From Halomonas socia (GTDB taxonomy: Bacteria > Pseudomonadota > Gammaproteobacteria > Pseudomonadales > Halomonadaceae): 64,000 bases of DNA. Under the pieces are notes generated by a model that searched no databases, was not told the DNA's origin, and was given only the letters and a program-made list of their open reading frames with translations. The position numbers and the translations under genes are program-made. The stretch covers positions 2,294,001-2,358,000 of the forward strand of contig NZ_CP048812.1 in the NCBI RefSeq assembly GCF_010977575.1, given 5' to 3'. Shown here piece after piece: positions 1-64,000 of this stretch; the first letter of the stretch is position 1, and each line of letters begins with the position of its first letter.

Positions 1-571
1 GGCCCGTCTGGGGCCGCATCTCGGCTATCTGCCCCAGGAGGTGGAACTGTTCGCCGGCAGCGTCGCGGAGAACATCGCGCGTTTCGCCGAGCCCGATGCC
101 GACAAGGTGATTGCCGCCGCCAAGGATGCCGGCGTGCACGAGATGATCCTGGCCCTGCCGCAGGGCTACGACACACCGCTGGGCGATGGCGGCCAGGGGC
201 TGTCCGGTGGGCAGCGCCAGCGCATCGGCCTGGCCAGGGCGATGTATGGCCCACCGGCACTGGTGGTGCTCGACGAACCCAATGCCAACCTCGATGAGGC
301 CGGCGAGAAGGCCTTGCTGGAGGCACTGGGCCGGCTGCGCGAGCGTGGCGTCACGGTGGTGCTGATCACTCACCGCCCCACTGTGCTCAAGGCCACCACG
401 CATCTGCTGGTGCTGCGTGAAGGGCGCCTGCACAAGTTCGGGGCGACCCAGGAGGTACTGCAGGCGATTGCCGCGTCGCGTCAGCCGGCGGCGAGTGGCC
501 CGACGTTGATGGCGCAGAGTCCCTACAGCGTCGAGACGGCCGCCGCGGGTGGCCAGGGAGGGCGTGCATGA
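1..571 (+). CDS. Type I secretion ABC transporter permease/ATPase, C-terminal part (truncated by window start)
   Basis: This is the end of the ATP-binding domain of an ABC exporter; the reading frame is open from base 2, so the N-terminal membrane part lies outside the window. Visible elements in order are a Q-loop ([10 protein letters not shown]), the ABC signature LSGGQRQR, Walker B with the catalytic Glu (LVVLDEP) and the switch His (LITHRP). The [11 protein letters not shown] stretch resembles PrtD/LapB-type type I secretion ATPases, which power one-step export of C-terminally signalled proteins across both membranes. Its stop overlaps the ATG of the HlyD adaptor by 4 bases, and a TolC gene follows, giving the three parts of a type I system. 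The exported protein is not in the window. Family assignment is firm, substrate unknown. Confidence 0.9.
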
Positions 572-1923
572 GCACTCTCGACGAGCGCAAGACGCTGCGC
601 CCCGCGGTGGAGCCGGCGACGCCCGATTGGCAGGCGCTGGCCCTGCGTCGCCAACGCCGGCCGAGGCGCCTCGGTGGCTGGTTGCTGTTGCTGGGGTTTG
701 TCGGCTTTCTGACCTGGGCGGCGCTGGCGCCGCTGGACAATGGCGTGGCGGTACCGGCCACCGTGGTGGTATCGGGCAACCGTCAGGCGGTGGAGCACCC
801 TACCGGCGGTATCGTCGAGCGGCTGTGGGTACGCGAGGGCGATAGCGTGACCCGGGGCCAGACGCTGGTCAGCCTGGACGCGACACGGCTGCGAAGCGAG
901 GCGGATACCTTGAACGTGCAGCACGGTGCCGCGTTTGCCGAAGCCGCGCGCCTCGAGGCCGAGCGCGATGGCCATGAGCGTATCGAGTATCCCGAGTGGT
1001 TGGCGTCCACCGCTGATGTGGAGCTGCTGACCGTGCTGGAGCTGCAGCGACAGCTGTTCGCCAGCCGGCGTGCCGCGCTGCGGTCGGAACTGGGCGGTAT
1101 CGAGGCCAATCTGGCGGGGCAGCGCTCGCTTGCCTCGGGCCTGGAATCCTCGCTGGTGCAGAAACGCATTCGCCTGGAGATGCTGGGCGAGCAGCGCGAC
1201 AACCTGCGCGAGCTGGCCAGCGAGGGCTACATTCCTCGCAACCGGCTGCTCGAGGTCGAGGGCTCGTATGCCCAACTCCAAAGTGACATCGCCGCCGACA
1301 TCGGCACCCTCGAACAGACCCGTCGTCAGATCGACGAGCTGCAACTGCGCACGACCCAGCGCCGCGACGAATATCAGCGCGAGGTCCGGGATGCCCTGGC
1401 CCAGGCTCGCCTGCGCGGGCAGGAGCTGGCCGGACGCCTGGCGACGACGCGCTTCGATCTGGCGCATACGCAGTTGCGGGCACCGATGTCGGGCATCGTG
1501 GTGGGGCTGGCGCTGCATACCGAGGGAGGAGTGGTGCAGCCCGGCGCCTTGCTGATGGAGGTCGTCCCGGAGGGCGAGCCGTTGCTGGTCGAGGGGCAAC
1601 TGCCGGTGGAGCAGGTCGACAGGGTGCATGCCGGCCTGCCGGTGGAACTGATGTTCACGGCCTTCGAGCGCAGCCGCACGCCACGCGTGCCAGGCGAGGT
1701 GGCGCAGGTTTCCGCCGACCGCCTGGTCGACGAGCGCAGTGGCTTGCCGTACTACCGGGTCTACGTGGAAGTGGCGGCGGAGGACTTGCAGGTGCTGGGC
1801 AGCGAGCCGCTGAGGGCGGGCATGCCGGTGGAGGCCTTCGTGCGTACCGGTGAGCGCACCTTGCTCAACTACCTGTTCAAGCCGTTGGTGGATCGGGCGC
1901 GCACCGCCTGGGGGGACGCATGA
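568..1923 (+). CDS. HlyD-family type I secretion periplasmic adaptor
   Basis: This 451-residue membrane-fusion protein would bridge the inner-membrane ABC exporter and the outer-membrane TolC channel. One hydrophobic anchor lies at about residues 33-53 after a short cytoplasmic tail. A lipoyl-like half ([17 protein letters not shown]), a long charged heptad-rich coiled-coil stretch (about 100-290), the second lipoyl half ([12 protein letters not shown]) and a C-terminal beta-barrel region follow. The length is normal for the PrtE/HlyD/LapC family. The ATG overlaps the stop of the ABC gene and its own stop overlaps the next ATG, so the three genes are translationally coupled. Confidence 0.93.
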
Positions 1924-3272
1924 TGGATACGCTGGTTTGCCGCTTGTTCGCCACCTGGCTGCTGGTGGCGGGGAGCGGACTGCTGGCCATGCCTGCCATG
2001 GCGCTGGATTTCCGCCAGGCCTACGAGCTGGCGCTGCAGCACGACCCGACCTGGCAGGCGGCCCGCAGCGAGAGCGCCGCGGGAAGCCATGAGCGGGCGT
2101 TGGGGCGTGCGGCGCTGCTGCCCAACCTGAGCTACCGCTACACCCGCATGCGCAACGACGCGGAAATTCGCCAGGACACCTCCGCGGGCGCGACCCGGCA
2201 GGACCTGGAGTACTCCAGCTACTCCTCCGGTTTCACCCTGACCCAGCCGCTGTTCGACGCCGCGGCCTTCGCCCAGTACCGGGAGGGGAAGGCGCGGGCC
2301 GAGGCCGCCGGCTTGACCCTGGAGCGGGCGCGCCAGGCCCTGGCGGTGCGGGTGCTGCAGGCGTATACCGAAGCCCTCTATGCCGAGGAGGAGGAGGCCC
2401 TGGTCCGCGCCCATGGCCGGGCCCTGGAAGAGGAGGCCGAGCGCAGCCGGCGCTTCGTGGCGGGCGGCGAGGGCACGCGCACCGACCAGATGGAGATCGA
2501 GGCGCAGCGGCGGCTGGTGGAGGCGCAGCTGATCGAGGCCGAGGACCGCCTGCAGGATGCCCGCAATGCCCTGGCGGTCTTGATAGGCCATCCGCCGTCC
2601 GCTGCGCTGGCGCCGTTGAACGACGCCGCGCTCATGCAAGAGCCCGACCTCCAGCCGCTGGAACACTGGCGCGAGCGCGCCGTGGCCCATAACCCCGAGC
2701 TTGCCGCCCAGCGCAGCCTGCTGGAAGCCACCCGGCAGCAGCGTAACCAGCAGCGCGCCGGCCACTTGCCCAGCGTGCGGCTAGTGGCTCGCAGCCAGAT
2801 CACCGACTCCAACGCCGAGAATCAGGTGGGGCAGCGCTACGACACCGATAGCATCGGCGTGGAAGTGCAGGTGCCGCTATACGCCGGCGGGCGTGTGCGC
2901 GCCGCCAGCCGCCAGGCCAGCGACACCCTGGAGCAGGCCCGCTTCGAGCTTGACGGCGCCATGGCCGAACTGCTCAACGACGTCGAGCGCCAGTACCGCA
3001 TGACTCTGAGCAGCCAGCGGCGCATTGAGGCCTACCGCGACGCCGTGGCCGCCGCCGAGGCGCGCCTGGACGCCACCCGGCGCAGCATCCTCGGTGGCGA
3101 GCGCACCAACCTCGATGCCCTCAACGCCGAGCAGCAGCACGTCGAAGCCCAGCGCGACCTGGCCCGCGCCCGCTACGACTACCTGTTGGCCTGGCTGTCG
3201 CTGCGCTGGCAGGCGGGCGTGCTTGACGCTGGCGATATCGAACGGGTGGTGGAGGCTTTCGGTGCAGGTTAG
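1920..3272 (+). CDS. TolC family outer-membrane efflux protein
   Basis: This 450-residue protein would be the outer-membrane exit duct of the type I system. A signal peptide with hydrophobic core LLVAGSGLLAMPAMA spans about residues 12-28, and the mature protein starts near LDFRQAYELAL, a typical TolC N-terminus. Two internally similar long helical repeats are visible, with the conserved SSGFTLTQPLFD and GVEVQVPLYAGGRV strands where the beta barrel is built. ATGATG at the start overlaps the hlyD stop. It ends 12 bases before the convergent cytochrome b561 gene. Confidence 0.93.
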   Translation: MMDTLVCRLFATWLLVAGSGLLAMPAMALDFRQAYELALQHDPTWQAARSESAAGSHERALGRAALLPNLSYRYTRMRNDAEIRQDTSAGATRQDLEYSSYSSGFTLTQPLFDAAAFAQYREGKARAEAAGLTLERARQALAVRVLQAYTEALYAEEEEALVRAHGRALEEEAERSRRFVAGGEGTRTDQMEIEAQRRLVEAQLIEAEDRLQDARNALAVLIGHPPSAALAPLNDAALMQEPDLQPLEHWRERAVAHNPELAAQRSLLEATRQQRNQQRAGHLPSVRLVARSQITDSNAENQVGQRYDTDSIGVEVQVPLYAGGRVRAASRQASDTLEQARFELDGAMAELLNDVERQYRMTLSSQRRIEAYRDAVAAAEARLDATRRSILGGERTNLDALNAEQQHVEAQRDLARARYDYLLAWLSLRWQAGVLDAGDIERVVEAFGAG

Positions 3273-3284
3273 CGCGCGGTTTGG

Positions 3285-3866
3285 TTAGGTGTCCTGTTGG
3301 GGGCTGGGGTTGCCCAGCATGCGCGCCAGGATGCCATCCTTGAGCCACAGGCGATGGGCCAGTGCCATCGCTACATGGCCGACGATCAGTGCCAGTAGCA
3401 TCCAGGCCAGGGTGCTGTGCAACAGGTCGGCAGGCGCCATCATCCAGGCAATCTCGCGCTCCGCCTCCGGCATCAGCTCCTTGCCATAGAAGATCAGCGG
3501 GCCGCCCCGGCCATACTGGCGCAGGATGGCCATCGCCGGTATCAGGATCAACAGCGTATAGAAGGCCAGGTGTACGCTCCGAGCCAGCAATCCCCCCAAG
3601 CCTGGTGGGCGGGGCGGTCGGTGATGGCGCTGGCTGTAGGCCCAGATGGCGCGCAGCAGCGTCGTCACCAGCAGCATGGCGCCCAGTGAGCCGTGGGGGC
3701 CGATCCTTGCCAGCAGCAGGGTGACGGGGTGCTCACCGAATCCCTTCCAGGCCAACAGTACGCCAAATAGCAGCATCACTTGCGCTGCCGTCAGCCAGTG
3801 GAGGAGACGGCTGATGAGGCCATAGCGATCAGGGGTGTCCCGCCAGCGACTGGCCGGTGATGTCAT
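3285..3866 (-). CDS. Cytochrome b561-family membrane protein
   Basis: This is a 193-residue four-helix membrane cytochrome of the bacterial b561 type, expected to hold two b-haems and pass electrons within the inner membrane. The start DRYGLISRLLHWLTA is the family's typical first helix. Candidate axial histidines are His23, His58, His99, His150 and His164. It lies 22 bases downstream of the siderophore-interacting reductase on the same strand, so the two are probably co-transcribed from the Fur-like promoter. A role in reducing imported ferric siderophores is an inference from this pairing. The family is clear; its electron donor and acceptor are not. Confidence 0.88.
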   Translation of the reverse strand: MTSPASRWRDTPDRYGLISRLLHWLTAAQVMLLFGVLLAWKGFGEHPVTLLLARIGPHGSLGAMLLVTTLLRAIWAYSQRHHRPPRPPGLGGLLARSVHLAFYTLLILIPAMAILRQYGRGGPLIFYGKELMPEAEREIAWMMAPADLLHSTLAWMLLALIVGHVAMALAHRLWLKDGILARMLGNPSPQQDT

Positions 3867-3888
3867 GACTCAGGGTTCCATGCGATGT

Positions 3889-4818
3889 TCAGTCGTCGGT
3901 CTTGCCCAGGCGCCAATAGCCCATGCTGGTGACGCACTGCTTGGGCAGGCCGCACTCATTGACCAGATAGCGGCGAATATCCCGGGTGACCTTGGTTTCT
4001 GCCGCAATCCAGGCATAGAAGGGGGCATTGTCGTCGAGACTCGCGGGCTCCCACAGGGCGGCGTCGTCTTCATCGAGCCCCTCGGTGGAGCCACCATGCG
4101 GTTGGCCGCCCAGGGCGCGGATCTCCTGGTGCAGGTCGATGTCGCGGATGGCCCGCATCAGCAGGTCGCCGTGGTGGCAATCCGGCTCGCTATCGCGGGT
4201 CAACCAGCGCAGCTTGGCGGGGGGAGAGAGGGGCTGGATATCATCGCTACGCGGCACTTCGATCAAGGCCTCTACTCGTGGGGCGAGGGGCAGGTCATCG
4301 AGTGTTTCGAAGATGCCGGCCGCCGCCGGCAGGGCGGTCTCGTCGGCGACGACGAGAATGCGCCGTACGCCCCGCGGTGGCTTCCACTCATAGCCGAGCT
4401 TTTCGCCCCCGGCATTGGCCAGCGGGGCGGTCATCGCCAGGCGGTCGCCGGGGCGGGCGCGCATCGCCCAGCGTGAGGCGGGGCCGTTGTCGCCGTGCAG
4501 CACGAACTCGACATCGACTTCGCCGCGTGCCGGGCGCAGCGCACGAATGGTGTAGGTGCGCATGGGCGGGCGCTGGGCGTCGGGCAGGGCACGATAGGCG
4601 CCGAACCAGTCGTGCTCTTCCAGCTTGGCGATCTCGAACAGCGCGTCTAGGCCGTTGGCGTCCTTGGGAAAGAACAGTTTGACGCGTTGGTCCGGCGCGT
4701 GGGTGGCCATCTGGCCCACCTGGGGCCCGGTGAAGGTGAACCTGACCAGCGATGGGCTGACCTGGGTACGGCGTGCCAGGGTGATATCGAAAAGGCGATA
4801 GCTCGTGCGTCCAGCCAT
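3889..4818 (-). CDS. Siderophore-interacting protein (FAD/NAD(P)H ferric-siderophore reductase)
   Basis: This is a cytoplasmic flavoprotein of the ViuB/YqjH family that releases iron from imported siderophores by reduction. The N-terminal FAD-binding barrel carries the diagnostic RTYTIR motif (in PPMRTYTIRA) and the substrate stretch DNGPASRWAMRARPGD. The C-terminal SIP domain follows, with ILVVADETALPAAAGIFETL and the closing CVTSMGYWRLGK. I chose the ATG giving MAGRTSYRLF (309 residues) because a GGGAG ribosome site lies 9 bases before it; an upstream ATG at 4875 would add 19 unlikely residues over the Fur-like box. Cytochrome b561 follows directly. Confidence 0.92.
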   Translation of the reverse strand: MAGRTSYRLFDITLARRTQVSPSLVRFTFTGPQVGQMATHAPDQRVKLFFPKDANGLDALFEIAKLEEHDWFGAYRALPDAQRPPMRTYTIRALRPARGEVDVEFVLHGDNGPASRWAMRARPGDRLAMTAPLANAGGEKLGYEWKPPRGVRRILVVADETALPAAAGIFETLDDLPLAPRVEALIEVPRSDDIQPLSPPAKLRWLTRDSEPDCHHGDLLMRAIRDIDLHQEIRALGGQPHGGSTEGLDEDDAALWEPASLDDNAPFYAWIAAETKVTRDIRRYLVNECGLPKQCVTSMGYWRLGKTDD

Positions 4819-4860
4819 AGTGGATGACTCCCATGGTGAGGTGGGAATGCTATCACTGAT

Positions 4861-4879
4861 AGTAATGATTCTCAATAAT
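4861..4879 (-). promoter_or_regulatory. Fur-box-like operator upstream of the siderophore reductase
   Basis: By eye, 12 of 19 positions match the palindromic Fur consensus GATAATGATAATCATTATC, with the core TAATGATTCTCA intact. It sits about 43-61 bases upstream of the chosen reductase start in an AT-rich patch that stands out from the GC-rich surroundings. Repression by Fur in high iron is the expected effect, and the site could also serve the divergent DUF454 gene. Confidence 0.6.
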
Positions 4880-4954
4880 AGTGGATATGATGGATTACCC
4901 CGCCTGGAACGTTAACTCTCATGGGCATTGGATGAACCGTAGGTTAACGAGGCG

Positions 4955-5332
4955 ATGGTAATGGTGCGATTGTTATGGGTGGCATTGGCGGCATTGAGCT
5001 TCGCTGTGGGCTTTCTGGGCCTGTTTCTGCCCCTGTTGCCGACCACGGAGTTCATGCTGGCGGCGGTCTACTGTGCCTCTCGCGGCTCGCCGCGCTTCGA
5101 GGCCTGGATCCGTTCGCGGCGCTATGTCGGGCCACTGCTCGAGAACTGGGAAAGGGAGCGGGCGATCCCACGGCGAGCCAAGTTCGTCGCCGTGGGAATG
5201 ATCGGCGCCAGCATGGTGATGATCCTGCTGCACCTGGGCCAGGGCTGGCTGCGCTGGGCGATCGTGGCGCTACTGGTAGCGGTGGCGGTCTGGCTGATCA
5301 CGCGACCGGAGCCCTCGGCGCCCTCGCGCTGA
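4955..5332 (+). CDS. YbaN/DUF454 family inner-membrane protein
   Basis: This is a small 125-residue membrane protein of the DUF454 (YbaN) family, whose biochemical function is not established. Visible are an N-terminal hydrophobic helix pair (about 4-45) with the family motif GLFLPLLPTTEFML, a polar loop with SPRFEAWIRSRRYVGPLLENWERERAIPR, and two further helices (about 80-117). Start choice is open: ATG at 4955 or the ATG six bases later, which has better spacing (8 bases) from the GAGG at 4949-4952. It is divergent from the Fur-like site, so iron regulation is possible but not shown. Confidence 0.85.
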   Translation: MVMVRLLWVALAALSFAVGFLGLFLPLLPTTEFMLAAVYCASRGSPRFEAWIRSRRYVGPLLENWERERAIPRRAKFVAVGMIGASMVMILLHLGQGWLRWAIVALLVAVAVWLITRPEPSAPSR

Positions 5333-5341
5333 ACCTGAGTA

Positions 5342-5680
5342 TCACTGCCGACGCCGTAACACCATCCCGGCGTGATAGAGCACGCCGTCGATGAACTCGC
5401 CGTCGGCAGTGAAGCCGGTGTCATCCCAGTACTCGATATATTGACCGGTCACGCGATAGCGCCCTTGATAGGCGCTCTCTCGCTCGCCGCGGGCTTCATC
5501 GTAGCGATTGTTGGGCAGTAGTTCGTGGCGGATGTAACCGTCGTCGGTGACCCACATGCCGACATAGGGGTGGTCTGCCATGTCGGCATCTCCTGAGGCT
5601 TGTTCGATTTGCGCGATACTGATGCAAAGAGCAGCAGCCATCAGCACTATTGAGGGGCGGGGGTGAACAGATAAGGTCAT
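5342..5680 (-). CDS. Secreted Atu4866-like domain protein
   Basis: This 112-residue protein starts at ATG 5680, four bases after the stop of the preceding gene. A probable signal peptide (hydrophobic core SIVLMAAALCISIA) precedes a small beta-rich domain from VGMWVTDDGYIRHELLPNNRY to HAGMVLRRR, which matches the Atu4866 domain pattern. The function of that domain is unknown; the fold is lipocalin-like. It is the last gene of a probable three-gene operon with an SDR and a carboxymuconolactone decarboxylase-like protein. An upstream in-frame ATG at 5746 lies inside the preceding gene and is less likely. Confidence 0.78.
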   Translation of the reverse strand: MTLSVHPRPSIVLMAAALCISIAQIEQASGDADMADHPYVGMWVTDDGYIRHELLPNNRYDEARGERESAYQGRYRVTGQYIEYWDDTGFTADGEFIDGVLYHAGMVLRRRQ

Positions 5681-5684
5681 CGCA

Positions 5685-6161
5685 TCACTCCGCCGCACTC
5701 GAGCGATGTTCTGCGAATAGCTCGGAAGGTACCTGGGAGGCAGCAATGGCCCGGGGAAATCCGGCGGGAACGGTGATCATGTAAATGACCTCCTTCAACT
5801 CCTCTTCCGAGACCCCGACATTGAGCGCATAGCCAGCATGGACGCGCATGATGCCGGTTTCGCCCATGGCTGCCATGGCGGCGACAGCAGTGAGCTGCCG
5901 CGTGCGGTCGTCAAGAACGCCTCGTCCCCAGACATCGCCCAGGGCATAGGCCTCCGTCGCTTCGGCGAGAAAGGGAAACTCCTCACGCATGGCTTCGAGG
6001 TTTGGCTGTGCTTCGCCGTTGTTGAGATGGCGAATCATCTCTGCGCCTCGTTCGCTGCGCGCTTCAGTCGTCGTCGCCTGAGCCGTAAAGGGCAGGGCTG
6101 CCGTGGCGGCGAAGGCAAGGCTGGCGAGTGAGGCCTTGCCCGGTGTGGTAATTGATAGCAT
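5685..6161 (-). CDS. Exported carboxymuconolactone decarboxylase-family protein
   Basis: This is a 158-residue protein with a signal peptide (LAFAATAALPFTAQA, cleavage near residue 29) followed by a carboxymuconolactone decarboxylase/AhpD-like fold. Family hallmarks are LDDRTRQLTAVAAMAAMG and HAGYALNVGVSEEELKEVI. No cysteine is present, so the CxxC peroxidase chemistry of AhpD is not available and the role is more likely decarboxylase-like or non-redox. Such proteins with signal peptides often accompany quinone or aromatic detoxification genes. It lies between the SDR (24 bases upstream) and the Atu4866-like gene on the same strand, probably one transcript controlled by the AraC regulator opposite. 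Confidence 0.86.
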   Translation of the reverse strand: MLSITTPGKASLASLAFAATAALPFTAQATTTEARSERGAEMIRHLNNGEAQPNLEAMREEFPFLAEATEAYALGDVWGRGVLDDRTRQLTAVAAMAAMGETGIMRVHAGYALNVGVSEEELKEVIYMITVPAGFPRAIAASQVPSELFAEHRSSAAE

Positions 6162-6185
6162 TGGTTTTTCCTCGTGCGTCGGGGC

Positions 6186-6908
6186 TCATGCCGGGCTTGC
6201 GGTGGGGCGAACCACGATATCGCTGGTGTCCACCTCGTCGGGCTGGCCGATGACATGGGCAATGGCCGTGGCGATGGCGTCGGGCTTGAGGGCGATCTGG
6301 CGGAAGCTCTTCATCGCTTCGGCGGCGCCGGCATCGGTGATGGTGTCGGCCAGCTCCGATTCCACCACGCCGGGATAGACGCAGGTCACACGGAGCTTGT
6401 CGTGCTCTTGGCGCAGCCCGTCGGAAATCGCCCGCACGGCGTACTTGGTGGCGCAGTAGACGGCGCCGGTAGGCACCACGTAGAGGCCGCCGATGGAGGA
6501 GATGTTGATCACCTGCCCGCTGCCTTGGGCCTGCATGGTCGGTAGCACGGCGGCGATGCCGTGGAGCACGCCGCGGATGTTGACGTCGATCATGCGGTCC
6601 CACTCGTCGACCTTGAGCGAGGCCAGGGGCGAGAGCGGCATGACGCCGGCATTGTTGATGATCACGTCGATGCGACCATAAAGCGCCAGCGCGGCATCGG
6701 CAAAGGCTTGGACGTCCTCCCGCCGGGTAACGTTCAGCGCGCGATACTCCACGCTGCCGCCTTCATCGCGAATGGCCTGGGCCAGTGCTGCCAGCCTGTC
6801 GGTGCGGCGTGCGCCGATGACCAGCCGATGGCCTTGTTTGGCCAGCAGTCGTGCGGTGGCTTCGCCAATGCCGCTGCTGGCGCCGGTGAGAAGAATGACC
6901 TTATTCAT
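6186..6908 (-). CDS. Short-chain dehydrogenase/reductase (SDR)
   Basis: This is a classical 240-residue NAD(P)-dependent SDR. The cofactor-binding motif TGASSGIG lies at residues 8-15, NNAG at 85-88, the catalytic Ser in ISSIGG near 138, and YCATK (Tyr151, Lys155) completes the active site. The Arg pair after the second strand (GARRTDR) suggests NADP preference. The start MNKVILLTG was chosen because a GGAG lies 8 bases upstream; the longer reading frame would run into the divergent promoter region. It heads the operon with the carboxymuconolactone decarboxylase-like and Atu4866-like genes, opposite an AraC regulator. The substrate is unknown. Confidence 0.92.
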   Translation of the reverse strand: MNKVILLTGASSGIGEATARLLAKQGHRLVIGARRTDRLAALAQAIRDEGGSVEYRALNVTRREDVQAFADAALALYGRIDVIINNAGVMPLSPLASLKVDEWDRMIDVNIRGVLHGIAAVLPTMQAQGSGQVINISSIGGLYVVPTGAVYCATKYAVRAISDGLRQEHDKLRVTCVYPGVVESELADTITDAGAAEAMKSFRQIALKPDAIATAIAHVIGQPDEVDTSDIVVRPTASPA

Positions 6909-7127
6909 CAGCATGACTCCGTATGGGGGGCTTGGGACGACCCTCTTGCGGGGCTCGGATAACGAGCAAGAGCGTCGTTGTGATAAGCCTACGGAGGTGC
7001 ACTGCACGCTGACAGAGCCATTCCTATTGCAGCATTGCCGGATTCTATTGGTGGCGTGCATCTAAGGTGTCATTGGCGAGAAAAGTTTGCCTAAAATGCT
7101 AGGTGCAGCGAAAGGGGGGACTACCGC

Positions 7128-8072
7128 TTGGCGACACGACCTACCTTGGATTCCCAAGAGAGAATGATCGAACTGTTGTATCGGCTAGCGCCGCAAGAGG
7201 GGTATACCCAGTCGCTGCTGAACGAAGTGCGCTTCATGCGCTCGGACCGCCCGCTGAAACTCACCCCGGTGCTGTACGAGCCGAGCATCGTGATCGTGTG
7301 CCAGGGGCGCAAGTGGGGTTACCTGGGCGATGACGTGTATCTCTACGATGCTCTGCACTATCTTGTGCTGTCGGTGCCGCTGCCCTTTGCCTCGGATACC
7401 GAGGCCAGCCCCGAGGAGCCGCTGCTGGCCATGTCGATTCGGCTGGACATGTCGGTGGTAGCAGAGCTGGCCTTCATGCTGGATCAGGCGCATGCACGTT
7501 CAGAGTCGATACCACGTGGCATGCTCTCGACGCCGCTTGGGGAGTCCATGGCGGATGCCACGCTCAGGCTTTTAGAGGCACTCTCTTCGCCCACCGAGGC
7601 GCAGGTGCTGGCGCCGGGGATCGTGCGGGAGATCTACTACCGGGTGCTGGTCGGTGAGCAGGGCCGCAGCGTGCGCGCGGCACTGGCCCAGCAGGGCCAG
7701 TTCGGCCGGATTGCCAAGGCCCTGCAGCGCATCCACGTGGATTATGCCGACACCCTCGAGGTGGGCCGCCTGGCCAGCGATGTCGGCATGAGCACGGCGG
7801 CCTTTCATGTGCACTTCAAGGCGGTGACGCAAACCTCGCCTCTGCAGTACATCAAGTCGACCCGACTGCACCAGGCGCGACTGCTGATGATCCGCGATGG
7901 CCTGCCCGCAGCGGCCGCTGCCACACGGGTGGGCTACGAGAGCCCTTCGCAGTTCAGTCGTGAGTTCAAGCGCCTGTTCGGGCGGCCGCCGGGCGAGGAG
8001 GTGCGTGAAATGAAGGCCTCGCTGGCGCTGCTGCCCCCACCGCAGGCTGCTGGCATCGCACTGGCGCATTGA
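7128..8072 (+). CDS. AraC-family transcriptional regulator
   Basis: This 314-residue protein has an N-terminal AraC_N-type ligand/regulatory domain (about 1-190, with LTPVLYEPSIVIVCQGRKWGYLG) and a C-terminal pair of helix-turn-helix motifs (about 210-300: LEVGRLASDVGMSTAAFHVHF and AAAATRVGYESPSQFSREFKR). It begins with TTG at 7128; an ATG at 7164 is an alternative. It is divergent from the SDR operon across a 219-base gap, so it most likely activates that operon. AraC_N-type regulators beside SDR or aldo-keto reductase genes commonly respond to reactive carbonyl or alcohol compounds, but the inducer here is unknown. Confidence 0.9.
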   Translation: MATRPTLDSQERMIELLYRLAPQEGYTQSLLNEVRFMRSDRPLKLTPVLYEPSIVIVCQGRKWGYLGDDVYLYDALHYLVLSVPLPFASDTEASPEEPLLAMSIRLDMSVVAELAFMLDQAHARSESIPRGMLSTPLGESMADATLRLLEALSSPTEAQVLAPGIVREIYYRVLVGEQGRSVRAALAQQGQFGRIAKALQRIHVDYADTLEVGRLASDVGMSTAAFHVHFKAVTQTSPLQYIKSTRLHQARLLMIRDGLPAAAAATRVGYESPSQFSREFKRLFGRPPGEEVREMKASLALLPPPQAAGIALAH

Positions 8073-8096
8073 GGGGCACAGGCGTGTCGACGCAGG

Positions 8097-8699
8097 CTAT
8101 AGCTCACCGGCCAGCTTCTTCTCCACCAGCTCGAGGCGGTCCTGGCCCCAGAAAGGTTCGCCATCGACGTCGTACCAGGGGGCGCCGAAGCAGCCGGCGG
8201 CAATTGCCTGCTCGCAGGCGTCATCGAGACGCTTCTGCCCCGTCTCGGCTTCCGACGCCTCGAGCAGGGCCGGTCCATCCAGGCCAAACGCCGTGGCGAT
8301 CTCACCCAGGGTGGCAAGATCGCCGACGTCGCGTTCTTCATGCCAGCAGGCCCGTAGGATAGCCAGCGATAGCTGGGCGATATCGTGCCCCTGCGCCTTA
8401 GCGGTCAACACCATGCGGGCGGCCGGACGGTCATCGGTGGGAAAGTGTCGCGGTTCCACGTTGAGAGGCACGCCGCGCAGCTGTGGCCAGCGTTTCAACT
8501 CCGCCATGCGATAGGCCTGACGCTCGGGTGCCCGCTTGGGGAGTGGCAGCCCACCGGTGCGGGGGAAGACCGCGCTCAGGGTAACCGGCACATAGTCGAT
8601 TGTGGCGTCGTATCGTGAGGCGATCTCGCCGATCTTGGCGTGCCCCAGGTAGGACCAGGGAGAGACCTGGCTGAAGTAGTAAGTAATGTGCTTGGTCAT
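8097..8699 (-). CDS. DsbA-family protein, 2-hydroxychromene-2-carboxylate isomerase type
   Basis: This 200-residue thioredoxin-fold protein belongs to the kappa-GST/HCCA isomerase branch of the DsbA family. Near the start it has SQVSPWSYLGH, in which the Ser replaces the DsbA CxxC cysteine, and it carries RPAARMVLTAKAQG and the C-terminal GCFGAPWYDVDGEPFWGQDRL, all typical of the isomerase branch. HCCA isomerases use glutathione to isomerise ring-cleavage products of aromatic catabolism, but many family members have other unknown glutathione-dependent roles. The start MTKHITYYF is supported by AGGGA at good spacing; the frame runs further upstream without support. It is convergent with the AraC gene. 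Confidence 0.9.
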   Translation of the reverse strand: MTKHITYYFSQVSPWSYLGHAKIGEIASRYDATIDYVPVTLSAVFPRTGGLPLPKRAPERQAYRMAELKRWPQLRGVPLNVEPRHFPTDDRPAARMVLTAKAQGHDIAQLSLAILRACWHEERDVGDLATLGEIATAFGLDGPALLEASEAETGQKRLDDACEQAIAAGCFGAPWYDVDGEPFWGQDRLELVEKKLAGEL

Positions 8700-8873
8700 G
8701 GTGATTCCCTGTGTTTCGGCCGCTGGCATCAGCGGGCGCTGGGCTCAGTGTAGCTGCGATCGAGCCCGTTGCGGGCTGCTATGGGGGCAGCGTATTTTGC
8801 TGCTGCGTTGGCCATAAGCCCGATTCTATGCTGATAGTGCCGATATCGCAGGGAAGAGGGCCGCAATACGCAA

Positions 8874-8900
8874 ACGGGCCACCCGAGTTGGGTGGCCCGT
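8874..8900 (-). terminator. Rho-independent terminator-like hairpin
   Basis: This is a perfect 11-base inverted repeat (ACGGGCCACCC and its complement) around a 5-base loop. Read on the minus strand it is followed by TTTGCG, a short T stretch. It lies about 50 bases beyond the stop of the small repeat protein gene at 8953, whose transcript it probably ends. Confidence 0.75.
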
Positions 8901-8952
8901 GATGCCCGCGCCGTTCTAGCAGAAGCGGCGGCGCGGTATATCGGCGCTGAGC

Positions 8953-9324
8953 TTAGCCGCGAGTGCCTTGTGTCGGGCTGTCGACGCTAGGGCCGGCACG
9001 CTCGGACTGGGCAACATCGCGATCAGCGGCCTGAAGACTCTCGACCTCGACGCGCTCACGATGGATGCCTTCCCGTGTGCCGCCGAGTGCCGGGCTGCCG
9101 ACCTCGAAGGTGGTGCGATAGGACTGCCTTGCTTGGCTTTCAATGGCTTGGCCGTCCTGTGCCTCTACACGGTACTCATGAACGCCCTCTTGGGTGCCGC
9201 CGAGGGCGGGACTGCCAACCTCGAAGCGGGTCTGGGTGGCGTCGGCGGCGGTGGCTTGAGCGGCCAGGCCCATGACCAGGGCGCCAGCGGTGATGGTCTG
9301 CATGATGATAGTGGTATATTTCAT
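8953..9324 (-). CDS. Small secreted protein with repeated FEVGSPALGGT motif, function unknown
   Basis: This 123-residue protein has a clear signal peptide (TITAGALVMGLAAQATA, cleavage near residue 26). The mature part contains two near-identical blocks, FEVGSPALGGTQEGVH and FEVGSPALGGTREGIH, spaced about 39 residues apart and each followed by an RVE segment, with a possible decayed third block (VDSPTQGTRG) at the end. I do not recognise a family. The ATG with MKYTTIIM is preceded by AGAGGA at suitable spacing, and a terminator follows, so this strand rather than the overlapping opposite frame is coding. It is probably periplasmic. It stands alone as a single-gene unit. Confidence 0.7.
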   Translation of the reverse strand: MKYTTIIMQTITAGALVMGLAAQATAADATQTRFEVGSPALGGTQEGVHEYRVEAQDGQAIESQARQSYRTTFEVGSPALGGTREGIHRERVEVESLQAADRDVAQSERAGPSVDSPTQGTRG

Positions 9325-9608
9325 GGCAACTATTCCTCTCATTGAATGACATATCCGCAGTGCCGGGGGCGGTGCCTGTTCGCGGCGACTCTGTGGAAAG
9401 CGTCGCGCTGGATGCCTCGGGTGGCGGCATGTCGGCCGTTACGACCGTGAGAGAGATAGTAGGGGTGGGTGGCGATTATCAGTAGACGTATTTATCGCTA
9501 AGGATTGCCTGATCCTGCCAGTTTCAACATTATGTGGCGCTGGATGGGGTATATCGCCATATTTGATGTTTTTTATGGATGATCATGATTGCCAGTCTCT
9601 ATGATGGA

Positions 9609-10448
9609 CTAGCGGCTCCAGAGCTGGAAGGTGAGGTAGCTGCGCCAGGGCGCGGCATCCTGTGGGTCGGCATCGTGCAGGGCTGGCAGCGCCTTGCGGA
9701 TGCCCAGGTCGCCGGCCAGCCAGATATCCGGGTGCGAGGTGCCGCGCAGGCTGGCGTAGTCGGCGCTCCATGGGCCGATGCCCTTGAGTGCGGTCCAGGC
9801 ACGAGGATCGTTGCCGGCCTCGCCCGCGGCATGCCAGGCGGCGAAGCGGCGCAGGGTCTGGCGGCGGGCATCCGGCATGCCGAGAAACGCGAGCTCGCTT
9901 GCCGCGACCTGTGCGGCGGTAGGAAAGTGGCGCTGGCCATCCGCCTCGGCGTCGCCCAGCTCGCTGACCAGAATGGTGACCAGGCGCCGAGCAGCCGCCA
10001 CCGAGACCTGCTGGCCGAGAATCGCGCGTACCCCGGCCTCGAACGGCGACCAGATGCCGGGCAGGCGCAGCCCCTCCACCAGTTCCAGCCCGGGTAGCGC
10101 CTCGGCCAGGTGCGACTCGATCAGCGCCGTATCGGCATCGAGGTCGAGCACTCGGCGGATGTTGCGGACCACCGGATCGAGCGTCGAGGCCTCGTCTAGC
10201 TGCAGGTGGACCTCGAAGGCGTGGCGCTGCGGGCGGTGCACGGCGGTGAAGCGGCCGCGTGCCTGTCCCCAGCGTATGGTCCGGCCATAGCGGTCGTCAT
10301 CGACCCACTCCAGGCCATGAATGGCGCGCTTGGCATGGAAGTCGCGCAGGGCTTGCCAGGCGTAGGGCGGGCGATAGGCAAGCTCTAGGCATAGCGGGGC
10401 AGCTGGGGCAGCGCCGATGTCGGGTCGGTGGTTGTCGGCATCCAGCAT
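9609..10448 (-). CDS. alkA: DNA-3-methyladenine glycosylase II (AlkA type)
   Basis: This 279-residue base-excision repair enzyme removes alkylated purines from DNA. An N-terminal AlkA_N domain (LELAYRPPYAWQALRDFHAKRAI) is followed by the HhH-GPD domain with GVRAILGQQVS, the hairpin LKGIGPWSADYASLRG, and the catalytic aspartate at about residue 247 in AGDLGIRKAL. It lacks the Ada-type methyl-acceptor and AraC parts found in longer fusions. The ATG at 10448 (MLDADNHR) has AGGA 7 bases upstream; the upstream frame is open but has no ribosome site. It is divergent from the TRAP genes. Confidence 0.93.
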   Translation of the reverse strand: MLDADNHRPDIGAAPAAPLCLELAYRPPYAWQALRDFHAKRAIHGLEWVDDDRYGRTIRWGQARGRFTAVHRPQRHAFEVHLQLDEASTLDPVVRNIRRVLDLDADTALIESHLAEALPGLELVEGLRLPGIWSPFEAGVRAILGQQVSVAAARRLVTILVSELGDAEADGQRHFPTAAQVAASELAFLGMPDARRQTLRRFAAWHAAGEAGNDPRAWTALKGIGPWSADYASLRGTSHPDIWLAGDLGIRKALPALHDADPQDAAPWRSYLTFQLWSR

Positions 10449-10603
10449 CGAGGGTTCCTGAACAGTAGCTGTCGGTATGCGCCAGTGTAGCCGGAACGAC
10501 AGGGATGGCTGCCGGAATCGGTAGTTAAAGCCGGGTGCCATCAACGCTGGCGCTGAGGTAACCTTGTCGGGCTCCATACTATTCCGATAATGACGAGGCT
10601 CTC

Positions 10604-11590
10604 ATGCGCCCCCTCAAGACGCTGACACTGGCCGTTGCGGCCACCACCTTCGCTGCTGCTTCGCTTTCCGCCCAGGCGCGGGAGTTTCGCCTGGGGCTGA
10701 TCACCCCGCCCCAGCACCTCTGGTCCCAGGAGGCCGAGGCCTTCGCCGAGAGCCTCGCTGAGCGCTCCGACGGCGAGCACAGCGTCAGCGTCTATCCGGC
10801 CCAGCAGCTCGGCAACGAGGCGCAGATGGTCCAGCAGCTGCAGACTGGCGCGCTGGACATGGCCTTCCTGACCATCGCCGAGATCTCCAACCGGGTGCCG
10901 GATTTCGGCGCGCTCTATGCGCCTTATCTGGTGGACGACGTCGACCACGCTGCGCGGCTGCTGCAGTCGGATGCCGCCATCGAGCTGCTCGACCAGCTGC
11001 CCAGCGGCGTGGGCATGATCGGCATGGGCTACGGCATGGTGGGCATGCGCCAGGTGCTGTCGCGCGCGCCCATCGAGAGCGTCGACGACATGCGCGGCCA
11101 GCGCCTGCGCATCACGCCGTTCGATCCGATCCGCGACTTCTACACCGCCACCGGGGCGGCCCCGGCGCCGCTGCCGCTGCTCGAGGTCTACGATGCCCTG
11201 GCCAACGGCCAGGTCGACGCCATCGACATGGACTTCGATTCGATCCTGATCCTCAAATTCCACGAACAGGCCGACAACCTGCTGATCTCGAACCATATGA
11301 TGTTCCCCATGGTAGGGGTGGTTTCGGGCCGGGTATGGAACGAACTGGATGAGGGCGATCAGGAGCTGATCCGCACCACCATGGCCGAGCACCTCGACAA
11401 CGTGATCACCGGCTTCCAGCAGCAGGATGCTGAGCAGGAAGCCGAGATCCGCGAGCTCGACCTCAATATCGTCGAGGCGGATGCCGAGTTCTTCAGCGAT
11501 GCCATCGCCGAGTGGGAGGGCATCTGGGCCGACAAGGCGCCATCGCTCGAGGCGTTGCGTGAGGAAGCCGACCGCCTTCGCGAGGAGTGA
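10604..11590 (+). CDS. TRAP transporter periplasmic substrate-binding protein (DctP family)
   Basis: This 328-residue protein has a signal peptide (LTLAVAATTFAAASLSAQA, cleavage near residue 26). The DctP/TAXI-like fold shows GLITPPQHLWSQEAEAFAESLAERS, the conserved QLGNEAQMVQQLQTGALDMAF and the ligand-anchoring Arg region MRGQRLRITPFDP. It captures an organic anion in the periplasm and delivers it to the DctQM permease encoded directly downstream (4-base overlap with the small permease). The substrate cannot be read from sequence; most DctP proteins bind carboxylates through one arginine. Confidence 0.93.
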   Translation: MRPLKTLTLAVAATTFAAASLSAQAREFRLGLITPPQHLWSQEAEAFAESLAERSDGEHSVSVYPAQQLGNEAQMVQQLQTGALDMAFLTIAEISNRVPDFGALYAPYLVDDVDHAARLLQSDAAIELLDQLPSGVGMIGMGYGMVGMRQVLSRAPIESVDDMRGQRLRITPFDPIRDFYTATGAAPAPLPLLEVYDALANGQVDAIDMDFDSILILKFHEQADNLLISNHMMFPMVGVVSGRVWNELDEGDQELIRTTMAEHLDNVITGFQQQDAEQEAEIRELDLNIVEADAEFFSDAIAEWEGIWADKAPSLEALREEADRLREE

Positions 11591-12144
11591 GCGAGCGCGC
11601 CATGCTGTCACGCCTCTCCCACGGCCTGGCTAGGATCGAAGAGATCGCCGCGGCGTCACTCGCCGCCGCGGTGACCGTGCTGATCCTGCTCAACATCGCC
11701 TTTCGCGCCGCGGGTAGCCCGCTGTACTGGATCAGCGAGCTGGCCATCTATGCGATGATCTGGATGACCTTCCTGATCGCCTCGGCGGTGCTCAAGCACC
11801 GCCAGGGCATCGCCGTGACGCTGCTCAGCGACGCCCTGCCCGGCCGCCCGCGGCGCTGGCTTGCGCTGTTCGTCGATGCGCTGGTGGTGGGGTTTGCGCT
11901 GCTCATGCTGTGGTTATGCTGGCGCTGGTATCAGCCGCTGGCGCTATGGCGGGCCGGTTTCGATATCCAGACCTTCCAGGGCCAGACCTTCAACTTCATC
12001 TACGCCGAGAACACCTCGACCCTGGGCATCAAGAAGTTCTGGGTATGGCTGATCATGCCGCTGTTCGCCGTGTCGCTGACCCTGCACGGCATCACCAACC
12101 TGTGGCAGGCGCTGCGTGCGCCGGCCGAGGAGGCCGGCCCGTGA
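11587..12144 (+). CDS. TRAP transporter small permease (DctQ family)
   Basis: This is the 185-residue four-helix small subunit of a TRAP permease. Helices are visible at about 20-42, 52-70, 92-112 and 142-165, with the family motif SELAIYAMIWMTFLIASAVLKHRQGI. It is encoded between the binding protein and the large permease; its stop overlaps the GTG start of dctM. The start is a GTG overlapping the previous stop (GTGA); an ATG 15 bases later is an alternative. The small and large subunits together form the sodium-driven carrier. Confidence 0.9.
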   Translation: MSERAMLSRLSHGLARIEEIAAASLAAAVTVLILLNIAFRAAGSPLYWISELAIYAMIWMTFLIASAVLKHRQGIAVTLLSDALPGRPRRWLALFVDALVVGFALLMLWLCWRWYQPLALWRAGFDIQTFQGQTFNFIYAENTSTLGIKKFWVWLIMPLFAVSLTLHGITNLWQALRAPAEEAGP

Positions 12145-13406
12145 CCCTGGCGGTGTTCGCCATCCTGCTGCTTGCCGCGGTGCCCATCGCCCTGGTGCTG
12201 GCGCTTACCGCTGCCTGGTATATCGTCGCCTCGGGCAACACTGTGCTGTTCGAGTCTTACCCGCAGCAGCTGTTCGGTGCCATCGAGAGCTACGGTCTGC
12301 TGGCCATTCCGCTGTTCATGCTGGCCGGCGAGCTGATGAACGAAGGCGGCGTGACCCGCCGCCTGATCGACCTGGCGCGCCTGCTGGTGGGCGGCTTCCG
12401 CGGCGGCTTGGCCTATATCAACCTGGTCGCCAACATGATGATGGCGGCGATCATCGGCTCGGCGGCGTCGCAGATCGCGATCATGTCGCGGGCCATGGTG
12501 CCGGCCATGGAGCGCGAGGGCTACGACAAGCCCTACAGCGCGGCGATCACCGCTGCCGGCGGGCTGCTGTCGCCGATCATTCCGCCGTCGATGCTGTTCG
12601 TGCTGTTCGGGGTGATCGCCCAGGTGCCGATCGCCGAGATGTTCATTGCCGGCATCCTGCCCGGGCTGCTGCTGGGCTTCAGCTTCTTCCTGGCGATTGC
12701 TGTGGTGGGCCTGCTGCAGCAGTACCCCAAGGGCAACTGGCCGACCCGCGACGAGGCGCGCCGGGCGCTGATCATGGGCGTGCCGGCGCTGTCGATTCCG
12801 CTGATCATCATCGGCGGCATCCTGCTCGGCCTGGCCACGCCCACCGAGTCGGCGGCGTTGGCCTCGCTTGCTGCACTGCTGCTGGGCCGCCTGTTGTATG
12901 GCGAACTCTCCCTCGGCCAGTTGCCGCGGGTGCTGATGCGCACCGCGGTCAACGCCGGGCTGGTGATCATGCTGATCGCCGCCGCCGGGGTGTTCGGCTG
13001 GGTGGTGACCTACGAGCGGTTGCCGCAAATGGCGGCGGCGGCGATCTCGGCGCTGACCACCGACCCCTTCCTGTTCCTGCTGCTGGTAATCGGCTCGCTG
13101 CTACTGGTGGGCATGATCATCGACGGCATCGCCGCGCTGATCCTGGTGGTGCCGATCCTGCTGCCGATTGCCACCCAGCAGTTCGGTATCAGCCCCTATC
13201 AGTTCGGCGTGGTGGTGTGCCTGACGCTGGTGCTTGGCCTGCTCACGCCGCCGGTGGGAGCAGGGCTGTTCATCGCCTCGTCGATGACCGGCGCATCGCC
13301 ACTGCGCATCTTCCGCGCGCTGATCCCGTTCCTGCTCGCCACCCTGGCGACCCTGGTGCTGCTGGCCTGGCAGCCGTGGCTGACCACCGGCCTGATCGGG
13401 CGCTGA
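12141..13406 (+). CDS. TRAP transporter large permease (DctM family)
   Basis: This 421-residue protein has about twelve membrane segments and is the sodium-coupled transport subunit of the TRAP system. Family signatures visible are IPLFMLAGELMNEGGVTRRL, SAAGGLLSPIIPPS-type (here TAAGGLLSPIIPPSMLFV) and GLLTPPVGAGLF. The GTG at 12141 was chosen because GAGGAGG lies just upstream and it overlaps the dctQ stop; the longer open frame upstream is not coding. Its last 50 bases, including the stop codon, recur exactly at 15933-15982. A hairpin terminator lies 33 bases downstream. Confidence 0.93.
   Translation: MTLAVFAILLLAAVPIALVLALTAAWYIVASGNTVLFESYPQQLFGAIESYGLLAIPLFMLAGELMNEGGVTRRLIDLARLLVGGFRGGLAYINLVANMMMAAIIGSAASQIAIMSRAMVPAMEREGYDKPYSAAITAAGGLLSPIIPPSMLFVLFGVIAQVPIAEMFIAGILPGLLLGFSFFLAIAVVGLLQQYPKGNWPTRDEARRALIMGVPALSIPLIIIGGILLGLATPTESAALASLAALLLGRLLYGELSLGQLPRVLMRTAVNAGLVIMLIAAAGVFGWVVTYERLPQMAAAAISALTTDPFLFLLLVIGSLLLVGMIIDGIAALILVVPILLPIATQQFGISPYQFGVVVCLTLVLGLLTPPVGAGLFIASSMTGASPLRIFRALIPFLLATLATLVLLAWQPWLTTGLIGR
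13357..13406 (+). repeat. 50-bp direct repeat, copy 1 (3' end of dctM)
   Basis: These are the last 50 bases of the TRAP large permease gene including its TGA stop. They are identical, base for base, to 15933-15982 in a non-coding stretch 2.6 kb away in the same orientation. Sequence before and after the two copies differs. Confidence 0.9.
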
Positions 13407-13439
13407 CGTGTCATGCCAGAATAGTCGACCCCATAAACA

Positions 13440-13467
13440 CAACGGGCCCTGATATCAGGGCCCGTTG
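13440..13467 (-). terminator. Bidirectional-type terminator hairpin between dctM and the symporter operon
   Basis: This is a 28-base perfect palindrome centred on GATATC with the arms CAACGGGCCCT. Read on the minus strand it is followed by a T-rich tail (TTGTGTTTATGG), so it fits as terminator for the symporter/small-protein transcript that ends 18 bases before it. It may also stop the TRAP transcript from the other side. Confidence 0.75.
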
Positions 13468-13484
13468 CGGTCATGCTGTGCGGT

Positions 13485-13613
13485 TTATACCAGTTCGCGC
13501 TGCTCCTCCTTCGCCTTGCGGCGGTCGTGTATCACCGCGCGGCAGATCACCACCAGCACCCCCAGGGTGATGGCGGGCCAGATCAGCACGTAGAAACCAT
13601 AGAGTGCAGTCAT
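13485..13613 (-). CDS. 42-residue membrane protein, putative small subunit/partner of the adjacent symporter
   Basis: The frame begins MTALYGFYVLIW, continues through one hydrophobic helix (about residues 6-26, ending VLVVIC) and ends with a short charged tail rich in Arg, Lys and Glu (HDRRKAKEEQRE). A GGAG lies 8 bases upstream of the ATG and a terminator follows the stop. It sits 60 bases downstream of the sodium/solute symporter on the same strand. Tiny single-helix proteins next to SSS-family symporters are a known pattern and are annotated as putative transporter small subunits. A role as an accessory subunit is inferred from position and shape. Confidence 0.75.
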   Translation of the reverse strand: MTALYGFYVLIWPAITLGVLVVICRAVIHDRRKAKEEQRELV

Positions 13614-13673
13614 GTTGGATTCTCCATTATGGCAATGCCGGCCGGCGGCATCGCGTTAGGGTCAAGGGGATGA

Positions 13674-15365
13674 TCAGTGCTGGAGGGCTGGGCCAGCTGG
13701 AGCAGTGTCGCCTTCCTGCACGCTGGGCTCTTGCGAGTCATAGTTGCCGACCCGCTCGCCAATGGTGGCGAAGTCGAAGTCTTCCTGGCGACTCATCAGG
13801 CTCATCACCACGCAGACCACGGTGCTGGCGCCATAGGCGGTCAGCGAGGCCAGCAGCACGGTGTAGTCGCGCAGGAAATCGGTGGCAAACACCAGCATCG
13901 CCAGCAGCGCCAAGGCGGCAGCGATGAACCCGGCGATGCGGCCCAGGAAGCCGAATACCATCAGGCCGATGATCACGCCGCCACCGATACTGGCCAGTAC
14001 CTCGAAGAACAGGCCGCTGGCGCCGCTCATGGGCAGCAGCTCGAAGCGCGCCAGGCAGAACAACACCATGGCGACCAGTACCGAGGTGGTGAAGGCTTGG
14101 TTGGTGACCCGGTTCCAGAAGCAGCTGGCGATGACCGGGAAGACGATGGCTCCCCATAGCGCGCCAACGAACACCAGCATCACCAGGATGTCCAGCGAGA
14201 AGCTGGCGAAGACGATACCCACCGCGGTGGCGATGATCATGGTCATACGGCCCACCAGCAGCATGCGCTTGGGGTCGGCCCTGCCGCGGGCGATATTCTT
14301 GCCATAGACGTCGGCCATCATGATCGCCGACAGCGCGGAGAGATCAGAGTCGGCGGTAGAGGAGAGCGAGCCGATCACCAGGATGAAGAACAGCGCAATG
14401 AACAGCGGCGGCAGGTAGCCGGACACCATCTGCGGGATCAGGTTGTTCATGTCGCCACCCATGGGCTCGACGCCGAGGGTCAGCGCCATCAGGCCGATCA
14501 TGCCGAGGCCGATGACGATGGCACCGTAGCCGATGGTCGCGGTGATGAAAGTCGGCTTGATGTGGCTCTCGTTGACCGCGAACAGGCGCTGGGAAATGGT
14601 TTGGTTACCTATCGCATAGGCCAGCACGGCGACGAAGAAGGGCGCGCCCTGGTAGAGGATGGCATCCATGGAGAACAGATTGGCCTGCTCGACGGTCAGG
14701 TTGTCCAGGCCTGCCACCAACTCGCTGGGGCCGCCCATGGCGAAGAACACCGCGGGAATGATCACGACGGCAATTGCCATCAGCGCCACCAACTGCGCGA
14801 AGTCGGTCATCACCGAGGCGCGGAAGCCCGACCACAGCGTATAGAGCAGTACGCCGAAGCCGGCAATGATCACCCCGGCCTGGAACGACAGCGGCGAGAG
14901 CACCGAGACCAGGGCGCCGGCAGCGGTGAAGTTGACCATCAGGCTGATTACGCTGCCCAGCACGTTGGAGAGCGCCAGAATCAGCTGACTGGAGGAGCCG
15001 TGGCGGGCGTGGATCAGCTCACCCAGGGTGTGGGCATTGGGGGCGAGCTTGCGGAAGCGCCGGCCGAAAGGGTAGATGAACAGGATCATCAGTGCCCCCC
15101 AAAGGCCGTAGTGAATAGGCCCGGAGACGCCATAGGTATAGCCGGAGGTGGCGGCGGCGTAGAAGGAGGCAGCCCAGATCCAGGTGGCGGTCATGCTGGC
15201 CGCGCCCATGCCGAAGCCCACGCGGTGGTTGGAGACCATGAAGGCGTCGGCGTCCTCGTTCTTCTTGCGGATGCCGAGCGTCATCAGGTAGGTGCCGCCG
15301 TAGAAGGCGAGCAGCAGCAAGATGACGGTCAGGGTCGAAAACTGATAGAGCGATTCGCTGTTCAA
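13674..15365 (-). CDS. Sodium:solute symporter family (SSS) transporter
   Basis: This is a large membrane protein of about 563 residues with 13 or more predicted helices. It contains the SSS-family stretches TATWIWAASFYAAATSGYTYG, YTLWSGFRASVMTDFAQ and SSTADSDLSALSAIMMADVY, the last matching the sodium-site region. I prefer a TTG start at 15365 because GAGGA lies 7 bases upstream and the protein then begins close to its first helix; an ATG at 15422 would add 19 residues but has no ribosome site. The substrate is not evident. It is followed by the 42-residue partner gene. The 16-residue soluble C-terminus with repeated acidic residues is unremarkable. Confidence 0.9.
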   Translation of the reverse strand: MNSESLYQFSTLTVILLLLAFYGGTYLMTLGIRKKNEDADAFMVSNHRVGFGMGAASMTATWIWAASFYAAATSGYTYGVSGPIHYGLWGALMILFIYPFGRRFRKLAPNAHTLGELIHARHGSSSQLILALSNVLGSVISLMVNFTAAGALVSVLSPLSFQAGVIIAGFGVLLYTLWSGFRASVMTDFAQLVALMAIAVVIIPAVFFAMGGPSELVAGLDNLTVEQANLFSMDAILYQGAPFFVAVLAYAIGNQTISQRLFAVNESHIKPTFITATIGYGAIVIGLGMIGLMALTLGVEPMGGDMNNLIPQMVSGYLPPLFIALFFILVIGSLSSTADSDLSALSAIMMADVYGKNIARGRADPKRMLLVGRMTMIIATAVGIVFASFSLDILVMLVFVGALWGAIVFPVIASCFWNRVTNQAFTTSVLVAMVLFCLARFELLPMSGASGLFFEVLASIGGGVIIGLMVFGFLGRIAGFIAAALALLAMLVFATDFLRDYTVLLASLTAYGASTVVCVVMSLMSRQEDFDFATIGERVGNYDSQEPSVQEGDTAPAGPALQH

Positions 15366-16048
15366 GGTCAGTTCCTCGGAGGGTGGGACGGATACGCCCA
15401 GGGCATGCCGACGAGCCGACATACCGGGCGCGAGGATGGTGGTGAGGGGGGGCAGACCTGAAGGCGGCCGAGGCTAGCGAGCGCTCGGGCACAGATATAC
15501 AGGCGCCAGGCGCGGCGCAGTATCAGATGCTATCGATCAGGCACGGCAAGACGCTGCCGTCAGTCAGGCATTACCCCGCAGAGGGGCGGTCGGGGGGCGG
15601 GCGGCGCGGCATGCACCGTCCTTCATCGGCGTAGTGGCGCGACATGGATGTCTTCTCTATCGATGGTGTCGACGACGTAGTGTCGAGAGCACCGGTGGTC
15701 CAGTCTGCAGGGCGGCGAGACCAAGGTGGCCAAGGCCGGAGGCCAGGTCAGTCAGGGATCGGCTTCTTATCGTAGTTATGGCTTGATCCGAGGGAGCCTT
15801 ACCCTACTCACCTGAAGGGTGAAAGTCCAATCTGCCCCGATTTAGGGGATAAATGCTCTCAGATGCGCCGAAGTGGAGCTGTGGCGATCAAGCGCCCTTG
15901 TCGCTGCTCCCACACGTGATGCTGGATAGTTTTGCTGCTGGCCTGGCAGCCGTGGCTGACCACCGGCCTGATCGGGCGCTGAGCAGCATGTCATCGTGAG
16001 CTGCCTGGGGTAAACTCGAGAGTACGCCATCCACGCTAGGTCATTGCG
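15366..16048. other. Gene-poor interval containing only the repeat copy
   Basis: About 680 bases separate the symporter from mntA, unusually long for this compact region. I see no convincing coding frame on either strand; a 76-codon antisense frame at 15842-16072 runs through the dctM repeat copy and has no family resemblance. Apart from the 50-bp dctM-end copy at 15933-15982 and the two outward promoters that must lie at the edges, I see nothing assignable. Confidence 0.6.
15933..15982 (+). repeat. 50-bp direct repeat, copy 2 (orphan dctM 3' end)
   Basis: This copy is identical over 50 bases to the end of dctM at 13357-13406, including the TGA stop, but has no dctM body before it. It lies 66 bases upstream of the MntA/HepT toxin-antitoxin pair. 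It marks an old recombination, duplication or insertion junction. Confidence 0.9.
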
Positions 16049-16465
16049 ATGAGCATCCCAATTGACGCCCAATTTTCAGCCACCCGCCAGGCCATCCTCC
16101 ATGCGCTGGAGGGTGTCGAAGGCATTGAACAGATCGTGCTGTTCGGCTCGATGGCGCATGGGAGCGAGCGGCTCGAGAGTGATGTCGACGTGGCGGTAGA
16201 AGCGTCGCAGCCACTCTCCGCCGAGCAAAAAATCGCCATGATCGAAGCGTTGGCGCTGGCCTTTGGGCGTTCGGTGGATCTGATCGACCTCAGGATGGCG
16301 GGCCAGCCGCTGTTGACCCAGATCGTGACCAGCGGGGTGCGGTTGAAGGGCAGTGATACCGCCTGGGCCAAGCTGGTCTATCGCAATATCATTGATAACG
16401 AAGACTTCGTGCCGCTGCAGCAGCGGATTTTGAGGGCAAGGCAGAAGGCATGGATCAAGCGCTGA
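16049..16465 (+). CDS. mntA: MntA-type nucleotidyltransferase antitoxin
   Basis: This 138-residue protein has a minimal nucleotidyltransferase core with the motif GSMAHGSERLESDVDV: Gly33-Ser34, then Asp45 and Asp47 as metal ligands. In type VII toxin-antitoxin systems MntA transfers AMP residues to a tyrosine of the HepT toxin and so silences it. The gene overlaps the following hepT by 16 bases, the usual arrangement. The ATG at 16049 is close behind an AGGTCATTGCG stretch; no strong ribosome site is seen. It sits next to an apparent recombination scar, as expected of a mobile defence or addiction module. Confidence 0.87.
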   Translation: MSIPIDAQFSATRQAILHALEGVEGIEQIVLFGSMAHGSERLESDVDVAVEASQPLSAEQKIAMIEALALAFGRSVDLIDLRMAGQPLLTQIVTSGVRLKGSDTAWAKLVYRNIIDNEDFVPLQQRILRARQKAWIKR

Positions 16466-16866
16466 TCAACCAGAAGCTGGAGTCGTTACGCCGCTGCGTC
16501 ATGCGGCTGGAGAGCCGTTGTCCCGAGAGTGTCGAAGCACTGGCGGTAGATCTGGATGCCCAGGATATCCTGGCGCTGAACCTTACCCGCGCGGTACAGC
16601 TTTGCGTGGATATTGCGGCGCATTGGATTGCGGAACATCACGAGCTCAACTCGCCGATTACCATGGGGCAGAGTTTCGAGGTGCTTGCCGAGCCAGGCGT
16701 CATCAGCCGTGAGCTGGCGGAGGATATGCGTAAATCGGTGGGTTTTCGCAATATCGTGGTGCATAACTACGAGGTGGTTGACTGGCAAGTGGTGTTTGCG
16801 ATCTGTCGCTTTCATCTGGATCAGTTCCGCCAGTTTGCTGAGGTATTCATGGATCCACTTGGCTGA
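16450..16866 (+). CDS. hepT: HepT-like ribonuclease toxin (DUF86)
   Basis: This 138-residue all-helical HEPN-family protein has the catalytic RX4HXY motif intact as RNIVVHNY (Arg100, His105, Tyr107). The Tyr is the residue AMPylated by MntA in studied pairs, and the Arg/His pair gives the RNase or tRNA-targeting activity. The order antitoxin-toxin with a 16-base overlap supports one translationally coupled unit. The intact motif suggests a live toxin. The target cannot be told from sequence. Confidence 0.87.
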   Translation: MDQALINQKLESLRRCVMRLESRCPESVEALAVDLDAQDILALNLTRAVQLCVDIAAHWIAEHHELNSPITMGQSFEVLAEPGVISRELAEDMRKSVGFRNIVVHNYEVVDWQVVFAICRFHLDQFRQFAEVFMDPLG

Positions 16867-16957
16867 AGATCGGCTTGTGTCGGTCGAACATTACATTCCT
16901 GAGCGTTACACTCGGGCTTTAGGCGCCACTGCCTCATCGTCAGCGACCGGAGCCGCC

Positions 16958-18450
16958 ATGTTTCCCGAGTTCACCCTGCGCTACGCACACTTACCCGAGC
17001 GTTTCTATGCCCGTTTCGATCCGGTGCCGGTCAAGGCGCCGCGGCTGGTGGCCTTCAATCGGCCGCTGGCCGAGGCGCTGGGCTTCGACCTGAGCGCCTT
17101 CGACGAGGCAGCGGTGACCGAGTGGCTGTCCGGCAATCGCGTGCCGGACGGGGCGGCCCCGCTGGCCCAGGCCTACGCCGGCCATCAGTTCGGCAACTTC
17201 GTGCCGCGCCTGGGCGATGGTCGTGCGGTCTTGCTCGGCGAGGTCAGCGACCGTGACGGGCGGCTGCGTGATATCCAGCTCAAGGGCGCTGGCTGTACGC
17301 CGTTCTCCCGCGGTGGCGACGGCCGTGCACCGCTGGGGCCGGTGCTGCGCGAGTATCTGATCAGCGAGGCGATGCAGGTGCTGGGCGTGCCCACTACCCG
17401 GGCACTGGCGGCGGTGACCACCGGCGAGTGGGTGGTGCGCGATGTGCCGGTGCCCGGGGCGGTGTTGACCCGCGTGGCGTCGAGCCATCTGCGCATCGGC
17501 ACCTTCCAGTATTTCGCGGCTCGTGGCGACAGCGAGGCAGTCCAGCAACTCGCCGATCATGCCATCGAGCGTCACTATCCCGAGCTTGCCGACATCGAGC
17601 CGTCGGGGGAGCGCTATCTGGCGCTGTTCGAGGCGGTGCAGGCGCGCCAGGCGGCGCTGGTGGCAAAGTGGATGGGACTTGGCTTCATTCACGGGGTGAT
17701 GAACACCGATAACGCCTCGATCGCTGGTGAAACCATCGACTACGGCCCCTGTGCCTTCATGGAACGCTATGACCCGGCCACGGTATTCAGCTCCATCGAC
17801 CAGGGCGGCCGCTACGCCTACGCCAATCAGCCATGGATCGCGCAGTGGAATCTGGCGCGCTTTGCAGAGACCCTGCTGCCGTTGATAGATGACGACCAGC
17901 AGCAGGGCATCGCCCGCGCGAGCGAGGTACTCGAGGCCTACCCAGGGCTCTACGAGGCCGAATGGCTAGCGGTGATGCGCGCCAAGCTGGGGCTTGGCGA
18001 GGCAGCGGCAAGCAGTGATCAGGCGGATCGCGGACTGGTCGAGGCACTGCTCGAGGCGCTGCAGGCGGGGCGCGCCGATTTCACCCTGGCGTTCCGGCGG
18101 CTATGCGACGCCGCCGAGGGAGAGGCGCATGAGAGTGATCTGGTGGCACTATTCGAGCGTGCCGAGCCGATCCAGGCCTGGCTCACCGAGTGGCGTCGGC
18201 GGCTGGCGCGAGAAGATGTCGAGAGCAGCGAGATCGCGCGGCGCATGCGGTTGGCCAATCCGGCCTATATCCCGCGCAATCATCGCGTCGAGGAGGTGCT
18301 CGCCGCGGCCATCGATGAGGATGACTTCGCCCCTTCGAACGGCTGATGCAGGTGCTGGCAAGGCCCTTCGAGGAGCGCGCCGCAGACGCCGGTTATGCCC
18401 AGCCGGCGCCGCCTACCGCGCGGGTCTTTCGGACCTTCTGCGGCACCTAA
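16958..18450 (+). CDS. selO: Protein adenylyltransferase SelO (YdiU/UPF0061), frameshifted near the C-terminus
   Basis: SelO is a pseudokinase-fold enzyme that transfers AMP from ATP to Ser/Thr/Tyr of target proteins. The frame from ATG 16958 shows the family blocks QAYAGHQFGNFVPRLGDGRA, QLKGAGCTPFSRGGDGRAPL, the active-site HGVMNTDN and DYGPCAFMERYDP. The reading frame as given stops at 18346 after EDDFAPSNG. One extra C in the C4 run at 18330-18333 restores FERLMQVLARPFEE and the conserved end RVFRTFCGT, with TAA at 18448-18450. So about 36 C-terminal residues including the conserved near-terminal Cys are out of frame. The restored stop abuts the convergent gene, supporting a sequencing error or very recent mutation. 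Confidence 0.88.
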
Positions 18451-19148
18451 CCCACCAGCCCCCACTTGCGTGCCGCGACCAGGCACTCCTCCATCAGTGT
18501 CAGGACGGTCTCAAGCTGGCTCTCGTGGAGGATCAGCAGGGTGTCGCCGCCTTCGGCATCGGTGGCCGGTGTGGCGATGGCGAATTCACCCTCTTCGAGA
18601 TGAAACTCGTGGATCTCACGCATGCCCTGTGGCGTATCGCAGCGGCTGGCACGGTAGCTCTCGTCTTCACCATAGGTCAGCCGGTGGTAGACCTTGAAGA
18701 AAGTATATAGCGATAGGCCTCCGGCGAATTCTGGCCAATGGACGGGGTTGTGGCGCGTCTCTTCCTCGACCGGCTGGCCCTGCGTCTCGGCGGCGGCGAT
18801 CGCCTTGGCGAGTGGGGTGGCAAGCAGTGAGTCAGTAGAAGAGGGCAGCTGGTCACCCTGCTCGGTCGCCCGCCGGTAGTGCTCCGCCACTGCCTGCGCG
18901 TCTGCCAGCGTGTCGATCCGATGTTCGCTATGCGCCAACGCTGCCGGTTCTGCGCTGCCGTTCTCCCAGCCATGAATCACCCGCAGAATCAGCCGGCCCT
19001 TGCGCAGCGGCGCCTCGAATAGCGCCTTGAGCGCCACGACCAGATGCAGCTGCCGCTCCATGGCCTGATTGTCGAAGGCGCTGTAGGGCTCGGCGAAAAG
19101 CGTGTGCAAGCGGCCTGGGGCGTGTTCCTGAGCTTCGGTGTAGGGCAT
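18447..19148 (-). CDS. Conserved-looking protein of unknown function
   Basis: This 233-residue, mostly polar protein has no signal peptide or membrane segment. I do not recognise the family. Notable parts are FAEPYSAFDNQAMERQLHLV, LILRVIHGWENGSAE, PVHWPEFAGGLSLYTFFKVY and a long acidic C-terminal half (EIHEFHLEEGEFAIATPATDAEGG). The start MPYTEAQEH is chosen over an upstream ATG whose residues are low-complexity Arg-rich. Codon use looks like its neighbours. It is convergent with selO; their stop codons overlap by two bases once the selO frameshift is corrected. Confidence 0.7.
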   Translation of the reverse strand: MPYTEAQEHAPGRLHTLFAEPYSAFDNQAMERQLHLVVALKALFEAPLRKGRLILRVIHGWENGSAEPAALAHSEHRIDTLADAQAVAEHYRRATEQGDQLPSSTDSLLATPLAKAIAAAETQGQPVEEETRHNPVHWPEFAGGLSLYTFFKVYHRLTYGEDESYRASRCDTPQGMREIHEFHLEEGEFAIATPATDAEGGDTLLILHESQLETVLTLMEECLVAARKWGLVG

Positions 19149-19344
19149 GGTGCGATCTCGGTGGCGTGGGTCTTGTTGTCGGCGGCGCACGGGCAGGTGC
19201 GGCAGCATCGGTAGTCCATCACATTAGTATCGGCCGCTGGAGGCGTCGACTTGAATCGGCTGGCGGCGATTTTGACTTCTAAGGGTACGCGACCGATGAT
19301 GAGCGTCCCGGTCTACGGCCGGGCATACAACCCAATGATTCACT

Positions 19345-19436
19345 GTCGCCAGGGGAGTCCCGCCGCACTTGCGGGGGCTGAGAGGGCCATGCGCCGACCC
19401 TGGAACCTGATCCGGTTAATACCGGCGGAGGAAGTG
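19345..19436 (+). ncRNA. TPP riboswitch (THI element)
   Basis: The leader contains the conserved thiamin pyrophosphate aptamer parts in order: GGGGAG near 19352, GGGGCTGAGA at about 19374-19383, ACCCTGGAACCTGATC at about 19397-19412, then GTTAATACCGGCGGAGGAAG. The ribosome-binding GGAGGA of the symporter gene lies inside the final helix strand, so ligand binding can hide it: control is probably at translation initiation. It governs the symporter and tenA. Confidence 0.95.
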
Positions 19437-19440
19437 CGAC

Positions 19441-20841
19441 ATGCCCTATCTCACGTCTGCCGTGCTCGGCGCGGCATTGCTGTGCTTTGCCTACCTTGGC
19501 CTGCGTGCACGCCGCGCCGACGGCCCCCTCGACGACTACGTGACCGCGCGCAACTCCCAGGGCGCCCAGACCCTGGGGCTGTCGTTCCTGGCCTCGAGCA
19601 TGGGCGCCTGGATCCTGTTCGCACCGCCGGAAATCGGCGCCTTCGTCGGGCCGTTGGCGCTGGCCGGCTATGCCATCGGCTCGTCGCTGCCGTTCATCGT
19701 GCTGGGGCTTTACGGCCCGGCGATCCGTCGCCGCCTGCCGCGGGGGCGCAGCATCGGCGAGTTCGCCGAGGCGTGCTACGGGGTCGGCGTGCGGCGCTGG
19801 GTGTCGCTGGTCTCGGTGGCTTACATGGCCTGTTTCCTGGCCGCCGAACTGACCGCCATCGGTGCGATTGCCGCGCTGCTCTCGGACGTGCCGCCGGCAC
19901 TGGTGGTGATCGGCGTGGCGCTGGTTACCTTGCTCTACACCGCGCTTGGCGGGCTGAGAGCGAGCCTTGCCACCGACCGCTGGCAGGCCTGGCTGCTGCT
20001 GGTGCTGTTGCTGCTGGTGGGGGGCGTGGCGCTTTGGCGCCTGCCGGAGATGCCGGCCGGCGCGGTCCTGCCGACGGCGCCGCTGGGCAATTCGCTGTCG
20101 GTGGCGCTGACACTGGTGATCGCGGTCACTGCCGCCAACCTGTTCCATCAGGGCTACTGGCAGCGGGTGTGGTCGGCCCGCGATGACCGCGCGCTGGGGC
20201 AGGGCGCCTGGTTGGGCGCCGGCATCTGCGTGGTGGTGGTGATGCTGATCGGTGGCCTGGGCATGCTGGCGGCAATGAGCGGCATCGCCCTGGGTGAGCC
20301 GCCGATCCCGTTCTTTGCCCTGCTGGCCGAGGCGCCGGCCTGGCTGGCGCTGCCGGCACTGGTGCTGGCGGTGACCCTGGTGGCGTCGAGCGTCGATACC
20401 CTGCAGAACGGTATCGCCTCGCTGGTAGTCGCGGATGCTGGCAAGCAGGGGCTGTCGATCGGTGGGGCTAGACTTGCCACGGTGGCGTTGATGGTGCCGG
20501 TGGTGGCGGTGGCGTTGCAGGGCTATTCGGTACTACGGCTATTCCTGATCGCCGACCTGCTGTGCGCCGCCATCGTGGTGCCGGTGTTGCTGGGGCTGTG
20601 GCGGCGCATGAGCCCGCTGGCCGCGGTGGCCGGCGGCGTCGCCGGCATGCTCGGCGCCGTGGTGCCCGGCTGGATTGCCACCGGCAGCTTGAGCGCCGGC
20701 CTGCTGGCGGCAAGCTTCCCCGACAGCATTCCGACCCTGGCGCCGTTCCTCGGCGCGCTGCTGGCCTCCACCCTGGTCAGCCTGATGATTGCCTGGCGGC
20801 GCCCCGCCTTCTCCTCCGACATGCCAAGGAGCACATCATGA
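19441..20841 (+). CDS. TPP-riboswitch-controlled sodium:solute symporter, probable thiamin-precursor transporter
   Basis: This 466-residue membrane protein has about 13 hydrophobic segments and SSS-type features (SSMGAWILFAPPEIGAFVGP, YTALGGLRASLATDRWQ, VTLVASSVDTLQNGIASLVV). The start codon is four bases after the TPP aptamer, so it is expressed when thiamin pyrophosphate is low. It overlaps tenA, a thiamin salvage gene, by four bases. Transport of thiamin, hydroxymethylpyrimidine or a degraded pyrimidine is therefore likely, an inference from regulation and neighbourhood. TPP-linked transporters of the SSS family are less familiar than the NCS1-type CytX or the ECF-type ThiT. Confidence 0.88.
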   Translation: MPYLTSAVLGAALLCFAYLGLRARRADGPLDDYVTARNSQGAQTLGLSFLASSMGAWILFAPPEIGAFVGPLALAGYAIGSSLPFIVLGLYGPAIRRRLPRGRSIGEFAEACYGVGVRRWVSLVSVAYMACFLAAELTAIGAIAALLSDVPPALVVIGVALVTLLYTALGGLRASLATDRWQAWLLLVLLLLVGGVALWRLPEMPAGAVLPTAPLGNSLSVALTLVIAVTAANLFHQGYWQRVWSARDDRALGQGAWLGAGICVVVVMLIGGLGMLAAMSGIALGEPPIPFFALLAEAPAWLALPALVLAVTLVASSVDTLQNGIASLVVADAGKQGLSIGGARLATVALMVPVVAVALQGYSVLRLFLIADLLCAAIVVPVLLGLWRRMSPLAAVAGGVAGMLGAVVPGWIATGSLSAGLLAASFPDSIPTLAPFLGALLASTLVSLMIAWRRPAFSSDMPRSTS

Positions 20842-21530
20842 GCACGCATGAGCAGTACCGTGACTGGGCCGCCTCGCGCAGCGCCCCGCGCATCAGCGAC
20901 TGGCTGCGCGAGATCAGCGAGCCCGACTGGTCGGCCACCATCGAGCATCCGCTGTTCGATGCCCTGGCCAGTGGGCGCCTGGTGGGGCTCGATTTCGCCG
21001 CCTACATGGTGCAGGACTATGGCTTCGTCGATCCTTTCACGGCGCTGATCGGCCACGCCATCGGCCATGCGCCGAGCATGGATGATCGCGTGGTGCTGGG
21101 CCAGTTCATGGGCGTGTTGACCAGCGACGAGAACAGCACTTTCCAGCGCACCTTCGAGACCTTCGGCGCGGCTGGCCAGGCCCCCGACTACCTGCCCGAG
21201 ACCCAGGCATTCCAGCAACTGCTGCGCGACACCGGTCGGCACGGTAGCTATGCCGAGATGCTGGCGGCGCTGGTGGTGACCGAGTGGCTCTACCTCGGCT
21301 GGGCGACGCGCATCACCCGCGCCGCTGACCTGCACCCACTCTACGCCGAATGGATCGATCTGCACGACAGCCCGGCCTTCGAGGGCTTCGTCGCCTGGCT
21401 TCGCCAGCGCCTCGATGAGGAAGCGGCGCAGCTCGACGCGGCCGCTTTCGCCGCCATGGCCGAGCGCTTCCGCGAGACGGTGGAGAGGGAGCGCGCTTTC
21501 CACGACGCGGTCTGGGCGCGATTCGACTGA
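20838..21530 (+). CDS. tenA: TenA-family thiamin salvage hydrolase (TenA_E type)
   Basis: This is a 230-residue all-alpha TenA/THI-4 protein. It contains no cysteine at all; the usual active-site Cys of TenA_C enzymes is absent and the corresponding region reads AALVVTEWLYLGWATR, which fits the TenA_E subgroup where a Glu acts. TenA_E proteins hydrolyse amino- or formylamino-pyrimidine breakdown products of thiamin back to hydroxymethylpyrimidine. The ATG at 20838 overlaps the symporter stop and has AAGGAG upstream; the longer open frame is a shadow of the symporter gene. It is under the same TPP riboswitch. Confidence 0.9.
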   Translation: MSTHEQYRDWAASRSAPRISDWLREISEPDWSATIEHPLFDALASGRLVGLDFAAYMVQDYGFVDPFTALIGHAIGHAPSMDDRVVLGQFMGVLTSDENSTFQRTFETFGAAGQAPDYLPETQAFQQLLRDTGRHGSYAEMLAALVVTEWLYLGWATRITRAADLHPLYAEWIDLHDSPAFEGFVAWLRQRLDEEAAQLDAAAFAAMAERFRETVERERAFHDAVWARFD

Positions 21531-21615
21531 CGCCAGCCTGGCCGGTTGCCAGATGCGGTCAGGAAGGCCACTCTCTATGCTCTAAAGGATGCATCGAACC
21601 CGTCAGGAGCGCCCC

Positions 21616-23304
21616 ATGAGCGATACGCCGAAGGATTCCCGCCGCCGTCACTCCGCCCCGGTGGTGGATGGCCCAGGCAAGGCGGCCAGCCGTGCCATGT
21701 TGCGCGCGGTGGGCTTCACCGACAGCGACTTTACCAAGCCCCAGGTGGGCATCGCCTCGACCTGGAGTAACCTCACTCCGTGCAACAGTCATATCGACGA
21801 TCTGGCGTGGCGCGCCAGCGACGGTGCCGATGCGGCCGGCGGCAAGGGCGTGATCTTCAATACCATCACCATCTCCGACGGCATCGCCAACGGTACCGAG
21901 GGCATGAAGTATTCGCTGGTGTCGCGGGAGGTGATCGCTGACTCCATCGAGACGGTGGCCGGCTGCGAGGGCTTCGACGGCCTGGTGGCCATCGGCGGCT
22001 GCGACAAGAACATGCCGGGCTGCATGATGGGCCTGGCGCGGCTCGACCGGCCCAGCGTGTTCGTCTACGGCGGCACCATCATGCCCGGCGAGGGGCATAC
22101 CGACATCGTCTCGGTGTTCGAGGCCATGGGCGCCCATTCGCGCGGCGATCTCGACCTCATCGAACTCAAGCAGATCGAGGAGACGGCGATCCCCGGGCCG
22201 GGCTCCTGCGGTGGCATGTACACCGCCAACACCATGGCCTCGGCCATCGAGGCGCTGGGCATGAGCCTGCCGGGCAGTTCGGCGCAGAACGCCGTCTCCG
22301 AGGCCAAGCGTGCCGATTGCGAGGCCGCAGGTGCCGCGGTGCTGGAGCTGCTGGCCCAGGACATCAAGCCCTCCGACATCATGACCCGCGAGGCCTTCGA
22401 GAACGCCATCACGGTGGTGATCGCGCTGGGGGGCTCCACCAATGCGGTGCTGCACCTGATCGCCATGGCCAGCACCATCGGCGTCGAGGTGTCGCTGGAG
22501 GATTTCACCGAGCTGGGCCGCCGTGTGCCGGTACTGGCCGACCTGCGCCCCAGCGGCCACTACATGATGAGCGAGCTGGTGGCGATCGGCGGTATCCAGC
22601 CGCTGATGAAGATGCTGCTGGATGCCGGACTGCTGCACGGCGACTGCCTGACGGTGACCGGCAAGACGCTGGCCGAGAACCTCGCCGAGGTGGCGCCTTA
22701 TCCCGCCGATCAGCAGATCATCGCGCCGCTCGAGGCACCTCAGAAGCCCGAAAGCCACCTGCGCATCCTCTACGGCAACCTGGCGCCCCAGGGCGCGGTG
22801 GCCAAGATCACCGGCAAGGAGGGCACGCGTTTCTCCGGCAGCGCGCGGGTGTTCGGCTCCGAGGAGGAGGCCCAGGCGCGTATCAACGACGGCACCGTGG
22901 TGGCCGGTGACGTGGTGGTGATCCGCTACGAGGGCCCCCGCGGCGGGCCCGGCATGCGCGAGATGCTTACCCCGACCTCGGCGATCATGGGCCGCGGCCT
23001 GGGCAGCCAGGTGGCACTGATCACCGACGGGCGCTTCTCCGGTGGCAGCCACGGCTTCGTGGTCGGCCATGTCTCGCCGGAGGCCTTCGAGGGCGGCCCA
23101 CTGGCGCTGGTGGAGGACGGCGACACCATCACCATCGACGCCGAGGCCGATACCATCGTGGTCGACCTCTCCGATGAGGAGCTGGCGCGGCGCCGCGGCG
23201 CTTGGCAGCCACCGGCACCACGCTACACCCGCGGCGTGCTGGCCAAGTACGCCAGGACGGTGAGCTCGGCCTCGCGCGGCGCGGTGACCGACCTGCCCGA
23301 GTAA
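21616..23304 (+). CDS. ilvD: Dihydroxy-acid dehydratase
   Basis: This 562-residue enzyme converts 2,3-dihydroxy-3-methyl acids to 2-keto acids in valine, leucine, isoleucine and pantothenate synthesis. Iron-sulfur ligands are visible as Cys56 (TPCNSH), [10 protein letters not shown] and [22 protein letters not shown] and [14 protein letters not shown] also match. The length and motifs fit the shorter ilvD/edd subgroup often carrying a 2Fe-2S cluster, not the 616-residue E. coli enzyme. MSDTPKD was chosen as the start with AGGAG upstream; 27 extra bases upstream are possible. It stands alone after tenA. Confidence 0.95.
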
Positions 23305-23312
23305 AGGGGCGG

Positions 23313-24794
23313 CTAGCAGCTCTGGCGGTTGATGGTGTGCCTGAGCCGCAACTTGGCACGTAGCCGCCGGGCGAGGATATCGACGCCGATATTGAGCAGC
23401 GCAGTGATCAGGATCAACAGCATGGCGCGGTCGAAGCGGATCTCCTGGATGGCGCTGTCGACGTAGAAGCCGAGGGTGGCGATCCCCAGGATGCCGAGGA
23501 TCGCCGTCTCGCGCATGATGATCTCCCAGCGGTAGAACAGCAGCGCCAGGAAGGGGCCGTAGACCCTCGGCGCGACCTCGTAGGCGTAGCGGTCGAAGCC
23601 GCGCGGCGCATCCTGGCGCAGCGCGATCTCGTTGCTGCGCCGCCCCACCAGGTGGCCGATGATGCCGCCGTTGTGCAGGGCCAGCGCCACCACCGCCGGC
23701 AGCATCGAGGGCCCCCACAGCTGCAGCAGGATGAAGGCCAGCAGATACTCCGGCGTCGAACGCATCACCACCAGCAGCACATGGCCGGCGCTGCCGCCCA
23801 GGCGCCCCGTAAAGTGGTGAGAAATCACCGGGAACAGCGCCATCGCCAGCACCCCGGTGAGCACCAGTGCGATCTGGGTCAGCAGCAGGGTGTTCCAGAT
23901 ACCCGGCAGCGCCTGGTGCACGAGCAGATCCCCCAACCACGGCAGCAGCCCCTCGATGCCCTCTCCGTGGCGCAGCGGCGCGGGCACGATATCGTGGGTG
24001 AAGAAGCGGCTGACGTTGCTCCACACGATCGGCAGGCCGGTACCAAGGCAGAAGGGGGCGGCAACCAGATAGAGCGGCAGCAGCTTGGGGCGGACCCACA
24101 GCCGCAGGGTGCCGATCAGCACGTAGAACAGGATCAGCAGCGCGCCGACGGTGGCGTAGTGGCCTTGGGCGAAGGCGCCGGCGAGGTGGAAACCCAGCGT
24201 CGGCATGCCGACGAAGCCGATCACCGCGCTGGAGCGCAGCCCGCACTCGAGGCGGTAGGCGGTATAGCTGACCAGGTGCGGCCAGGCCTGGCTGATGCGC
24301 GCATAGAGCAGCACCGAGAAGCGCCCGGCGCGGCGCGGCAGGGTGCGCGCCGGTTCCGGGTCGGTCTCGTCGAGGATCTCGGCGTAGACCTTGGCGAAGA
24401 TGCCGGCATAGGGGATGGCAATCGCCAGCACGCCGGTGAGCGGATGCAGCCCGAAGCTCTGCAGGAAGATCAGCGCCCAGAACAGCTCGTGGATGGCGCG
24501 GATGAAGGCGCACAGGGTACGCACCCACAGCTGCTGGAAGAGCAGCGCTAACAGTAGCCCCGCTGCGGCTCCCAGGCCGACCCCGACGAAGGCGAAGGCC
24601 ACGGTGCGCAGGATCGCCTCGCCGAGGAAGTCGACGCTGGAGAAGTTGGGCTGGATCAGCCCCATGGCCAGCCGGCCAAGCTCCTGCCAGGGATCGTGGG
24701 CGCTGATCTCGAAGTCGCCGAAGGCCAGGCAGGCCAGCGCCACGACGATCAGGCCCAGGGTCACGCGGACGGTGGCGGAGAGTGGCATCGACAT
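23313..24794 (-). CDS. ABC transporter permease, fused PhnE-like double domain (putative selenate/oxyanion uptake)
   Basis: This 493-residue protein has two PhnE-type permease modules joined in one chain, each with an EAA-like loop (AYAGIFAKVYAEILDETDPE in the first; TAILGILGIATLGFYVDSAIQEIRFD in the second). About 12 membrane helices are predicted. PhnE proteins are normally about 270 residues, so this is a tandem fusion. The fused permease is a known feature of a group of phosphonate-like ABC importers proposed to carry selenate. It is the last gene of the PhnD-PhnC-PhnE-like operon. Confidence 0.88.
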   Translation of the reverse strand: MSMPLSATVRVTLGLIVVALACLAFGDFEISAHDPWQELGRLAMGLIQPNFSSVDFLGEAILRTVAFAFVGVGLGAAAGLLLALLFQQLWVRTLCAFIRAIHELFWALIFLQSFGLHPLTGVLAIAIPYAGIFAKVYAEILDETDPEPARTLPRRAGRFSVLLYARISQAWPHLVSYTAYRLECGLRSSAVIGFVGMPTLGFHLAGAFAQGHYATVGALLILFYVLIGTLRLWVRPKLLPLYLVAAPFCLGTGLPIVWSNVSRFFTHDIVPAPLRHGEGIEGLLPWLGDLLVHQALPGIWNTLLLTQIALVLTGVLAMALFPVISHHFTGRLGGSAGHVLLVVMRSTPEYLLAFILLQLWGPSMLPAVVALALHNGGIIGHLVGRRSNEIALRQDAPRGFDRYAYEVAPRVYGPFLALLFYRWEIIMRETAILGILGIATLGFYVDSAIQEIRFDRAMLLILITALLNIGVDILARRLRAKLRLRHTINRQSC

Positions 24795-24803
24795 GGCGCG
24801 GGC

Positions 24804-25457
24804 TCAGTAGAGCGGCTGGAGGTCGTGGACGCTGAGGTGCTGGCTGGGCTGGTCGATGGCGATCTCGCCGCCCTGGATGCCCACCACCCGGGTGCAGTAG
24901 CGCAGCGCCAGGTCGAGGTCGTGCATCGCCAGCACCGCCATCGGGTAGCCGTCAGCCAGGGCCTGCATCACGCTGGCGGCCTGGGGGCCGTCGAGGGCCG
25001 AGACCGGCTCGTCGGCGAGCAGTACCTGGGCGCGCTGGTAGAGCACCCGCGCCGCGGCGACGCGCTGGCGCTGGCCGCCGGAGAGCTCGCCGCAGGGCGT
25101 CCAGCGCTTGTCGGCGATGCCAAGCCGCTCGAGCAGGACATCGACTGCGGCGACGTCGCTGCGCCAGGGCCTGGCCAGGGTGACCAGATTGCGCCACCAG
25201 GGATGGCGGTCGAGGCGCCCCATATAGACGTTGTGGAACACCGACAGGGTATCCACCAGCCCCAGCGCCTGGGGCATCAGCGCTACCTCACGCTGGCGCC
25301 ACTGCTCGTACATCAGTGCCAGCAGCGTCGACTTGCCGGCGCCGCTCTTGCCGACCAACGCGATCCGCTCGCCGGGGGCCAGCGTCAGATTCAGCGGGCC
25401 GAGCACTCGGGTCTCGCCGTAGGCGGCCACGGCATCGGTGAGCGCCAGCGGGGTCAT
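24804..25457 (-). CDS. ABC transporter ATP-binding protein, PhnC-like
   Basis: This 217-residue ATPase has Walker A GKSGAGKST at 36-44, the signature [16 protein letters not shown], Walker B VLLADEP and the switch His in AMHDLD. It is shorter than PhnC (about 260 residues). Its ATG overlaps the stop of the binding-protein gene (ATGA), which decides the start; the frame open further upstream is antisense-type noise inside that gene. It powers the import system with the fused permease encoded next. Confidence 0.9.
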   Translation of the reverse strand: MTPLALTDAVAAYGETRVLGPLNLTLAPGERIALVGKSGAGKSTLLALMYEQWRQREVALMPQALGLVDTLSVFHNVYMGRLDRHPWWRNLVTLARPWRSDVAAVDVLLERLGIADKRWTPCGELSGGQRQRVAAARVLYQRAQVLLADEPVSALDGPQAASVMQALADGYPMAVLAMHDLDLALRYCTRVVGIQGGEIAIDQPSQHLSVHDLQPLY

Positions 25458-26326
25458 CAGTCGATCAGCTCCAACTGACGGGCAACGTCGAGGATTTCCT
25501 GGTAGTCGTCGTTGCTGGCGGGTATGAAGCCCGAGCGCGGGAAGCTGGCCAGCAGCTCGGGGGTGTCCATGTCGAGCAGGGCCTGCTGCAGGCGTTCGGT
25601 GAAGCCGTCGCCGAAGCGCTCGTTGACGTCGCCGCGTACCGTCCACTGGTAGTCCGGGTAGGGCGGGCTCTGCCAGATCACCTGGACGCGCTCGAGGTCG
25701 ATGTTGCCGGCCTCGAGCTCGTTCTCCCACGCCTTGTAGCTGACCACCCCGGCCTGATAGGCGCCGGACTGCACCACCGAGATGGTACGGCTGTGGTTGC
25801 CGCTGAAACCGACCCGGGCGAACAGCTCATCCGGTGAAGCGCCGAGGTGCTCGCGTAGGAAGTACTCCGGGAGGAGACGGCCCGAGGTGGAGCTCTGCGA
25901 GCCGAAGCTGAAGATCAGGTCGCGCAGCCCCTCGGGGGCAGTGTCACCAGTGTGCGGCTCGAGGCCGGTCTGATGATTGGCGATGAAGTAGCTCTTGTAC
26001 TCGGGGTCTTCGACGCCCTGGGCGATGGCGCGGGAGCCGGGCACCATCTCGCGGGCCTGCACGCCGGTGAAGCCGCCGAACCAGGCCAACTGCACCTGGT
26101 TATTGCGAAAGGCGGTGACCGAGGCGGCATAGGAGGTTACCGGGATGAAGCGCACGTCCACCTCGAGCTCGTCGGCGAGATAGTCGGCTACCGCCTGGAA
26201 GCGCTGCTGCAGGCGCGTTTCGTCCTCATCGGGGATGGCGGTGAATACCAGGGTGTCGGCGGCGGCCAGCGGGGCGAGGAGCAGCGCGAGTCCGGCGCTG
26301 CCGGCGAGTATCAGGCGACGTAGCAT
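25457..26326 (-). CDS. PhnD-like periplasmic binding protein, putative selenate ABC transporter
   Basis: This 289-residue protein has a signal peptide (LILAGSAGLALLLAPLAAA, cleavage about residue 23) and a PhnD-like type II binding fold. Segments such as FTAIPDEDETRLQQRF, AFRNNQVQLAWFGGFTGVQ, SFGSQSSTSGRLLPEYFLR and RVGFSGNHSRT are those I recall from proteins labelled putative selenate ABC transporter binding protein, a branch of the phosphate/phosphonate group. It is first of three overlapping transport genes, and upstream on the same strand lies an oxidoreductase of the SelD-associated family, which agrees. Phosphonate or phosphite remain alternatives. Confidence 0.85.
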   Translation of the reverse strand: MLRRLILAGSAGLALLLAPLAAADTLVFTAIPDEDETRLQQRFQAVADYLADELEVDVRFIPVTSYAASVTAFRNNQVQLAWFGGFTGVQAREMVPGSRAIAQGVEDPEYKSYFIANHQTGLEPHTGDTAPEGLRDLIFSFGSQSSTSGRLLPEYFLREHLGASPDELFARVGFSGNHSRTISVVQSGAYQAGVVSYKAWENELEAGNIDLERVQVIWQSPPYPDYQWTVRGDVNERFGDGFTERLQQALLDMDTPELLASFPRSGFIPASNDDYQEILDVARQLELID

Positions 26327-26420
26327 AGCGGGTCTTCCATGTCGGCACGTCTGGTGACGGGCTTTGTCATAACGGCTAGGGGACGTAGAACGCCGGCATG
26401 ATAGCAGATCGGCGCAGCCT

Positions 26421-27569
26421 TTATGGTGTCGGCAGCGGTGGGCGGTAGCGGGCCATGAAGCGGCGGTCGATGCGATCCTTCCAGCGCCACACCCAGTCGC
26501 CCGACCAGCTCCAGGGGCCGCGGGAGGCCACCGCGTAGCGATCGCCGGTGCTGATCAGTGCCAGGTGCCGACGCTGGGGTCGGTAGCGGGTCAGGGGGCG
26601 GTCGTGAAGGCTGGCGCGCAGGTTGTCGGCCAGCGCAGGGCCCTGGCGCACGGCGTGAACCCCGGCTTTGTCGCGGCGGTAGTTGACCATCGAGGCAGTG
26701 TCGCCGGCGGCAAACACGTGAGGGTGGCTGATGCTGGCCAGATGGTCGTCGACGCGGATGAAGCCGACACCGTCCAGCGCCAAGCCGGTATCGGCCAGCC
26801 ACGGTGCGGCGCCGGCCTGGGTTGCCCACAGCAGCTCATCGAAGGCCAGGGTGCGGCCGTCGGCGGTATGTACGTGCCCGGCGCCGACGCTGACTACCTC
26901 GGCCTCGCTGTGCAGCGCCACGCCGCGACGTGTCAGCAGGCGTGCGAAGCACCGTTGAACCCGCGCGTTGTGGTTGGCCAGCAGCCGCGGGCCGCGGGTC
27001 ACCAGGCAGAAGCGCAACAGCGATTCGGCCAGGCCGCGCTCACGACACAGGCGCTGCAGCCTCTGCTGCATGGCCAGCAGCACCTCGACGCCGCTGGCAC
27101 CGCCACCGACCACCATGATGGTCTTGCTGACCGGATCGTGCTGCAGCCGCTCGAGCAGCGCCAGCCAGCGCGCATTGAGTCCGTCGATGGGCTTGAGCGG
27201 CGTGGCGTGATCGGCGGCGCCGGGTACTGCCGCCAGGCGCGGTGCGGCACCGATATTCAGCGACAGGCGGTCGTAGGTCAGCGGCGAGTGATCATGGGGA
27301 ATCACCCGCTGGGCAGCGAGGTCGAGGCCGTCGACGCTGTCGCGCAGGAAGCGCGCGCAGGCGGCCTCGGCCAGCGGCGCCAGGTCGATATGCACGTCGT
27401 TGAAGTCGTAGTGCCCGGCGAGGTAGCCGGGCAGCATGCCGGAGTAGGGCGTGAAGCGGTCGCGGCTGATCAGGGTCAGGCGTACGTCGGGGGCGGGGTC
27501 CAGCGCAAAGCGGCGCAGGACCTCGACATGACTGTGACCGCCACCGACGAGCAGCAGCTCACGGGCCAT
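26421..27569 (-). CDS. FAD-dependent pyridine nucleotide-disulfide oxidoreductase, SelD-associated family
   Basis: This is a 382-residue NDH-2-like flavoprotein. The FAD Rossmann motif GGGHSHVEVLR is at about 8-18, a second NAD-binding motif VGGGASGVEVLLAM at about 153-166, and HPHVFAAGDTASM marks the FAD C-terminal box. It resembles the domain often found fused to the N-terminus of selenophosphate synthetase SelD (TIGR03169 family). Here it is a free-standing protein with no SelD after it. The start directly follows the stop of the small HTH gene (no gap). The electron acceptor is unknown; a selenium role is suggested by the neighbouring transporter. Confidence 0.87.
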   Translation of the reverse strand: MARELLLVGGGHSHVEVLRRFALDPAPDVRLTLISRDRFTPYSGMLPGYLAGHYDFNDVHIDLAPLAEAACARFLRDSVDGLDLAAQRVIPHDHSPLTYDRLSLNIGAAPRLAAVPGAADHATPLKPIDGLNARWLALLERLQHDPVSKTIMVVGGGASGVEVLLAMQQRLQRLCRERGLAESLLRFCLVTRGPRLLANHNARVQRCFARLLTRRGVALHSEAEVVSVGAGHVHTADGRTLAFDELLWATQAGAAPWLADTGLALDGVGFIRVDDHLASISHPHVFAAGDTASMVNYRRDKAGVHAVRQGPALADNLRASLHDRPLTRYRPQRRHLALISTGDRYAVASRGPWSWSGDWVWRWKDRIDRRFMARYRPPLPTP

Positions 27570-27839
27570 CTAGCCCTCGTCTTCGACGCTATGGCGCAGG
27601 GTTTCCAGTTCTTCGACGGAAAAATGCTCGATCTTGCCGGCCAGCAGGTCACTGAGGCGCTGCGTGGGGATGCCGGCGCGCTGAGCGATCTCGCGGTTGG
27701 GCAGGTCGGATAGGGCGATGCGGCGAGTGACGACGCGCATCAGGCGGGAACGCTTCTCGAGTTCCCGGACGTCCAGGTCGGGTGTCGCTGGCGAAGGCTC
27801 GCGCAGATCCCAACCGGTCGTTAATCGTGCCGTGCTCAT
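27570..27839 (-). CDS. Small XRE-like helix-turn-helix protein
   Basis: This 89-residue protein has a C-terminal lambda-repressor-like helix-turn-helix at about 40-80 (LSDLPNREIAQRAGIPTQRLSDLLAGKIEHFSVEELETL, of the kind found in HigA-like and HTH_37 proteins). The first 30 residues are polar and unassigned. Its stop is immediately followed by the start of the oxidoreductase gene on the same strand, so the two share a transcript; it may control this block. No toxin gene of a HigB type lies beside it, so I do not call a toxin-antitoxin system. Confidence 0.75.
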   Translation of the reverse strand: MSTARLTTGWDLREPSPATPDLDVRELEKRSRLMRVVTRRIALSDLPNREIAQRAGIPTQRLSDLLAGKIEHFSVEELETLRHSVEDEG

Positions 27840-28003
27840 GTGGCTCCATTGGCTTGGCTTGCGACCCGCTCAGGATGCAAGGTTTTGCGGCAATCTTCCA
27901 GCGCTTCACGGAGATTTTTTTGCCGCGCGCAGACCTGCTCGCCGAGAGCGCGTAGACTGTGTTCAATTGCCTGTTTTATTGCCTTGGACATCAGGATCTT
28001 GCA

Positions 28004-28543
28004 ATGGCGCTTGGCGCAACCCCGTATAAAGTGAACCTGTCACTTACCGACCTGGACCGCGGCGTCTATGCCACCGAGCGTTTCACTGTGGCGCGTCACC
28101 CCTCCGAGACCGAGACGCGCATGACGGTGAGGCTGCTGGCGCATGCGCTGTGGTACGACGAGACGCTGGCCTTCGGCCGCGGGCTATCCGACGTCGACGA
28201 GCCGGCGCTATGGCAGAAGAGTCTCGACGGCCGGGTGCTGCACTGGATCGAGGTCGGCCTGCCCGACGCCGACCGCCTGACCTGGTGCTCGCGCCGCGCC
28301 GAGCGTGTCTCGCTGCTGGCCTATGGCAAGGTCGACGCCTGGGCGTCGCGGGTGCTGGGGGCGGCTGAGGCGCTGGCCAATGTGCACGTGGCCAGCTTGC
28401 CCGAGGCAGCGCTGGCGGAACTGGCCGAGGACCTGCCGCGCAGTATCGACTGGGCGGTGATGATCAGCGAGGGCACGCTCTACGTGACCGACGCTCAAGG
28501 CCAGCACGAGCTGACCCCGACCTGGCTCAGCGGCGAGCGTTGA
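28004..28543 (+). CDS. yaeQ: YaeQ family protein
   Basis: This 179-residue protein matches the YaeQ family from its first residues (MALGATPYKVNLSLTDLDRG) through ARHPSETETRMTVRLLAHAL, which holds the conserved acidic pair, to the C-terminal SIDWAVMISEGTLYVTD. Structures of YaeQ show a PD-(D/E)XK nuclease-like fold; its function is uncertain, with an old proposal of complementing RfaH loss. The ATG at 28004 has AGGA 8 bases upstream. It is divergent from the HTH gene and stands as a single gene, with a weak hairpin after it. Confidence 0.92.
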   Translation: MALGATPYKVNLSLTDLDRGVYATERFTVARHPSETETRMTVRLLAHALWYDETLAFGRGLSDVDEPALWQKSLDGRVLHWIEVGLPDADRLTWCSRRAERVSLLAYGKVDAWASRVLGAAEALANVHVASLPEAALAELAEDLPRSIDWAVMISEGTLYVTDAQGQHELTPTWLSGER

Positions 28544-28567
28544 ATGCACGGCATGTTCAACCTCGCC

Positions 28568-28587
28568 CGGCAATGGTGAAATTGCCG
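28568..28587 (+). terminator. Weak terminator-like hairpin after yaeQ
   Basis: A 7-base inverted repeat (CGGCAAT and its complement) with a 6-base loop lies 25 bases after the yaeQ stop and is followed by TTGTAGT. The stem is short and the T stretch poor, so this is tentative. Confidence 0.4.
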
Positions 28588-28700
28588 TTGTAGTCACTCA
28601 GGCTACTGACGTGCTAGGTTTTTCAGGAGTGCGACCGCTAGTATTCGCGTGATCGCCAATAATCATAACGAACGTCAGGTTTCACGACCGGAGGAAGTCC

Positions 28701-29660
28701 ATGCGCACTATCAAATATGCGGTTGCCGCTTCACTGCTGGCTACCGCCCCGCTGGCCGCGGCGCAGCAGCTGTCCATCGCCACCGGTGGCACCGGCGGGG
28801 TCTACTACCCGATCGGCGGCGGCTTCGCCGAGATGATCAACGACCATATCGAAGGCGCCGACGCCACTGCCGAAGTGACCGGCGCCTCGGTGGAGAACAT
28901 GGGCCTGATCATGCGCGGCGATGCCGACCTGGCCCTGGCCCTGGCCGACACGGTCTACCAGGCCTACAACGGTACCGGCGATTTCGAAGAGCGCCAGATC
29001 GAGAACACTCGCGCCCTGGCGTCGGTGTATCCCAATGCCGTGCAACTGGTGACCCTGGCCGACTCCGATATCGAGTCGCTGGCCGACCTGGAAGGCAAGC
29101 GTGTTTCCGTGGGTGCCCCGGGTAGCGGTACCGAGCTCAACGCTCGCGCCCTGCTCGAATCCAACGGCATGAGCTACGACGATTTCAACCCCCAGCGTCT
29201 CAACTTCAACGAGACCGCCGACGCCATCCGCGATGGCGACATCGATGCCGGTTTCTGGAGCGTGGGCCCGCCCACCAGCTCGATTCTCAACCTGGCGGCG
29301 ACCCGTGACATTCGCCTGATCGGCTTCTCCGACGAGGAGATCGCCAACGCTCAGGAGGACGAGCCGGTGTTCGCCCCCTATGAGCTGGCAGCCGGCATGT
29401 ACGACGGCATGGACGAGGCGGTGCAGACTATCGGTATCCCCAACGTCCTGGTGGTCAATTCCGACATGGACGAAGAGCTGGCCTACCAACTGACCAAGCT
29501 GCTGTTCGAACAGACCGATGAACTGATCGCCGTGCACCCGGCGGCCAACGACACCACCATCGAGTTCACCATGGAATCCACCCCGGTGCCGCTGCACCCA
29601 GGTGCGATTCGCTATTTCGAGGAAGTCGAGGCCGATATCCCGGATCGTCTGCGCCCGTAA
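28701..29660 (+). CDS. TAXI-family TRAP transporter substrate-binding protein
   Basis: This 319-residue protein has a signal peptide (YAVAASLLATAPLAAA, cleavage near residue 22). The TAXI-type fold shows the diagnostic start LSIATGGTGGVYYPIGGGFAEMIN and GKRVSVGAPGSGTELNARALLE. TAXI proteins feed fused DctQM permeases; glutamate or other small carboxylates are known ligands in some, but the ligand here is unknown. GGAGG lies 7 bases before the ATG. A DUF1850 gene and the fused permease follow on the same strand. Confidence 0.94.
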   Translation: MRTIKYAVAASLLATAPLAAAQQLSIATGGTGGVYYPIGGGFAEMINDHIEGADATAEVTGASVENMGLIMRGDADLALALADTVYQAYNGTGDFEERQIENTRALASVYPNAVQLVTLADSDIESLADLEGKRVSVGAPGSGTELNARALLESNGMSYDDFNPQRLNFNETADAIRDGDIDAGFWSVGPPTSSILNLAATRDIRLIGFSDEEIANAQEDEPVFAPYELAAGMYDGMDEAVQTIGIPNVLVVNSDMDEELAYQLTKLLFEQTDELIAVHPAANDTTIEFTMESTPVPLHPGAIRYFEEVEADIPDRLRP

Positions 29661-29695
29661 TCGCGGCGCCACGACATCCACTGATGTGACCTGGG

Positions 29696-30217
29696 ATGGG
29701 CATCGTGCGATTCGGTAACCTGGCAGGGCGGACACTGGTGTCCGCCCTGCTGTCGTGTGGTGCCATCTCCATATTAGCGGTAGCAGATGATACGTTGCAG
29801 CCTGATACCCTGCAGGCGCTGGGGGCCAATGGCGAGACTCTCGCCGAGCTGGCGCGGGCGCCCGGCGAGGGCTGGTGCCTGGCGTGGAATCACTCGGTAC
29901 GCCATTTCAGGGTGCTCGACTGCTACCGCAACGTGGCTGGCGAGATGCAGCTGGAACGCAGTCACCAGCCCGATTTTGCCGCGGGCCTGGGGCATTCCCC
30001 CGGGCGCGGCGAGCAGGTCTCCGATGGCCAGGGCGGCTATTGGATCAATGATATAAATGAGCCCGTCGCCGACAATCGCTATGCGTTACGGGTCGGCTCC
30101 CGCAAGGTCGATCATCGCCTGATCTGGGAGGCGGGCGGTGAAACACATGCATTGAGCCTCAGCGAGCGGGCCAGCGGTGAACGGGTCATCCTTCAACTTA
30201 TCACGCTCGAGCATTGA
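29696..30217 (+). CDS. DUF1850 protein of the TAXI TRAP operon
   Basis: This 173-residue protein has a probable N-terminal signal or anchor segment (LVSALLSCGAISILAVA) and a DUF1850 domain with GWCLAWNHSVRHFRVLDCYR and GLGHSPGRGEQVSDGQGGYWINDIN. The conserved WNHSV-type motif is the family mark. DUF1850 genes lie almost always between TAXI binding proteins and fused permeases, which suggests a periplasmic role in that transporter, but the function is undefined. The ribosome site is weak; a later start is possible. Confidence 0.82.
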   Translation: MGIVRFGNLAGRTLVSALLSCGAISILAVADDTLQPDTLQALGANGETLAELARAPGEGWCLAWNHSVRHFRVLDCYRNVAGEMQLERSHQPDFAAGLGHSPGRGEQVSDGQGGYWINDINEPVADNRYALRVGSRKVDHRLIWEAGGETHALSLSERASGERVILQLITLEH

Positions 30218-30247
30218 GCGATCCAGACCAGGTCTGACGAGGAATCC

Positions 30248-32272
30248 ATGAGCGACTCCACGAGCCCGCCGGTGCAGATGCCGGGCGGCAACGCCATCCA
30301 GCCGCGCGCCATACTGTGGTTGATCACCATCGTGGCGGTAGGGCTGTCCCTGTTCCAGCTCTACTCGGCGGGTATCCAGCCGCTGGGGCTGTTCTATCAG
30401 CGCGGGATTCACCTGGCGCTGATCATGATGCTGGCCTTCCTGATCTTTCCGGTCTTCGGCCCCCACCGTAAGCGTGGTGTTCTCGGCGGGTTGATCGATG
30501 CGGCGTTCTTCGCCGGGGCGTTGGTCACCGGCGGCTATATCCTGTTCTTCCTCGACGAGATCATCTCGCGGGCCGGGTTCTGGAACGAGACGGATATCCT
30601 GGTGGCCTGCATCGCCACCCTGACCGTGCTCGAGGCCAGCCGTCGTGCCGTCGGCTTCGGCATGACGCTGATCGGTGCCCTGGCGATCGTCTACGCCTTT
30701 GCCGGGCCGCGCGGCGAGCTGCCGTGGCTCGGTGAGTGGATGCCGGGCATCCTCGAGCACCGTGGCTATAATCTGGATCGCGTCGCCGGCCAGCTGTATC
30801 TCGGCCAGGAGGGCATCTTCGGCCTGCCGCTGGGCGTGGCGGCGACCTATATCTTCATCTTCGTGCTGTTCGGCGCCTTTCTCGAAAGCACCGGCGCTGG
30901 CAAGTTCTTCATCGACATGGCCTATGCGGCCACCGGGCGCCAGCGTGGCGGCCCGGCCAAGGCGGCCGTGCTGGCCTCGGCGGGCATGGGGTCGATTTCC
31001 GGCAGCGCCATCGCCAATGTGGTGACCACCGGCGCCTTCACCATCCCACTGATGAAGAAGCTGGGCTACAAGCCCCACCAGGCCGGTGGCATCGAGGCCG
31101 CAGCCTCTACCGGCGGCCAGATCATGCCGCCGCTGATGGGCGCCGGCGCCTTCCTGATCGCGGAATATACCAATACGCCTTACCTGGATGTGGTCAAGGT
31201 CAGCATCCTGCCGGCGATCATGTACTTCGCCACCGTTTACCTGTTCGTGCATATCATCGCGCTCAAGCAGGGCATGCAGGGTATGGCGCGCAGCGAGCTG
31301 CCCAAGATGCGCGACGTGATGCGCGATGGCTGGCACTTCCTGCTGCCGCTGGGGGTGCTGGTGTGGCTGCTGGTGATGAACCTCTCGCCGATGCGGGTGG
31401 GCTTCTACGCGGTGGTGACCATGGTCGCCGTGGCGGTGCTGCGCTATGCGATCTGGTTCCTGTTCGTGGCACCGAGCCAGGGCCAGAAGGTGACCTTCGA
31501 CGGCATCAAGCGGGTGGTGATCGCCGGCCTTGTGAAGCTGGTCGAAGGCCTCGAGCTGGGGGCGCGCAACGCCGTGGCGGTGTCCATGGCATGCGCCGTG
31601 GCCGGTATCATCGTCGGCGTGGTCGGCCTCACCGGGCTGGGCCTGAAGTTCTCGTCGATGATGATGGCCTTCTCCGGCGGCAACCTGGTGCTGGCGCTGG
31701 TGATGGTGCTGCTGGCCAGCCTGATCCTGGGCATGGGCCTGCCGGTCACCGCCAGCTATATCGTGTTGATCGTGCTGGTCGGCCCGGCGCTGACCGCCGA
31801 GTTCGGCGTGCCGCTGCTGATCGCCCACCTGGTGGTGTTCTGGTACTCCCAGGACTCCAACGTCACGCCACCCATCGCCTTGGCTGGCTTCGCGGGGGCG
31901 GCGATCGCCGGCTCCAAGCCGATGGAGACCGGCTTCCAGGCCTGGAAGTTCGCCAAGGGCCTCTACCTGATCCCGATGTTCATGGTCTTCAACCCGGAGA
32001 TCATCATCGGCGGTCCGGTGCCGGTGGTGATATGGAACGGGGTGATCGCGATATTCGCGCTATGCGCTTTTGCGGCGGCGCTGGAAGGCTACCTGTTCAC
32101 GCGCATGTCGTGGTTGCCGCGGCTGGCCATCGTGCCGTCGATCGTGGCGGTGTTCTATCCCAACCTGATGGCGGAGATTGTCGGGGTGGTGGTGATGGCG
32201 CTGGCGCTCGGCGGTAACTGGCTGGCCAGCCGTCGCGAGACGGCGGCAACACCCTCGCCGAACAGCGGCTGA
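30248..32272 (+). CDS. TRAP transporter permease, fused small and large subunits
   Basis: This 674-residue membrane protein has a DctQ-like four-helix part (about 15-160) joined to a DctM-like part (about 160-670) in one chain. Typical TAXI-permease motifs are LPLGVAATYIFIFVLFGAFLE, SGSAIANVVTTGAFTIPLMKK, AAASTGGQIMPPLMGAGAFLIAEY and DSNVTPPIALAGFAGAAIAGS. It would be a sodium-driven secondary carrier. An AGGAATCC ribosome site precedes the ATG. It is the last of the three-gene TAXI operon. Confidence 0.94.
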   Translation: MSDSTSPPVQMPGGNAIQPRAILWLITIVAVGLSLFQLYSAGIQPLGLFYQRGIHLALIMMLAFLIFPVFGPHRKRGVLGGLIDAAFFAGALVTGGYILFFLDEIISRAGFWNETDILVACIATLTVLEASRRAVGFGMTLIGALAIVYAFAGPRGELPWLGEWMPGILEHRGYNLDRVAGQLYLGQEGIFGLPLGVAATYIFIFVLFGAFLESTGAGKFFIDMAYAATGRQRGGPAKAAVLASAGMGSISGSAIANVVTTGAFTIPLMKKLGYKPHQAGGIEAAASTGGQIMPPLMGAGAFLIAEYTNTPYLDVVKVSILPAIMYFATVYLFVHIIALKQGMQGMARSELPKMRDVMRDGWHFLLPLGVLVWLLVMNLSPMRVGFYAVVTMVAVAVLRYAIWFLFVAPSQGQKVTFDGIKRVVIAGLVKLVEGLELGARNAVAVSMACAVAGIIVGVVGLTGLGLKFSSMMMAFSGGNLVLALVMVLLASLILGMGLPVTASYIVLIVLVGPALTAEFGVPLLIAHLVVFWYSQDSNVTPPIALAGFAGAAIAGSKPMETGFQAWKFAKGLYLIPMFMVFNPEIIIGGPVPVVIWNGVIAIFALCAFAAALEGYLFTRMSWLPRLAIVPSIVAVFYPNLMAEIVGVVVMALALGGNWLASRRETAATPSPNSG

Positions 32273-32398
32273 CGCGATGGGCCGCCCTGGCTGATCGCAG
32301 TAGCGCCTAAGCGAAGGATGCCGGGGGCAGGCCTGCCGACGGATCAGTCCTGAGCGGTGCTGCCTGCAATGAGCCTGCTTGCCCGTCTGGTCAAGATG

Positions 32399-32418
32399 AC
32401 GGCGCCTGCGGGCGCCGT
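32399..32418 (+). terminator. Hairpin between the TAXI operon and purE
   Basis: An 8-base inverted repeat (ACGGCGCC and its complement) encloses a TGCG tetraloop, followed by TAGAA. It lies 126 bases beyond the permease stop and 48 before purE, so it may end the TRAP transcript or belong to the purE leader. T stretch poor. Confidence 0.45.
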
Positions 32419-32465
32419 TAGAATACCTGCCCTTCGCATTTGAGCATCATTTCCGGGAGCCATAG

Positions 32466-32975
32466 ATGCCATCCAACCAGCAGCCACGTGTCGGCGTGAT
32501 CATGGGGTCGAAATCCGACTGGCCGGTGATGGAGCATGCGGTGGCCATGCTCGAACGCCTCGGCGTGTCCTGCGAGACCCGCGTGGTCTCGGCCCACCGT
32601 ACCCCTGACCTGCTGTTCGACTACGCCAAGAGCGCCGCCCAGCGCGGCCTGCAGGTGATCGTCGCCGGCGCCGGTGGCGCCGCGCACCTGCCGGGGATGG
32701 TGGCGTCCCAGACGCCGCTGCCGGTACTCGGCGTGCCGGTGGAGTCCAAGTCGCTGAAAGGGCTCGACTCGCTGCTGTCGATCGCCCAGATGCCCGGTGG
32801 CATCGCCGTGGGGACGCTGGCCATCGGCAAGGCAGGCGCCACCAATGCCGGTCTGCTGGCGGCACAGATCGTCGCCCTGCAGGACGCCAAGGTGCGCGAG
32901 GCGGTGGAGGCGTTCCGTGCCGAACAGACCCAGGCGGTGCTCGATAACCCCGACCCGCGACCCGACGCGCAGTGA
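32466..32975 (+). CDS. purE: 5-(carboxyamino)imidazole ribonucleotide mutase
   Basis: This 169-residue class I PurE moves the carboxylate of N5-CAIR to carbon 4 in purine synthesis. The family motifs are all present: [30 protein letters not shown] with the catalytic His, and [26 protein letters not shown]. The length is usual. The gene is followed after 10 bases by purK, the partner step. Confidence 0.97.
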
Positions 32976-32985
32976 GGTGAAGCAG

Positions 32986-34098
32986 ATGAACATCGGTGTA
33001 CTCGGTGCCGGTCAGCTGGGCCGCATGCTGGCCCTGGCCGGTTACCCCCTGGCCAATCGTTTCACTTTCCTGGATACCACCGGCCACCCCAGCGCCGGTA
33101 TCGGCGACGTGATGATCGATACCGATCGCAGGCACCTCGATGCCTTCCTGGACAAGGTCGATCTGGTCACCTACGAGTTCGAGCACCTCCCGGTATCGTT
33201 GGTGCAGGCCATCGAGGAGGTCAAGCCGGTCTATCCGTCCAGCGAGGCGATCCGCGTATGCCAGAACCGCGCCGAGGAGAAGGCGCTGTTCGACCGCCTG
33301 GGCATCCCCACGCCGGCCTATCGGCTGGTGGAGAGCGCCGCCGAGCTCGAAGCCGCGGCCCGCGAGCTGGGCACCCCGGTGGTCGCCAAGTCGGTCACCG
33401 AGGGCTACGACGGCAAGGGCCAGGCAGTGCTCAAGGATCCCGCCGAGGCCGCAGATGCCTGGCGCACCATTAACCACCCGCGGCTGATCGTCGAGGCCTT
33501 CGTCGACTTCGTGCGCGAAGTGTCGATCATCGCCGTGCGCGGCCGCGACGGCCAGGTGATGTTCTACCCGATGGCCGAGAACCAGCACGTCGACGGTATC
33601 CTGCGCTACTCGATTGCACCGCTGCCGGACCTCGATGCCAGCGTGCAGCAGACCGCCGACGGCTATATCCGTGCGCTGCTCGACGAGCTCGACTACGTCG
33701 GGGTGCTGACCCTGGAGCTGTTCCAGGCCCGCGACGGTAGCCTGCTGGCCAACGAGATGGCGCCGCGCGTGCACAACTCCGGCCATTGGAGCATGGACGG
33801 CGCGGTGACCAGCCAGTTCGAGAACCACCTGCGGGCGATCCAGGGGCTACCGCTGGGCGATACCGCCGCGCGCCTGCCGACCTGCATGGTCAACGTGATC
33901 GGCCGCGAGGGTGATACCGCAGCGATCCTGGCGATCGCCGACGCTCACCTGCACCGCTACGACAAGCGCGAGCGTGTCGGACGCAAGCTCGGCCACGTCA
34001 ACCTGCTGGCGCCGACCCACGCCGAGCTGCTCGACAAGGTACGCGCCTGCGCGGCGCTGCTGCCCGACGCGCCGGTACCGCGCTTCAGCTTCGAATAA
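32986..34098 (+). CDS. purK: 5-(carboxyamino)imidazole ribonucleotide synthase
   Basis: This 370-residue ATP-grasp enzyme makes N5-CAIR from AIR, bicarbonate and ATP, handing it to PurE. GAGQLGRMLALAGYPL opens the protein; KSVTEGYDGKGQAVL is the ATP-grasp loop, and LTLELFQARDGSLLANEMAPRVHNSGHWSMDGAVTSQFENHLRAI holds the metal-binding Glu and Asn. The ATG with GAGGTG upstream at 32986 was chosen; the longer frame is a shadow of purE. A terminator follows. Confidence 0.97.
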   Translation: MNIGVLGAGQLGRMLALAGYPLANRFTFLDTTGHPSAGIGDVMIDTDRRHLDAFLDKVDLVTYEFEHLPVSLVQAIEEVKPVYPSSEAIRVCQNRAEEKALFDRLGIPTPAYRLVESAAELEAAARELGTPVVAKSVTEGYDGKGQAVLKDPAEAADAWRTINHPRLIVEAFVDFVREVSIIAVRGRDGQVMFYPMAENQHVDGILRYSIAPLPDLDASVQQTADGYIRALLDELDYVGVLTLELFQARDGSLLANEMAPRVHNSGHWSMDGAVTSQFENHLRAIQGLPLGDTAARLPTCMVNVIGREGDTAAILAIADAHLHRYDKRERVGRKLGHVNLLAPTHAELLDKVRACAALLPDAPVPRFSFE

Positions 34099-34117
34099 GC
34101 TAACTGCCTGACAGCGC

Positions 34118-34143
34118 AAGCGGCCCCGCCATTGGGGCCGCTT
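34118..34143. terminator. Terminator hairpin after purEK
   Basis: A 10-base perfect inverted repeat (AAGCGGCCCC and its complement) with a 6-base loop lies 20 bases beyond the purK stop and 23 bases before the end of the convergent phoX gene, so it can serve both. No long T run is present. Confidence 0.7.
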
Positions 34144-34166
34144 ACGTTCGAGGAGACTGCTCTCCG

Positions 34167-36191
34167 TCAGGCGCCGATGATGCCGCCGTCCTCGCGGGTG
34201 ATGACCAGGGTGGCCGAGCGCGGAATGGCGTTGCCGCCATCTGGCCAGTGGCCGTTGAGATCGTCGCTGGCAAAGGCTTCGGCGCTGGTGGTGGCCCCAG
34301 GGTGCTGCACGTTGACGAACATGGTGCGCTGATCCGGGGTGGTGATCACGCCAGTGATCTCCTGGCCGATGGGGCCGGTAAGGAAGCGCTTGATCGTGCC
34401 GCTCTCCGGGTCGGCCGCCAGCATCTGGTTGTTGCCGAATACCTCATAGACACCTTGATTCATGCCCGACTCACTGATGTCGGTCTGAATCCAGACGCGC
34501 CGGTCGGGGTCGACCCATAGGCCGTCCGGGGAGGCGAAGATGGCCGCATCGTCGAGGGGCTGGCCCGTCAGGTCGCGGCTGTCGTCCTGGTCGCCGGCGA
34601 GTACGAACAGGTCCCACGCGAAGCGCGTACCGGAGTGGCCGTCGAGCTCCTGCCAGCGCACGATCTGGCCGAAGACGTTGTCGGCGCGGGGATTGACGGC
34701 ATCGGTCTGGTTTTCCCCGCGCTCGGTGTTGTTGGTCAGGGTGAAGTAGACCTGGCCGGTGACCGGGTCCACCGCGCCCCACTCGGGGCGGTCCATCTTG
34801 GTGGCCCCGGCGTGGTCCGCGGCGCTGCGGGTATTGACCAGGATATCGGCGAGGTCGGCGAAGCCGTTTTCCGGCGTTAGACCGTTCTCTCCCGGGGCCA
34901 GCGCTAGCCATTCGCCGCTGCCGTCGTCGCTGAATCTGGCGACATATAGCGTGCCCTCGTCGAGCAGAGAGCCATCGGCCGTGGCGACCTCGAAGGGGCG
35001 CGCCGAGACGTACTTGTAGATGTACTCGAAGCGTGCGTCGTCGCCGGAATAGCAGACCACCGGCCGGCCTTCCTCGGCGGGCGCGAAGATCACGCCCTCG
35101 TGGGCGAAGCGCCCCAGGTGTGTGCGCTTGACCGGCGTCGACTGTGGATCGCGTGGGTCGATCTCGACCATAAAGCCGAAGGTGTGGGGCTCGTTGCGGT
35201 AGTCATCGCTGGCCGAGGCGCCGCGGGTGCTGGCGTCGAAGCGCACATACTCGTCGGCGCCGCTGGTGGCTCTGTGCCACTGGTAGCGGCCAGTGTCGCG
35301 AGTCTCGATGCCGTAGCGTGCCTGGCGGCGGTCGATCTCGGTGTCGCTGTTGGCAAAGTAGCCGGCCCAGTTCTCCTCGGCGGCCAGGTAGGTATCCCAG
35401 GGGGTGACCCCGTGGGCGCAGTTGTTCAGGGTGCCGCGGGTCATACTGCCGTCGGGGCTGTATTGGGTCATTACATGCTCGGTGCCGGTTACTGGCCCGG
35501 CGAGCCGCATCGGTGTCAGGCCGGTGATGCGGCGATTATGAGCGTCCTCCACCACCTGCCACTGGCCCTGGTCGTCCGCACGTACGCGCACCACGGTCAC
35601 GCCGTGGGCGTTGAGCTCCTTGAGCACCTGGTCGTCGTCGCGGCTGCCATCCTCGTTCTGCGGAAAGCCGCTGCGGTCCATGGCGAGGCCCGCGGCCGCG
35701 GCGTGCAGGAAGCGTGGCTCGACGTACTCGTGGTTGAGCACCAACAGACCGTCGCTCGAGCTGCCATCGAGCGGGAAGAAGTGCATGCCGTCGTGGTGGC
35801 TGCCCACCTGGTGGGCCTGGTCGTCGCCGCTCGAGGCCAGCGAGTAGGCGGGCATGTTGCCGCTGATGGGCGTCCCCAGCGGAATGAAGGGCTGTACGCG
35901 ATAGCCTTCCGGTACGACCACCGTGTCGGCAGCGCTGGTGGGAATTGCCGAGAAGCCGAGACTGGGTGCCGCCGCAGCGCTTCCCTCGGCGGCGAAGGCT
36001 GAGGAGAACGGCAGGCGCGTGGCCATGGCACCGGCGACGAAAGTGGCGAGGCTGCCACGCAGCACGCTACGCCGGCTGAGACGAGTCTGCAGAATATCGC
36101 CGAAATAGTGGTTGCTGGACATATTGCTGAGTGGCTCATCACCGTCGGCGAGGATCGGGTCGACCTCGCCGGGTCGTTGCTGCTGTTTCAT
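34167..36191 (-). CDS. phoX: PhoX-family alkaline phosphatase (DUF839), Tat-exported
   Basis: This 674-residue calcium/iron-type phosphatase would release phosphate from organic esters in the periplasm. A twin-arginine signal SRRSVLRGSLATFVAGAMA is at about 39-57. The mature part shows DGLLVLNHEYVEPRFL, NNCAHGVTPWDTYLAAEENWAGYF and TKMDRPEWGAVDPVTGQVYFTLTNN, the usual PhoX blocks with metal-binding Glu/Cys. A Pho-box-like set of repeats lies 49-86 bases upstream, pointing to control by phosphate. It is divergent from the flavocytochrome genes. Confidence 0.93.
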   Translation of the reverse strand: MKQQQRPGEVDPILADGDEPLSNMSSNHYFGDILQTRLSRRSVLRGSLATFVAGAMATRLPFSSAFAAEGSAAAAPSLGFSAIPTSAADTVVVPEGYRVQPFIPLGTPISGNMPAYSLASSGDDQAHQVGSHHDGMHFFPLDGSSSDGLLVLNHEYVEPRFLHAAAAGLAMDRSGFPQNEDGSRDDDQVLKELNAHGVTVVRVRADDQGQWQVVEDAHNRRITGLTPMRLAGPVTGTEHVMTQYSPDGSMTRGTLNNCAHGVTPWDTYLAAEENWAGYFANSDTEIDRRQARYGIETRDTGRYQWHRATSGADEYVRFDASTRGASASDDYRNEPHTFGFMVEIDPRDPQSTPVKRTHLGRFAHEGVIFAPAEEGRPVVCYSGDDARFEYIYKYVSARPFEVATADGSLLDEGTLYVARFSDDGSGEWLALAPGENGLTPENGFADLADILVNTRSAADHAGATKMDRPEWGAVDPVTGQVYFTLTNNTERGENQTDAVNPRADNVFGQIVRWQELDGHSGTRFAWDLFVLAGDQDDSRDLTGQPLDDAAIFASPDGLWVDPDRRVWIQTDISESGMNQGVYEVFGNNQMLAADPESGTIKRFLTGPIGQEITGVITTPDQRTMFVNVQHPGATTSAEAFASDDLNGHWPDGGNAIPRSATLVITREDGGIIGA

Positions 36192-36239
36192 GGCCTTGTC
36201 TCCTCATGTGGAACGAGAAGCCATTGTTGTCAGCCCAAG

Positions 36240-36277
36240 TGACATTAGCATGACCTAATGGCGTCGATTGGGTGACA
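36240..36277 (-). promoter_or_regulatory. Pho-box-like direct repeats upstream of phoX
   Basis: On the phoX strand GTCA occurs three times at spacings of 22 and 11 bases (11-base register as in PhoB boxes, whose half sites contain CTGTCAT). The block lies about 49-86 bases before the phoX start. Assigned by eye from spacing and the tetramer; half-site match outside GTCA is weak. Confidence 0.5.
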
Positions 36278-36367
36278 TGAGTTGATATGGATCAAATAAC
36301 GCTGCGTCTGGCCTTGCGCCAAATCGCTCCTCGTCGACACTGTCGGTTGAACCGACGAGGAGTGCAT

Positions 36368-37660
36368 ATGCCGTTGCGTCTCTACCGCGGCGATCTGCTG
36401 CTGATCGCTGCGCTGCTGTTGCCGCTGGCGATTGCCGGGCCGAGGTTGGGTTGGCCGCCGGGTGAGGCGGCAGCGCTGCTGGGCTGGGTGGGGCGAGTCA
36501 GTGGCATTCTGGGGCTTGCCATGCTGCTGGTGACGGCGGCCTTGAGCATTCGTCTGCCGGGGCTCGACCGCTGGTTCGGCGGACTCGACCGGCTCTGGTG
36601 GCTGCACCGGCTGCTCGGCTTCGCTGCCTTCGTGCTGATTATGCTGCATGTGCTAGCGCTGGGCCTGGTACGGGTGCCGGCCGGCGTCGACGTGGCGGTA
36701 CTGACGCTGTTCCCGCCGCTCTCGCAGTTGGCGCTGTGGAGCGGTTGGCTGGCGTGGCTGGCAATGGTGATCTTCCTGGCGCCGACCTTCCAGTTCTTCG
36801 GGCGCCTGGACTACCAGCGCTGGAAGCGCCTGCATCTGCTCTCGGCGGCGGCCTTGCTGCTGGCGCTGGGGCATGCCCTGCCGCTGGCCGGCGAGACCTG
36901 GCCGTGGTGGCTGCTCGGCGCCCTGGGCGCCGGGGCCATCGTATGGCGCAAGCTGCTGTCGCCGTCGCTTGCCCGTCACCCTTATTGGGTGGAGAGCGTC
37001 GCGCCGCTGGCCCGCGGCGTGGTGGAAATTGCGCTGCGCCCGGAGGGCCGTGCGCTGGCCTATCGCCCTGGTCAGTTCGTCTATCTCACCCCGCTCGACG
37101 AGTCGCTCAGCGCCGGCCGTGGCGAGGAGCACCCCTATACCATCGCTTCGGCACCGCATGACCTGCTGCTGCGGGTCGGTATCAAGGATCTCGGCGACGC
37201 CAGCCACGCCCTGCAGACGGTCAGCGTCGGCAGCCGGGCGATGTTGGAAGGGCCCTATGGCGACTTCTTCGCCGCGGACTATCCCCAGCGCGATGCGCTA
37301 TGGCTGGGTGGGGGTATCGGCATCACGCCGTTCGTCAGTGCGGCGCGGGGCATGGCTGCGGCGGACGAGGGACGCGGCGTGCAGCTGTTCTACCTGGCCA
37401 ATGGCCCTGACCGTGCCTACTACCTCGAGGAGCTCACCCGCTGCGCCGGGGAGGTCGAGCGCTTCACGGTAACGGCCCACTTCTATCGCGAGCTGGGCCC
37501 GCTGGCCGAATCCTTCCTGCGTCACCACTGCCCGGACTACGCCCACCGAGAGATCTACCTGTGCGGCCCGCCCGGGATGATTGGCCACCTGCGCGACCTG
37601 CTTGACGCCCAGGGCGTGCCGGCCGCGCGTATCCACTGCGAGGTCTTCGATTTCCTATGA
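36368..37660 (+). CDS. Ferric reductase-like transmembrane flavoprotein (NAD(P)H oxidase/ferredoxin reductase type)
   Basis: This 430-residue protein has a six-helix ferric-reductase-like membrane domain (about 1-215) with paired haem-ligand histidines in LHRLLGFAAFVLIMLHVLALG and RLHLLSAAALLLALGHALPL. A cytoplasmic FAD/NAD(P)H module follows (GQFVYLTP, HPYTIASAP for FAD; LGGGIGITPF and LCGPPGM for nucleotide). It would pass electrons from NAD(P)H through flavin and haem to the periplasmic side. The ATG at 36368 has GAGGAG upstream. It overlaps the next gene, a cytochrome b5/FMN-binding protein, by four bases. Confidence 0.9.
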   Translation: MPLRLYRGDLLLIAALLLPLAIAGPRLGWPPGEAAALLGWVGRVSGILGLAMLLVTAALSIRLPGLDRWFGGLDRLWWLHRLLGFAAFVLIMLHVLALGLVRVPAGVDVAVLTLFPPLSQLALWSGWLAWLAMVIFLAPTFQFFGRLDYQRWKRLHLLSAAALLLALGHALPLAGETWPWWLLGALGAGAIVWRKLLSPSLARHPYWVESVAPLARGVVEIALRPEGRALAYRPGQFVYLTPLDESLSAGRGEEHPYTIASAPHDLLLRVGIKDLGDASHALQTVSVGSRAMLEGPYGDFFAADYPQRDALWLGGGIGITPFVSAARGMAAADEGRGVQLFYLANGPDRAYYLEELTRCAGEVERFTVTAHFYRELGPLAESFLRHHCPDYAHREIYLCGPPGMIGHLRDLLDAQGVPAARIHCEVFDFL

Positions 37661-38499
37661 GCAAGATCGCCTATAGCGCCTTCATCGCCTTCCTGGCCAG
37701 CATCGGCACCCTGGTGTCGGTGCATGCACTGTCCTCGGACGAGGAGGTCGATAGCCCGCGTGAGGCGCGTGATATCACCCTCGACGAGCTGGCCGAGCAC
37801 GACAGCGCCGAGAGCTGCTGGAAGGCCATCCACGGCGGCGTCTACGACATCACCGACTATGTGCCCAACCACCCCACCGAGAAGGAGGTCATCCTCGAGT
37901 GGTGCGGCCGCGAATCCAGCGAGGCGTGGGACAACAAGCGTCCCGGGCGGCCGCATAGCCCGGGTGCCGAGCGCCAGCTGGAGAACTATCGCATCGGGCG
38001 CCTGGTCGACGACCAGGGCGAACCGCTCGAGCCCGCGGCTGCCGCGCCCGAGCAGCAGAGCGAGGCGCCGGCGGATGCCGTAGATGACGAGGTGGGCCTC
38101 GATGAGGCGGATACGCGGCTGGCCAAGGCGCTGCTCAGCGGGCACTATCCCGACGGTCGCTATCGCGGGGTGTTCAGCGACGGCGGTGAAATGCAGGTCA
38201 ACGTGCAGTTCGACCTACGCGACGGCCGGATCGGCAGCCTCAGCTATCGCCACCTGGCCTATGCCGGCACGAATTATCGCAGGCTCGACGAAGATGACGA
38301 GCTCTACCCGGTGCTGGAGCAGCATCGTCAGCTTGGCGAGGCGCTGGAGGGGCGTGAGTTGCATGAGATTTTCCTGCTCTACACGTCGCAGCGGCTGGCC
38401 CATGACGTCGACGGCTACAGCGGCGCCACGTTGCGCGGCAACAAGGTGCACTCGGCGATGCGCGACGCCCTCAACCGCGGTGTCTATAGCTGGCCGTGA
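37657..38499 (+). CDS. Periplasmic cytochrome b5-like / covalent FMN-binding domain protein
   Basis: This 280-residue protein has an N-terminal signal or anchor (AFIAFLASIGTLVSVHAL), a cytochrome b5-type domain at about 40-115 (NHPTEKEVILEWCGRE with His in place of the usual HPGG, and the second His in RPHSPGAERQLENYRIG), an acidic Ala-rich linker, and a C-terminal FMN-binding domain at about 150-280. The latter holds DGYSGATLRG, an ApbE-type flavinylation motif in which the Thr would carry FMN. With the flavocytochrome encoded just upstream it can form a chain taking electrons out to the periplasm. The acceptor is unknown. No apbE gene is in the window. Confidence 0.82.
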   Translation: MSKIAYSAFIAFLASIGTLVSVHALSSDEEVDSPREARDITLDELAEHDSAESCWKAIHGGVYDITDYVPNHPTEKEVILEWCGRESSEAWDNKRPGRPHSPGAERQLENYRIGRLVDDQGEPLEPAAAAPEQQSEAPADAVDDEVGLDEADTRLAKALLSGHYPDGRYRGVFSDGGEMQVNVQFDLRDGRIGSLSYRHLAYAGTNYRRLDEDDELYPVLEQHRQLGEALEGRELHEIFLLYTSQRLAHDVDGYSGATLRGNKVHSAMRDALNRGVYSWP

Positions 38500-38508
38500 G
38501 GGAGTGCG

Positions 38509-39321
38509 CTAGCTCAGCGGCCAGTTCGCTGCGCCGATCACCCATAGCCATACGGCAATCAGCGCAAAGTGGCCGGGATACCACGCCAGCCACAGCCGCC
38601 GCGGCATCACCACGCCGACCTGGGGCACGCGCTGGGCGGCGCCGGCGGCGAGCAACAGCACCGCCAGGCAGGTGGCCACGGTGAACGACTTGGCCATGTC
38701 CGAGGCGTTCATCTGGCCCGCGACCCACAGCACCGGCAGCGCCGCGGCGGCGGTCAGTAACCGTTCGGTCAGGCGTTCCCCAGCCTGGCTCAGATGGTGC
38801 ATGGCGAACATCAACAGCGGGATCAGCAGCAGGCCGTTGTGGCCGTACTCGACCCAGTCGCCAAGCAGGTACCAGGCGACCAGGGTCGCCGCGGCGCCGA
38901 GTGCCGCCCAGTGCGCGGCCAGCTCGCCGCGACCCTGGCGGGCCGCCAGCTCACGCAGCCAGGCGCCGCCGGCAAGCCCCGCCGCCAGCGTGAAGCAGAC
39001 ATTGAGGATAAAGGCGTCCGAGGCCCGCGGCATCATCATGTAGGGCAACTGCGCAGCGAGGCCGATGATCAGGATCCGCCGCGCATAGCGTTGCGGATTG
39101 CGAGTGTTGAACAGCCCGTGCCAGGCGACCATGGCGGCAAACAGCGGGAAGGCGATGCGCCCGATCGAGGCGCCGGCCCAGTCGAGCTGCCAGTTGCCGG
39201 GTAGCACGTAGCGGGTCAGGTGATCGATGCTCATGGTCGCCAGGGCCAGCCACTGGCCCCAGGCGGTCCAGGTCGAGGCGGGGCGAAATGCGTCGGGTGC
39301 GGCGCTTACCGTAGCGCTCAT
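38509..39321 (-). CDS. TraX-family membrane protein
   Basis: This 270-residue integral membrane protein has about eight hydrophobic segments and the TraX-family opening QWLALATMSIDHLTRYVLPG, ASIGRIAFPLFAAMVAWHG and YARRILIIGLAAQLPYMM. TraX of the F plasmid acetylates pilin, but chromosomal relatives are widespread acyltransferase-like proteins of unknown role, and no conjugation genes are near. The start MSATVSAAPD has GGAGG six bases upstream, whereas the open frame continues far upstream without support. It is convergent with the cytochrome b5/FMN gene (9 bases between stops). Confidence 0.87.
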   Translation of the reverse strand: MSATVSAAPDAFRPASTWTAWGQWLALATMSIDHLTRYVLPGNWQLDWAGASIGRIAFPLFAAMVAWHGLFNTRNPQRYARRILIIGLAAQLPYMMMPRASDAFILNVCFTLAAGLAGGAWLRELAARQGRGELAAHWAALGAAATLVAWYLLGDWVEYGHNGLLLIPLLMFAMHHLSQAGERLTERLLTAAAALPVLWVAGQMNASDMAKSFTVATCLAVLLLAAGAAQRVPQVGVVMPRRLWLAWYPGHFALIAVWLWVIGAANWPLS

Positions 39322-39352
39322 CGTTACCTCCGGGTTGTAGCGATGGGATCGG

Positions 39353-39760
39353 CTATGTACGAAACGTCGGGTCAGGCGTCTCATCATACACCGCCATGGG
39401 CTCGCTCCTGACATCTTCCACCCAACTGGGCGGCTTGAGGTAGCTCCAGGCGGCCTGTACCTGGCCGTGCGAGTCGGCGATGGCCAGTCGTCGGCGACGA
39501 TAACCGTCGCGATCATTGACCCGCTCGAGACGATCGAGTTCATCCAGGGTCGGGGCGTCGACGCGGAACAGCTCGCCCTGAACCTTGAGCCCCTGGCCCC
39601 GGGCGTCGACCAGCACCGGCGAGAAACGCGGGCCGTTGAGTACCAGCGGGAAGGGCTCGCAGGTCACCGCCAGGTCGAGGAATTCGGCCTCGCCGAGGTG
39701 GCCGGCGTGGTTGGTGAAGCCGCGCTTGAGGGTGCCGTACACGAATAGCAGATGGGACAT
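39353..39760 (-). CDS. Gamma-glutamylcyclotransferase-family (AIG2/YtfP-like) protein
   Basis: This 135-residue protein has the family opening FVYGTLKRGFTNH (the YGTLK motif) and a downstream LDELDRLERVNDRDGYRRR stretch holding the conserved acid that acts in gamma-glutamylamine cyclotransferases. Relatives cleave gamma-glutamyl amines or remain unassigned (YtfP). A link to the gamma-glutamyl catabolic cluster starting 1.2 kb away is possible but is only positional. It is divergent from the LysR gene. Confidence 0.87.
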   Translation of the reverse strand: MSHLLFVYGTLKRGFTNHAGHLGEAEFLDLAVTCEPFPLVLNGPRFSPVLVDARGQGLKVQGELFRVDAPTLDELDRLERVNDRDGYRRRRLAIADSHGQVQAAWSYLKPPSWVEDVRSEPMAVYDETPDPTFRT

Positions 39761-39855
39761 GGGATCCTCCCGGTCAGGCTGGGCCTGGTCGCCCTTAAAC
39801 GATACTCTGTTGCAACACGTAGTGGGTCAAGGGCAGGTCATTCAAGGACACTGGG

Positions 39856-40815
39856 ATGCGCAGCGGCTTCGGGTTCGATCTACGCAGCATGGAAATCTTC
39901 GTCGAGACCCTGGAGCAGGGCAGCCAGAGCGCCGCCGCGCGGCGCCTGGGTCTCAAGCAGTCGTCGGTGTCTCAGAGCCTGGCTACCCTCGAGGAGGGGC
40001 TGGGCGTCAACCTGTTCAAGCGTAACGCCCGGCCGCTGGAGCCGACCAGCGCCGGGCGCTTCTTCTACGACCGCGCCCGGCGCCTGCTCGACGAGGCGCG
40101 CAGCACGCGCCGCGAGCTGGTTTCCGGGGCCTTCGGCCAACTGCATCAGGTGCGCCTGGCGCTGGTCGACTCGCTGGCCACGGCCGTGGGCCAGCCGCTA
40201 ATCGAGCTGATCAAGCGGCATACCCGTGACTACACCCTGACCACCGGGCTGTCGCATATGCACAGCCACGCCCTGCTGACCCGCCACGTCGATATCATCG
40301 TCTCCGACGACCGCCTCGAGAACTATGATGGCCTCGAGCGCCACGCAGTGCTGCGCGAGCCCTTCGTGCTGGTGGCGCCGGCCAGTTGGTCGGGGCCGCT
40401 CGACAACCTGCGCTGGCTGGCCCGCCAGCTCGATTTCGTGCGCTACACGCCGCAGTCGCTGATCGGCCAGGCCATCGAGCGCCACCTGCGCCTCAATCGG
40501 CTGGAGCTGCCGGCACGGCTGCACCTCGACAACACCTTCGCCGTGCTGCGCCTGGTCAGCGCCGGCGCCGGCTGGACCATCACCACCCCGCTGTGCCTCT
40601 ATCAGGCCGGCCTCGAGACGCTCCAGGTGCGCGTCGCAGCGCTGCCAGTGGCGCCCCTGCAGCGCGAGCTGACGCTGGTTTCGCGGCGCGACGAACTCGG
40701 TGACCTGCCCGCTCAGCTGGCCCGCGATGCCCGCCGCCTGCTGGAGATTCGCTTTCGTCAGGAGCTCGACCGCGGCCTGCCGTGGCTCTCCTCCGAGGTC
40801 TCCACCCAGCCCTGA
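39856..40815 (+). CDS. LysR-family transcriptional regulator
   Basis: This 319-residue regulator has an N-terminal winged helix at about 8-66 (LRSMEIFVETLEQGSQSAAARRLGLKQSSVSQSLATLEEGLGVNLFKR) and a C-terminal periplasmic-binding-protein-like effector domain. GGGATG-type context precedes the ATG. It lies directly upstream of, and in the same direction as, the TRAP/glutamine-synthetase-like cluster (155 bases gap), so it is the likely regulator of that cluster. LysR proteins usually sit divergent from their targets; here the arrangement is tandem. Confidence 0.92.
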   Translation: MRSGFGFDLRSMEIFVETLEQGSQSAAARRLGLKQSSVSQSLATLEEGLGVNLFKRNARPLEPTSAGRFFYDRARRLLDEARSTRRELVSGAFGQLHQVRLALVDSLATAVGQPLIELIKRHTRDYTLTTGLSHMHSHALLTRHVDIIVSDDRLENYDGLERHAVLREPFVLVAPASWSGPLDNLRWLARQLDFVRYTPQSLIGQAIERHLRLNRLELPARLHLDNTFAVLRLVSAGAGWTITTPLCLYQAGLETLQVRVAALPVAPLQRELTLVSRRDELGDLPAQLARDARRLLEIRFRQELDRGLPWLSSEVSTQP

Positions 40816-40970
40816 GTGTGGGCATTGCAGCGTTGCGAGTGCGCCTTCGGCGTGCACTATCGATTTTTCCTATAGCAACGGCGTCGGTGCGACCGATGCT
40901 CTTTGCCAGATGCCGAATCCGCGTCCAAGACTGAAAGTCATTCGATGTGCGACGCGGGAACTGCAACCCA

Positions 40971-41498
40971 ATGCCAACAACAATAAGCGCCTATGTACGC
41001 TGGGTAGAGCGCCTCAACCGCGGGGTGGGGCGGCTGGTCATGTACATGATCTTCCTGATGATGGGGCTCTTGCTGTACGCCTCCTTCTCGCGCTCGGTGC
41101 TAAACGCGCCGCTGCTGTGGGGGGTGGAGATGTCGCAGTTCATGCTTGCCAGCTACTACCTGTTGGGCGGTGCCTACGCCATGCAGATGGGCGCTCATGT
41201 GCGCATGGATCTGTTCTACAGCCGCTGGTCGCCGCGCACCCAGGCCGCGGTGGATGCCGTCACCATCCTGTTTCTGATCACCTTCCTGGTCACCCTGCTG
41301 CTGGGCGGCATCTCCAGCACCCATTACGCGCTGGAGTATGGCCAGCGCAATCACTCCTCCTGGGCGCCGCCGCTGGCGCCGATCAAGCTGATCATGTGCT
41401 TTGGCATCGTGCTGATGCTGCTGCAGGCCTTCGCCACCTTCTTCCGTGATCTGGGCGCGGCGCTGGGTCGCCCCATCGACGAGGAGGGCGAGGCATGA
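40971..41498 (+). CDS. TRAP transporter small permease (DctQ family)
   Basis: This 175-residue protein has four hydrophobic helices and the DctQ family motifs LLYASFSRSVLNAPLLWGVEMSQFMLASYYLLGGAYAMQMGAHVRMDLFY. The ATG at 40971 has GGGA 11 bases upstream and gives a sensible start MPTTISAYVRW; a GTG at 40947 is an alternative. First gene of a Q-M-P-ordered TRAP system that heads the gamma-glutamyl catabolic cluster. Confidence 0.88.
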   Translation: MPTTISAYVRWVERLNRGVGRLVMYMIFLMMGLLLYASFSRSVLNAPLLWGVEMSQFMLASYYLLGGAYAMQMGAHVRMDLFYSRWSPRTQAAVDAVTILFLITFLVTLLLGGISSTHYALEYGQRNHSSWAPPLAPIKLIMCFGIVLMLLQAFATFFRDLGAALGRPIDEEGEA

Positions 41499-42814
41499 GC
41501 TACGAGATGATCGCGCTGCTGATGTTCTCGACCATGATGCTGCTACTGTTGACCGGTCAGCGGGTGTTCGGAGTGATCGGCTTCGTCGGTGCCGCCGCGG
41601 CGCTGCTGCTATGGGGCGACGGCGGAGTGGAGATGCCGTTCAACGCCAGCTTCGTGCTGATGAATTGGTACCCGCTGTTGACCCTGCCGCTGTTCGTGTT
41701 CATGGGTTACATGCTCTCCGAGTCGGGTATCGCCGGCGACCTCTACGAGATGTTCCACGTGTGGATGGGCTCGCTACAGGGTGGCCTGGCGGTGGGGACC
41801 ATCGGCCTGATGGTGGTGGTCTCGGCGATGAACGGCCTGAGCGTGGCAGGCATGGCGATCGGCGCCAGCATCGCCCTGCCGGAGCTGCTGCGCCGCGGCT
41901 ACGACAAGATCATGGTCACCGGGGTGATTCAGGCTGGCAGCTCCCTGGGCATCCTGGTGCCGCCCAGCGTGGTGCTGGTGCTGTACGGTATGATTGCACG
42001 ACAGCCGGTGGGCAAGCTGTGGCTGGCCGGGGTGTTCCCAGGGCTGATCCTGGCGGCGATGTTCGTGATCTACATCGTGGTGCGCTGCCGGCTGCAGCCA
42101 AGCCTGGGGCCGGCGCTGCCCGCCGAGGAGCGCACCATGCGCCTGGGCGCCAAGCTCAAGCTGCTCAGTGCCGGCATCCTGCCGCTGCTGATCTTCTTCT
42201 CGATGACCGGGCTGTTCCTGATGGGCGTCACCAGCCTGGTCGAGAGCGCCGCCTACGGCGCCTTCGCCGCGACCCTGGCGGCGCTGGTCAAGGGCCGCCT
42301 GACCCGGGCGGTGATCGAGGTCACGGTGCGCCGTACCCTGGGCATCAGTTGCATGTTCATGTGGATCATCCTCGCCGCGCTGTGCTTCGGCGCGGTGTTC
42401 GACGGCCTTGGCGCGGTGCGCGCCATCGAGAACGTGTTCCTCGACCGCATGGGCCTCGGCCCCTGGGAGATCCTGCTAATGATGCAACTCTCCTACATCC
42501 TGATGGGCATGTTTCTCGACGACACGGCGATGCTGGTGATCGTCGCCCCGCTCTACGTGCCGCTGGTGGTCAGCCTGGGCTTCGACCCGGTGTGGTACGG
42601 CGTGCTCTACACCATCACCGTGCAGATCGCCTACATGACCCCGCCGTTCGGCTACAACCTGTTCCTGATGCGCGCCATGGCGCCACCCGAGGTGTCGCTG
42701 GGCGACATCTATCGCAGCGTCTGGCCGTTCGTGGCGATCATGCTGCTGGGACTGGGCCTGATCACCGCCTTCCCGCAGTTGGCGCTGTGGCTACCGGAGC
42801 TCTACTACCACTAG
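41495..42814 (+). CDS. TRAP transporter large permease (DctM family)
   Basis: This 439-residue protein has about 12 membrane helices. It includes LTLPLFVFMGYMLSESGIAGDLY, AGSSLGILVPPSVVLVLYG and the late motif QIAYMTPPFGYNLFLMRAMAP, which mark DctM. The ATG overlaps the stop of the small permease (ATGAG). It is the sodium-driven carrier for the substrate captured by the binding protein encoded next. The rest of the cluster suggests an amino alcohol or amine as cargo, which would be unusual for a TRAP carrier. Confidence 0.93.
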   Translation: MSYEMIALLMFSTMMLLLLTGQRVFGVIGFVGAAAALLLWGDGGVEMPFNASFVLMNWYPLLTLPLFVFMGYMLSESGIAGDLYEMFHVWMGSLQGGLAVGTIGLMVVVSAMNGLSVAGMAIGASIALPELLRRGYDKIMVTGVIQAGSSLGILVPPSVVLVLYGMIARQPVGKLWLAGVFPGLILAAMFVIYIVVRCRLQPSLGPALPAEERTMRLGAKLKLLSAGILPLLIFFSMTGLFLMGVTSLVESAAYGAFAATLAALVKGRLTRAVIEVTVRRTLGISCMFMWIILAALCFGAVFDGLGAVRAIENVFLDRMGLGPWEILLMMQLSYILMGMFLDDTAMLVIVAPLYVPLVVSLGFDPVWYGVLYTITVQIAYMTPPFGYNLFLMRAMAPPEVSLGDIYRSVWPFVAIMLLGLGLITAFPQLALWLPELYYH

Positions 42815-42907
42815 GGCACCGCGTACGCCCGGCAACGGGCAAGGAGGAGGATCCGTAAGCAAGCAGTATGGGCAGTGGTAACAACAACAACCAATGGGAG
42901 AAGTATC

Positions 42908-43969
42908 ATGACCGATAACAACAGGCGCAATTTCCTCAAGAAAGCCGGGGTGGCCACCGCCGCCACGGTGGGTGCGGCTACCGTCGGCGCGCCATACGTG
43001 CATGCCCAGTCGAGCCCGATCCGCTGGCGCATGCAGACCTACGCCGGCCCGGCGCTGGCGGCCCACGTCATCAAGCCCTCCATCGACGCCTTCAACAAGG
43101 CTGCCAACGGCGAGATGGAGATCGAGCTCTACTACGCCGACCAGCTGGTGCCCACCGGCGAGCTATTCCGCGCCATGCAGCGTGGCACCATCGATGCGGT
43201 GCAGAGCGACGATGACTCGATCAACGCTCCGGTGGATGTCTCGGTGTTCGGCGGCTACTTCCCATTCGCCTCGCGCTACAGCCTCGACGTGCCGGCGCTG
43301 TTCCATCACTACGGCCTCAAGGAGATCTGGGAAGAGGCCTACGGCGAGGTGGACGGCGTGACCTGGCTCGGCTCCGGCTCCTGGGATCCTTGCAACTTCG
43401 TGACCCGCGAGCCGATCCGCAGTCTCGAGGACCTGCGCGGCAAGCGCATCTTTACCTTCCCCACCGCCGGGCGCTTCCTGAGCCGCTTCGGGGTGGTACC
43501 GGTGACCCTGCCATGGGAGGACATCGAAGTCGCCATGCAGACCCGCGAGCTGGACGGGATCGCCTGGGCCGGCATCACCGAGGCCTATACCGTGGGCTGG
43601 GCCGATGTCAGCAGCTACTACCTGACCAATAACATCTCCGGCGCCTGGGCAGGCTCCTACTTCGCCAACAGCGATCGCTGGAACGAGGTGCCCGAGCACC
43701 TGCAGACGCTGTTCAAGCTGTGCATGGATAATTCGCACTACTACCGGCAGCACTGGTATTGGTGGGGCGAGGCCCACTACCGCACCACCGGCGGCAAGCT
43801 CGAGCTCACTTCGATCCCCGAGGAGGAGTGGCAGACCCTGGAGGACGAGGCGCTGGCGTTCTGGGACGAGATCGCCGAGCAGAGCGAGCGTAGTGCCAAG
43901 GTTGTGCAGATCCTCAAGGATTATCGCCAGACCATGCAGCAGGCAGGGCCTCCCTATCGCTACAGTTGA
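42908..43969 (+). CDS. TRAP transporter substrate-binding protein, Tat-type signal
   Basis: This 353-residue DctP-type binding protein begins with a twin-arginine leader NRRNFLKKAGVATAATVGAA, so it may be exported folded. Family features are RWRMQTYAGPALAAHVIKPSIDAF and RGKRIFTFPTAGRFLSRFG, the latter in the ligand-arginine region. The tryptophan-rich part HYYRQHWYWWGEAHYR near residue 290 is unusual and could form an aromatic pocket for a cationic ligand; this is inference. GGGAG lies upstream of the ATG. A strong hairpin lies between it and the glutamine-synthetase-like gene. Confidence 0.92.
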   Translation: MTDNNRRNFLKKAGVATAATVGAATVGAPYVHAQSSPIRWRMQTYAGPALAAHVIKPSIDAFNKAANGEMEIELYYADQLVPTGELFRAMQRGTIDAVQSDDDSINAPVDVSVFGGYFPFASRYSLDVPALFHHYGLKEIWEEAYGEVDGVTWLGSGSWDPCNFVTREPIRSLEDLRGKRIFTFPTAGRFLSRFGVVPVTLPWEDIEVAMQTRELDGIAWAGITEAYTVGWADVSSYYLTNNISGAWAGSYFANSDRWNEVPEHLQTLFKLCMDNSHYYRQHWYWWGEAHYRTTGGKLELTSIPEEEWQTLEDEALAFWDEIAEQSERSAKVVQILKDYRQTMQQAGPPYRYS

Positions 43970-43978
43970 GGAACCTCA

Positions 43979-44003
43979 GGAGGCGGGCTACTGGCCCGCC
44001 TCC
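43979..44003 (+). terminator. Strong hairpin downstream of the TRAP binding-protein gene
   Basis: A perfect 10-base inverted repeat (GGAGGCGGGC and its complement) with a 5-base loop lies 10 bases beyond the stop of the binding-protein gene. No T run follows, so it may be a partial terminator or a 3' mRNA stabiliser rather than a full stop; either would raise binding protein over the downstream enzymes. Confidence 0.6.
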
Positions 44004-44045
44004 CGTATGCCCGTCAATGACCTTTGGCCAATTTAGGAAGCTGCC

Positions 44046-45425
44046 ATGAGTCAATTACTACCCCGCCACATCACCAGCGCCGACGAGGCCCGGCGCCTGG
44101 TTGAGGAGCGCGGCCTTACCCACGTCAAGGTCGGCATGTTCGACATGGACGGCGTGATGCTCGGCAAGTACATGCATCGCGACAAGTTCTTCCATGCGCT
44201 GGAGGAGGGCTTCGCGTTCTGCGACGTGGTGCTGGGCTGGGACAGCAAGGACGTGCTCTACGACAACGTCAAGTATACCGGCTGGCACACCGGCTACCCG
44301 GATGCCCAGCTGCGCATCGTCCCCGAGAGCTGCCGCGAGGTGCCGGCGGAGGGCGACATGCTGCTGTTTCTCACCGAGTTCAGCGGCGCCGCCGAGGCGA
44401 TCTGCCCGCGCGGGCTGCTGCGGCGGGTACTCGACCAGACCGGCGAGATGGGCTTCAGCGCCCACGGCTCGCTGGAGTACGAATTCTTCATGTTTCGCGA
44501 GACGCCGGAGTCGATTCGCGAAAAGGGCTTTCGCAACCTGACCCCGCTGACGCCGGACATGATGGGCTACTCGATGCTGAGAAGCTCGGTGCATGCCGAG
44601 CTCTACCATGAGCTGCTGGCGCTATCCGAGGCCATGGACTTTCCCATCGAGGGGCTGCATACCGAGACCGGCCCCGGGGTGCTCGAGGCCGCGATCGGCG
44701 TCGACGGCGCATTGGCCGCCGGCGACAAAGGCGCGCTGTTCAAGACCTTCACCAAGGTGTGGGCACAGCGTCGCGGCCTGATGGCCACCTTCATGGCCAA
44801 GTGGTCGCCGGACTACCCGGGCCAGAGCGGCCATATCCACCTCTCGCTGTGCCATGCCGACAGCGGCGAGGCGGCCTTCTTCGATGCCGACAAGCCCTAC
44901 TGCATGAGCGATATCCAGCGTCACTTCGTGGCCGGCCAGCAGCAGCTGATGCCCGAGTTCCTGGCCATGTTCGCGCCCACCATCAACAGCTATACGCGGC
45001 TGATTCCCGGCTTCTGGGCGCCCACCGACGCCACCTGGGGCGTCGAGAATCGCACCACCGCGCTGCGGGTGATCCCCGGCAGCGCCAAGTCCCAGCGCGT
45101 CGAATACCGCCTAGGCAGCGCCGATGCCAACCCCTACCTGGCGCTGGCCGCGGCCATCGGCGCGGGCCTGTACGGCATCCAGCAGCGCCTCGAGCCCGAC
45201 GAGCAGGTGCGCGGCAATGCCTACGAGCTCGACCACCCCGAGCACCAGGCGCTGCCGCGGACCCTGTGGGAGGCCGCCCAGCGGCTCAAGGCATCGCAGC
45301 CGGCGCGGGCGCTGTTCGGCGACGACTTCGTCGAGCACTTCGCGGCGACCCGCGAGTGGGAGGAGCGCGAATTCCGGCGCCACATAACCGATTGGGAGTT
45401 GGATCGTTACTTTGAAATTATTTAA
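44046..45425 (+). CDS. Glutamine-synthetase-family gamma-glutamyl-amine ligase
   Basis: This 459-residue enzyme has the glutamine synthetase catalytic domain (SLEYEFFMFRE metal ligands; TETGPGVLEAAI; GHIHLSLCH; NRTTALRVIPG; RVEYRLGSADANPYLALAA). Members of this branch (PuuA, IpuC, GlnA3/4 types) join glutamate to an amine using ATP, and are not for ammonium assimilation. Together with the alcohol and aldehyde dehydrogenases and the amidotransferase-type hydrolase downstream, the likely role is gamma-glutamylation of an imported amine or amino alcohol, an inference. GGAAGCTGCC context precedes the ATG. Confidence 0.9.
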   Translation: MSQLLPRHITSADEARRLVEERGLTHVKVGMFDMDGVMLGKYMHRDKFFHALEEGFAFCDVVLGWDSKDVLYDNVKYTGWHTGYPDAQLRIVPESCREVPAEGDMLLFLTEFSGAAEAICPRGLLRRVLDQTGEMGFSAHGSLEYEFFMFRETPESIREKGFRNLTPLTPDMMGYSMLRSSVHAELYHELLALSEAMDFPIEGLHTETGPGVLEAAIGVDGALAAGDKGALFKTFTKVWAQRRGLMATFMAKWSPDYPGQSGHIHLSLCHADSGEAAFFDADKPYCMSDIQRHFVAGQQQLMPEFLAMFAPTINSYTRLIPGFWAPTDATWGVENRTTALRVIPGSAKSQRVEYRLGSADANPYLALAAAIGAGLYGIQQRLEPDEQVRGNAYELDHPEHQALPRTLWEAAQRLKASQPARALFGDDFVEHFAATREWEEREFRRHITDWELDRYFEII

Positions 45426-45614
45426 GCGCCAAGCGCCAAGCGGCGCCGGGGGCAGGCAAGAGCGAAGCTAATTCTTCAGGGAAGAAGAATGGAGCGCCCA
45501 GGGATGGGTTTACAGCGTCTGCGCGGTGGCCTGTCGCCGGGGTAGCCGCGGGCCGAGTGCCGGATAGAAGCGAACCGAGCCTTGTCATTCGTTACAGGAA
45601 GGAAAGAGAAGCGT

Positions 45615-47000
45615 ATGGCCATACAGAAAACGATATCCCCCGTCGACGGCACGGTCTACGTCGAGCGGGAGCTGGCCGATCCGGCGCAGATCGAGGCCAC
45701 GCTGTCGCGGGCGGCCAGCGCCCAGCGCAGCTGGTGCGCAGTGCCGATCGCCGAGCGCGGTCGGCTGTGTTCGGCGATGGTCGATGCCTTCGTCGCCCGG
45801 CGCGATGAGCTCGCCACTGAGCTGACCTGGCAGATGGGCCGTCCGATCGCCGCCGCCGGTGGTGAAATCGGCGGCTTCGAGGAGCGCGCCAGGGGCATGA
45901 TCGGCCTAGCCGAGGCGGCGCTGGCGCCGCTCCACCTGCCCGACAAGCCGGGCTTTACCCGCTATATCACCCGCGAGCCGCTGGGCGTGTCATTCATCGT
46001 CGCGCCGTGGAATTTTCCGTACATGACCGCGGTGAACGCCATTGTGCCAGCGATCATGGCCGGCAATACGGTGATCCTCAAGCACTCCGCCCAGACCCCG
46101 CTGTGCGCCGAACGTATCCAGCAGGCCTTCGATGCGGCGGGTCTGCCCGAGGGGGTGTTCCAGCATCTGCACCTGTCGCATGACGCTACCGAACAGCTGG
46201 TCCGCGACCGGCGCATCGATCACGTCTCCTTCACCGGCTCGGTGGCCGGTGGCGCGATGGTCGAGCGCAACGCGGCGGGACGCTTCATCGCCACCGGCCT
46301 GGAGCTAGGCGGCAAGGATCCGGCCTATATTCGTGGCGACGTGGACCTCGATGCCGCGGTGGAAGGGGTGATGGACGGCGCCTTCTTCAACTCTGGGCAG
46401 AGCTGCTGCGGCATCGAGCGCATCTACGTCGACCAGGCAATCTTCGACGCCTTCGTCGAGCGCGCGGTGGCCTGGGTCAAGCAGCTGCGGCTCGGCAACC
46501 CCGGCGACCCGGCCACCACCCTCGGCCCGCTGGTGCGCCCGGCGGCGGCGGACTTCGTGCGCGGCCAGATCGAGGAGGCGGTGAGCGCCGGGGCGCGGGC
46601 CTGGATCGACCCCGGCGACTATCCGCTGTCGGTGCCGGGCAGCGCCTACCTGGCGCCGCAGCTTCTCACCGGGGTCAATCACTCGATGCGGGTGATGAGC
46701 GAAGAGAGCTTCGGGCCGGTGGTGGGTATCATGCCGGTGGCCAGCGACGACGAGGCCGTGGCGCTGATGAACGACAGCGCCTTCGGGCTTACCGCCGCGG
46801 TCTTCACTCGCGACATGGCGGCCGGCGAGCGGCTGGCTCAGCGCCTCGAGGCGGGTACGGTATTCACCAATCGCTGCGACTACCTCGACCCCGAGCTGGC
46901 CTGGACCGGCGTCAAGCAGTCGGGGCGTGGCTGCTCGCTGTCGCGGCTAGGGTACGAGACACTGACCCGGCCCAAGTCTTTCCACCTCAAGCACGCCTAG
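45615..47000 (+). CDS. Aldehyde dehydrogenase
   Basis: This 461-residue NAD(P)-dependent aldehyde dehydrogenase has the general-base Glu in TGLELGGKDPAYI, the catalytic Cys in FFNSGQSCCGIERIYV, and cofactor-binding stretches VAPWNFPYMTAVNAIVPAIMAGNTVILKHSAQTP and FTGSVAGGAMVE. It would oxidise the gamma-glutamylated aldehyde made by the neighbouring alcohol dehydrogenase. The start MAIQKTIS has GGAAGGAAAGAG upstream and follows a 189-base gap that holds no gene. The next gene is 9 bases away. Confidence 0.93.
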   Translation: MAIQKTISPVDGTVYVERELADPAQIEATLSRAASAQRSWCAVPIAERGRLCSAMVDAFVARRDELATELTWQMGRPIAAAGGEIGGFEERARGMIGLAEAALAPLHLPDKPGFTRYITREPLGVSFIVAPWNFPYMTAVNAIVPAIMAGNTVILKHSAQTPLCAERIQQAFDAAGLPEGVFQHLHLSHDATEQLVRDRRIDHVSFTGSVAGGAMVERNAAGRFIATGLELGGKDPAYIRGDVDLDAAVEGVMDGAFFNSGQSCCGIERIYVDQAIFDAFVERAVAWVKQLRLGNPGDPATTLGPLVRPAAADFVRGQIEEAVSAGARAWIDPGDYPLSVPGSAYLAPQLLTGVNHSMRVMSEESFGPVVGIMPVASDDEAVALMNDSAFGLTAAVFTRDMAAGERLAQRLEAGTVFTNRCDYLDPELAWTGVKQSGRGCSLSRLGYETLTRPKSFHLKHA

Positions 47001-47009
47001 GAGTTGACA

Positions 47010-48191
47010 ATGAGCCAGGATATGAGCCAGTTCAGCATGGGCTGGAACTACCCGTCCAACATACTCACCGGGGTGGGGCGTATCGGTGAACTGCCTGCGG
47101 TTTGCCAGGCGCTGGGGATGAAGGCGCCGCTGCTGATCACCGACCCCGGGCTCGCTAACCTGCCGATGGTGCGCGACATCGTGCTGGCCTGCCATGACAG
47201 CGGCCTGGGCATCGCCGTGTTCAGCGAGATCAAGGGCAACCCCACCGGCAAGAACGTGCTCGACGGCATGGCCGCCTTCCGCGACGGCGGCCACGATGGG
47301 GTGATAGCCTTCGGCGGCGGCTCGGGTCTCGACGCCGCCAAGGCGGTGGCGCTGATGGCCAACCAGCGCGAGGGGCTATCGCTGTGGTCGCTGGAGGATG
47401 TCGGCGACAACTGGAAGAATGCCGACGCTGACGCCATCGCGCCCATCGTGGCGGTGCCGACCACCGCAGGTACCGGCTCGGAGGTGGGCCGCGCCTCGGT
47501 GATCACCGATGAGGTCGAGCACGTCAAGCGCATCATCTTCCATCCCGGCATGGTGCCGGCCACGGTGATCCTCGACCCCGAGCTGACCGCCGGCCTGCCG
47601 CCCACGCTCACCGCCGCCACCGGCATGGATGCGCTGTCCCACTGCCTGGAGGCATGGTGCTCGCCACTCTACCATCCCATGGCCGAGGGCATCGCCGTGG
47701 AGGGCATGCGCCGGGTCTGCCAGTATCTGCCGCGGGCCTACGTCGACGGCAGCGACCTCGAGGCGCGCATGAACATGCTGGTCGCCTCGAGCATGGGCGC
47801 CACCGCTTTCCAGCGCGGCCTGGGCGCCATGCACGCCCTGGCGCATCCGCTGGGGGCGCTGTATGACGCCCACCACGGGACCCTCAATGCGATCCTGATG
47901 CCCTATGTGCTGCGCGCCAATCAGCAGGCGATCGGCGAGCCGATGGTACGCCTGGGGCGCTACCTCGACCTGCGCCAGCCGGGCACCGCAGCGGTGATCG
48001 ACTGGGTGCTGGAGCTGCGCGAGCGGCTGGCGGTTCCGCATACCCTGGCAGCGCTCAAGATCGATACCCAGCAGGCCGACAAGGTCGGGCAGATGGCGGT
48101 GGCCGACCCCTCGTCGGGCACCAACCCGATCGCCTTCGACGCCAATCAGTATCGCGACATCTTCGTCGCGGCGGTGGAGGGGCGTCTTTGA
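47010..48191 (+). CDS. Iron-containing alcohol dehydrogenase
   Basis: This 393-residue group III dehydrogenase has the nucleotide loop FGGGSGLDAAKAVALM, the metal ligands in DPELTAGLPPTLTAATGMDALSHCLEAW (Asp and His) and LAHPLGALYDAHHGTLNAILMPYV (two His). It would convert an alcohol to an aldehyde, here perhaps the hydroxyl end of a gamma-glutamylated amino alcohol. The ATG at 47010 (TAGGAG 6 bases upstream) is preferred over the TTG at 47004. It overlaps nothing; the glutamine amidotransferase follows after 61 bases. Confidence 0.92.
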   Translation: MSQDMSQFSMGWNYPSNILTGVGRIGELPAVCQALGMKAPLLITDPGLANLPMVRDIVLACHDSGLGIAVFSEIKGNPTGKNVLDGMAAFRDGGHDGVIAFGGGSGLDAAKAVALMANQREGLSLWSLEDVGDNWKNADADAIAPIVAVPTTAGTGSEVGRASVITDEVEHVKRIIFHPGMVPATVILDPELTAGLPPTLTAATGMDALSHCLEAWCSPLYHPMAEGIAVEGMRRVCQYLPRAYVDGSDLEARMNMLVASSMGATAFQRGLGAMHALAHPLGALYDAHHGTLNAILMPYVLRANQQAIGEPMVRLGRYLDLRQPGTAAVIDWVLELRERLAVPHTLAALKIDTQQADKVGQMAVADPSSGTNPIAFDANQYRDIFVAAVEGRL

Positions 48192-48252
48192 GCGAGAGCT
48201 GCCAACCGTGGCGGAAAATGTGGAGCCAGACTTGGAAAGAGGAGGCCGGGCC

Positions 48253-48960
48253 ATGCGCATAGGGCTGCTGCAGTGTGACGATGTGGCGCCGGAGTTGATC
48301 GCGACTCACGGCAATTACCCGGCGATGTTCGAGGCGCTGTTCAAGCGCGTCGACCCGAGCCTCGAGTTTCGCGTCTGGCGCTGCCTCGACGGCGAGATTC
48401 CCGACGACGTCGAGACCGCCGATGCCTGGCTGACCACCGGCTCCAAGTTCGGTGTCAACGACGGCCTGGCGTGGGTCGAGTCGCTGTGCGAGTTCGTGCG
48501 CGAGCTGTGGGACGCCGGCAAGCCGCTGGTCGGGGTGTGCTTCGGCCATCAGTTGATTGCCAAGGCGCTGGGCGGTGAGGTGGTCAAGAGCCCGCGAGGC
48601 TGGGGGGTGGGCATGTCGTTCAACTGCGTCAACACGCGAACCGAGTGGATGCAGCCGTGGCAGCCCAATCTCGACCTGCTGGTCAGCCACCAGGACCAGG
48701 TCGAACGCCTGCCGCCGGAAGCGCGGGTGCTGGCCGGCAGCGATTTCTGCCCCTACTACCTGATGCAGGTCGGCGAGCACTTTCTCGGCGTGCAGGGGCA
48801 CCCGGAGTTTGCCAAGCCCTATTCTCATGACCTGATGCAGCTGCGCCGTGAGCTGGTCGGCGAGGCGCGGGTCGACGAGGGGCTCGACTCGCTGGACGCC
48901 CCGCTGAATGCCGAGCTGACGGTGCGCTGGATATTGAACTTCATGCAGCAGGCTCGCTAG
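48253..48960 (+). CDS. Class I glutamine amidotransferase, probable gamma-glutamyl hydrolase
   Basis: This 235-residue stand-alone GATase has the nucleophile elbow VGVCFGHQLIAKALGG (Cys-His) and the catalytic pair in VQGHPEFAK. It resembles PuuD/YfeJ-type amidotransferases which hydrolyse gamma-glutamyl bonds. Within this cluster it would free glutamate and the oxidised acid product at the end of the pathway. The start MRIGLLQ has AGAGGAGG 7 bases upstream; a GTG at 48208 is an alternative. An antiporter gene begins 10 bases after the stop. Confidence 0.9.
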   Translation: MRIGLLQCDDVAPELIATHGNYPAMFEALFKRVDPSLEFRVWRCLDGEIPDDVETADAWLTTGSKFGVNDGLAWVESLCEFVRELWDAGKPLVGVCFGHQLIAKALGGEVVKSPRGWGVGMSFNCVNTRTEWMQPWQPNLDLLVSHQDQVERLPPEARVLAGSDFCPYYLMQVGEHFLGVQGHPEFAKPYSHDLMQLRRELVGEARVDEGLDSLDAPLNAELTVRWILNFMQQAR

Positions 48961-48969
48961 AGTCAAGGT

Positions 48970-50169
48970 ATGACCACGAGCGAATCCTGGCAGTGGCCGA
49001 TGGCCGAGCTCGGCACGGCGTCGGCCAACCTGATCCTGCTGGGTGTGATCCTGGGCGTCAGCATCTGTGTCGATGCGCTGGCCAGGCGTCTGCGTCTGCC
49101 GCGCATTTCGCTGCTGGTGTTGGTCGGTGTGGGCCTGGCGCTGGTTCAGCAGCTGCTGCTGGGCCGCGACGGCAGTGCGCCGCTGGGTGCGATGAGCGAG
49201 CCGCTGATCCACCTGGCGCTGGTGCTGGTCTCCTTCCTGCTCGGCGGCGAGCTGACCCTGGTGCGCCTGCGCCGCAACGGCTGGCTGCTGGTGGTGATCT
49301 CGCTTTTCATCGTATTGAGCGGCGCCCTGCTGGTCGGCGTGGGGCTGTGGCTGCTGGGCTTCCCGCTGGTGGTAGTGGTCGCCCTGGCCGCTATCTCGGT
49401 GGCCACCGAGCCGGCCGAGATCAGCGAGGAAGTCTATGCGCGCGGCGATGATCGGCTGCGCGCGCGGCTGCTGATGGGCATGGTCGCCATCGACGATGCC
49501 TGGGGCATCCTGCTGTTCGGCCTGGCCATGGCGCTGCTCGGCTGGCAGCTTACTGGCGATGGCAGCCTGGCGCTGGCCTATGCCGGCTGGGAACTGGGTG
49601 GTGCGCTGGCGCTGGGCGCTGCCATCGGTCTGCCGGCGGCCTGGCTCACCGGGCGCCTGCGGCCAGGGGAGCCGACTCAGGTCGAGGCGTTTGCGCTGAT
49701 CCTGCTGCTGACTGGTTTCTCGACCTGGTTCGAGGTATCGGGGCTGCTGGCGGCGATGTTTGCCGGCGCCCTGGTGGCCAATCTTTCCTCACACCACACC
49801 CGCTCGTTTCGCCAGGTCGAGCATATCGAGTGGCCGTTTCTGGTGTTCTTCTTCGTGCTCTCCGGGGCCCACGTCGACCTCAGTTATATGGGGGCGGCGC
49901 TGTGGCTGACGCTGGCCTATATCGCGCTGCGTCTGGCCGGGCGTTTCCTGGGCGGAGCGCTGGGCGTGCAACTGGTCGGGCGAGGGGGCGAGCTGCCGCG
50001 GGATATCGGCCTGGCGCTGACGCCCCAGGCCGGTATCGCCATGGGCATGGCGCTGCTGGTGGTCGAGCGATTTCCCGAGTACCGCTCACTGCTGCTCTCG
50101 GCGGTGGTGGCCTCCACCGTGGTCTTCGAAGTGATCGGCCCGTTCCTGATTCGCCGCGTGCTGCGCTAG
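48970..50169 (+). CDS. Cation:proton antiporter (CPA family)
   Basis: This 399-residue protein has about 12 membrane helices and CPA-type motifs: VSICVDALARRLRLPRISLLVLVGVGL, SVATEPAEISEEVYARGDDRLRARLLMGMVAIDDAWGILLF with the Asp pair IDDAW expected of the ion site, and TPQAGIAMGMALLVVE. It would exchange sodium or potassium for protons. It has no C-terminal TrkA-N domain. It starts 10 bases after the amidotransferase gene and may be co-transcribed, though a functional tie is unclear. It is convergent with the metal ATPase, stop codons overlapping. Confidence 0.9.
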   Translation: MTTSESWQWPMAELGTASANLILLGVILGVSICVDALARRLRLPRISLLVLVGVGLALVQQLLLGRDGSAPLGAMSEPLIHLALVLVSFLLGGELTLVRLRRNGWLLVVISLFIVLSGALLVGVGLWLLGFPLVVVVALAAISVATEPAEISEEVYARGDDRLRARLLMGMVAIDDAWGILLFGLAMALLGWQLTGDGSLALAYAGWELGGALALGAAIGLPAAWLTGRLRPGEPTQVEAFALILLLTGFSTWFEVSGLLAAMFAGALVANLSSHHTRSFRQVEHIEWPFLVFFFVLSGAHVDLSYMGAALWLTLAYIALRLAGRFLGGALGVQLVGRGGELPRDIGLALTPQAGIAMGMALLVVERFPEYRSLLLSAVVASTVVFEVIGPFLIRRVLR

Positions 50170-52364
50170 CGGTGATCTCGGTTCACTCGCAGCAGGCGCA
50201 GACCATTGGCCACCACGATCAGGCTGGCCCCCATATCGGCGAACACCGCCATCCACAGGGTGGCATGCCCCGAGAAGGCGAGCGCCATGAATAGCGCCTT
50301 GAGGCCCAGGGCGATGGCGATGTTCTGTAACAGTACCGAGCGCGTGCGCCGCGATAGGCGCAGGAAGTCGGCGAGCCGGCGCGGGTCGTCATCCATCAGG
50401 GCGACGTCGGCGGTCTCGATGGCAGCGTCGCTACCCAGCGCGCCCATGGCGAAGCCGATATCGGCGCGGGCCAGTGCCGGGGCGTCGTTGATGCCGTCGC
50501 CCACCATGCCCACCGGGCCTTGCCGAGCGCGGGCCTCGATCATCGCCAGCTTGTCCTCCGGCAGCAGCGAGCCGTGGGCTTCGTCGATGCCGGCCAGGGC
50601 TGCCACGGCAGCGACGCTCGCCGGGTTGTCCCCGCTCAGCATCAGCGTGGTCACGCCCAGGCGATGGAGTGCCTCGATGGCGTCACGGCTCTCCTCGCGC
50701 AGCGGGTCGCCGACGGCGAACAGCGCCAGGGGCCGGTTCTCCTCGCCGAGGATCACCAGGGTCTCGCCGCGGGCTTCATGCTCGGCCAGGTGGGACTCGA
50801 ACGCGTCGTCCACCGTCGCGAACTGCTGCATCAGCCGACGGTTGCCAAGCCAGACGCGGCCCCCGGCCTGGCATGCGGTCACGCCGCGGCCGGGCAGTTC
50901 CTGCACGTCACTCACGTCCAGCGGCGTGACGCCCTCCGCCTCGGCGGCGCGGGCCAATGCCGCTGCTACCGGGTGCGAGGAGCGAACGGCGAGCCCCGAT
51001 GCCAGGGCCCGCAGCCCGGCCCGCGCCGGCTCGTCCAGTGTCGGGTCGAGGGAGTGCCAGCTGCGCTGCGAGGGGCGGCCCTGGGTGAGGGTGCCGGTCT
51101 TGTCGAAGGCCAGCGTGGCCAGCCGATGGCCCTGTTCGAGCACGTTGCCGCCCTTGATCAGGATGCCCGAGCGTGCGGCGGCGGCCAGGCCGCTGACGAT
51201 GGTTACCGGGGTGGAGATCACCAGCGCGCAGGGGCAGGCGATCACCAGCAATACCAGAGCCCGGTAGATGCCCTCCAGCCAGGCTACCCCCAACAGCAGT
51301 GGCAAGAGGAGTGCCGTAAGCAGTGCGATGGCGAAGATCGTGGGGGTATAGACGGTGGCGAAGCGATCGATGAAGCGTTGGGTGGGGGCGCGGCTGGCCT
51401 GGGCCTGCTCGACGGTATGGATGATGCGGGCCAGGGTAGTGTCGCTCGCCACCCGGCTGGTGCGATAGAGGAACTCGCTGCCTTGGTTGATGCTGCCGGC
51501 GAATACGTCATCCCCTGGTGCCTTGTCCACCGGCAGGCTCTCGCCAGTGATGGGGGATTCGTCCAGCGCTGGCTGGCCCTCTGTCACCTTGCCATCGAGT
51601 GCCAGGCGTTCACCGGGACGCACACGTACCAGGCTCTCGATGGCGATATCGCTGGCTGGCGTGCTGAGGAAGGTACCGTCGGGCTGGTACACGCTGGCGC
51701 TCTCCGGTGCCAGCGAGAGCAGTTCGCGGATGGCGTTGCGGGCCCGGCCCAGCGAGCGAGCCTCGATGCGCTCGGCCAGGGTGAACAGCACCAGTACCAT
51801 GGCCGCCTCGGCCCACTGGCCGATCAGCAGGGCGCCTGTCACCGCCACGCTCATCAGCGCATTGATGTTGAGGGTGCGATGGCGCAGGGCGATAAAGCCC
51901 TTCTTCCAGGTCGGCAGGCCGACCAGGGCGATGGCCGTGAGTGCCAGCGCGGCGGCCAGCCAGGGCTCGGCCAGCACCAGCCAGTGGCTGGCCTCGGCGG
52001 CCAGGGCAAGCATGGCCGCCACGCCGAGCTTCCACCAAGGCTCCTCGTTGCCGGCTGTCGGTGCCGTGCGTTGGGTCGGGTCATCGCGTTCGGCGGTCAT
52101 GCCGGTGGCGGCGACCCGGCGCCGGATGGCCTCTTCCCCGATACCGGTGTGGTGCACGGTGAGCCTGCGCCCGATCAGATCGAAGTCGAGTTGTTCGATG
52201 CCCGGCATGTCCTCCAGTGCCCGGCGCAGCAGTGTCTCTTCGGTGGGGCAGTCCATCGCCTCGATATACAGTTGCAGCGACTGTGTGCCGGGGGGAGGGG
52301 CGTTTCTCTCCGGCGCGGCATGGCGTGCGTCGGGGGCGCTCGAACAGCAGGATCGTTCGCTCAT
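50166..52364 (-). CDS. Heavy-metal P-type ATPase (Cd2+/Zn2+/Pb2+ exporting)
   Basis: This 732-residue P1B-type ATPase expels soft divalent metals. A Cys-rich leader ERSCCSSAP replaces the usual start, then an HMA-like domain (MDCPTEETLLRRALEDM), eight membrane helices, the phosphatase loop ITGESLPVDK, the ion-site CPC in IACPCALVIS, phosphorylation motif DKTGTLTQG and hinge VGDGINDAPALARADIG. The CPC and the DKxxD/N-type late helix region fit the ZntA/CadA group rather than the copper group. MSERSCC was chosen with GGAGT upstream. It is divergent from the CadR-type gene. Confidence 0.92.
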   Translation of the reverse strand: MSERSCCSSAPDARHAAPERNAPPPGTQSLQLYIEAMDCPTEETLLRRALEDMPGIEQLDFDLIGRRLTVHHTGIGEEAIRRRVAATGMTAERDDPTQRTAPTAGNEEPWWKLGVAAMLALAAEASHWLVLAEPWLAAALALTAIALVGLPTWKKGFIALRHRTLNINALMSVAVTGALLIGQWAEAAMVLVLFTLAERIEARSLGRARNAIRELLSLAPESASVYQPDGTFLSTPASDIAIESLVRVRPGERLALDGKVTEGQPALDESPITGESLPVDKAPGDDVFAGSINQGSEFLYRTSRVASDTTLARIIHTVEQAQASRAPTQRFIDRFATVYTPTIFAIALLTALLLPLLLGVAWLEGIYRALVLLVIACPCALVISTPVTIVSGLAAAARSGILIKGGNVLEQGHRLATLAFDKTGTLTQGRPSQRSWHSLDPTLDEPARAGLRALASGLAVRSSHPVAAALARAAEAEGVTPLDVSDVQELPGRGVTACQAGGRVWLGNRRLMQQFATVDDAFESHLAEHEARGETLVILGEENRPLALFAVGDPLREESRDAIEALHRLGVTTLMLSGDNPASVAAVAALAGIDEAHGSLLPEDKLAMIEARARQGPVGMVGDGINDAPALARADIGFAMGALGSDAAIETADVALMDDDPRRLADFLRLSRRTRSVLLQNIAIALGLKALFMALAFSGHATLWMAVFADMGASLIVVANGLRLLRVNRDHR

Positions 52365-52400
52365 GGTAGAACTCCGTGTCATCGCTTATGCTGATGACAC

Positions 52401-52421
52401 ACCCTGTAGTCGCTACAGGGT
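52401..52421. promoter_or_regulatory. MerR/CadR-type operator-promoter between the metal ATPase and regulator
   Basis: The sequence ACCCTGTAG, a 3-base centre and its exact complement CTACAGGGT form a perfect 21-base palindrome. It closely follows the known CadR/PbrR/ZntR operator pattern. On the ATPase strand it overlaps a TTGACC -35, with a poor TGTCAT -10 at a 19-base spacing, the over-long spacing typical of MerR activation by DNA twisting. Matching was done by eye. Confidence 0.85.
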
Positions 52422-52445
52422 CAAGCGGCATCGAGGAGAACTGGC

Positions 52446-52901
52446 ATGAAGATCGGCGAATTGGCCGCCCGTACCGGCTGCCTGGTGGAAACCATTCGCT
52501 ACTACGAGCGCGAGGGGCTGTTGCCCGAGCCCGCTCGCAGCAGTGGAAACTATCGGCTCTACGCCGAGCCTCACGTCGAGCGTTTGAGCTTCATCCGCCA
52601 CTGCCGGGCGCTGGACATGACGCTCGACGAGATCCGCACCCTGCTCGATTATCACGACCAGCCGCGCCAGCCGTGCAGTGCCGTCAACGGCCTGATCGAC
52701 GATCATCTGGCCCATGTCGACGCCCGCATCGAGCAGCTCATGGCGCTACGCGAGGCGCTGGCCACCCTGCGCTCGCGCTGCAGCGGCGAGGCCGAGGCCA
52801 GTCACTGCGGCATTCTTCAGGAGCTGGCCCAACCCGTCTCTGAGCACACCGCGAAGCCGCGGGAGTCGAGCCATGTCGCGGGGTCACATGGCGGCCACTA
52901 G
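52446..52901 (+). CDS. cadR: MerR-family Cd(II)/Pb(II)-responsive regulator, CadR type
   Basis: This 151-residue regulator has the MerR winged helix (KIGELAARTGCLVETIRYYEREGLLPEPARSSGNYRLY) at about 2-40, the LSFIRHCRALDMTLDEIRTLL segment at about 50-72 and the dimer helix. Metal-binding Cys are visible in QPCSAVNGL (about Cys79) and RCSGEAEASHCG (about Cys112 and Cys119), the CadR/PbrR pattern. A His/Ser-rich tail ends in SHGGH. It is divergent from the metal ATPase gene with a perfect CadR-type operator between them. Confidence 0.92.
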   Translation: MKIGELAARTGCLVETIRYYEREGLLPEPARSSGNYRLYAEPHVERLSFIRHCRALDMTLDEIRTLLDYHDQPRQPCSAVNGLIDDHLAHVDARIEQLMALREALATLRSRCSGEAEASHCGILQELAQPVSEHTAKPRESSHVAGSHGGH

Positions 52902-52997
52902 CGTTGCCATCAGCTGTTGCGATACACCCGGCGTCACCGCCCACCGTCAGGCGGCCCTTGTGAGGCAATTGCAGGGGGTTAGCGGCGCTTTCGCGGC

Positions 52998-53765
52998 TTA
53001 TTCTCTGAAGTAGCGGTCGTGGATCTCGTCGTAGACGCCGCTCTCCTGAAGCTCGGCCAAGGCCTCGTTGAAACGCTCGGCGAGTGCCTCGTCGCGGGGC
53101 CGGAAGGCGATGGCGATACCGTCGCCGAAATACTCGTAGGGCTCGCGAATCATCTCGCCGACCACGCGGTAGTCGCCGCGCTCGCTGTCGAGCAGGGTGG
53201 TCTTGCCCACCGGGTAGTTGACGAACACCAGGTCGAGACGCCCCGACTCCATGTCGAGCAGCATGTCGTCGGCGGTGGCATAGCGGCGCACATTGGCCAC
53301 GTCGCCGTAGAAGTCGGTGGCGTAGCTGTCCTGCAGGGTGCCGCGCTGCACGCCCAGGGTCAGGCCGTCGAGGGTCTGCTCGTCGGGTGTCTCGATCTCG
53401 CTCTCCGCCGGGGCGAACCAGGCCGAGGGAACGGTCAGGTAGGCATCCGAGAACAGCACCTGGGCGCGGCGCTCCTCGTTGATGGTCATCGACGACATGA
53501 TGGCGTCGTAGTTGCGCGCCATCAGGCCGGGAATGATGCCGTCCCACTGCTGCTCGATCCACTCGCAGGTGATACCCATCTGCTCGCACAGGGCGTTACC
53601 GAGGTCGATATCGAAGCCGGTCAGCTCGCCGTCGGCGGTGCGGTACTCCATCGGCTCGTAGGGCACGTCGACGCCGAAGCGCACATGCTCGTAGCTGTCG
53701 CGCGCTTGAGCACTGCCGGCCACCAGGGCGGCGCCGAGCAGGGCAATGCCGAGATAACGTTGCAT
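52998..53765 (-). CDS. Amino-acid ABC transporter substrate-binding protein (second tandem copy)
   Basis: This 255-residue protein has a signal peptide (LGIALLGAALVAGSAQA) and a type II solute-binding fold of the lysine/arginine/ornithine group: RFGVDVPYEPMEYRTADGELTGFDIDLGNALCEQMG and GVQRGTLQDSYATDF. It is a close paralogue of the gene at 53882-54652 in the same orientation, and a terminator hairpin lies between them. It may give the transporter a second ligand range. GTTCTTATGC context precedes the ATG; the ribosome site is AAGGACGT. Confidence 0.92.
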   Translation of the reverse strand: MQRYLGIALLGAALVAGSAQARDSYEHVRFGVDVPYEPMEYRTADGELTGFDIDLGNALCEQMGITCEWIEQQWDGIIPGLMARNYDAIMSSMTINEERRAQVLFSDAYLTVPSAWFAPAESEIETPDEQTLDGLTLGVQRGTLQDSYATDFYGDVANVRRYATADDMLLDMESGRLDLVFVNYPVGKTTLLDSERGDYRVVGEMIREPYEYFGDGIAIAFRPRDEALAERFNEALAELQESGVYDEIHDRYFRE

Positions 53766-53848
53766 AAGAACGTCCTTGTTATTGTGAGGTGTAGGTAAAG
53801 GGCGTGTCTCGCGTAAGGCGAGGCACCGGAGAACCTGAAGAAGGAAAA

Positions 53849-53871
53849 CGCTCCCGGCGTGGCCGGGAGCG
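53849..53871 (-). terminator. Rho-independent terminator between the tandem binding proteins
   Basis: A 10-base perfect inverted repeat (CGCTCCCGGC and its complement, 3-base loop) is followed on the minus strand by GTTTTCC. It lies 11 bases beyond the stop at 53882 and so ends, at least partly, the transporter transcript before the second binding-protein gene. Confidence 0.78.
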
Positions 53872-53881
53872 CAGGTCGAGA

Positions 53882-54652
53882 TTACTCGTCGTCGCCGAAG
53901 TAGCGCTCGTAGATCTCGTCGTAGGTGCCGTCGTCCTGAAGGGTGGCCAGGGCGTCGTTGAAGCGCTCGGCGAGTGCCTCGTCACGCTGGCGGAAGGCGA
54001 TGCCGAAGCCGTCGCCGAAGTACTCCTTGGGTTCGGTGATCATCTCGCCGACCACCTTGTAGTCGCGGTTCTCGCTGTCGAGCAGCGTCGACTTGCCCAC
54101 CGGGTAGTCGAGGAACACGATATCGAGTCGGCCGGCCTGCATGTCCAGTACCATGTCGTCGGCGGTGGAGTAGCGGCTGACGCTGGCTACATCGCCGAAC
54201 ATGTCGGTGGCGTAGTTGTCCTGCAGGGTGCCGCGCTGCACGCCGATGGTCTTGCCGTCGAGGCTCTCCTCGGTGGCGTCGTCGAGCTCGCTGTCGGTGG
54301 GGGCGAACCAGGCCGAGGGTGGAGTGAAGTAGGGGTCGGAGAACAGCACCGTCTGGCGGCGCTCGTCGTTGATGGTCATCGACGACATGATGGCGTCATA
54401 GTTGCGCGACATCAGACCGGGGATGATGCCGTCCCACTCCTGCACGATCCACTCGCAGGTGATGCCGATCTCCTCGCACAGGGCGTTGCCCAGATCGATG
54501 TCGAAACCGGTCAGCTCGCCGTCCGGGGTGCGGTACTCCATCGGCTCGTAGGGCACGTCGACACCGAAGCGCACGTGATCGTAGTCGCGGGCCTGGGCGG
54601 TGCCGGCCACCAGTGCGGCGCCGAGAATCGAGACGGTCAGCAGTTTTTTCAT
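53882..54652 (-). CDS. Amino-acid ABC transporter substrate-binding protein (arginine/ornithine/lysine type)
   Basis: This 256-residue protein has a signal peptide (KKLLTVSILGAALVAGTAQA). It carries the binding-fold stretches FGVDVPYEPMEYRTPDGELTGFDIDLGNALCEEIG and RNYDAIMSSMTINDERRQ, which match the ArtJ/HisJ/AotJ family. The start MKKLLTV has AGGGA upstream; the longer open frame is not coding. It is first downstream of the two permease genes and ATPase of an Aot-like operon. AstE beside the operon favours arginine or ornithine as ligand. Confidence 0.92.
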   Translation of the reverse strand: MKKLLTVSILGAALVAGTAQARDYDHVRFGVDVPYEPMEYRTPDGELTGFDIDLGNALCEEIGITCEWIVQEWDGIIPGLMSRNYDAIMSSMTINDERRQTVLFSDPYFTPPSAWFAPTDSELDDATEESLDGKTIGVQRGTLQDNYATDMFGDVASVSRYSTADDMVLDMQAGRLDIVFLDYPVGKSTLLDSENRDYKVVGEMITEPKEYFGDGFGIAFRQRDEALAERFNDALATLQDDGTYDEIYERYFGDDE

Positions 54653-54796
54653 GATGCATTTCCCTGTTGTTGTCGGAGTCACTCGGAAGTGAGAACTTGG
54701 CCACATTAGCGCAGCTCGCGGTTGGCCGGAAGAGGGAAATTGGCCTTGTCGGGCCAAATTCCCAACGCTCGTTTGACGGCCGGCGTCGGCGCGTCG

Positions 54797-55519
54797 TCAT
54801 GCCGGCTTGAGATGCGCCAGCAGCCGCTTCTCGAGGAAACGGAAGAAGTACAGGATAGCGAAGGTCAGGCACAGGTAGATCGCCGCCACGAACAGGAAGG
54901 CCTCGAAGGGTGCGTAGAAGCGCGCGTAGACGAAGCGCGCCGCCCCGGTCAGGTCCATCAGCGTCACCACGCTGGCGATGGCGCTGGCATGCAGCATGAA
55001 GATCACCTCGTTACCGTAGGCCGGCAGCGCGCGGCGAAAGGCGCTGGGCAGCACGATGCGCCGCATCGTCAGGGCATTGGACATGCCGTAGGCGCGCGCC
55101 GCCTCGATCTCGCCGCGGGAGGTGGCCTTGATCGCGCCGCGAAAGATCTCGGTGGTGTAGGCCGCGGTGTTGAGGGTGAAGGCGATCAGCGCCGGGTAGA
55201 AGGCCTCGCGCAGCAGCGGCCAGAAAATCGACTCCTGGATGCCGTCCACGAACACCACCCCGTAGTAGATGATGTAGAGCTGGATCAGCAGCGGCGTGCC
55301 ACGGAACACATAGGTGTAGACGTAGATCGGCAGGCTGATCCAGCGGTGCCGCGAGCTGCGGCCGATGGCCAGCGGTATCGCCAGCACCAGCCCGGCGAGC
55401 AGCGACAGGAACACCAACTGGCTGGTGGTCACCAGGCCGTCCCAGTAGTAGCCCAGGGTCTGGGGAGTGAAGATCAGGTTGCCGTCGAGCAGGTCGGTTA
55501 ACCAGGTCGTGAGTTCCAT
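54797..55519 (-). CDS. Amino-acid ABC transporter permease (HisM/ArtM/AotM type)
   Basis: This 240-residue permease of the polar amino-acid family has about five membrane helices and the EAA-type loop AIKATSRGEIEAARAYGMSNALTMRRIVLPSAFRRALPAYGNE. YVFRGTPLLIQLYIIYYGVVF is a typical early motif of HisM-type subunits. It is encoded two bases downstream of the partner permease and forms with it the membrane channel of the arginine-type importer. Confidence 0.92.
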   Translation of the reverse strand: MELTTWLTDLLDGNLIFTPQTLGYYWDGLVTTSQLVFLSLLAGLVLAIPLAIGRSSRHRWISLPIYVYTYVFRGTPLLIQLYIIYYGVVFVDGIQESIFWPLLREAFYPALIAFTLNTAAYTTEIFRGAIKATSRGEIEAARAYGMSNALTMRRIVLPSAFRRALPAYGNEVIFMLHASAIASVVTLMDLTGAARFVYARFYAPFEAFLFVAAIYLCLTFAILYFFRFLEKRLLAHLKPA

Positions 55520-55521
55520 GT

Positions 55522-56223
55522 TCAGTGCCCTCCGAAGCCGACGTTATAGCGCTTCTGCAGGCGCGCGAAGATCAACTCCGAGACGCTGGCGATAGCCAGG
55601 TAGATCAGCGCCACGGGAATCAGGAACACGAACGGCTCGTGGGTGGCGCGGGATGCCTCGGCCGCTACCCGCACCATGTCCGACAGGCCGATCACCGAGA
55701 CCAGCGCGGTGGTCTTGAGCAGTACCATCCAGTTGTTGGAAAGGCCGGGCAGGGCGTGGCGCATCATCAGCGGGAAGCGGATGCGGCGGAACACCAGCCA
55801 GTCGCTCATGCCGTAGGCGCGGCCGGCCTCGATCTGGCCCTCGTCGACGGCCAGAAAGGCGCCGCGGAAGGTCTCGCCCATATAGGCGCCGAAGATGAAA
55901 CCGATGGTGATCACCCCGGCGGCAAAGGCGTTGAGGTTGATGTACCAGTCCACTCCGAAGCGGTCGTAGAGGGCGTCGGTAGCTACATTGAGTGCCATCT
56001 GGCCGCCGAAGAACAGCAGCATCATCAGCACCAGGTCGGGCACGCCCCGGATCACGGTGGTGTAGAGGGTGGCGAACTTGTGCAGCAGCCAGTTGCGCGA
56101 CATCTTGGCACTGGCAGTCAGCAGTCCCAGCACGATGGCCAGGAGCAGCGACAGCAGCGCCAGCGAAAGGGTGACCCCGGCGCCTTCGATCAGTCGCGGG
56201 CCGTAGCCTTGCAGGTCAAGCAT
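55522..56223 (-). CDS. Amino-acid ABC transporter permease (HisQ/ArtQ/AotQ type)
   Basis: This 233-residue polar-amino-acid permease has the EAA loop RGAFLAVDEGQIEAGRAYGMSDWLVFRRIRFPLMMRHALPGLSNN and TVIRGVPDLVLMMLLFFGGQ. The ATG follows the ATPase stop by 15 bases. Gene order ATPase-HisQ-HisM-binding protein is that of arginine/ornithine (aot/art) operons. Confidence 0.92.
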   Translation of the reverse strand: MLDLQGYGPRLIEGAGVTLSLALLSLLLAIVLGLLTASAKMSRNWLLHKFATLYTTVIRGVPDLVLMMLLFFGGQMALNVATDALYDRFGVDWYINLNAFAAGVITIGFIFGAYMGETFRGAFLAVDEGQIEAGRAYGMSDWLVFRRIRFPLMMRHALPGLSNNWMVLLKTTALVSVIGLSDMVRVAAEASRATHEPFVFLIPVALIYLAIASVSELIFARLQKRYNVGFGGH

Positions 56224-56238
56224 GGGAGTCTCCCGCGG

Positions 56239-57009
56239 TCAGTACTTGGGCGCCAGGAACTGCTGGAGGCGCGGCGAACTTGGGTTGGCCAGGATCTCCC
56301 GAGGCGGGCCGGCCTCCTCGATCAGGCCTTGATGCAGGTAGATCACCTGGCTGGAGACATCCCGGGCGAAGCCCATTTCGTGGGTCACCACCACCATGGT
56401 GCGGCCTTCATCGGCCAGGTCGCGCATCACCTTGAGCACGTCGCCGACCAGTTCCGGGTCCAGCGCCGAGGTGGGCTCATCGAACAGCATCACTTCCGGG
56501 TCCATGGCCAGCGCCCGGGCGATCGCGCCGCGCTGCTGCTGGCCGCCCGACATCTGCGCCGGGTAGGCGTTGGCGCGCGCCGTCAGGCCGACCCGTTCGA
56601 GCAGCGCATGGGCCTGCTCGAGGGCCTCCTTCTTGGGCTTGCCGAGCACGTGAATCGGCGCCTCGATGATGTTCTCGAGCAGCGTCATGTGCGCCCACAG
56701 GTTGAAGCTTTGGAAGACCATCGACAGCTTGGCACGCATGCGTACTACTTGCTTCCAGTCGGCCGGCTCGCGGCCGCGCTGGGTCTGCTTGAAGCGGATC
56801 TCATCGCCATGCATCAGCAAGTCGCCCTCGTCGGGCTGCTCGAGCAGGTTCATGCAGCGCAGGAAGGTACTCTTGCCGGAGCCGGAGGCGCCGATCAGCG
56901 TGATGACATCACCCTTGTGGGCTTGCAGCGAGAGGCCTTTGAGTACCTCGGTGTCGCCGAAGCGCTTCTTGATATTGCGCGCTTCGAGGGGCATTGGCGT
57001 TGCGGCCAT
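56239..57009 (-). CDS. Amino-acid ABC transporter ATP-binding protein (HisP/ArtP/AotP type)
   Basis: This 256-residue ATPase has Walker [21 protein letters not shown], signature [15 protein letters not shown], Walker [21 protein letters not shown] and switch His in [12 protein letters not shown]. The insertion [21 protein letters not shown] is the usual HisP-like arm. The ATG at 57009 has GGAG 9 bases upstream; the open frame continuing far upstream is not coding. It is the first gene of the transporter operon. Confidence 0.93.
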
Positions 57010-57244
57010 TATAGTAAGCTCCAGTACATGGGGTGCCGCTGGGGAGGCGGCCCCTGAGTCAGCGTGGCTGGCGCGAAAAAGGGGCGATTCTAACAGGCCA
57101 GCTAAGCCTGGACAGGACTGATCGCGGGGAAGGTTGTTCGACTTTGGTCTAGGTTGAGAGGATGCGGAATCATCGTAAATCTCCAAGCTGTTGTTGTAAT
57201 GTGGAAAATCGTCTTGCCAAAGGGTGAATTGTTGCGTGAATCCG

Positions 57245-58243
57245 CTAGCGGCGGGTCTCTCCTGACGGTATCTCGCGGGCTCTGACCAGCAGTGCCGCGC
57301 GGGCGCCGAGCTCGACCTCGGCGTTGGGGAACACCACCGCCAGCGGTTGCTCGCCGACCACGCAGTCGCCGGCCACGGCGTCACGGGCCAGGCAGCTGCC
57401 GGGGGAATTCGGTGAAGTTGGCCACGTCGTCGGCGAAGCATAAACGGAAATCTTCAGCGTGGCGCATCAGCTCCTGCTCGACGCGGAAGAAGGCCATGCG
57501 GCCGGGGTCGCCGCGCGGCGGCTCGCGACCCTCCAGCAGCGCTTCGAGCAGGAGGCGAAGAGGCCCCAGGGCAGCCATGTCATTGTGCCCGAAGGGGGCG
57601 ACCCGGCCCAGCTCCAGGGTAAGCGCCTGGGCACCGTGGTAGTGCTTCGAGTAGTGCGAGAAGGTCCAGCTATGCTGGTGCTGGTGCAGCACCGCCTGCA
57701 TGTCGGCGGCGGCCAGCCACTGCCACTGCAAGGGGGGGTAGGCGAATCGGCAAATGGTTCGACGACGAAGCGCGGATAGCGGCTGTCGCGGATCGCGGTG
57801 TGCATATCGTAATGCAGCCGTGGCAGGTCGGCGTGGCGCTGGTAAAAGTCATCGACGCTGGCCATCAGGACGCGGGCCCGCTCGGGCTCGTCACCCTCGA
57901 GGGCCAAGTCGCGGCGAAACAGCCGGTTGAGGTTGGTGGCGATGAAGCGCTGCGACTGGCGGATCGCGGGGATATTGCCCAGCAGTACCAGGAGTGGCGC
58001 GCCGAGCCGTAGCTGACCGGCCTCGAGGCGCGCCAGTAATTCACCGATCAGCTCGATGGGGGCGGTCTCGTTACCGTGGATGCCGGCGGAGATCACGCAT
58101 GCAGGGGCGCCGCTGACCGGTGCCTTGGGCGTCAGCTCGAGGATGCCGGGGCCATGGCAACCAAAGCTACCGGACGCGAGGCGCCCTTGGCGGGTGGCGC
58201 CTGCGTTGCCGTCCAGGGTCAGGTCGAGCCAGTCGCTCAGCAT
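57245..58243 (-). CDS. astE: Succinylglutamate desuccinylase, interrupted by two compensating frameshifts
   Basis: AstE hydrolyses N-succinylglutamate to succinate and glutamate, the last step of the arginine succinyltransferase pathway. The first part (from [10 protein letters not shown]) shows the zinc-site [19 protein letters not shown] and [20 protein letters not shown], then [14 protein letters not shown]. At the C7 run (bases 57732-57738) the frame is lost by one missing C; the middle ([15 protein letters not shown], then [13 protein letters not shown]) is in another frame. At the C5 run (57401-57405) one extra C returns the first frame for the end [14 protein letters not shown] to ETRR and a TAG at 57245. 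Restored length is about 332, normal for AstE. Homopolymer sites suggest sequencing error. Confidence 0.85.
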
Positions 58244-58579
58244 GCCGTGATCTCGTGTCGGGTGGCCAGAGTGTGCCCCACCATCCGAGTCGCCGCCCGC
58301 GGCGGCAAGTGTTCACGTCGAGCTGGTGAAAAAGCCGGGTGCCAGAATGAAAACCTAGCGTAGGTGGGGTGAGTCTTGCAGCGCTGTGAGCACCGCTGGG
58401 TTCCTTCCTGAGTGCTTCTCGTCGTGTCGCCTTTCCAGGACAGCGGTCGTCAGGCGGGGTTCCCGGAGTGGGACGTGTCGATAAAATCGCACCGAGCTGT
58501 CGAAATCATTCGCTTTTTCTCATTCACGGCTGCGCTATCGTAGCGTCATACATCAACCCACGATGCGAGGTTTACTGCG
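58244..58579. other. Intergenic region between divergent astE and wrbA
   Basis: These 336 bases hold no convincing gene on either strand. Short open frames here have no ribosome site or family pattern. Promoters for the two divergent genes must lie in it; I cannot assign boxes with confidence. An AT-richer stretch at about 58490-58560 before wrbA is a plausible promoter region. Confidence 0.5.
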
Positions 58580-59179
58580 ATGACCAAGGTACTGGTACTC
58601 TATTACTCCATGTATGGCCACATCGATACCATGGCCAAGGCCGTGGCCGAAGGCGCCGCCAAGGTGGCGGGTGTCGAGGTGACCGTCAAGCGCGTGCCGG
58701 AAACCATGAGTGCCGAGGCGCTGGCCAACGCCGGTGGCAAGCAGGATCACGATACCCCGGAAGCCACGCCCGCCGAGCTTGTCGACTACGATGCCGTGAT
58801 CTTCGGCACCCCGACCCGCTTCGGCAACATGGCCGGCCAACTGCGCACCTTCCTCGACCAGACCGGCGGCCTGTGGGCCAAGGGCGCGCTGCGCGGCAAG
58901 GTGGCCAGCGTGTTCACCTCTACCGGTACCGGCGGCGGCGACGAGATGACCATCACCTCGACCTGGACCACCCTGGCCCACCACGGCATGGTGATCGTGC
59001 CGATCGGCTACGGTATCGAAGAGCAGTTCGATATTTCCAAGGTCAGTGGCGGTACGCCCTACGGTGCCGCCACGCTGGCCGGCGGCGATGGCTCGCGGCA
59101 GCCCGATGAGCGCGAGCTGAAGCTCGCCCGCTTCCAGGGCGAGCACGTGGCCGGCATCGCCGCCAAGCTCAAGGGCTGA
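58580..59179 (+). CDS. wrbA: NAD(P)H:quinone oxidoreductase WrbA
   Basis: This 199-residue flavodoxin-like FMN enzyme reduces quinones by two electrons. The FMN-binding motif is in [23 protein letters not shown], with [24 protein letters not shown] and [35 protein letters not shown] typical of WrbA. It is a single gene with a strong hairpin terminator after it. Confidence 0.96.
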
Positions 59180-59224
59180 TCCAGGCCCTGAGCGGGCCAC
59201 AACGAACCTGAAAGACGCAGACGA

Positions 59225-59258
59225 ACAGCCCCCACCGGCTCACGCCGGTGGGGGCTGT
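59225..59258. terminator. Strong terminator hairpin between wrbA and the convergent dehydrogenase
   Basis: A 15-base perfect inverted repeat (ACAGCCCCCACCGGC and its complement) encloses a 4-base loop. It lies midway between two convergent stops (59179 and 59290), so it can end both transcripts. Confidence 0.8.
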
Positions 59259-59289
59259 CAGGTTCTGAGCCCGGCGTTGGCGTGCTGCC

Positions 59290-60363
59290 TTAGCCGGCGA
59301 TCTTCTCGGCGATGGCGCGACCCAGGCTCTCGGTGGTGCCCTGGCCGCCGACGTCCGGCGTCAGCACGCTCTGGTCAGCGCTGGCAAGCACGTCTTCGAT
59401 GGCCTTGAGCATGGCGTCGCCGGCCTCTTGGTAGCCGAGGTGCTCGAGCATCATGGCACCCGACCAGATCTGGCCGATGGGGTTGGCGATGCCGCGCCCG
59501 GCGATATCCGGGGCGCTGCCGTGGACCGGCTCGAACAGGCTGGGGAACTTGCCTTCCGGGTTGATGTTGGCCGAGGGCGCAATGCCGATGGTGCCGGTGC
59601 AGGCGGGGCCGAGGTCGGAGAGGATGTCACCGAACAGGTTGCTGCCCACTACCACGTCGAACCAGTCCGGGTGGAGCACGAAGTTGGCGGTGAGGATGTC
59701 GATGTGGAACTTGTCCACGTCGATCTCCGGATAGCCCTTGGCCATGGCCTCCACGCGCTCGTCCCAGTAGGGCATGGTGATCGAGATGCCGTTGGACTTG
59801 GTGGCCGAGGTGAGCTTCTTTCTAGGCCGGGTGGCCGCCAGGTCGAAGGCGTACTTGAGCACCCGGTCGATGCCGGTGCGGGTCATTACGGTGTCCTGGA
59901 TCACTACTTCGCGGTCGGTGCCTTCGAACATCTTGCCGCCGACGCTGGAGTACTCGCCCTCGGTGTTCTCGCGCACCACGTAGAAGTCGATGTCGCCGGG
60001 CTTGCGGCCGGCCAGCGGGCTCTTGATGCCGGGCATCAGCTTGCACGGGCGCAGGTTGATGTACTGGTCGAACTGGCGGCGGAACTGCAGCAGCGAGCCC
60101 CACAGCGAGATATGGTCGGGCACCTTCTCCGGCCAGCCCACCGCGCCGTAGAACAGTGCATCGAAGTCCTTGAGCTGCTCGAACCAGTCGTCGGGCAACA
60201 TCTTGCCGTGCTCGAGATAGTAGTCGCAGCTGCCGAACTCGAAGGTCTGGCAGTCGAGGTCGATATTGAAGCGCTTGGCGGCGGCTTCGAGGGCGCGCAA
60301 GCCTTCGGGAATCACTTCTGTGCCGATGCCGTCGCCGGCGATCACGGCGATACGATGGGCCAT
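59290..60363 (-). CDS. dmlA: D-malate / tartrate dehydrogenase (isocitrate-isopropylmalate dehydrogenase family)
   Basis: This 357-residue enzyme of the decarboxylating dehydrogenase family begins RIAVIAGDGIGTEVIPEGLR. It has the TtuC/DmlA-type block VGWPEKVPDHISLWGSLLQFRRQFDQYINLRPCKLMPG, the catalytic Tyr stretch FYVVRENTEGEYSSVGG, Lys in SATKSNGI and metal Asp in GSNLFGDILSDLG. Members oxidise D-malate, tartrate or related acids with NAD and metal. A LysR gene lies divergent 118 bases away, as for E. coli dmlA/dmlR. Which substrate is preferred cannot be told. Confidence 0.92.
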   Translation of the reverse strand: MAHRIAVIAGDGIGTEVIPEGLRALEAAAKRFNIDLDCQTFEFGSCDYYLEHGKMLPDDWFEQLKDFDALFYGAVGWPEKVPDHISLWGSLLQFRRQFDQYINLRPCKLMPGIKSPLAGRKPGDIDFYVVRENTEGEYSSVGGKMFEGTDREVVIQDTVMTRTGIDRVLKYAFDLAATRPRKKLTSATKSNGISITMPYWDERVEAMAKGYPEIDVDKFHIDILTANFVLHPDWFDVVVGSNLFGDILSDLGPACTGTIGIAPSANINPEGKFPSLFEPVHGSAPDIAGRGIANPIGQIWSGAMMLEHLGYQEAGDAMLKAIEDVLASADQSVLTPDVGGQGTTESLGRAIAEKIAG

Positions 60364-60481
60364 GACGGTCTCCTGTATCAGGCGGGTGGTGAGATAGCGT
60401 GTCTGTGCAGTCTAGTCTCTATTGCTGGTGGAGTAATCTGGCTATAGTGCAAGGTATTGTTGCGGAAAAGTGGAGAGTGGC

Positions 60482-61426
60482 GTGTCGCAAATGGACGATC
60501 TGGCGTTCTTTCAGCACCTGGCCCGGGCCGGCAGCTTGACCGCTACGGGGCGTGACCTGGGGCTGTCGCTGTCGGCGGTGAGCAAGCGACTCAAGCTGCT
60601 CGAGGCGCGACTCGGGGTGGCTCTTGCCCATCGCACCACGCGGCGCCTGACGCTGACCGCCGAAGGCGAACTCTACCTGTCTCGCGGTTCGCTGATCCTC
60701 GACGAGCTGGAGGCCCTGGAGGGTGCACTGCTCGAGGCTCGTGGCGGAAACAGCCAGGGCCAGCTCTCCGGGCGGTTGCGGATCAATGCCACCTTCGGCT
60801 TCGGGCGCCGCCATGTGGCACCGCTGCTATCGAGTTTCTGCACCAGCCACCCGCGGCTCGACGGTTGGCTGGAGCTGACCAACTTCCCGCTCAACCTCGG
60901 CGACCACGGCTTCGATGTGGGCATTCGCGTCGGTGAGCCCCCCGACTCGCGGCTGGTGGCGCGGCGCATCCTCGCCAACCGCCGCGTGCTGTGCGCCGCC
61001 CCCGGCTATGCGACCAGCATGCCAAGGCTCGACTCGCCCGCCGACCTGGTGCGCCACCCCTGCCTGGTGATCCGCGAGAACGACAGCGACTTTCCGCTAT
61101 GGCGCTTCGAACGCGGCGACGATCCCCAGGTCGTGCAGTCGGTGAAGGTCAGCGGGCGTCTGGCGAGCAATGATGGCGAGGTGATTACCCGACTGGCGCT
61201 GGACGGTCACGGGGTGATGCTGCGCTCGTGGTGGGACGTCCACGACCACTTGGCCAGCGGCGCGCTGGTGGCGCTGTTGCCGAGTTGGCGCGGAGTGCGT
61301 GCGGACTTCTATGCGGTCTTCGAGCAGCGCCGGCAGGTGCCGGCGCGCATTCGCGCCTTCATCGAACATCTCGAAGGCGAGATGGCCGGCAGGGTGCCGG
61401 CACAGGGGACAGGCCAGAGCGCCTGA
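60482..61426 (+). CDS. LysR-family regulator (DmlR-like position)
   Basis: This 314-residue regulator has the winged helix at about 4-62 (MDDLAFFQHLARAGSLTATGRDLGLSLSAVSKRLKLLEARLGVALAHR) and an effector domain with LRINATFGFGRRHVAPLLSSF and PDLVRHPCLVIREND-type (here PADLVRHPCLVIRENDSDFPLW), the DmlR subgroup of LysR proteins. GTG at 60482 with GGAG 6 bases upstream is the preferred start; ATG at 60491 and GTG at 60470 are alternatives. It is divergent from dmlA and probably controls it. Its stop is adjacent to that of the convergent binding-protein gene. Confidence 0.91.
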   Translation: MSQMDDLAFFQHLARAGSLTATGRDLGLSLSAVSKRLKLLEARLGVALAHRTTRRLTLTAEGELYLSRGSLILDELEALEGALLEARGGNSQGQLSGRLRINATFGFGRRHVAPLLSSFCTSHPRLDGWLELTNFPLNLGDHGFDVGIRVGEPPDSRLVARRILANRRVLCAAPGYATSMPRLDSPADLVRHPCLVIRENDSDFPLWRFERGDDPQVVQSVKVSGRLASNDGEVITRLALDGHGVMLRSWWDVHDHLASGALVALLPSWRGVRADFYAVFEQRRQVPARIRAFIEHLEGEMAGRVPAQGTGQSA

Positions 61427-62368
61427 TCAGAGCTCGAGGGCGGCCGCTACCTGGGGCCAGGCCGGCTCGCCGTCGCGGTCGTTGACGTCGGCAAGCATCG
61501 CCTCGACGCGCTCGGCGTTGTCGCGAATCCACTCGGCAGCGACATCGCTGAGGTCGCGCTCCTGCTGGCCGTACTCCTGGATCATCCAGCTCTGCTCCTC
61601 GGCGCTGAAGGTAAAGGCTTCGAAGAAGCTGACCAGCTCGGGGTTGGCCTCGGCGTAGTCACTGCGCATCACGGTCAGCACGTCGCTCTCGCCGTTGTTC
61701 TCGCCGAACAGGTCCTGGGGGTCGTCGAGATAGCGCATCGGCAGTTCGAGGTTCATCCAGTGCGGCGTCCAGCCGACCCAGACGATGGGCTCCTCGCGGG
61801 AGATGGCATCGCGCGCGGCGCTGAGCATGGCGACCTCGCTGGTATCGATCAGGCGCCAGCCGCCGAGCCCCCAGACGTCGTCGGCGATCGCCGCCTCGAG
61901 GATCTCGCTGGCCGCCGAGCCGGCACCGAAGCCGTAGATCTCGGAGTCGAACATCTCGCGGTTGGCGTCGAGGTCGGCGAAGCTCTGGATGCCTTGCTCG
62001 TAGAGGTACTCGGGCACTGCCAGGGTCATCTGGGCGCCGTCGACGTTGTTGGCCAGAGCGACGATGCTGCCGCTCTCCTCGCGCGGTCTGAACATCTCGT
62101 TCTGGGCGGGCATCCAGCCGCCCAGGAAGGCGTCGATGTCGGTGCTGTCCATGCCCTGGTAGACCACCTGCAGGCCCAGCTCATGGGTGCGGGTCTCATA
62201 GCCCAGCGGGGCCAGCAGCTGCTCGGCGATCTCGGTCTTGACGGTGATGCCGGGCCAGGCCGGAACGCCGAAGTCGAGGGTGGCATCATCGGCGTGAGCG
62301 GGCAGCGCCAGGCCGGCCAGCAGGCCACCGGCAAGCAGCATGCGCGGCGAGGTCAGGGGTGCAGTCAT
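61427..62368 (-). CDS. Quaternary-amine ABC transporter binding protein (carnitine/betaine/choline type)
   Basis: This 313-residue protein has a signal peptide (MLLAGGLLAGLALPAHA) and the OpuAC-type binding fold: FGVPAWPGITVKTEIAEQLL, the Trp-rich GGWMPAQNE, GFGAGSAASEI and EPIVWVGWTPHWMNLELPMRYLDDP, with the aromatic residues that cage quaternary ammonium. No permease or ATPase gene is next to it, so it probably works with a transporter elsewhere, as do Pseudomonas BetX/CaiX with the Cbc core. It is 81 bases downstream of the gamma-butyrobetaine hydroxylase, which points to carnitine or gamma-butyrobetaine as ligand. Confidence 0.9.
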   Translation of the reverse strand: MTAPLTSPRMLLAGGLLAGLALPAHADDATLDFGVPAWPGITVKTEIAEQLLAPLGYETRTHELGLQVVYQGMDSTDIDAFLGGWMPAQNEMFRPREESGSIVALANNVDGAQMTLAVPEYLYEQGIQSFADLDANREMFDSEIYGFGAGSAASEILEAAIADDVWGLGGWRLIDTSEVAMLSAARDAISREEPIVWVGWTPHWMNLELPMRYLDDPQDLFGENNGESDVLTVMRSDYAEANPELVSFFEAFTFSAEEQSWMIQEYGQQERDLSDVAAEWIRDNAERVEAMLADVNDRDGEPAWPQVAAALEL

Positions 62369-62449
62369 GGAGTATCTCCTGTTGTGATGGTGGGGCGACG
62401 CCGCCGGTTATGGCGTTGTAGTGGCTGGCGGCATTACGGGTGAGCGGCG

Positions 62450-63657
62450 TTAGCTATCGCGCGCCAGCACGCGCAGCCGCGATTCGAGCATGTCGCGGTC
62501 GAGGTAGGTGCCCTGCAGGTGGCGGGCGCCGGTGTTGGGGTCAAAGGCGCGACGACCGTGCAGCACGCGGCGGTTGTCGAAGGCCACCATCTGCCCCGGC
62601 GCCAGTGCGAAGTCGAGCTGGTAGCGTGGCGAGTGGAGCAGGGTCCAGAAGTGGTGATAGGCGCGGTACCAGGCCGTCATCTGCGCGGCGGGCAGGCGCA
62701 GGGTGTCGCGAATCCAGTTGTTGAAGCGGATCTCCACCACCCGGCCGCTGGCGTCGCATTCGATCACCGGCGCGCGAGTGGCGATGTCCTGGGTCTCGTC
62801 CTGGAAACGAAAATCGATGGCCAGCTCGCTGAGCAGGCGAAAGTCCTCGGGCGCCTGCTCGCGTAGCGCTTCGGCGACCTGAATGCCGTCGGCGAACAGT
62901 GACTCACCGCCCTCCGCCTCGTTCTGCAGGCAGTAGAGCAGTTGGATGTCCGGCGGCTGGCGCCAGTTGGGCAGGTCGGTGTGCAGCGCCAGGCCGATGG
63001 CGGTGTAGGCGGCGTTGTTGGGATTGGGCTTGGAGCGCACGTCGAAGCGGGCACCGAAATTGGTCGGGCGCTGTGGCCCGATGCGCTCGGCGATGCGGCT
63101 GACCTCCTCGTCGGCCAGCGGGCCGCCCTCGAGCAGTACCAGGCCGTCGCGCAGCAGTGCCTCGAGCCAAGTGGCTTCGCCACCCGGGGTGAAGATGTCG
63201 GCGTGGGCGACGCGAGTCGGCGTGAACGCCTCGCACCAGGCCTGACGCGCGGGGAGTGCACTCTCGTCCACTGCCCCGGGGCGGCGCTGATAGAGCCAGC
63301 CGGAAGCGAACCGGCTGAGATGGCCATCGGCCCAGCGCAGCCGCAGGTGGCCGGCCTCGAGGCCCACCTCGGCAGTCTCGGGTGCCTCATTGAGGGGGCG
63401 ATCAGTCGCTCGCGGGTCTGGTGGTGGCGGCACGCCTCGCAGGGGCAGTGATCGCGCAGCCAGGTCAGCGGGATGCTAACTCGTTCGCCATCGTCCCAGA
63501 CCAGCTCGATCTCCTCTTCGCGAGCGCTCGCCCCACGCAGCAGTGGCGTGACGGGGTAGGGCCTCAGTTCAGCCATGGCCGGCGCGGCCTGATGGTCTGG
63601 CCGGTCGGCCGCGGTAGGCGTGATCAGCGTATCGGCTTGAGAGATGGTGCTGTGCAT
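62450..63657 (-). CDS. Gamma-butyrobetaine hydroxylase-like dioxygenase, one frameshift
   Basis: This is an iron/2-oxoglutarate dioxygenase that hydroxylates gamma-butyrobetaine to carnitine, or acts in the reverse catabolic context. The N-terminal GBBH-like domain (WLRDHCPCEACRHHQTRERL, zinc Cys pair) is in one frame from MHSTISQ, and the TauD-type catalytic domain (LALHTDLPNW with the HxD iron ligands, AFDNRRVLHGRRAF with the distal His and 2-oxoglutarate Arg) in the next. One C missing from the C5 run at 63394-63398 joins them into about 402 residues, a normal length. As written the gene is split; homopolymer context suggests a sequencing error. The start could also be nearer, at MAELRPYPV. 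Confidence 0.87.
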
Positions 63658-63779
63658 CGTGATGATGGCTCTCCTGTTTCCGGCGTGGATGGCGGAGGAC
63701 AGGATGGGGGCTGGCCGATGGACTGACAAACGATTAATCTGACCCCTTTGACCAAGCTAGGCTTATAGCTAACTTTCTC

Positions 63780-64000
63780 ATGAGTGATTTACCGCCACTG
63801 CTGTGGCTGCAGGCCTTCGAGGCGGCAGCCCGCACGCTGAGTTTTACCGCCGCCGGCCGCGAGCTGGGCGTGACCCAGGCGGCGATCAGTCAACGCATTC
63901 GGCTGCTCGAGGATCGCCTGGGCCAGAAGCTGTTCGTGCGCTACCCGCGCAGCCTGTCACTGACCCCTGCCGGTCAGGCGTGGTTGCCGAGCATCAACGA
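63780..64000 (+). CDS. LysR-family regulator, N-terminal part (cut by window end)
   Basis: The frame MSDLPPLLWLQAFEAAART continues as a winged helix-turn-helix (LSFTAAGRELGVTQAAISQRIRLLEDRLGQKLFVR), and is open to the end of the window (73 codons). It is divergent from the gamma-butyrobetaine hydroxylase gene with a gap of 122 bases, so it is the probable regulator of carnitine metabolism here. The effector domain is outside the window. Confidence 0.9.
   Translation, partial: MSDLPPLLWLQAFEAAARTLSFTAAGRELGVTQAAISQRIRLLEDRLGQKLFVRYPRSLSLTPAGQAWLPSIN

What the first reader, a model, noticed from the sequence alone, without database searches (positions are those of the whole stretch)
40971..48960. 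Possible new gamma-glutamyl pathway for an amino alcohol, with its own TRAP importer
One direction holds TRAP Q-M-P, a glutamine-synthetase-like ligase, aldehyde dehydrogenase, iron-type alcohol dehydrogenase and a class I amidotransferase, preceded by a LysR regulator. Established knowledge: in the putrescine (Puu) and isopropylamine/alaninol (Ipu) routes and the proposed GlnA4 ethanolamine route, an amine is first gamma-glutamylated, then oxidised, then hydrolysed. Here an alcohol dehydrogenase takes the place of the PuuB amine oxidase, so the substrate should have a hydroxyl group (ethanolamine, aminopropanol, an aminodiol). Inference: import, glutamylation, alcohol to aldehyde to acid, release of glutamate plus an amino acid. 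A TRAP carrier for such a cation would be new, since TRAP proteins mostly bind carboxylates.
Basis: partly seen in the sequence, partly recalled or inferred. Interest (0 to 1): 0.78.

Follow-up and report, generated by a model that had tools for sequence, protein, structure and literature searches.

The report
Ethanolamine-eating operon, variant build
These genes most likely let a salt-loving bacterium import ethanolamine, a common membrane-lipid fragment, tag it with glutamate and turn it into glycine; the pathway itself is already published, but this version uses a different tagging enzyme and a different final cutter, a combination also seen in other bacteria.

Summary
In detail: LysR, TRAP Q-M-P, a glutamine-synthetase-family ligase, ALDH, Fe-ADH and a class I amidotransferase lie in one direction. 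The pathway idea is probably right, with ethanolamine as substrate, but not new: the binding protein is 71% identical to a near-identical copy of Csal_0678 (PDB 4UAB), a published ethanolamine-binding TRAP protein, and a homologous Phaeobacter operon (EtoX) appeared in 2023. What differs is the build. The published kind (type B) has another ligase clade (31-34% identity) and a PF05013 hydrolase; the window (type A) has its own ligase clade and a class I amidotransferase whose best solved relative is a gamma-glutamyl peptidase. Two lines point to ethanolamine for type A. In 17 of 19 TRAP-less type A Halomonadaceae genomes an ethanolamine-permease-family protein sits beside the ligase (7 over the model's cut-off, 10 just under). 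And type A hardly ever co-occurs with ethanolamine ammonia-lyase EutB (1 genome, 22 expected, of 201), while a PuuA-like control shows no such exclusion. A PhoX phosphatase lies upstream in 22 of 52 type A genomes. Verdict: new variant of a known pathway; nothing biochemical was tested.

The parts
39856..40815 (+). LysR-family regulator, probably of this operon
   Evidence: PF00126, PF03466; a relative lies in 23 of 80 named type A loci, with either importer; 2 of the 80 (L021, L048) have an RpiR relative instead
40838..40858 (+). terminator-like hairpin after LysR
   Evidence: 5 terminator-like sites in the stretch against 2.6 in shuffles, so weak
40971..41498 (+). TRAP small permease (DctQ / EtoV-like)
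   Evidence: PF04290
41495..42814 (+). TRAP large permease (DctM / EtoW-like)
   Evidence: PF06808; 74-76% identical to the type B permease in 13 Halomonadaceae loci
42908..43969 (+). TRAP solute-binding protein, EtoX/Csal_0678 family, TAT signal
   Evidence: 525 bits to 4UAB/4XF5; 71% identical to L118, itself near identical to 4UAB; GITE glutamate and FTFP stretch as in Csal_0678
44046..45425 (+). gamma-glutamyl amine ligase, type A clade; predicted gamma-glutamylethanolamide synthetase
   Evidence: PF00120, below the cut-offs of glutamine synthetase and gamma-glutamylputrescine synthetase models; GlnA E327 replaced by W; separate clade
45439..45551 (.). copy of a dispersed intergenic repeat between ligase and ALDH
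   Evidence: 41 matches to 45426-45612 in the genome, itself included
45615..47000 (+). aldehyde dehydrogenase; predicted to oxidise the gamma-glutamyl aldehyde to gamma-glutamylglycine
   Evidence: PF00171; motifs; 57% to the ALDH of the Ruegeria sp. B32 type B operon
47010..48191 (+). iron-type alcohol dehydrogenase; predicted gamma-glutamylethanolamide dehydrogenase
   Evidence: PF00465, PF25137; motifs; 51% to the Ruegeria type B enzyme
48253..48960 (+). class I glutamine-amidotransferase-like protein; predicted gamma-glutamylglycine hydrolase
   Evidence: PF00117; motifs; best solved relative by sequence is gamma-glutamyl peptidase 1, 76.5 bits
34167..36191 (-). PhoX-type phosphatase, possible supplier of ethanolamine from phosphoethanolamine (linked, not proven part)
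   Evidence: PF05787; relative 3.2-14.3 kb upstream of the ligase on the opposite strand in 22 of 52 type A genomes

Best explanation
An ethanolamine catabolic operon that works by gamma-glutamylation. Inferred steps: the TRAP system imports ethanolamine; the ligase joins it to glutamate with ATP (gamma-glutamylethanolamide); Fe-ADH oxidises the hydroxyl to an aldehyde; ALDH makes gamma-glutamylglycine; the class I amidotransferase-like hydrolase frees glutamate and glycine. It is a second build of the published C. salexigens/Phaeobacter route, sharing the importer family and the two dehydrogenase families but with its own ligase clade and hydrolase. Shown here by sequence only: gene content, homology, active-site columns, importer exchange, near-exclusion with EutB. 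No enzyme activity, binding or growth was tested.
For: Binding protein: 525 bits to 4UAB/4XF5; 153 positions identical in all of 27 type A and 15 type B proteins, including E225 of GITE, most likely the Glu220 platform described for Csal_0678. Published Phaeobacter operon with EtoX Kd 7.9 uM (that protein itself was not compared here, relatives from Ruegeria and Paracoccus were). Importer exchange: of 52 type A Halomonadaceae genomes 33 have the TRAP protein; of the other 19, 17 have a TIGR00908-family permease 78-267 bases from the ligase. The same family lies, over cut-off, in 3 of 5 EutB loci fetched. Near-exclusion: ligase A and EutB together in 1 of 201 genomes, 22 expected; the PuuA-like control gives 47 against 52.4. 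Own genome: no EutB, TIGR00908 or PF05013 match. Ligase: E327 column is W in 27 of 27 type A rows. GATase closest, among solved structures, to gamma-glutamyl peptidase 1.
Against: I found no experiment on a type A protein. 4UAB's sequence has a second entry, 4XF5, which I recall as an aminopropanol complex, so the amino alcohol may not be unique. The nearest annotated ligase outside the wider clade is called ipuC (39%). Of the 17 adjacent permeases only 7 pass the TIGR00908 cut-off; 10 score 354-371 bits against 381.75, and permeases of that sub-cut-off kind also occur in EutB genomes of genus g4 on other contigs than EutB, so their substrate is not certain. Of 80 named loci, 42 show neither importer in the stretch held. 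The GlnA D50 column, said to be lost in GlnA4 and PauA7, is D in 25 of 27 type A rows, E in 2, in a gapped part of the alignment. Genomes are not independent, so p-values overstate the case, although the exclusion recurs inside genera g4, g19 and g20.
Confidence: 0.8

Rival explanations
1. The same chemistry on a different small amino alcohol (L-alaninol, aminopropanol, serinol) as main substrate, giving another amino acid such as alanine.
For: An ipuC-annotated protein is sister to the wider type A clade; the binding-protein family has a second ligand entry, 4XF5 (its ligand recalled); 10 of 17 adjacent permeases are under the ethanolamine-permease cut-off.
Against: Exchange with an ethanolamine-permease-family protein at the same position, near-exclusion with EutB, and binding-region residues the same as in ethanolamine-binding type B.
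Confidence: 0.12
2. A polyamine (Puu-like) operon.
For: The ligase has a match of 181 bits to the gamma-glutamylputrescine synthetase model; more distant ligase relatives (54%) lie by spermidine/putrescine ABC genes on two plasmids.
Against: Cut-off is 650 bits; no PuuB-type oxidase among the operon genes; the genome has a separate PuuA-like ligase (48% to E. coli PuuA).
Confidence: 0.03
3. A glutamine synthetase with unrelated neighbours.
For: Family membership, TIGR00653 at 210.7 bits; D at the D50 column.
Against: Cut-off 429.15; E327 column is W; another gene of the genome matches E. coli GlnA at 69%; the genes stay together in other genera.
Confidence: 0.01

Closest known systems
Gamma-glutamyl ethanolamine pathway of Chromohalobacter salexigens and Phaeobacter (EtoVWX, ETAGA, GAADDH, GETADH, GGAH)
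   Same: TRAP importer family, ALDH, Fe-ADH, ligase superfamily, order Q-M-P-ligase-ALDH-ADH
   Different: Ligase 31-34% identical and in another clade; hydrolase is class I GATase, not PF05013; LysR here, RpiR there (though 2 of 80 type A loci have an RpiR relative); hydrolase gene last, not first
Streptomyces coelicolor GlnA4 route (passages of PMC6529630)
   Same: Gamma-glutamylethanolamide logic; a glutamine amidotransferase gene (orf5) in the cluster
   Different: Short-chain dehydrogenase, not Fe-ADH; a GlnA4-like ligase of Embleya (L141) falls in the type B clade
Ipu (isopropylamine/alaninol) route
   Same: Glutamylated intermediates (recalled); an ipuC-annotated ligase is sister to the wider type A clade at 39%; glutamine amidotransferase genes in the TC1 cluster
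   Different: The TC1 cluster has P450 and SDR genes and no TRAP or Fe-ADH annotated in the stretch shown
Puu putrescine route (E. coli)
   Same: GS-family ligase, ALDH, gamma-glutamyl hydrolase
   Different: PuuB oxidase and PuuP instead of Fe-ADH and TRAP

Membership tests
Published TRAP-linked gamma-glutamyl ethanolamine pathway (type B) | EtoX/Csal_0678-family binding protein without the carboxylate-binding Arg | tested here: met
   absence of the Arg in Csal_0678 per PMC4646407; the window has the same residues in that stretch; which column is the Arg position is my reading from a recalled SiaP sequence
Published TRAP-linked gamma-glutamyl ethanolamine pathway (type B) | Fe-ADH and ALDH beside the ligase | tested here: met
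Published TRAP-linked gamma-glutamyl ethanolamine pathway (type B) | Ligase orthologous to the one next to the 4UAB-like protein (5DM3-like) | tested here: not met
   31% identity to L118's ligase, which is near identical to 5DM3 and adjacent to a 4UAB-like gene; separate clades
Published TRAP-linked gamma-glutamyl ethanolamine pathway (type B) | PF05013 hydrolase and RpiR regulator | tested here: not met
   class I GATase and LysR; no PF05013 match in the genome
Published TRAP-linked gamma-glutamyl ethanolamine pathway (type B) | Ethanolamine bound, glutamylated and used for growth | not testable with these tools
   needs bench work
Glutamine synthetase | E327 flap glutamate and model score over cut-off | tested here: not met
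   W at that column; 210.7 against 429.15 bits
Glutamine synthetase | D50 | tested here: inconclusive
   aligned column is D, but in a gapped region
Puu pathway | Ligase over the gamma-glutamylputrescine synthetase cut-off and a PuuB oxidase | tested here: not met
   181 against 650 bits; no such gene in the operon
EutBC pathway | EutB in the genome | tested here: not met
   own genome without a match; of 14 control genomes only E. coli rings
GlnA4 route | Ligase orthologous to GlnA4 | tested here: inconclusive
   GlnA4 itself was not compared; a GlnA4-like protein of Embleya groups with type B
Ipu route | Ligase orthologous to experimentally studied IpuC | tested here: inconclusive
   only an ipuC-annotated Paenarthrobacter protein was compared

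The most novel reading that the evidence does not exclude
Type A is a second, separately recruited ethanolamine gamma-glutamylation module (own ligase clade, gamma-glutamyl-peptidase-like hydrolase) that swaps between two unrelated importers, TRAP and permease; in a set of Halomonadaceae it sits behind a PhoX phosphatase, forming a phosphoethanolamine-salvage island that yields phosphate, glycine and nitrogen.
Probability: 0.4. Interest if true: 0.5.

Novelty: new variant of a known kind. Interest (0 to 1): 0.38.

Why it matters
Ethanolamine is a common membrane-lipid breakdown product. The ocean survey I saw counts its uptake through etoX, with about 94% of hits in Alphaproteobacteria (passage of PMC10132767). 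If the reading is right, the type A ligase marks ethanolamine use in Halomonas, Pseudomonas, Microbulbifer, Shewanella, Photobacterium, Legionella and Desulfocapsa relatives (loci), with or without the TRAP importer, and gives a specific function to proteins annotated only as glutamine synthetase (for example). The importer exchange is a natural test of the substrate assignment.

Tried and rejected
The idea that the pathway is new was rejected. The idea that window and C. salexigens-type operons are simple orthologs was rejected. An RNA element in the ligase-ALDH gap was rejected: it folds about as well as shuffles (z -0.73) and is a dispersed repeat. No sigma-70-like promoter was found in 39600-49100. 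A third importer in the two type A genomes with neither TRAP nor permease (G032, G186) was looked for among nine ORFs of the stretches held; none was recognised, and G186's contig ends just after the ligase. In two Pseudomonas loci without a GATase hit (L072, L079) four flanking ORFs gave no amidotransferase or PF05013 match, one an alpha/beta hydrolase. The SBP tree does not split type A from type B at its deep forks, so the importer alone does not tell the types apart. LysR against RpiR does not separate the types strictly either (RpiR relative in L021, L048). Structure prediction was not run, because a 71% identical relative is already solved.

Full report
What is there. The genome is a single 4.75 Mb contig; its ligase is 96% identical to those of Franzmannia pantelleriensis and Halomonas sp. 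ML-15, family Halomonadaceae.

The importer. phmmer against PDB sequences gives 525 bits, E 1e-156, for 4UAB/4XF5 and no other sequence at E 1e-20 or better. Passages of two papers identify Csal_0678 of Chromohalobacter salexigens as an ethanolamine-binding TRAP protein without the usual carboxylate-binding arginine (PMC4646407) and 4UAB as its ethanolamine complex with Glu220 as platform (PMC12410723). A TRAP review calls ethanolamine a particular surprise because of its positive charge (passage of PMC5812351). In the window protein the same stretches read FTFPTAG and GITE; 153 positions are the same in all of 27 type A and 15 type B proteins. That GITE holds Glu220 is my inference from spacing.

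The published pathway. Passages and a table of PMC10132767 (outline, passages; section 8 read) describe a Phaeobacter operon: RpiR, gamma-glutamylglycine amidohydrolase, EtoVWX, ligase, aldehyde and alcohol dehydrogenases, with proteins raised on phosphoethanolamine and EtoX binding ethanolamine at 7.9 uM. A review table (passage of PMC9397018) lists for C. salexigens the families PF00120, PF00465, PF00171 and PF05013. On how well the C. salexigens route is proven the papers differ: PMC10132767 says demonstrated, PMC6529630 says predicted in silico. The primary paper (Vetting et al. 2015) is not held.

Two builds. In Halomonadaceae the binding-protein search (E <= 1e-60) found 53 of 201 genomes, in two blocks: 33 at 86-100% and 20 at 68-71% identity. 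Thirteen of the 20 loci of the second block were read: each carries Q-M-P followed by a ligase 31-34% identical to the window's, an ALDH (52-54%) and an Fe-ADH (50-54%). Locus L118 has a binding protein nearly identical to 4UAB and next to it a ligase nearly identical to 5DM3, with a PF05013 hydrolase and an RpiR-type regulator. Named plasmid copies in Paracoccus denitrificans PD1222 and Ruegeria sp. B32 are annotated with the same order, RpiR and N-formylglutamate amidohydrolase included. I call this type B; hydrolase and regulator were checked in these three loci only. The window is type A. A maximum-likelihood tree of 57 ligases separates A (an ipuC-annotated protein as sister to the wider clade) from B (with a GlnA4-like Embleya protein); the tool warns of long branches at these joins. 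At the GlnA E327 column all 27 A rows have W, all 14 B rows F, E. coli PuuA Y; ten further active-site columns tested (E129, E131, E212, E220, H269, R321, R339, R344, E357, R359) are unchanged in all groups; the D50 column stays D in 25 of 27 A rows and is mixed in B. The hydrolase also differs: PF00117 in A, with gamma-glutamyl peptidase 1 as best solved relative, PF05013 in B; the own genome has no PF05013 match. Not every type A locus shows the GATase: it was recognised in 54 of 80.

What substrate for type A? First, importer exchange. In 80 named loci with ligase A, 20 have the TRAP protein only, 17 an ethanolamine-permease relative only (40% or more to the Oceanimonas one), 1 both, 42 neither within the stretch held (L009 just missed the 40% cut). 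Seven of these permeases were given to NCBIfam: 6 exceed the TIGR00908 cut-off, L009 does not. In the 201 genomes, 17 of the 19 type A genomes without TRAP have such a permease (E <= 1e-80) beside the ligase, at a gap of 78-267 bases; 7 of the 17 are over the cut-off and 10 are under it (354-371 against 381.75 bits). Of the 33 with TRAP only G029 has one. TRAP (either type) and permease co-occur in 1 genome, 26.6 expected. Against this, the sub-cut-off kind also occurs in EutB genomes of genus g4, on other contigs than EutB. Second, near-exclusion: EutB is in 85 of 201 genomes; with ligase A in 1 (22 expected), with type B in 0 (8.5 expected), and A with B in 0 (5.2 expected). A PuuA-like ligase as control is in 124 genomes, 47 of them with EutB (52.4 expected, p 0.14), though it is strongly associated with ligase A (49 of 52), so lineage effects exist. 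The exclusion holds inside genera g4, g19 and g20, which contain both; in g7 the one type A genome (G006) also has EutB. Third, the own genome lacks EutB and the permease, so this locus is its only ethanolamine route among those I searched for. Of 5 EutB loci fetched, 3 carry a permease of the same family, over cut-off.

PhoX. A PhoX protein (PF05787) lies 7.9 kb upstream of the ligase on the opposite strand. Close relatives (74% or more; one, in G170, a partial match at a contig end) lie 3.2-14.3 kb upstream on the opposite strand in 22 of 52 type A genomes; 2 more have it on another contig near that contig's start; 28 lack it, including same-genus G049; 5 genomes have a relative (63-79%) without ligase A (the list of weaker matches was cut). 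It goes with TRAP (22 of 33, the 2 split cases included) rather than with TRAP-less loci (2 of 19, neither with a permease). Phaeobacter PhoX releases phosphate from phosphoethanolamine, but with Km about 0.95 mM, and its deletion mutant reached similar final yields on that compound. Shared ancestry of the region could explain the linkage.

Literature limits. That type A is undescribed rests on search listings and on passages of six papers, in an open-licence library only; Vetting 2015 was not seen.

Judgement.

Noticed in passing
45439-45551: Ligase-ALDH gap holds a dispersed intergenic repeat; the 187-base query finds 41 matches in the genome, itself included.
   Followed up: partly
39353-39760 (-): A GGACT/AIG2-type gamma-glutamyl cyclotransferase gene divergent from LysR; relatives lie near the operon in 5 of 80 named loci (L001, L002, L006, L010, L021). 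Could act on gamma-glutamyl amines.
   Followed up: partly
34167-36191 (-): PhoX phosphatase linked to many type A operons that have TRAP.
   Followed up: yes
36287-38499: Ferric-reductase-like flavoprotein followed by a cytochrome b5 domain protein; the pair recurs upstream in G032 (L160), the reductase also in G186 (L159).
   Followed up: no
   Followed up: partly
L010, L128: Two LysR genes flank the TRAP genes, as if a regulator-plus-importer block had been inserted.
   Followed up: no
50166-52901: P-type ATPase gene (-) divergent from a MerR regulator gene, convergent with the Na+/H+ antiporter gene 48970-50169.
   Followed up: no
52998-54757 (-): Two neighbouring, similar family 3 solute-binding proteins with only about 117 bases between them.
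   Followed up: no
L136, L137, L139, L143: More distant ligase relatives (53-56%) sit by Na+/solute symporter, GMC oxidoreductase or polyamine ABC genes, so the wider clade may cover other amines.
   Followed up: no
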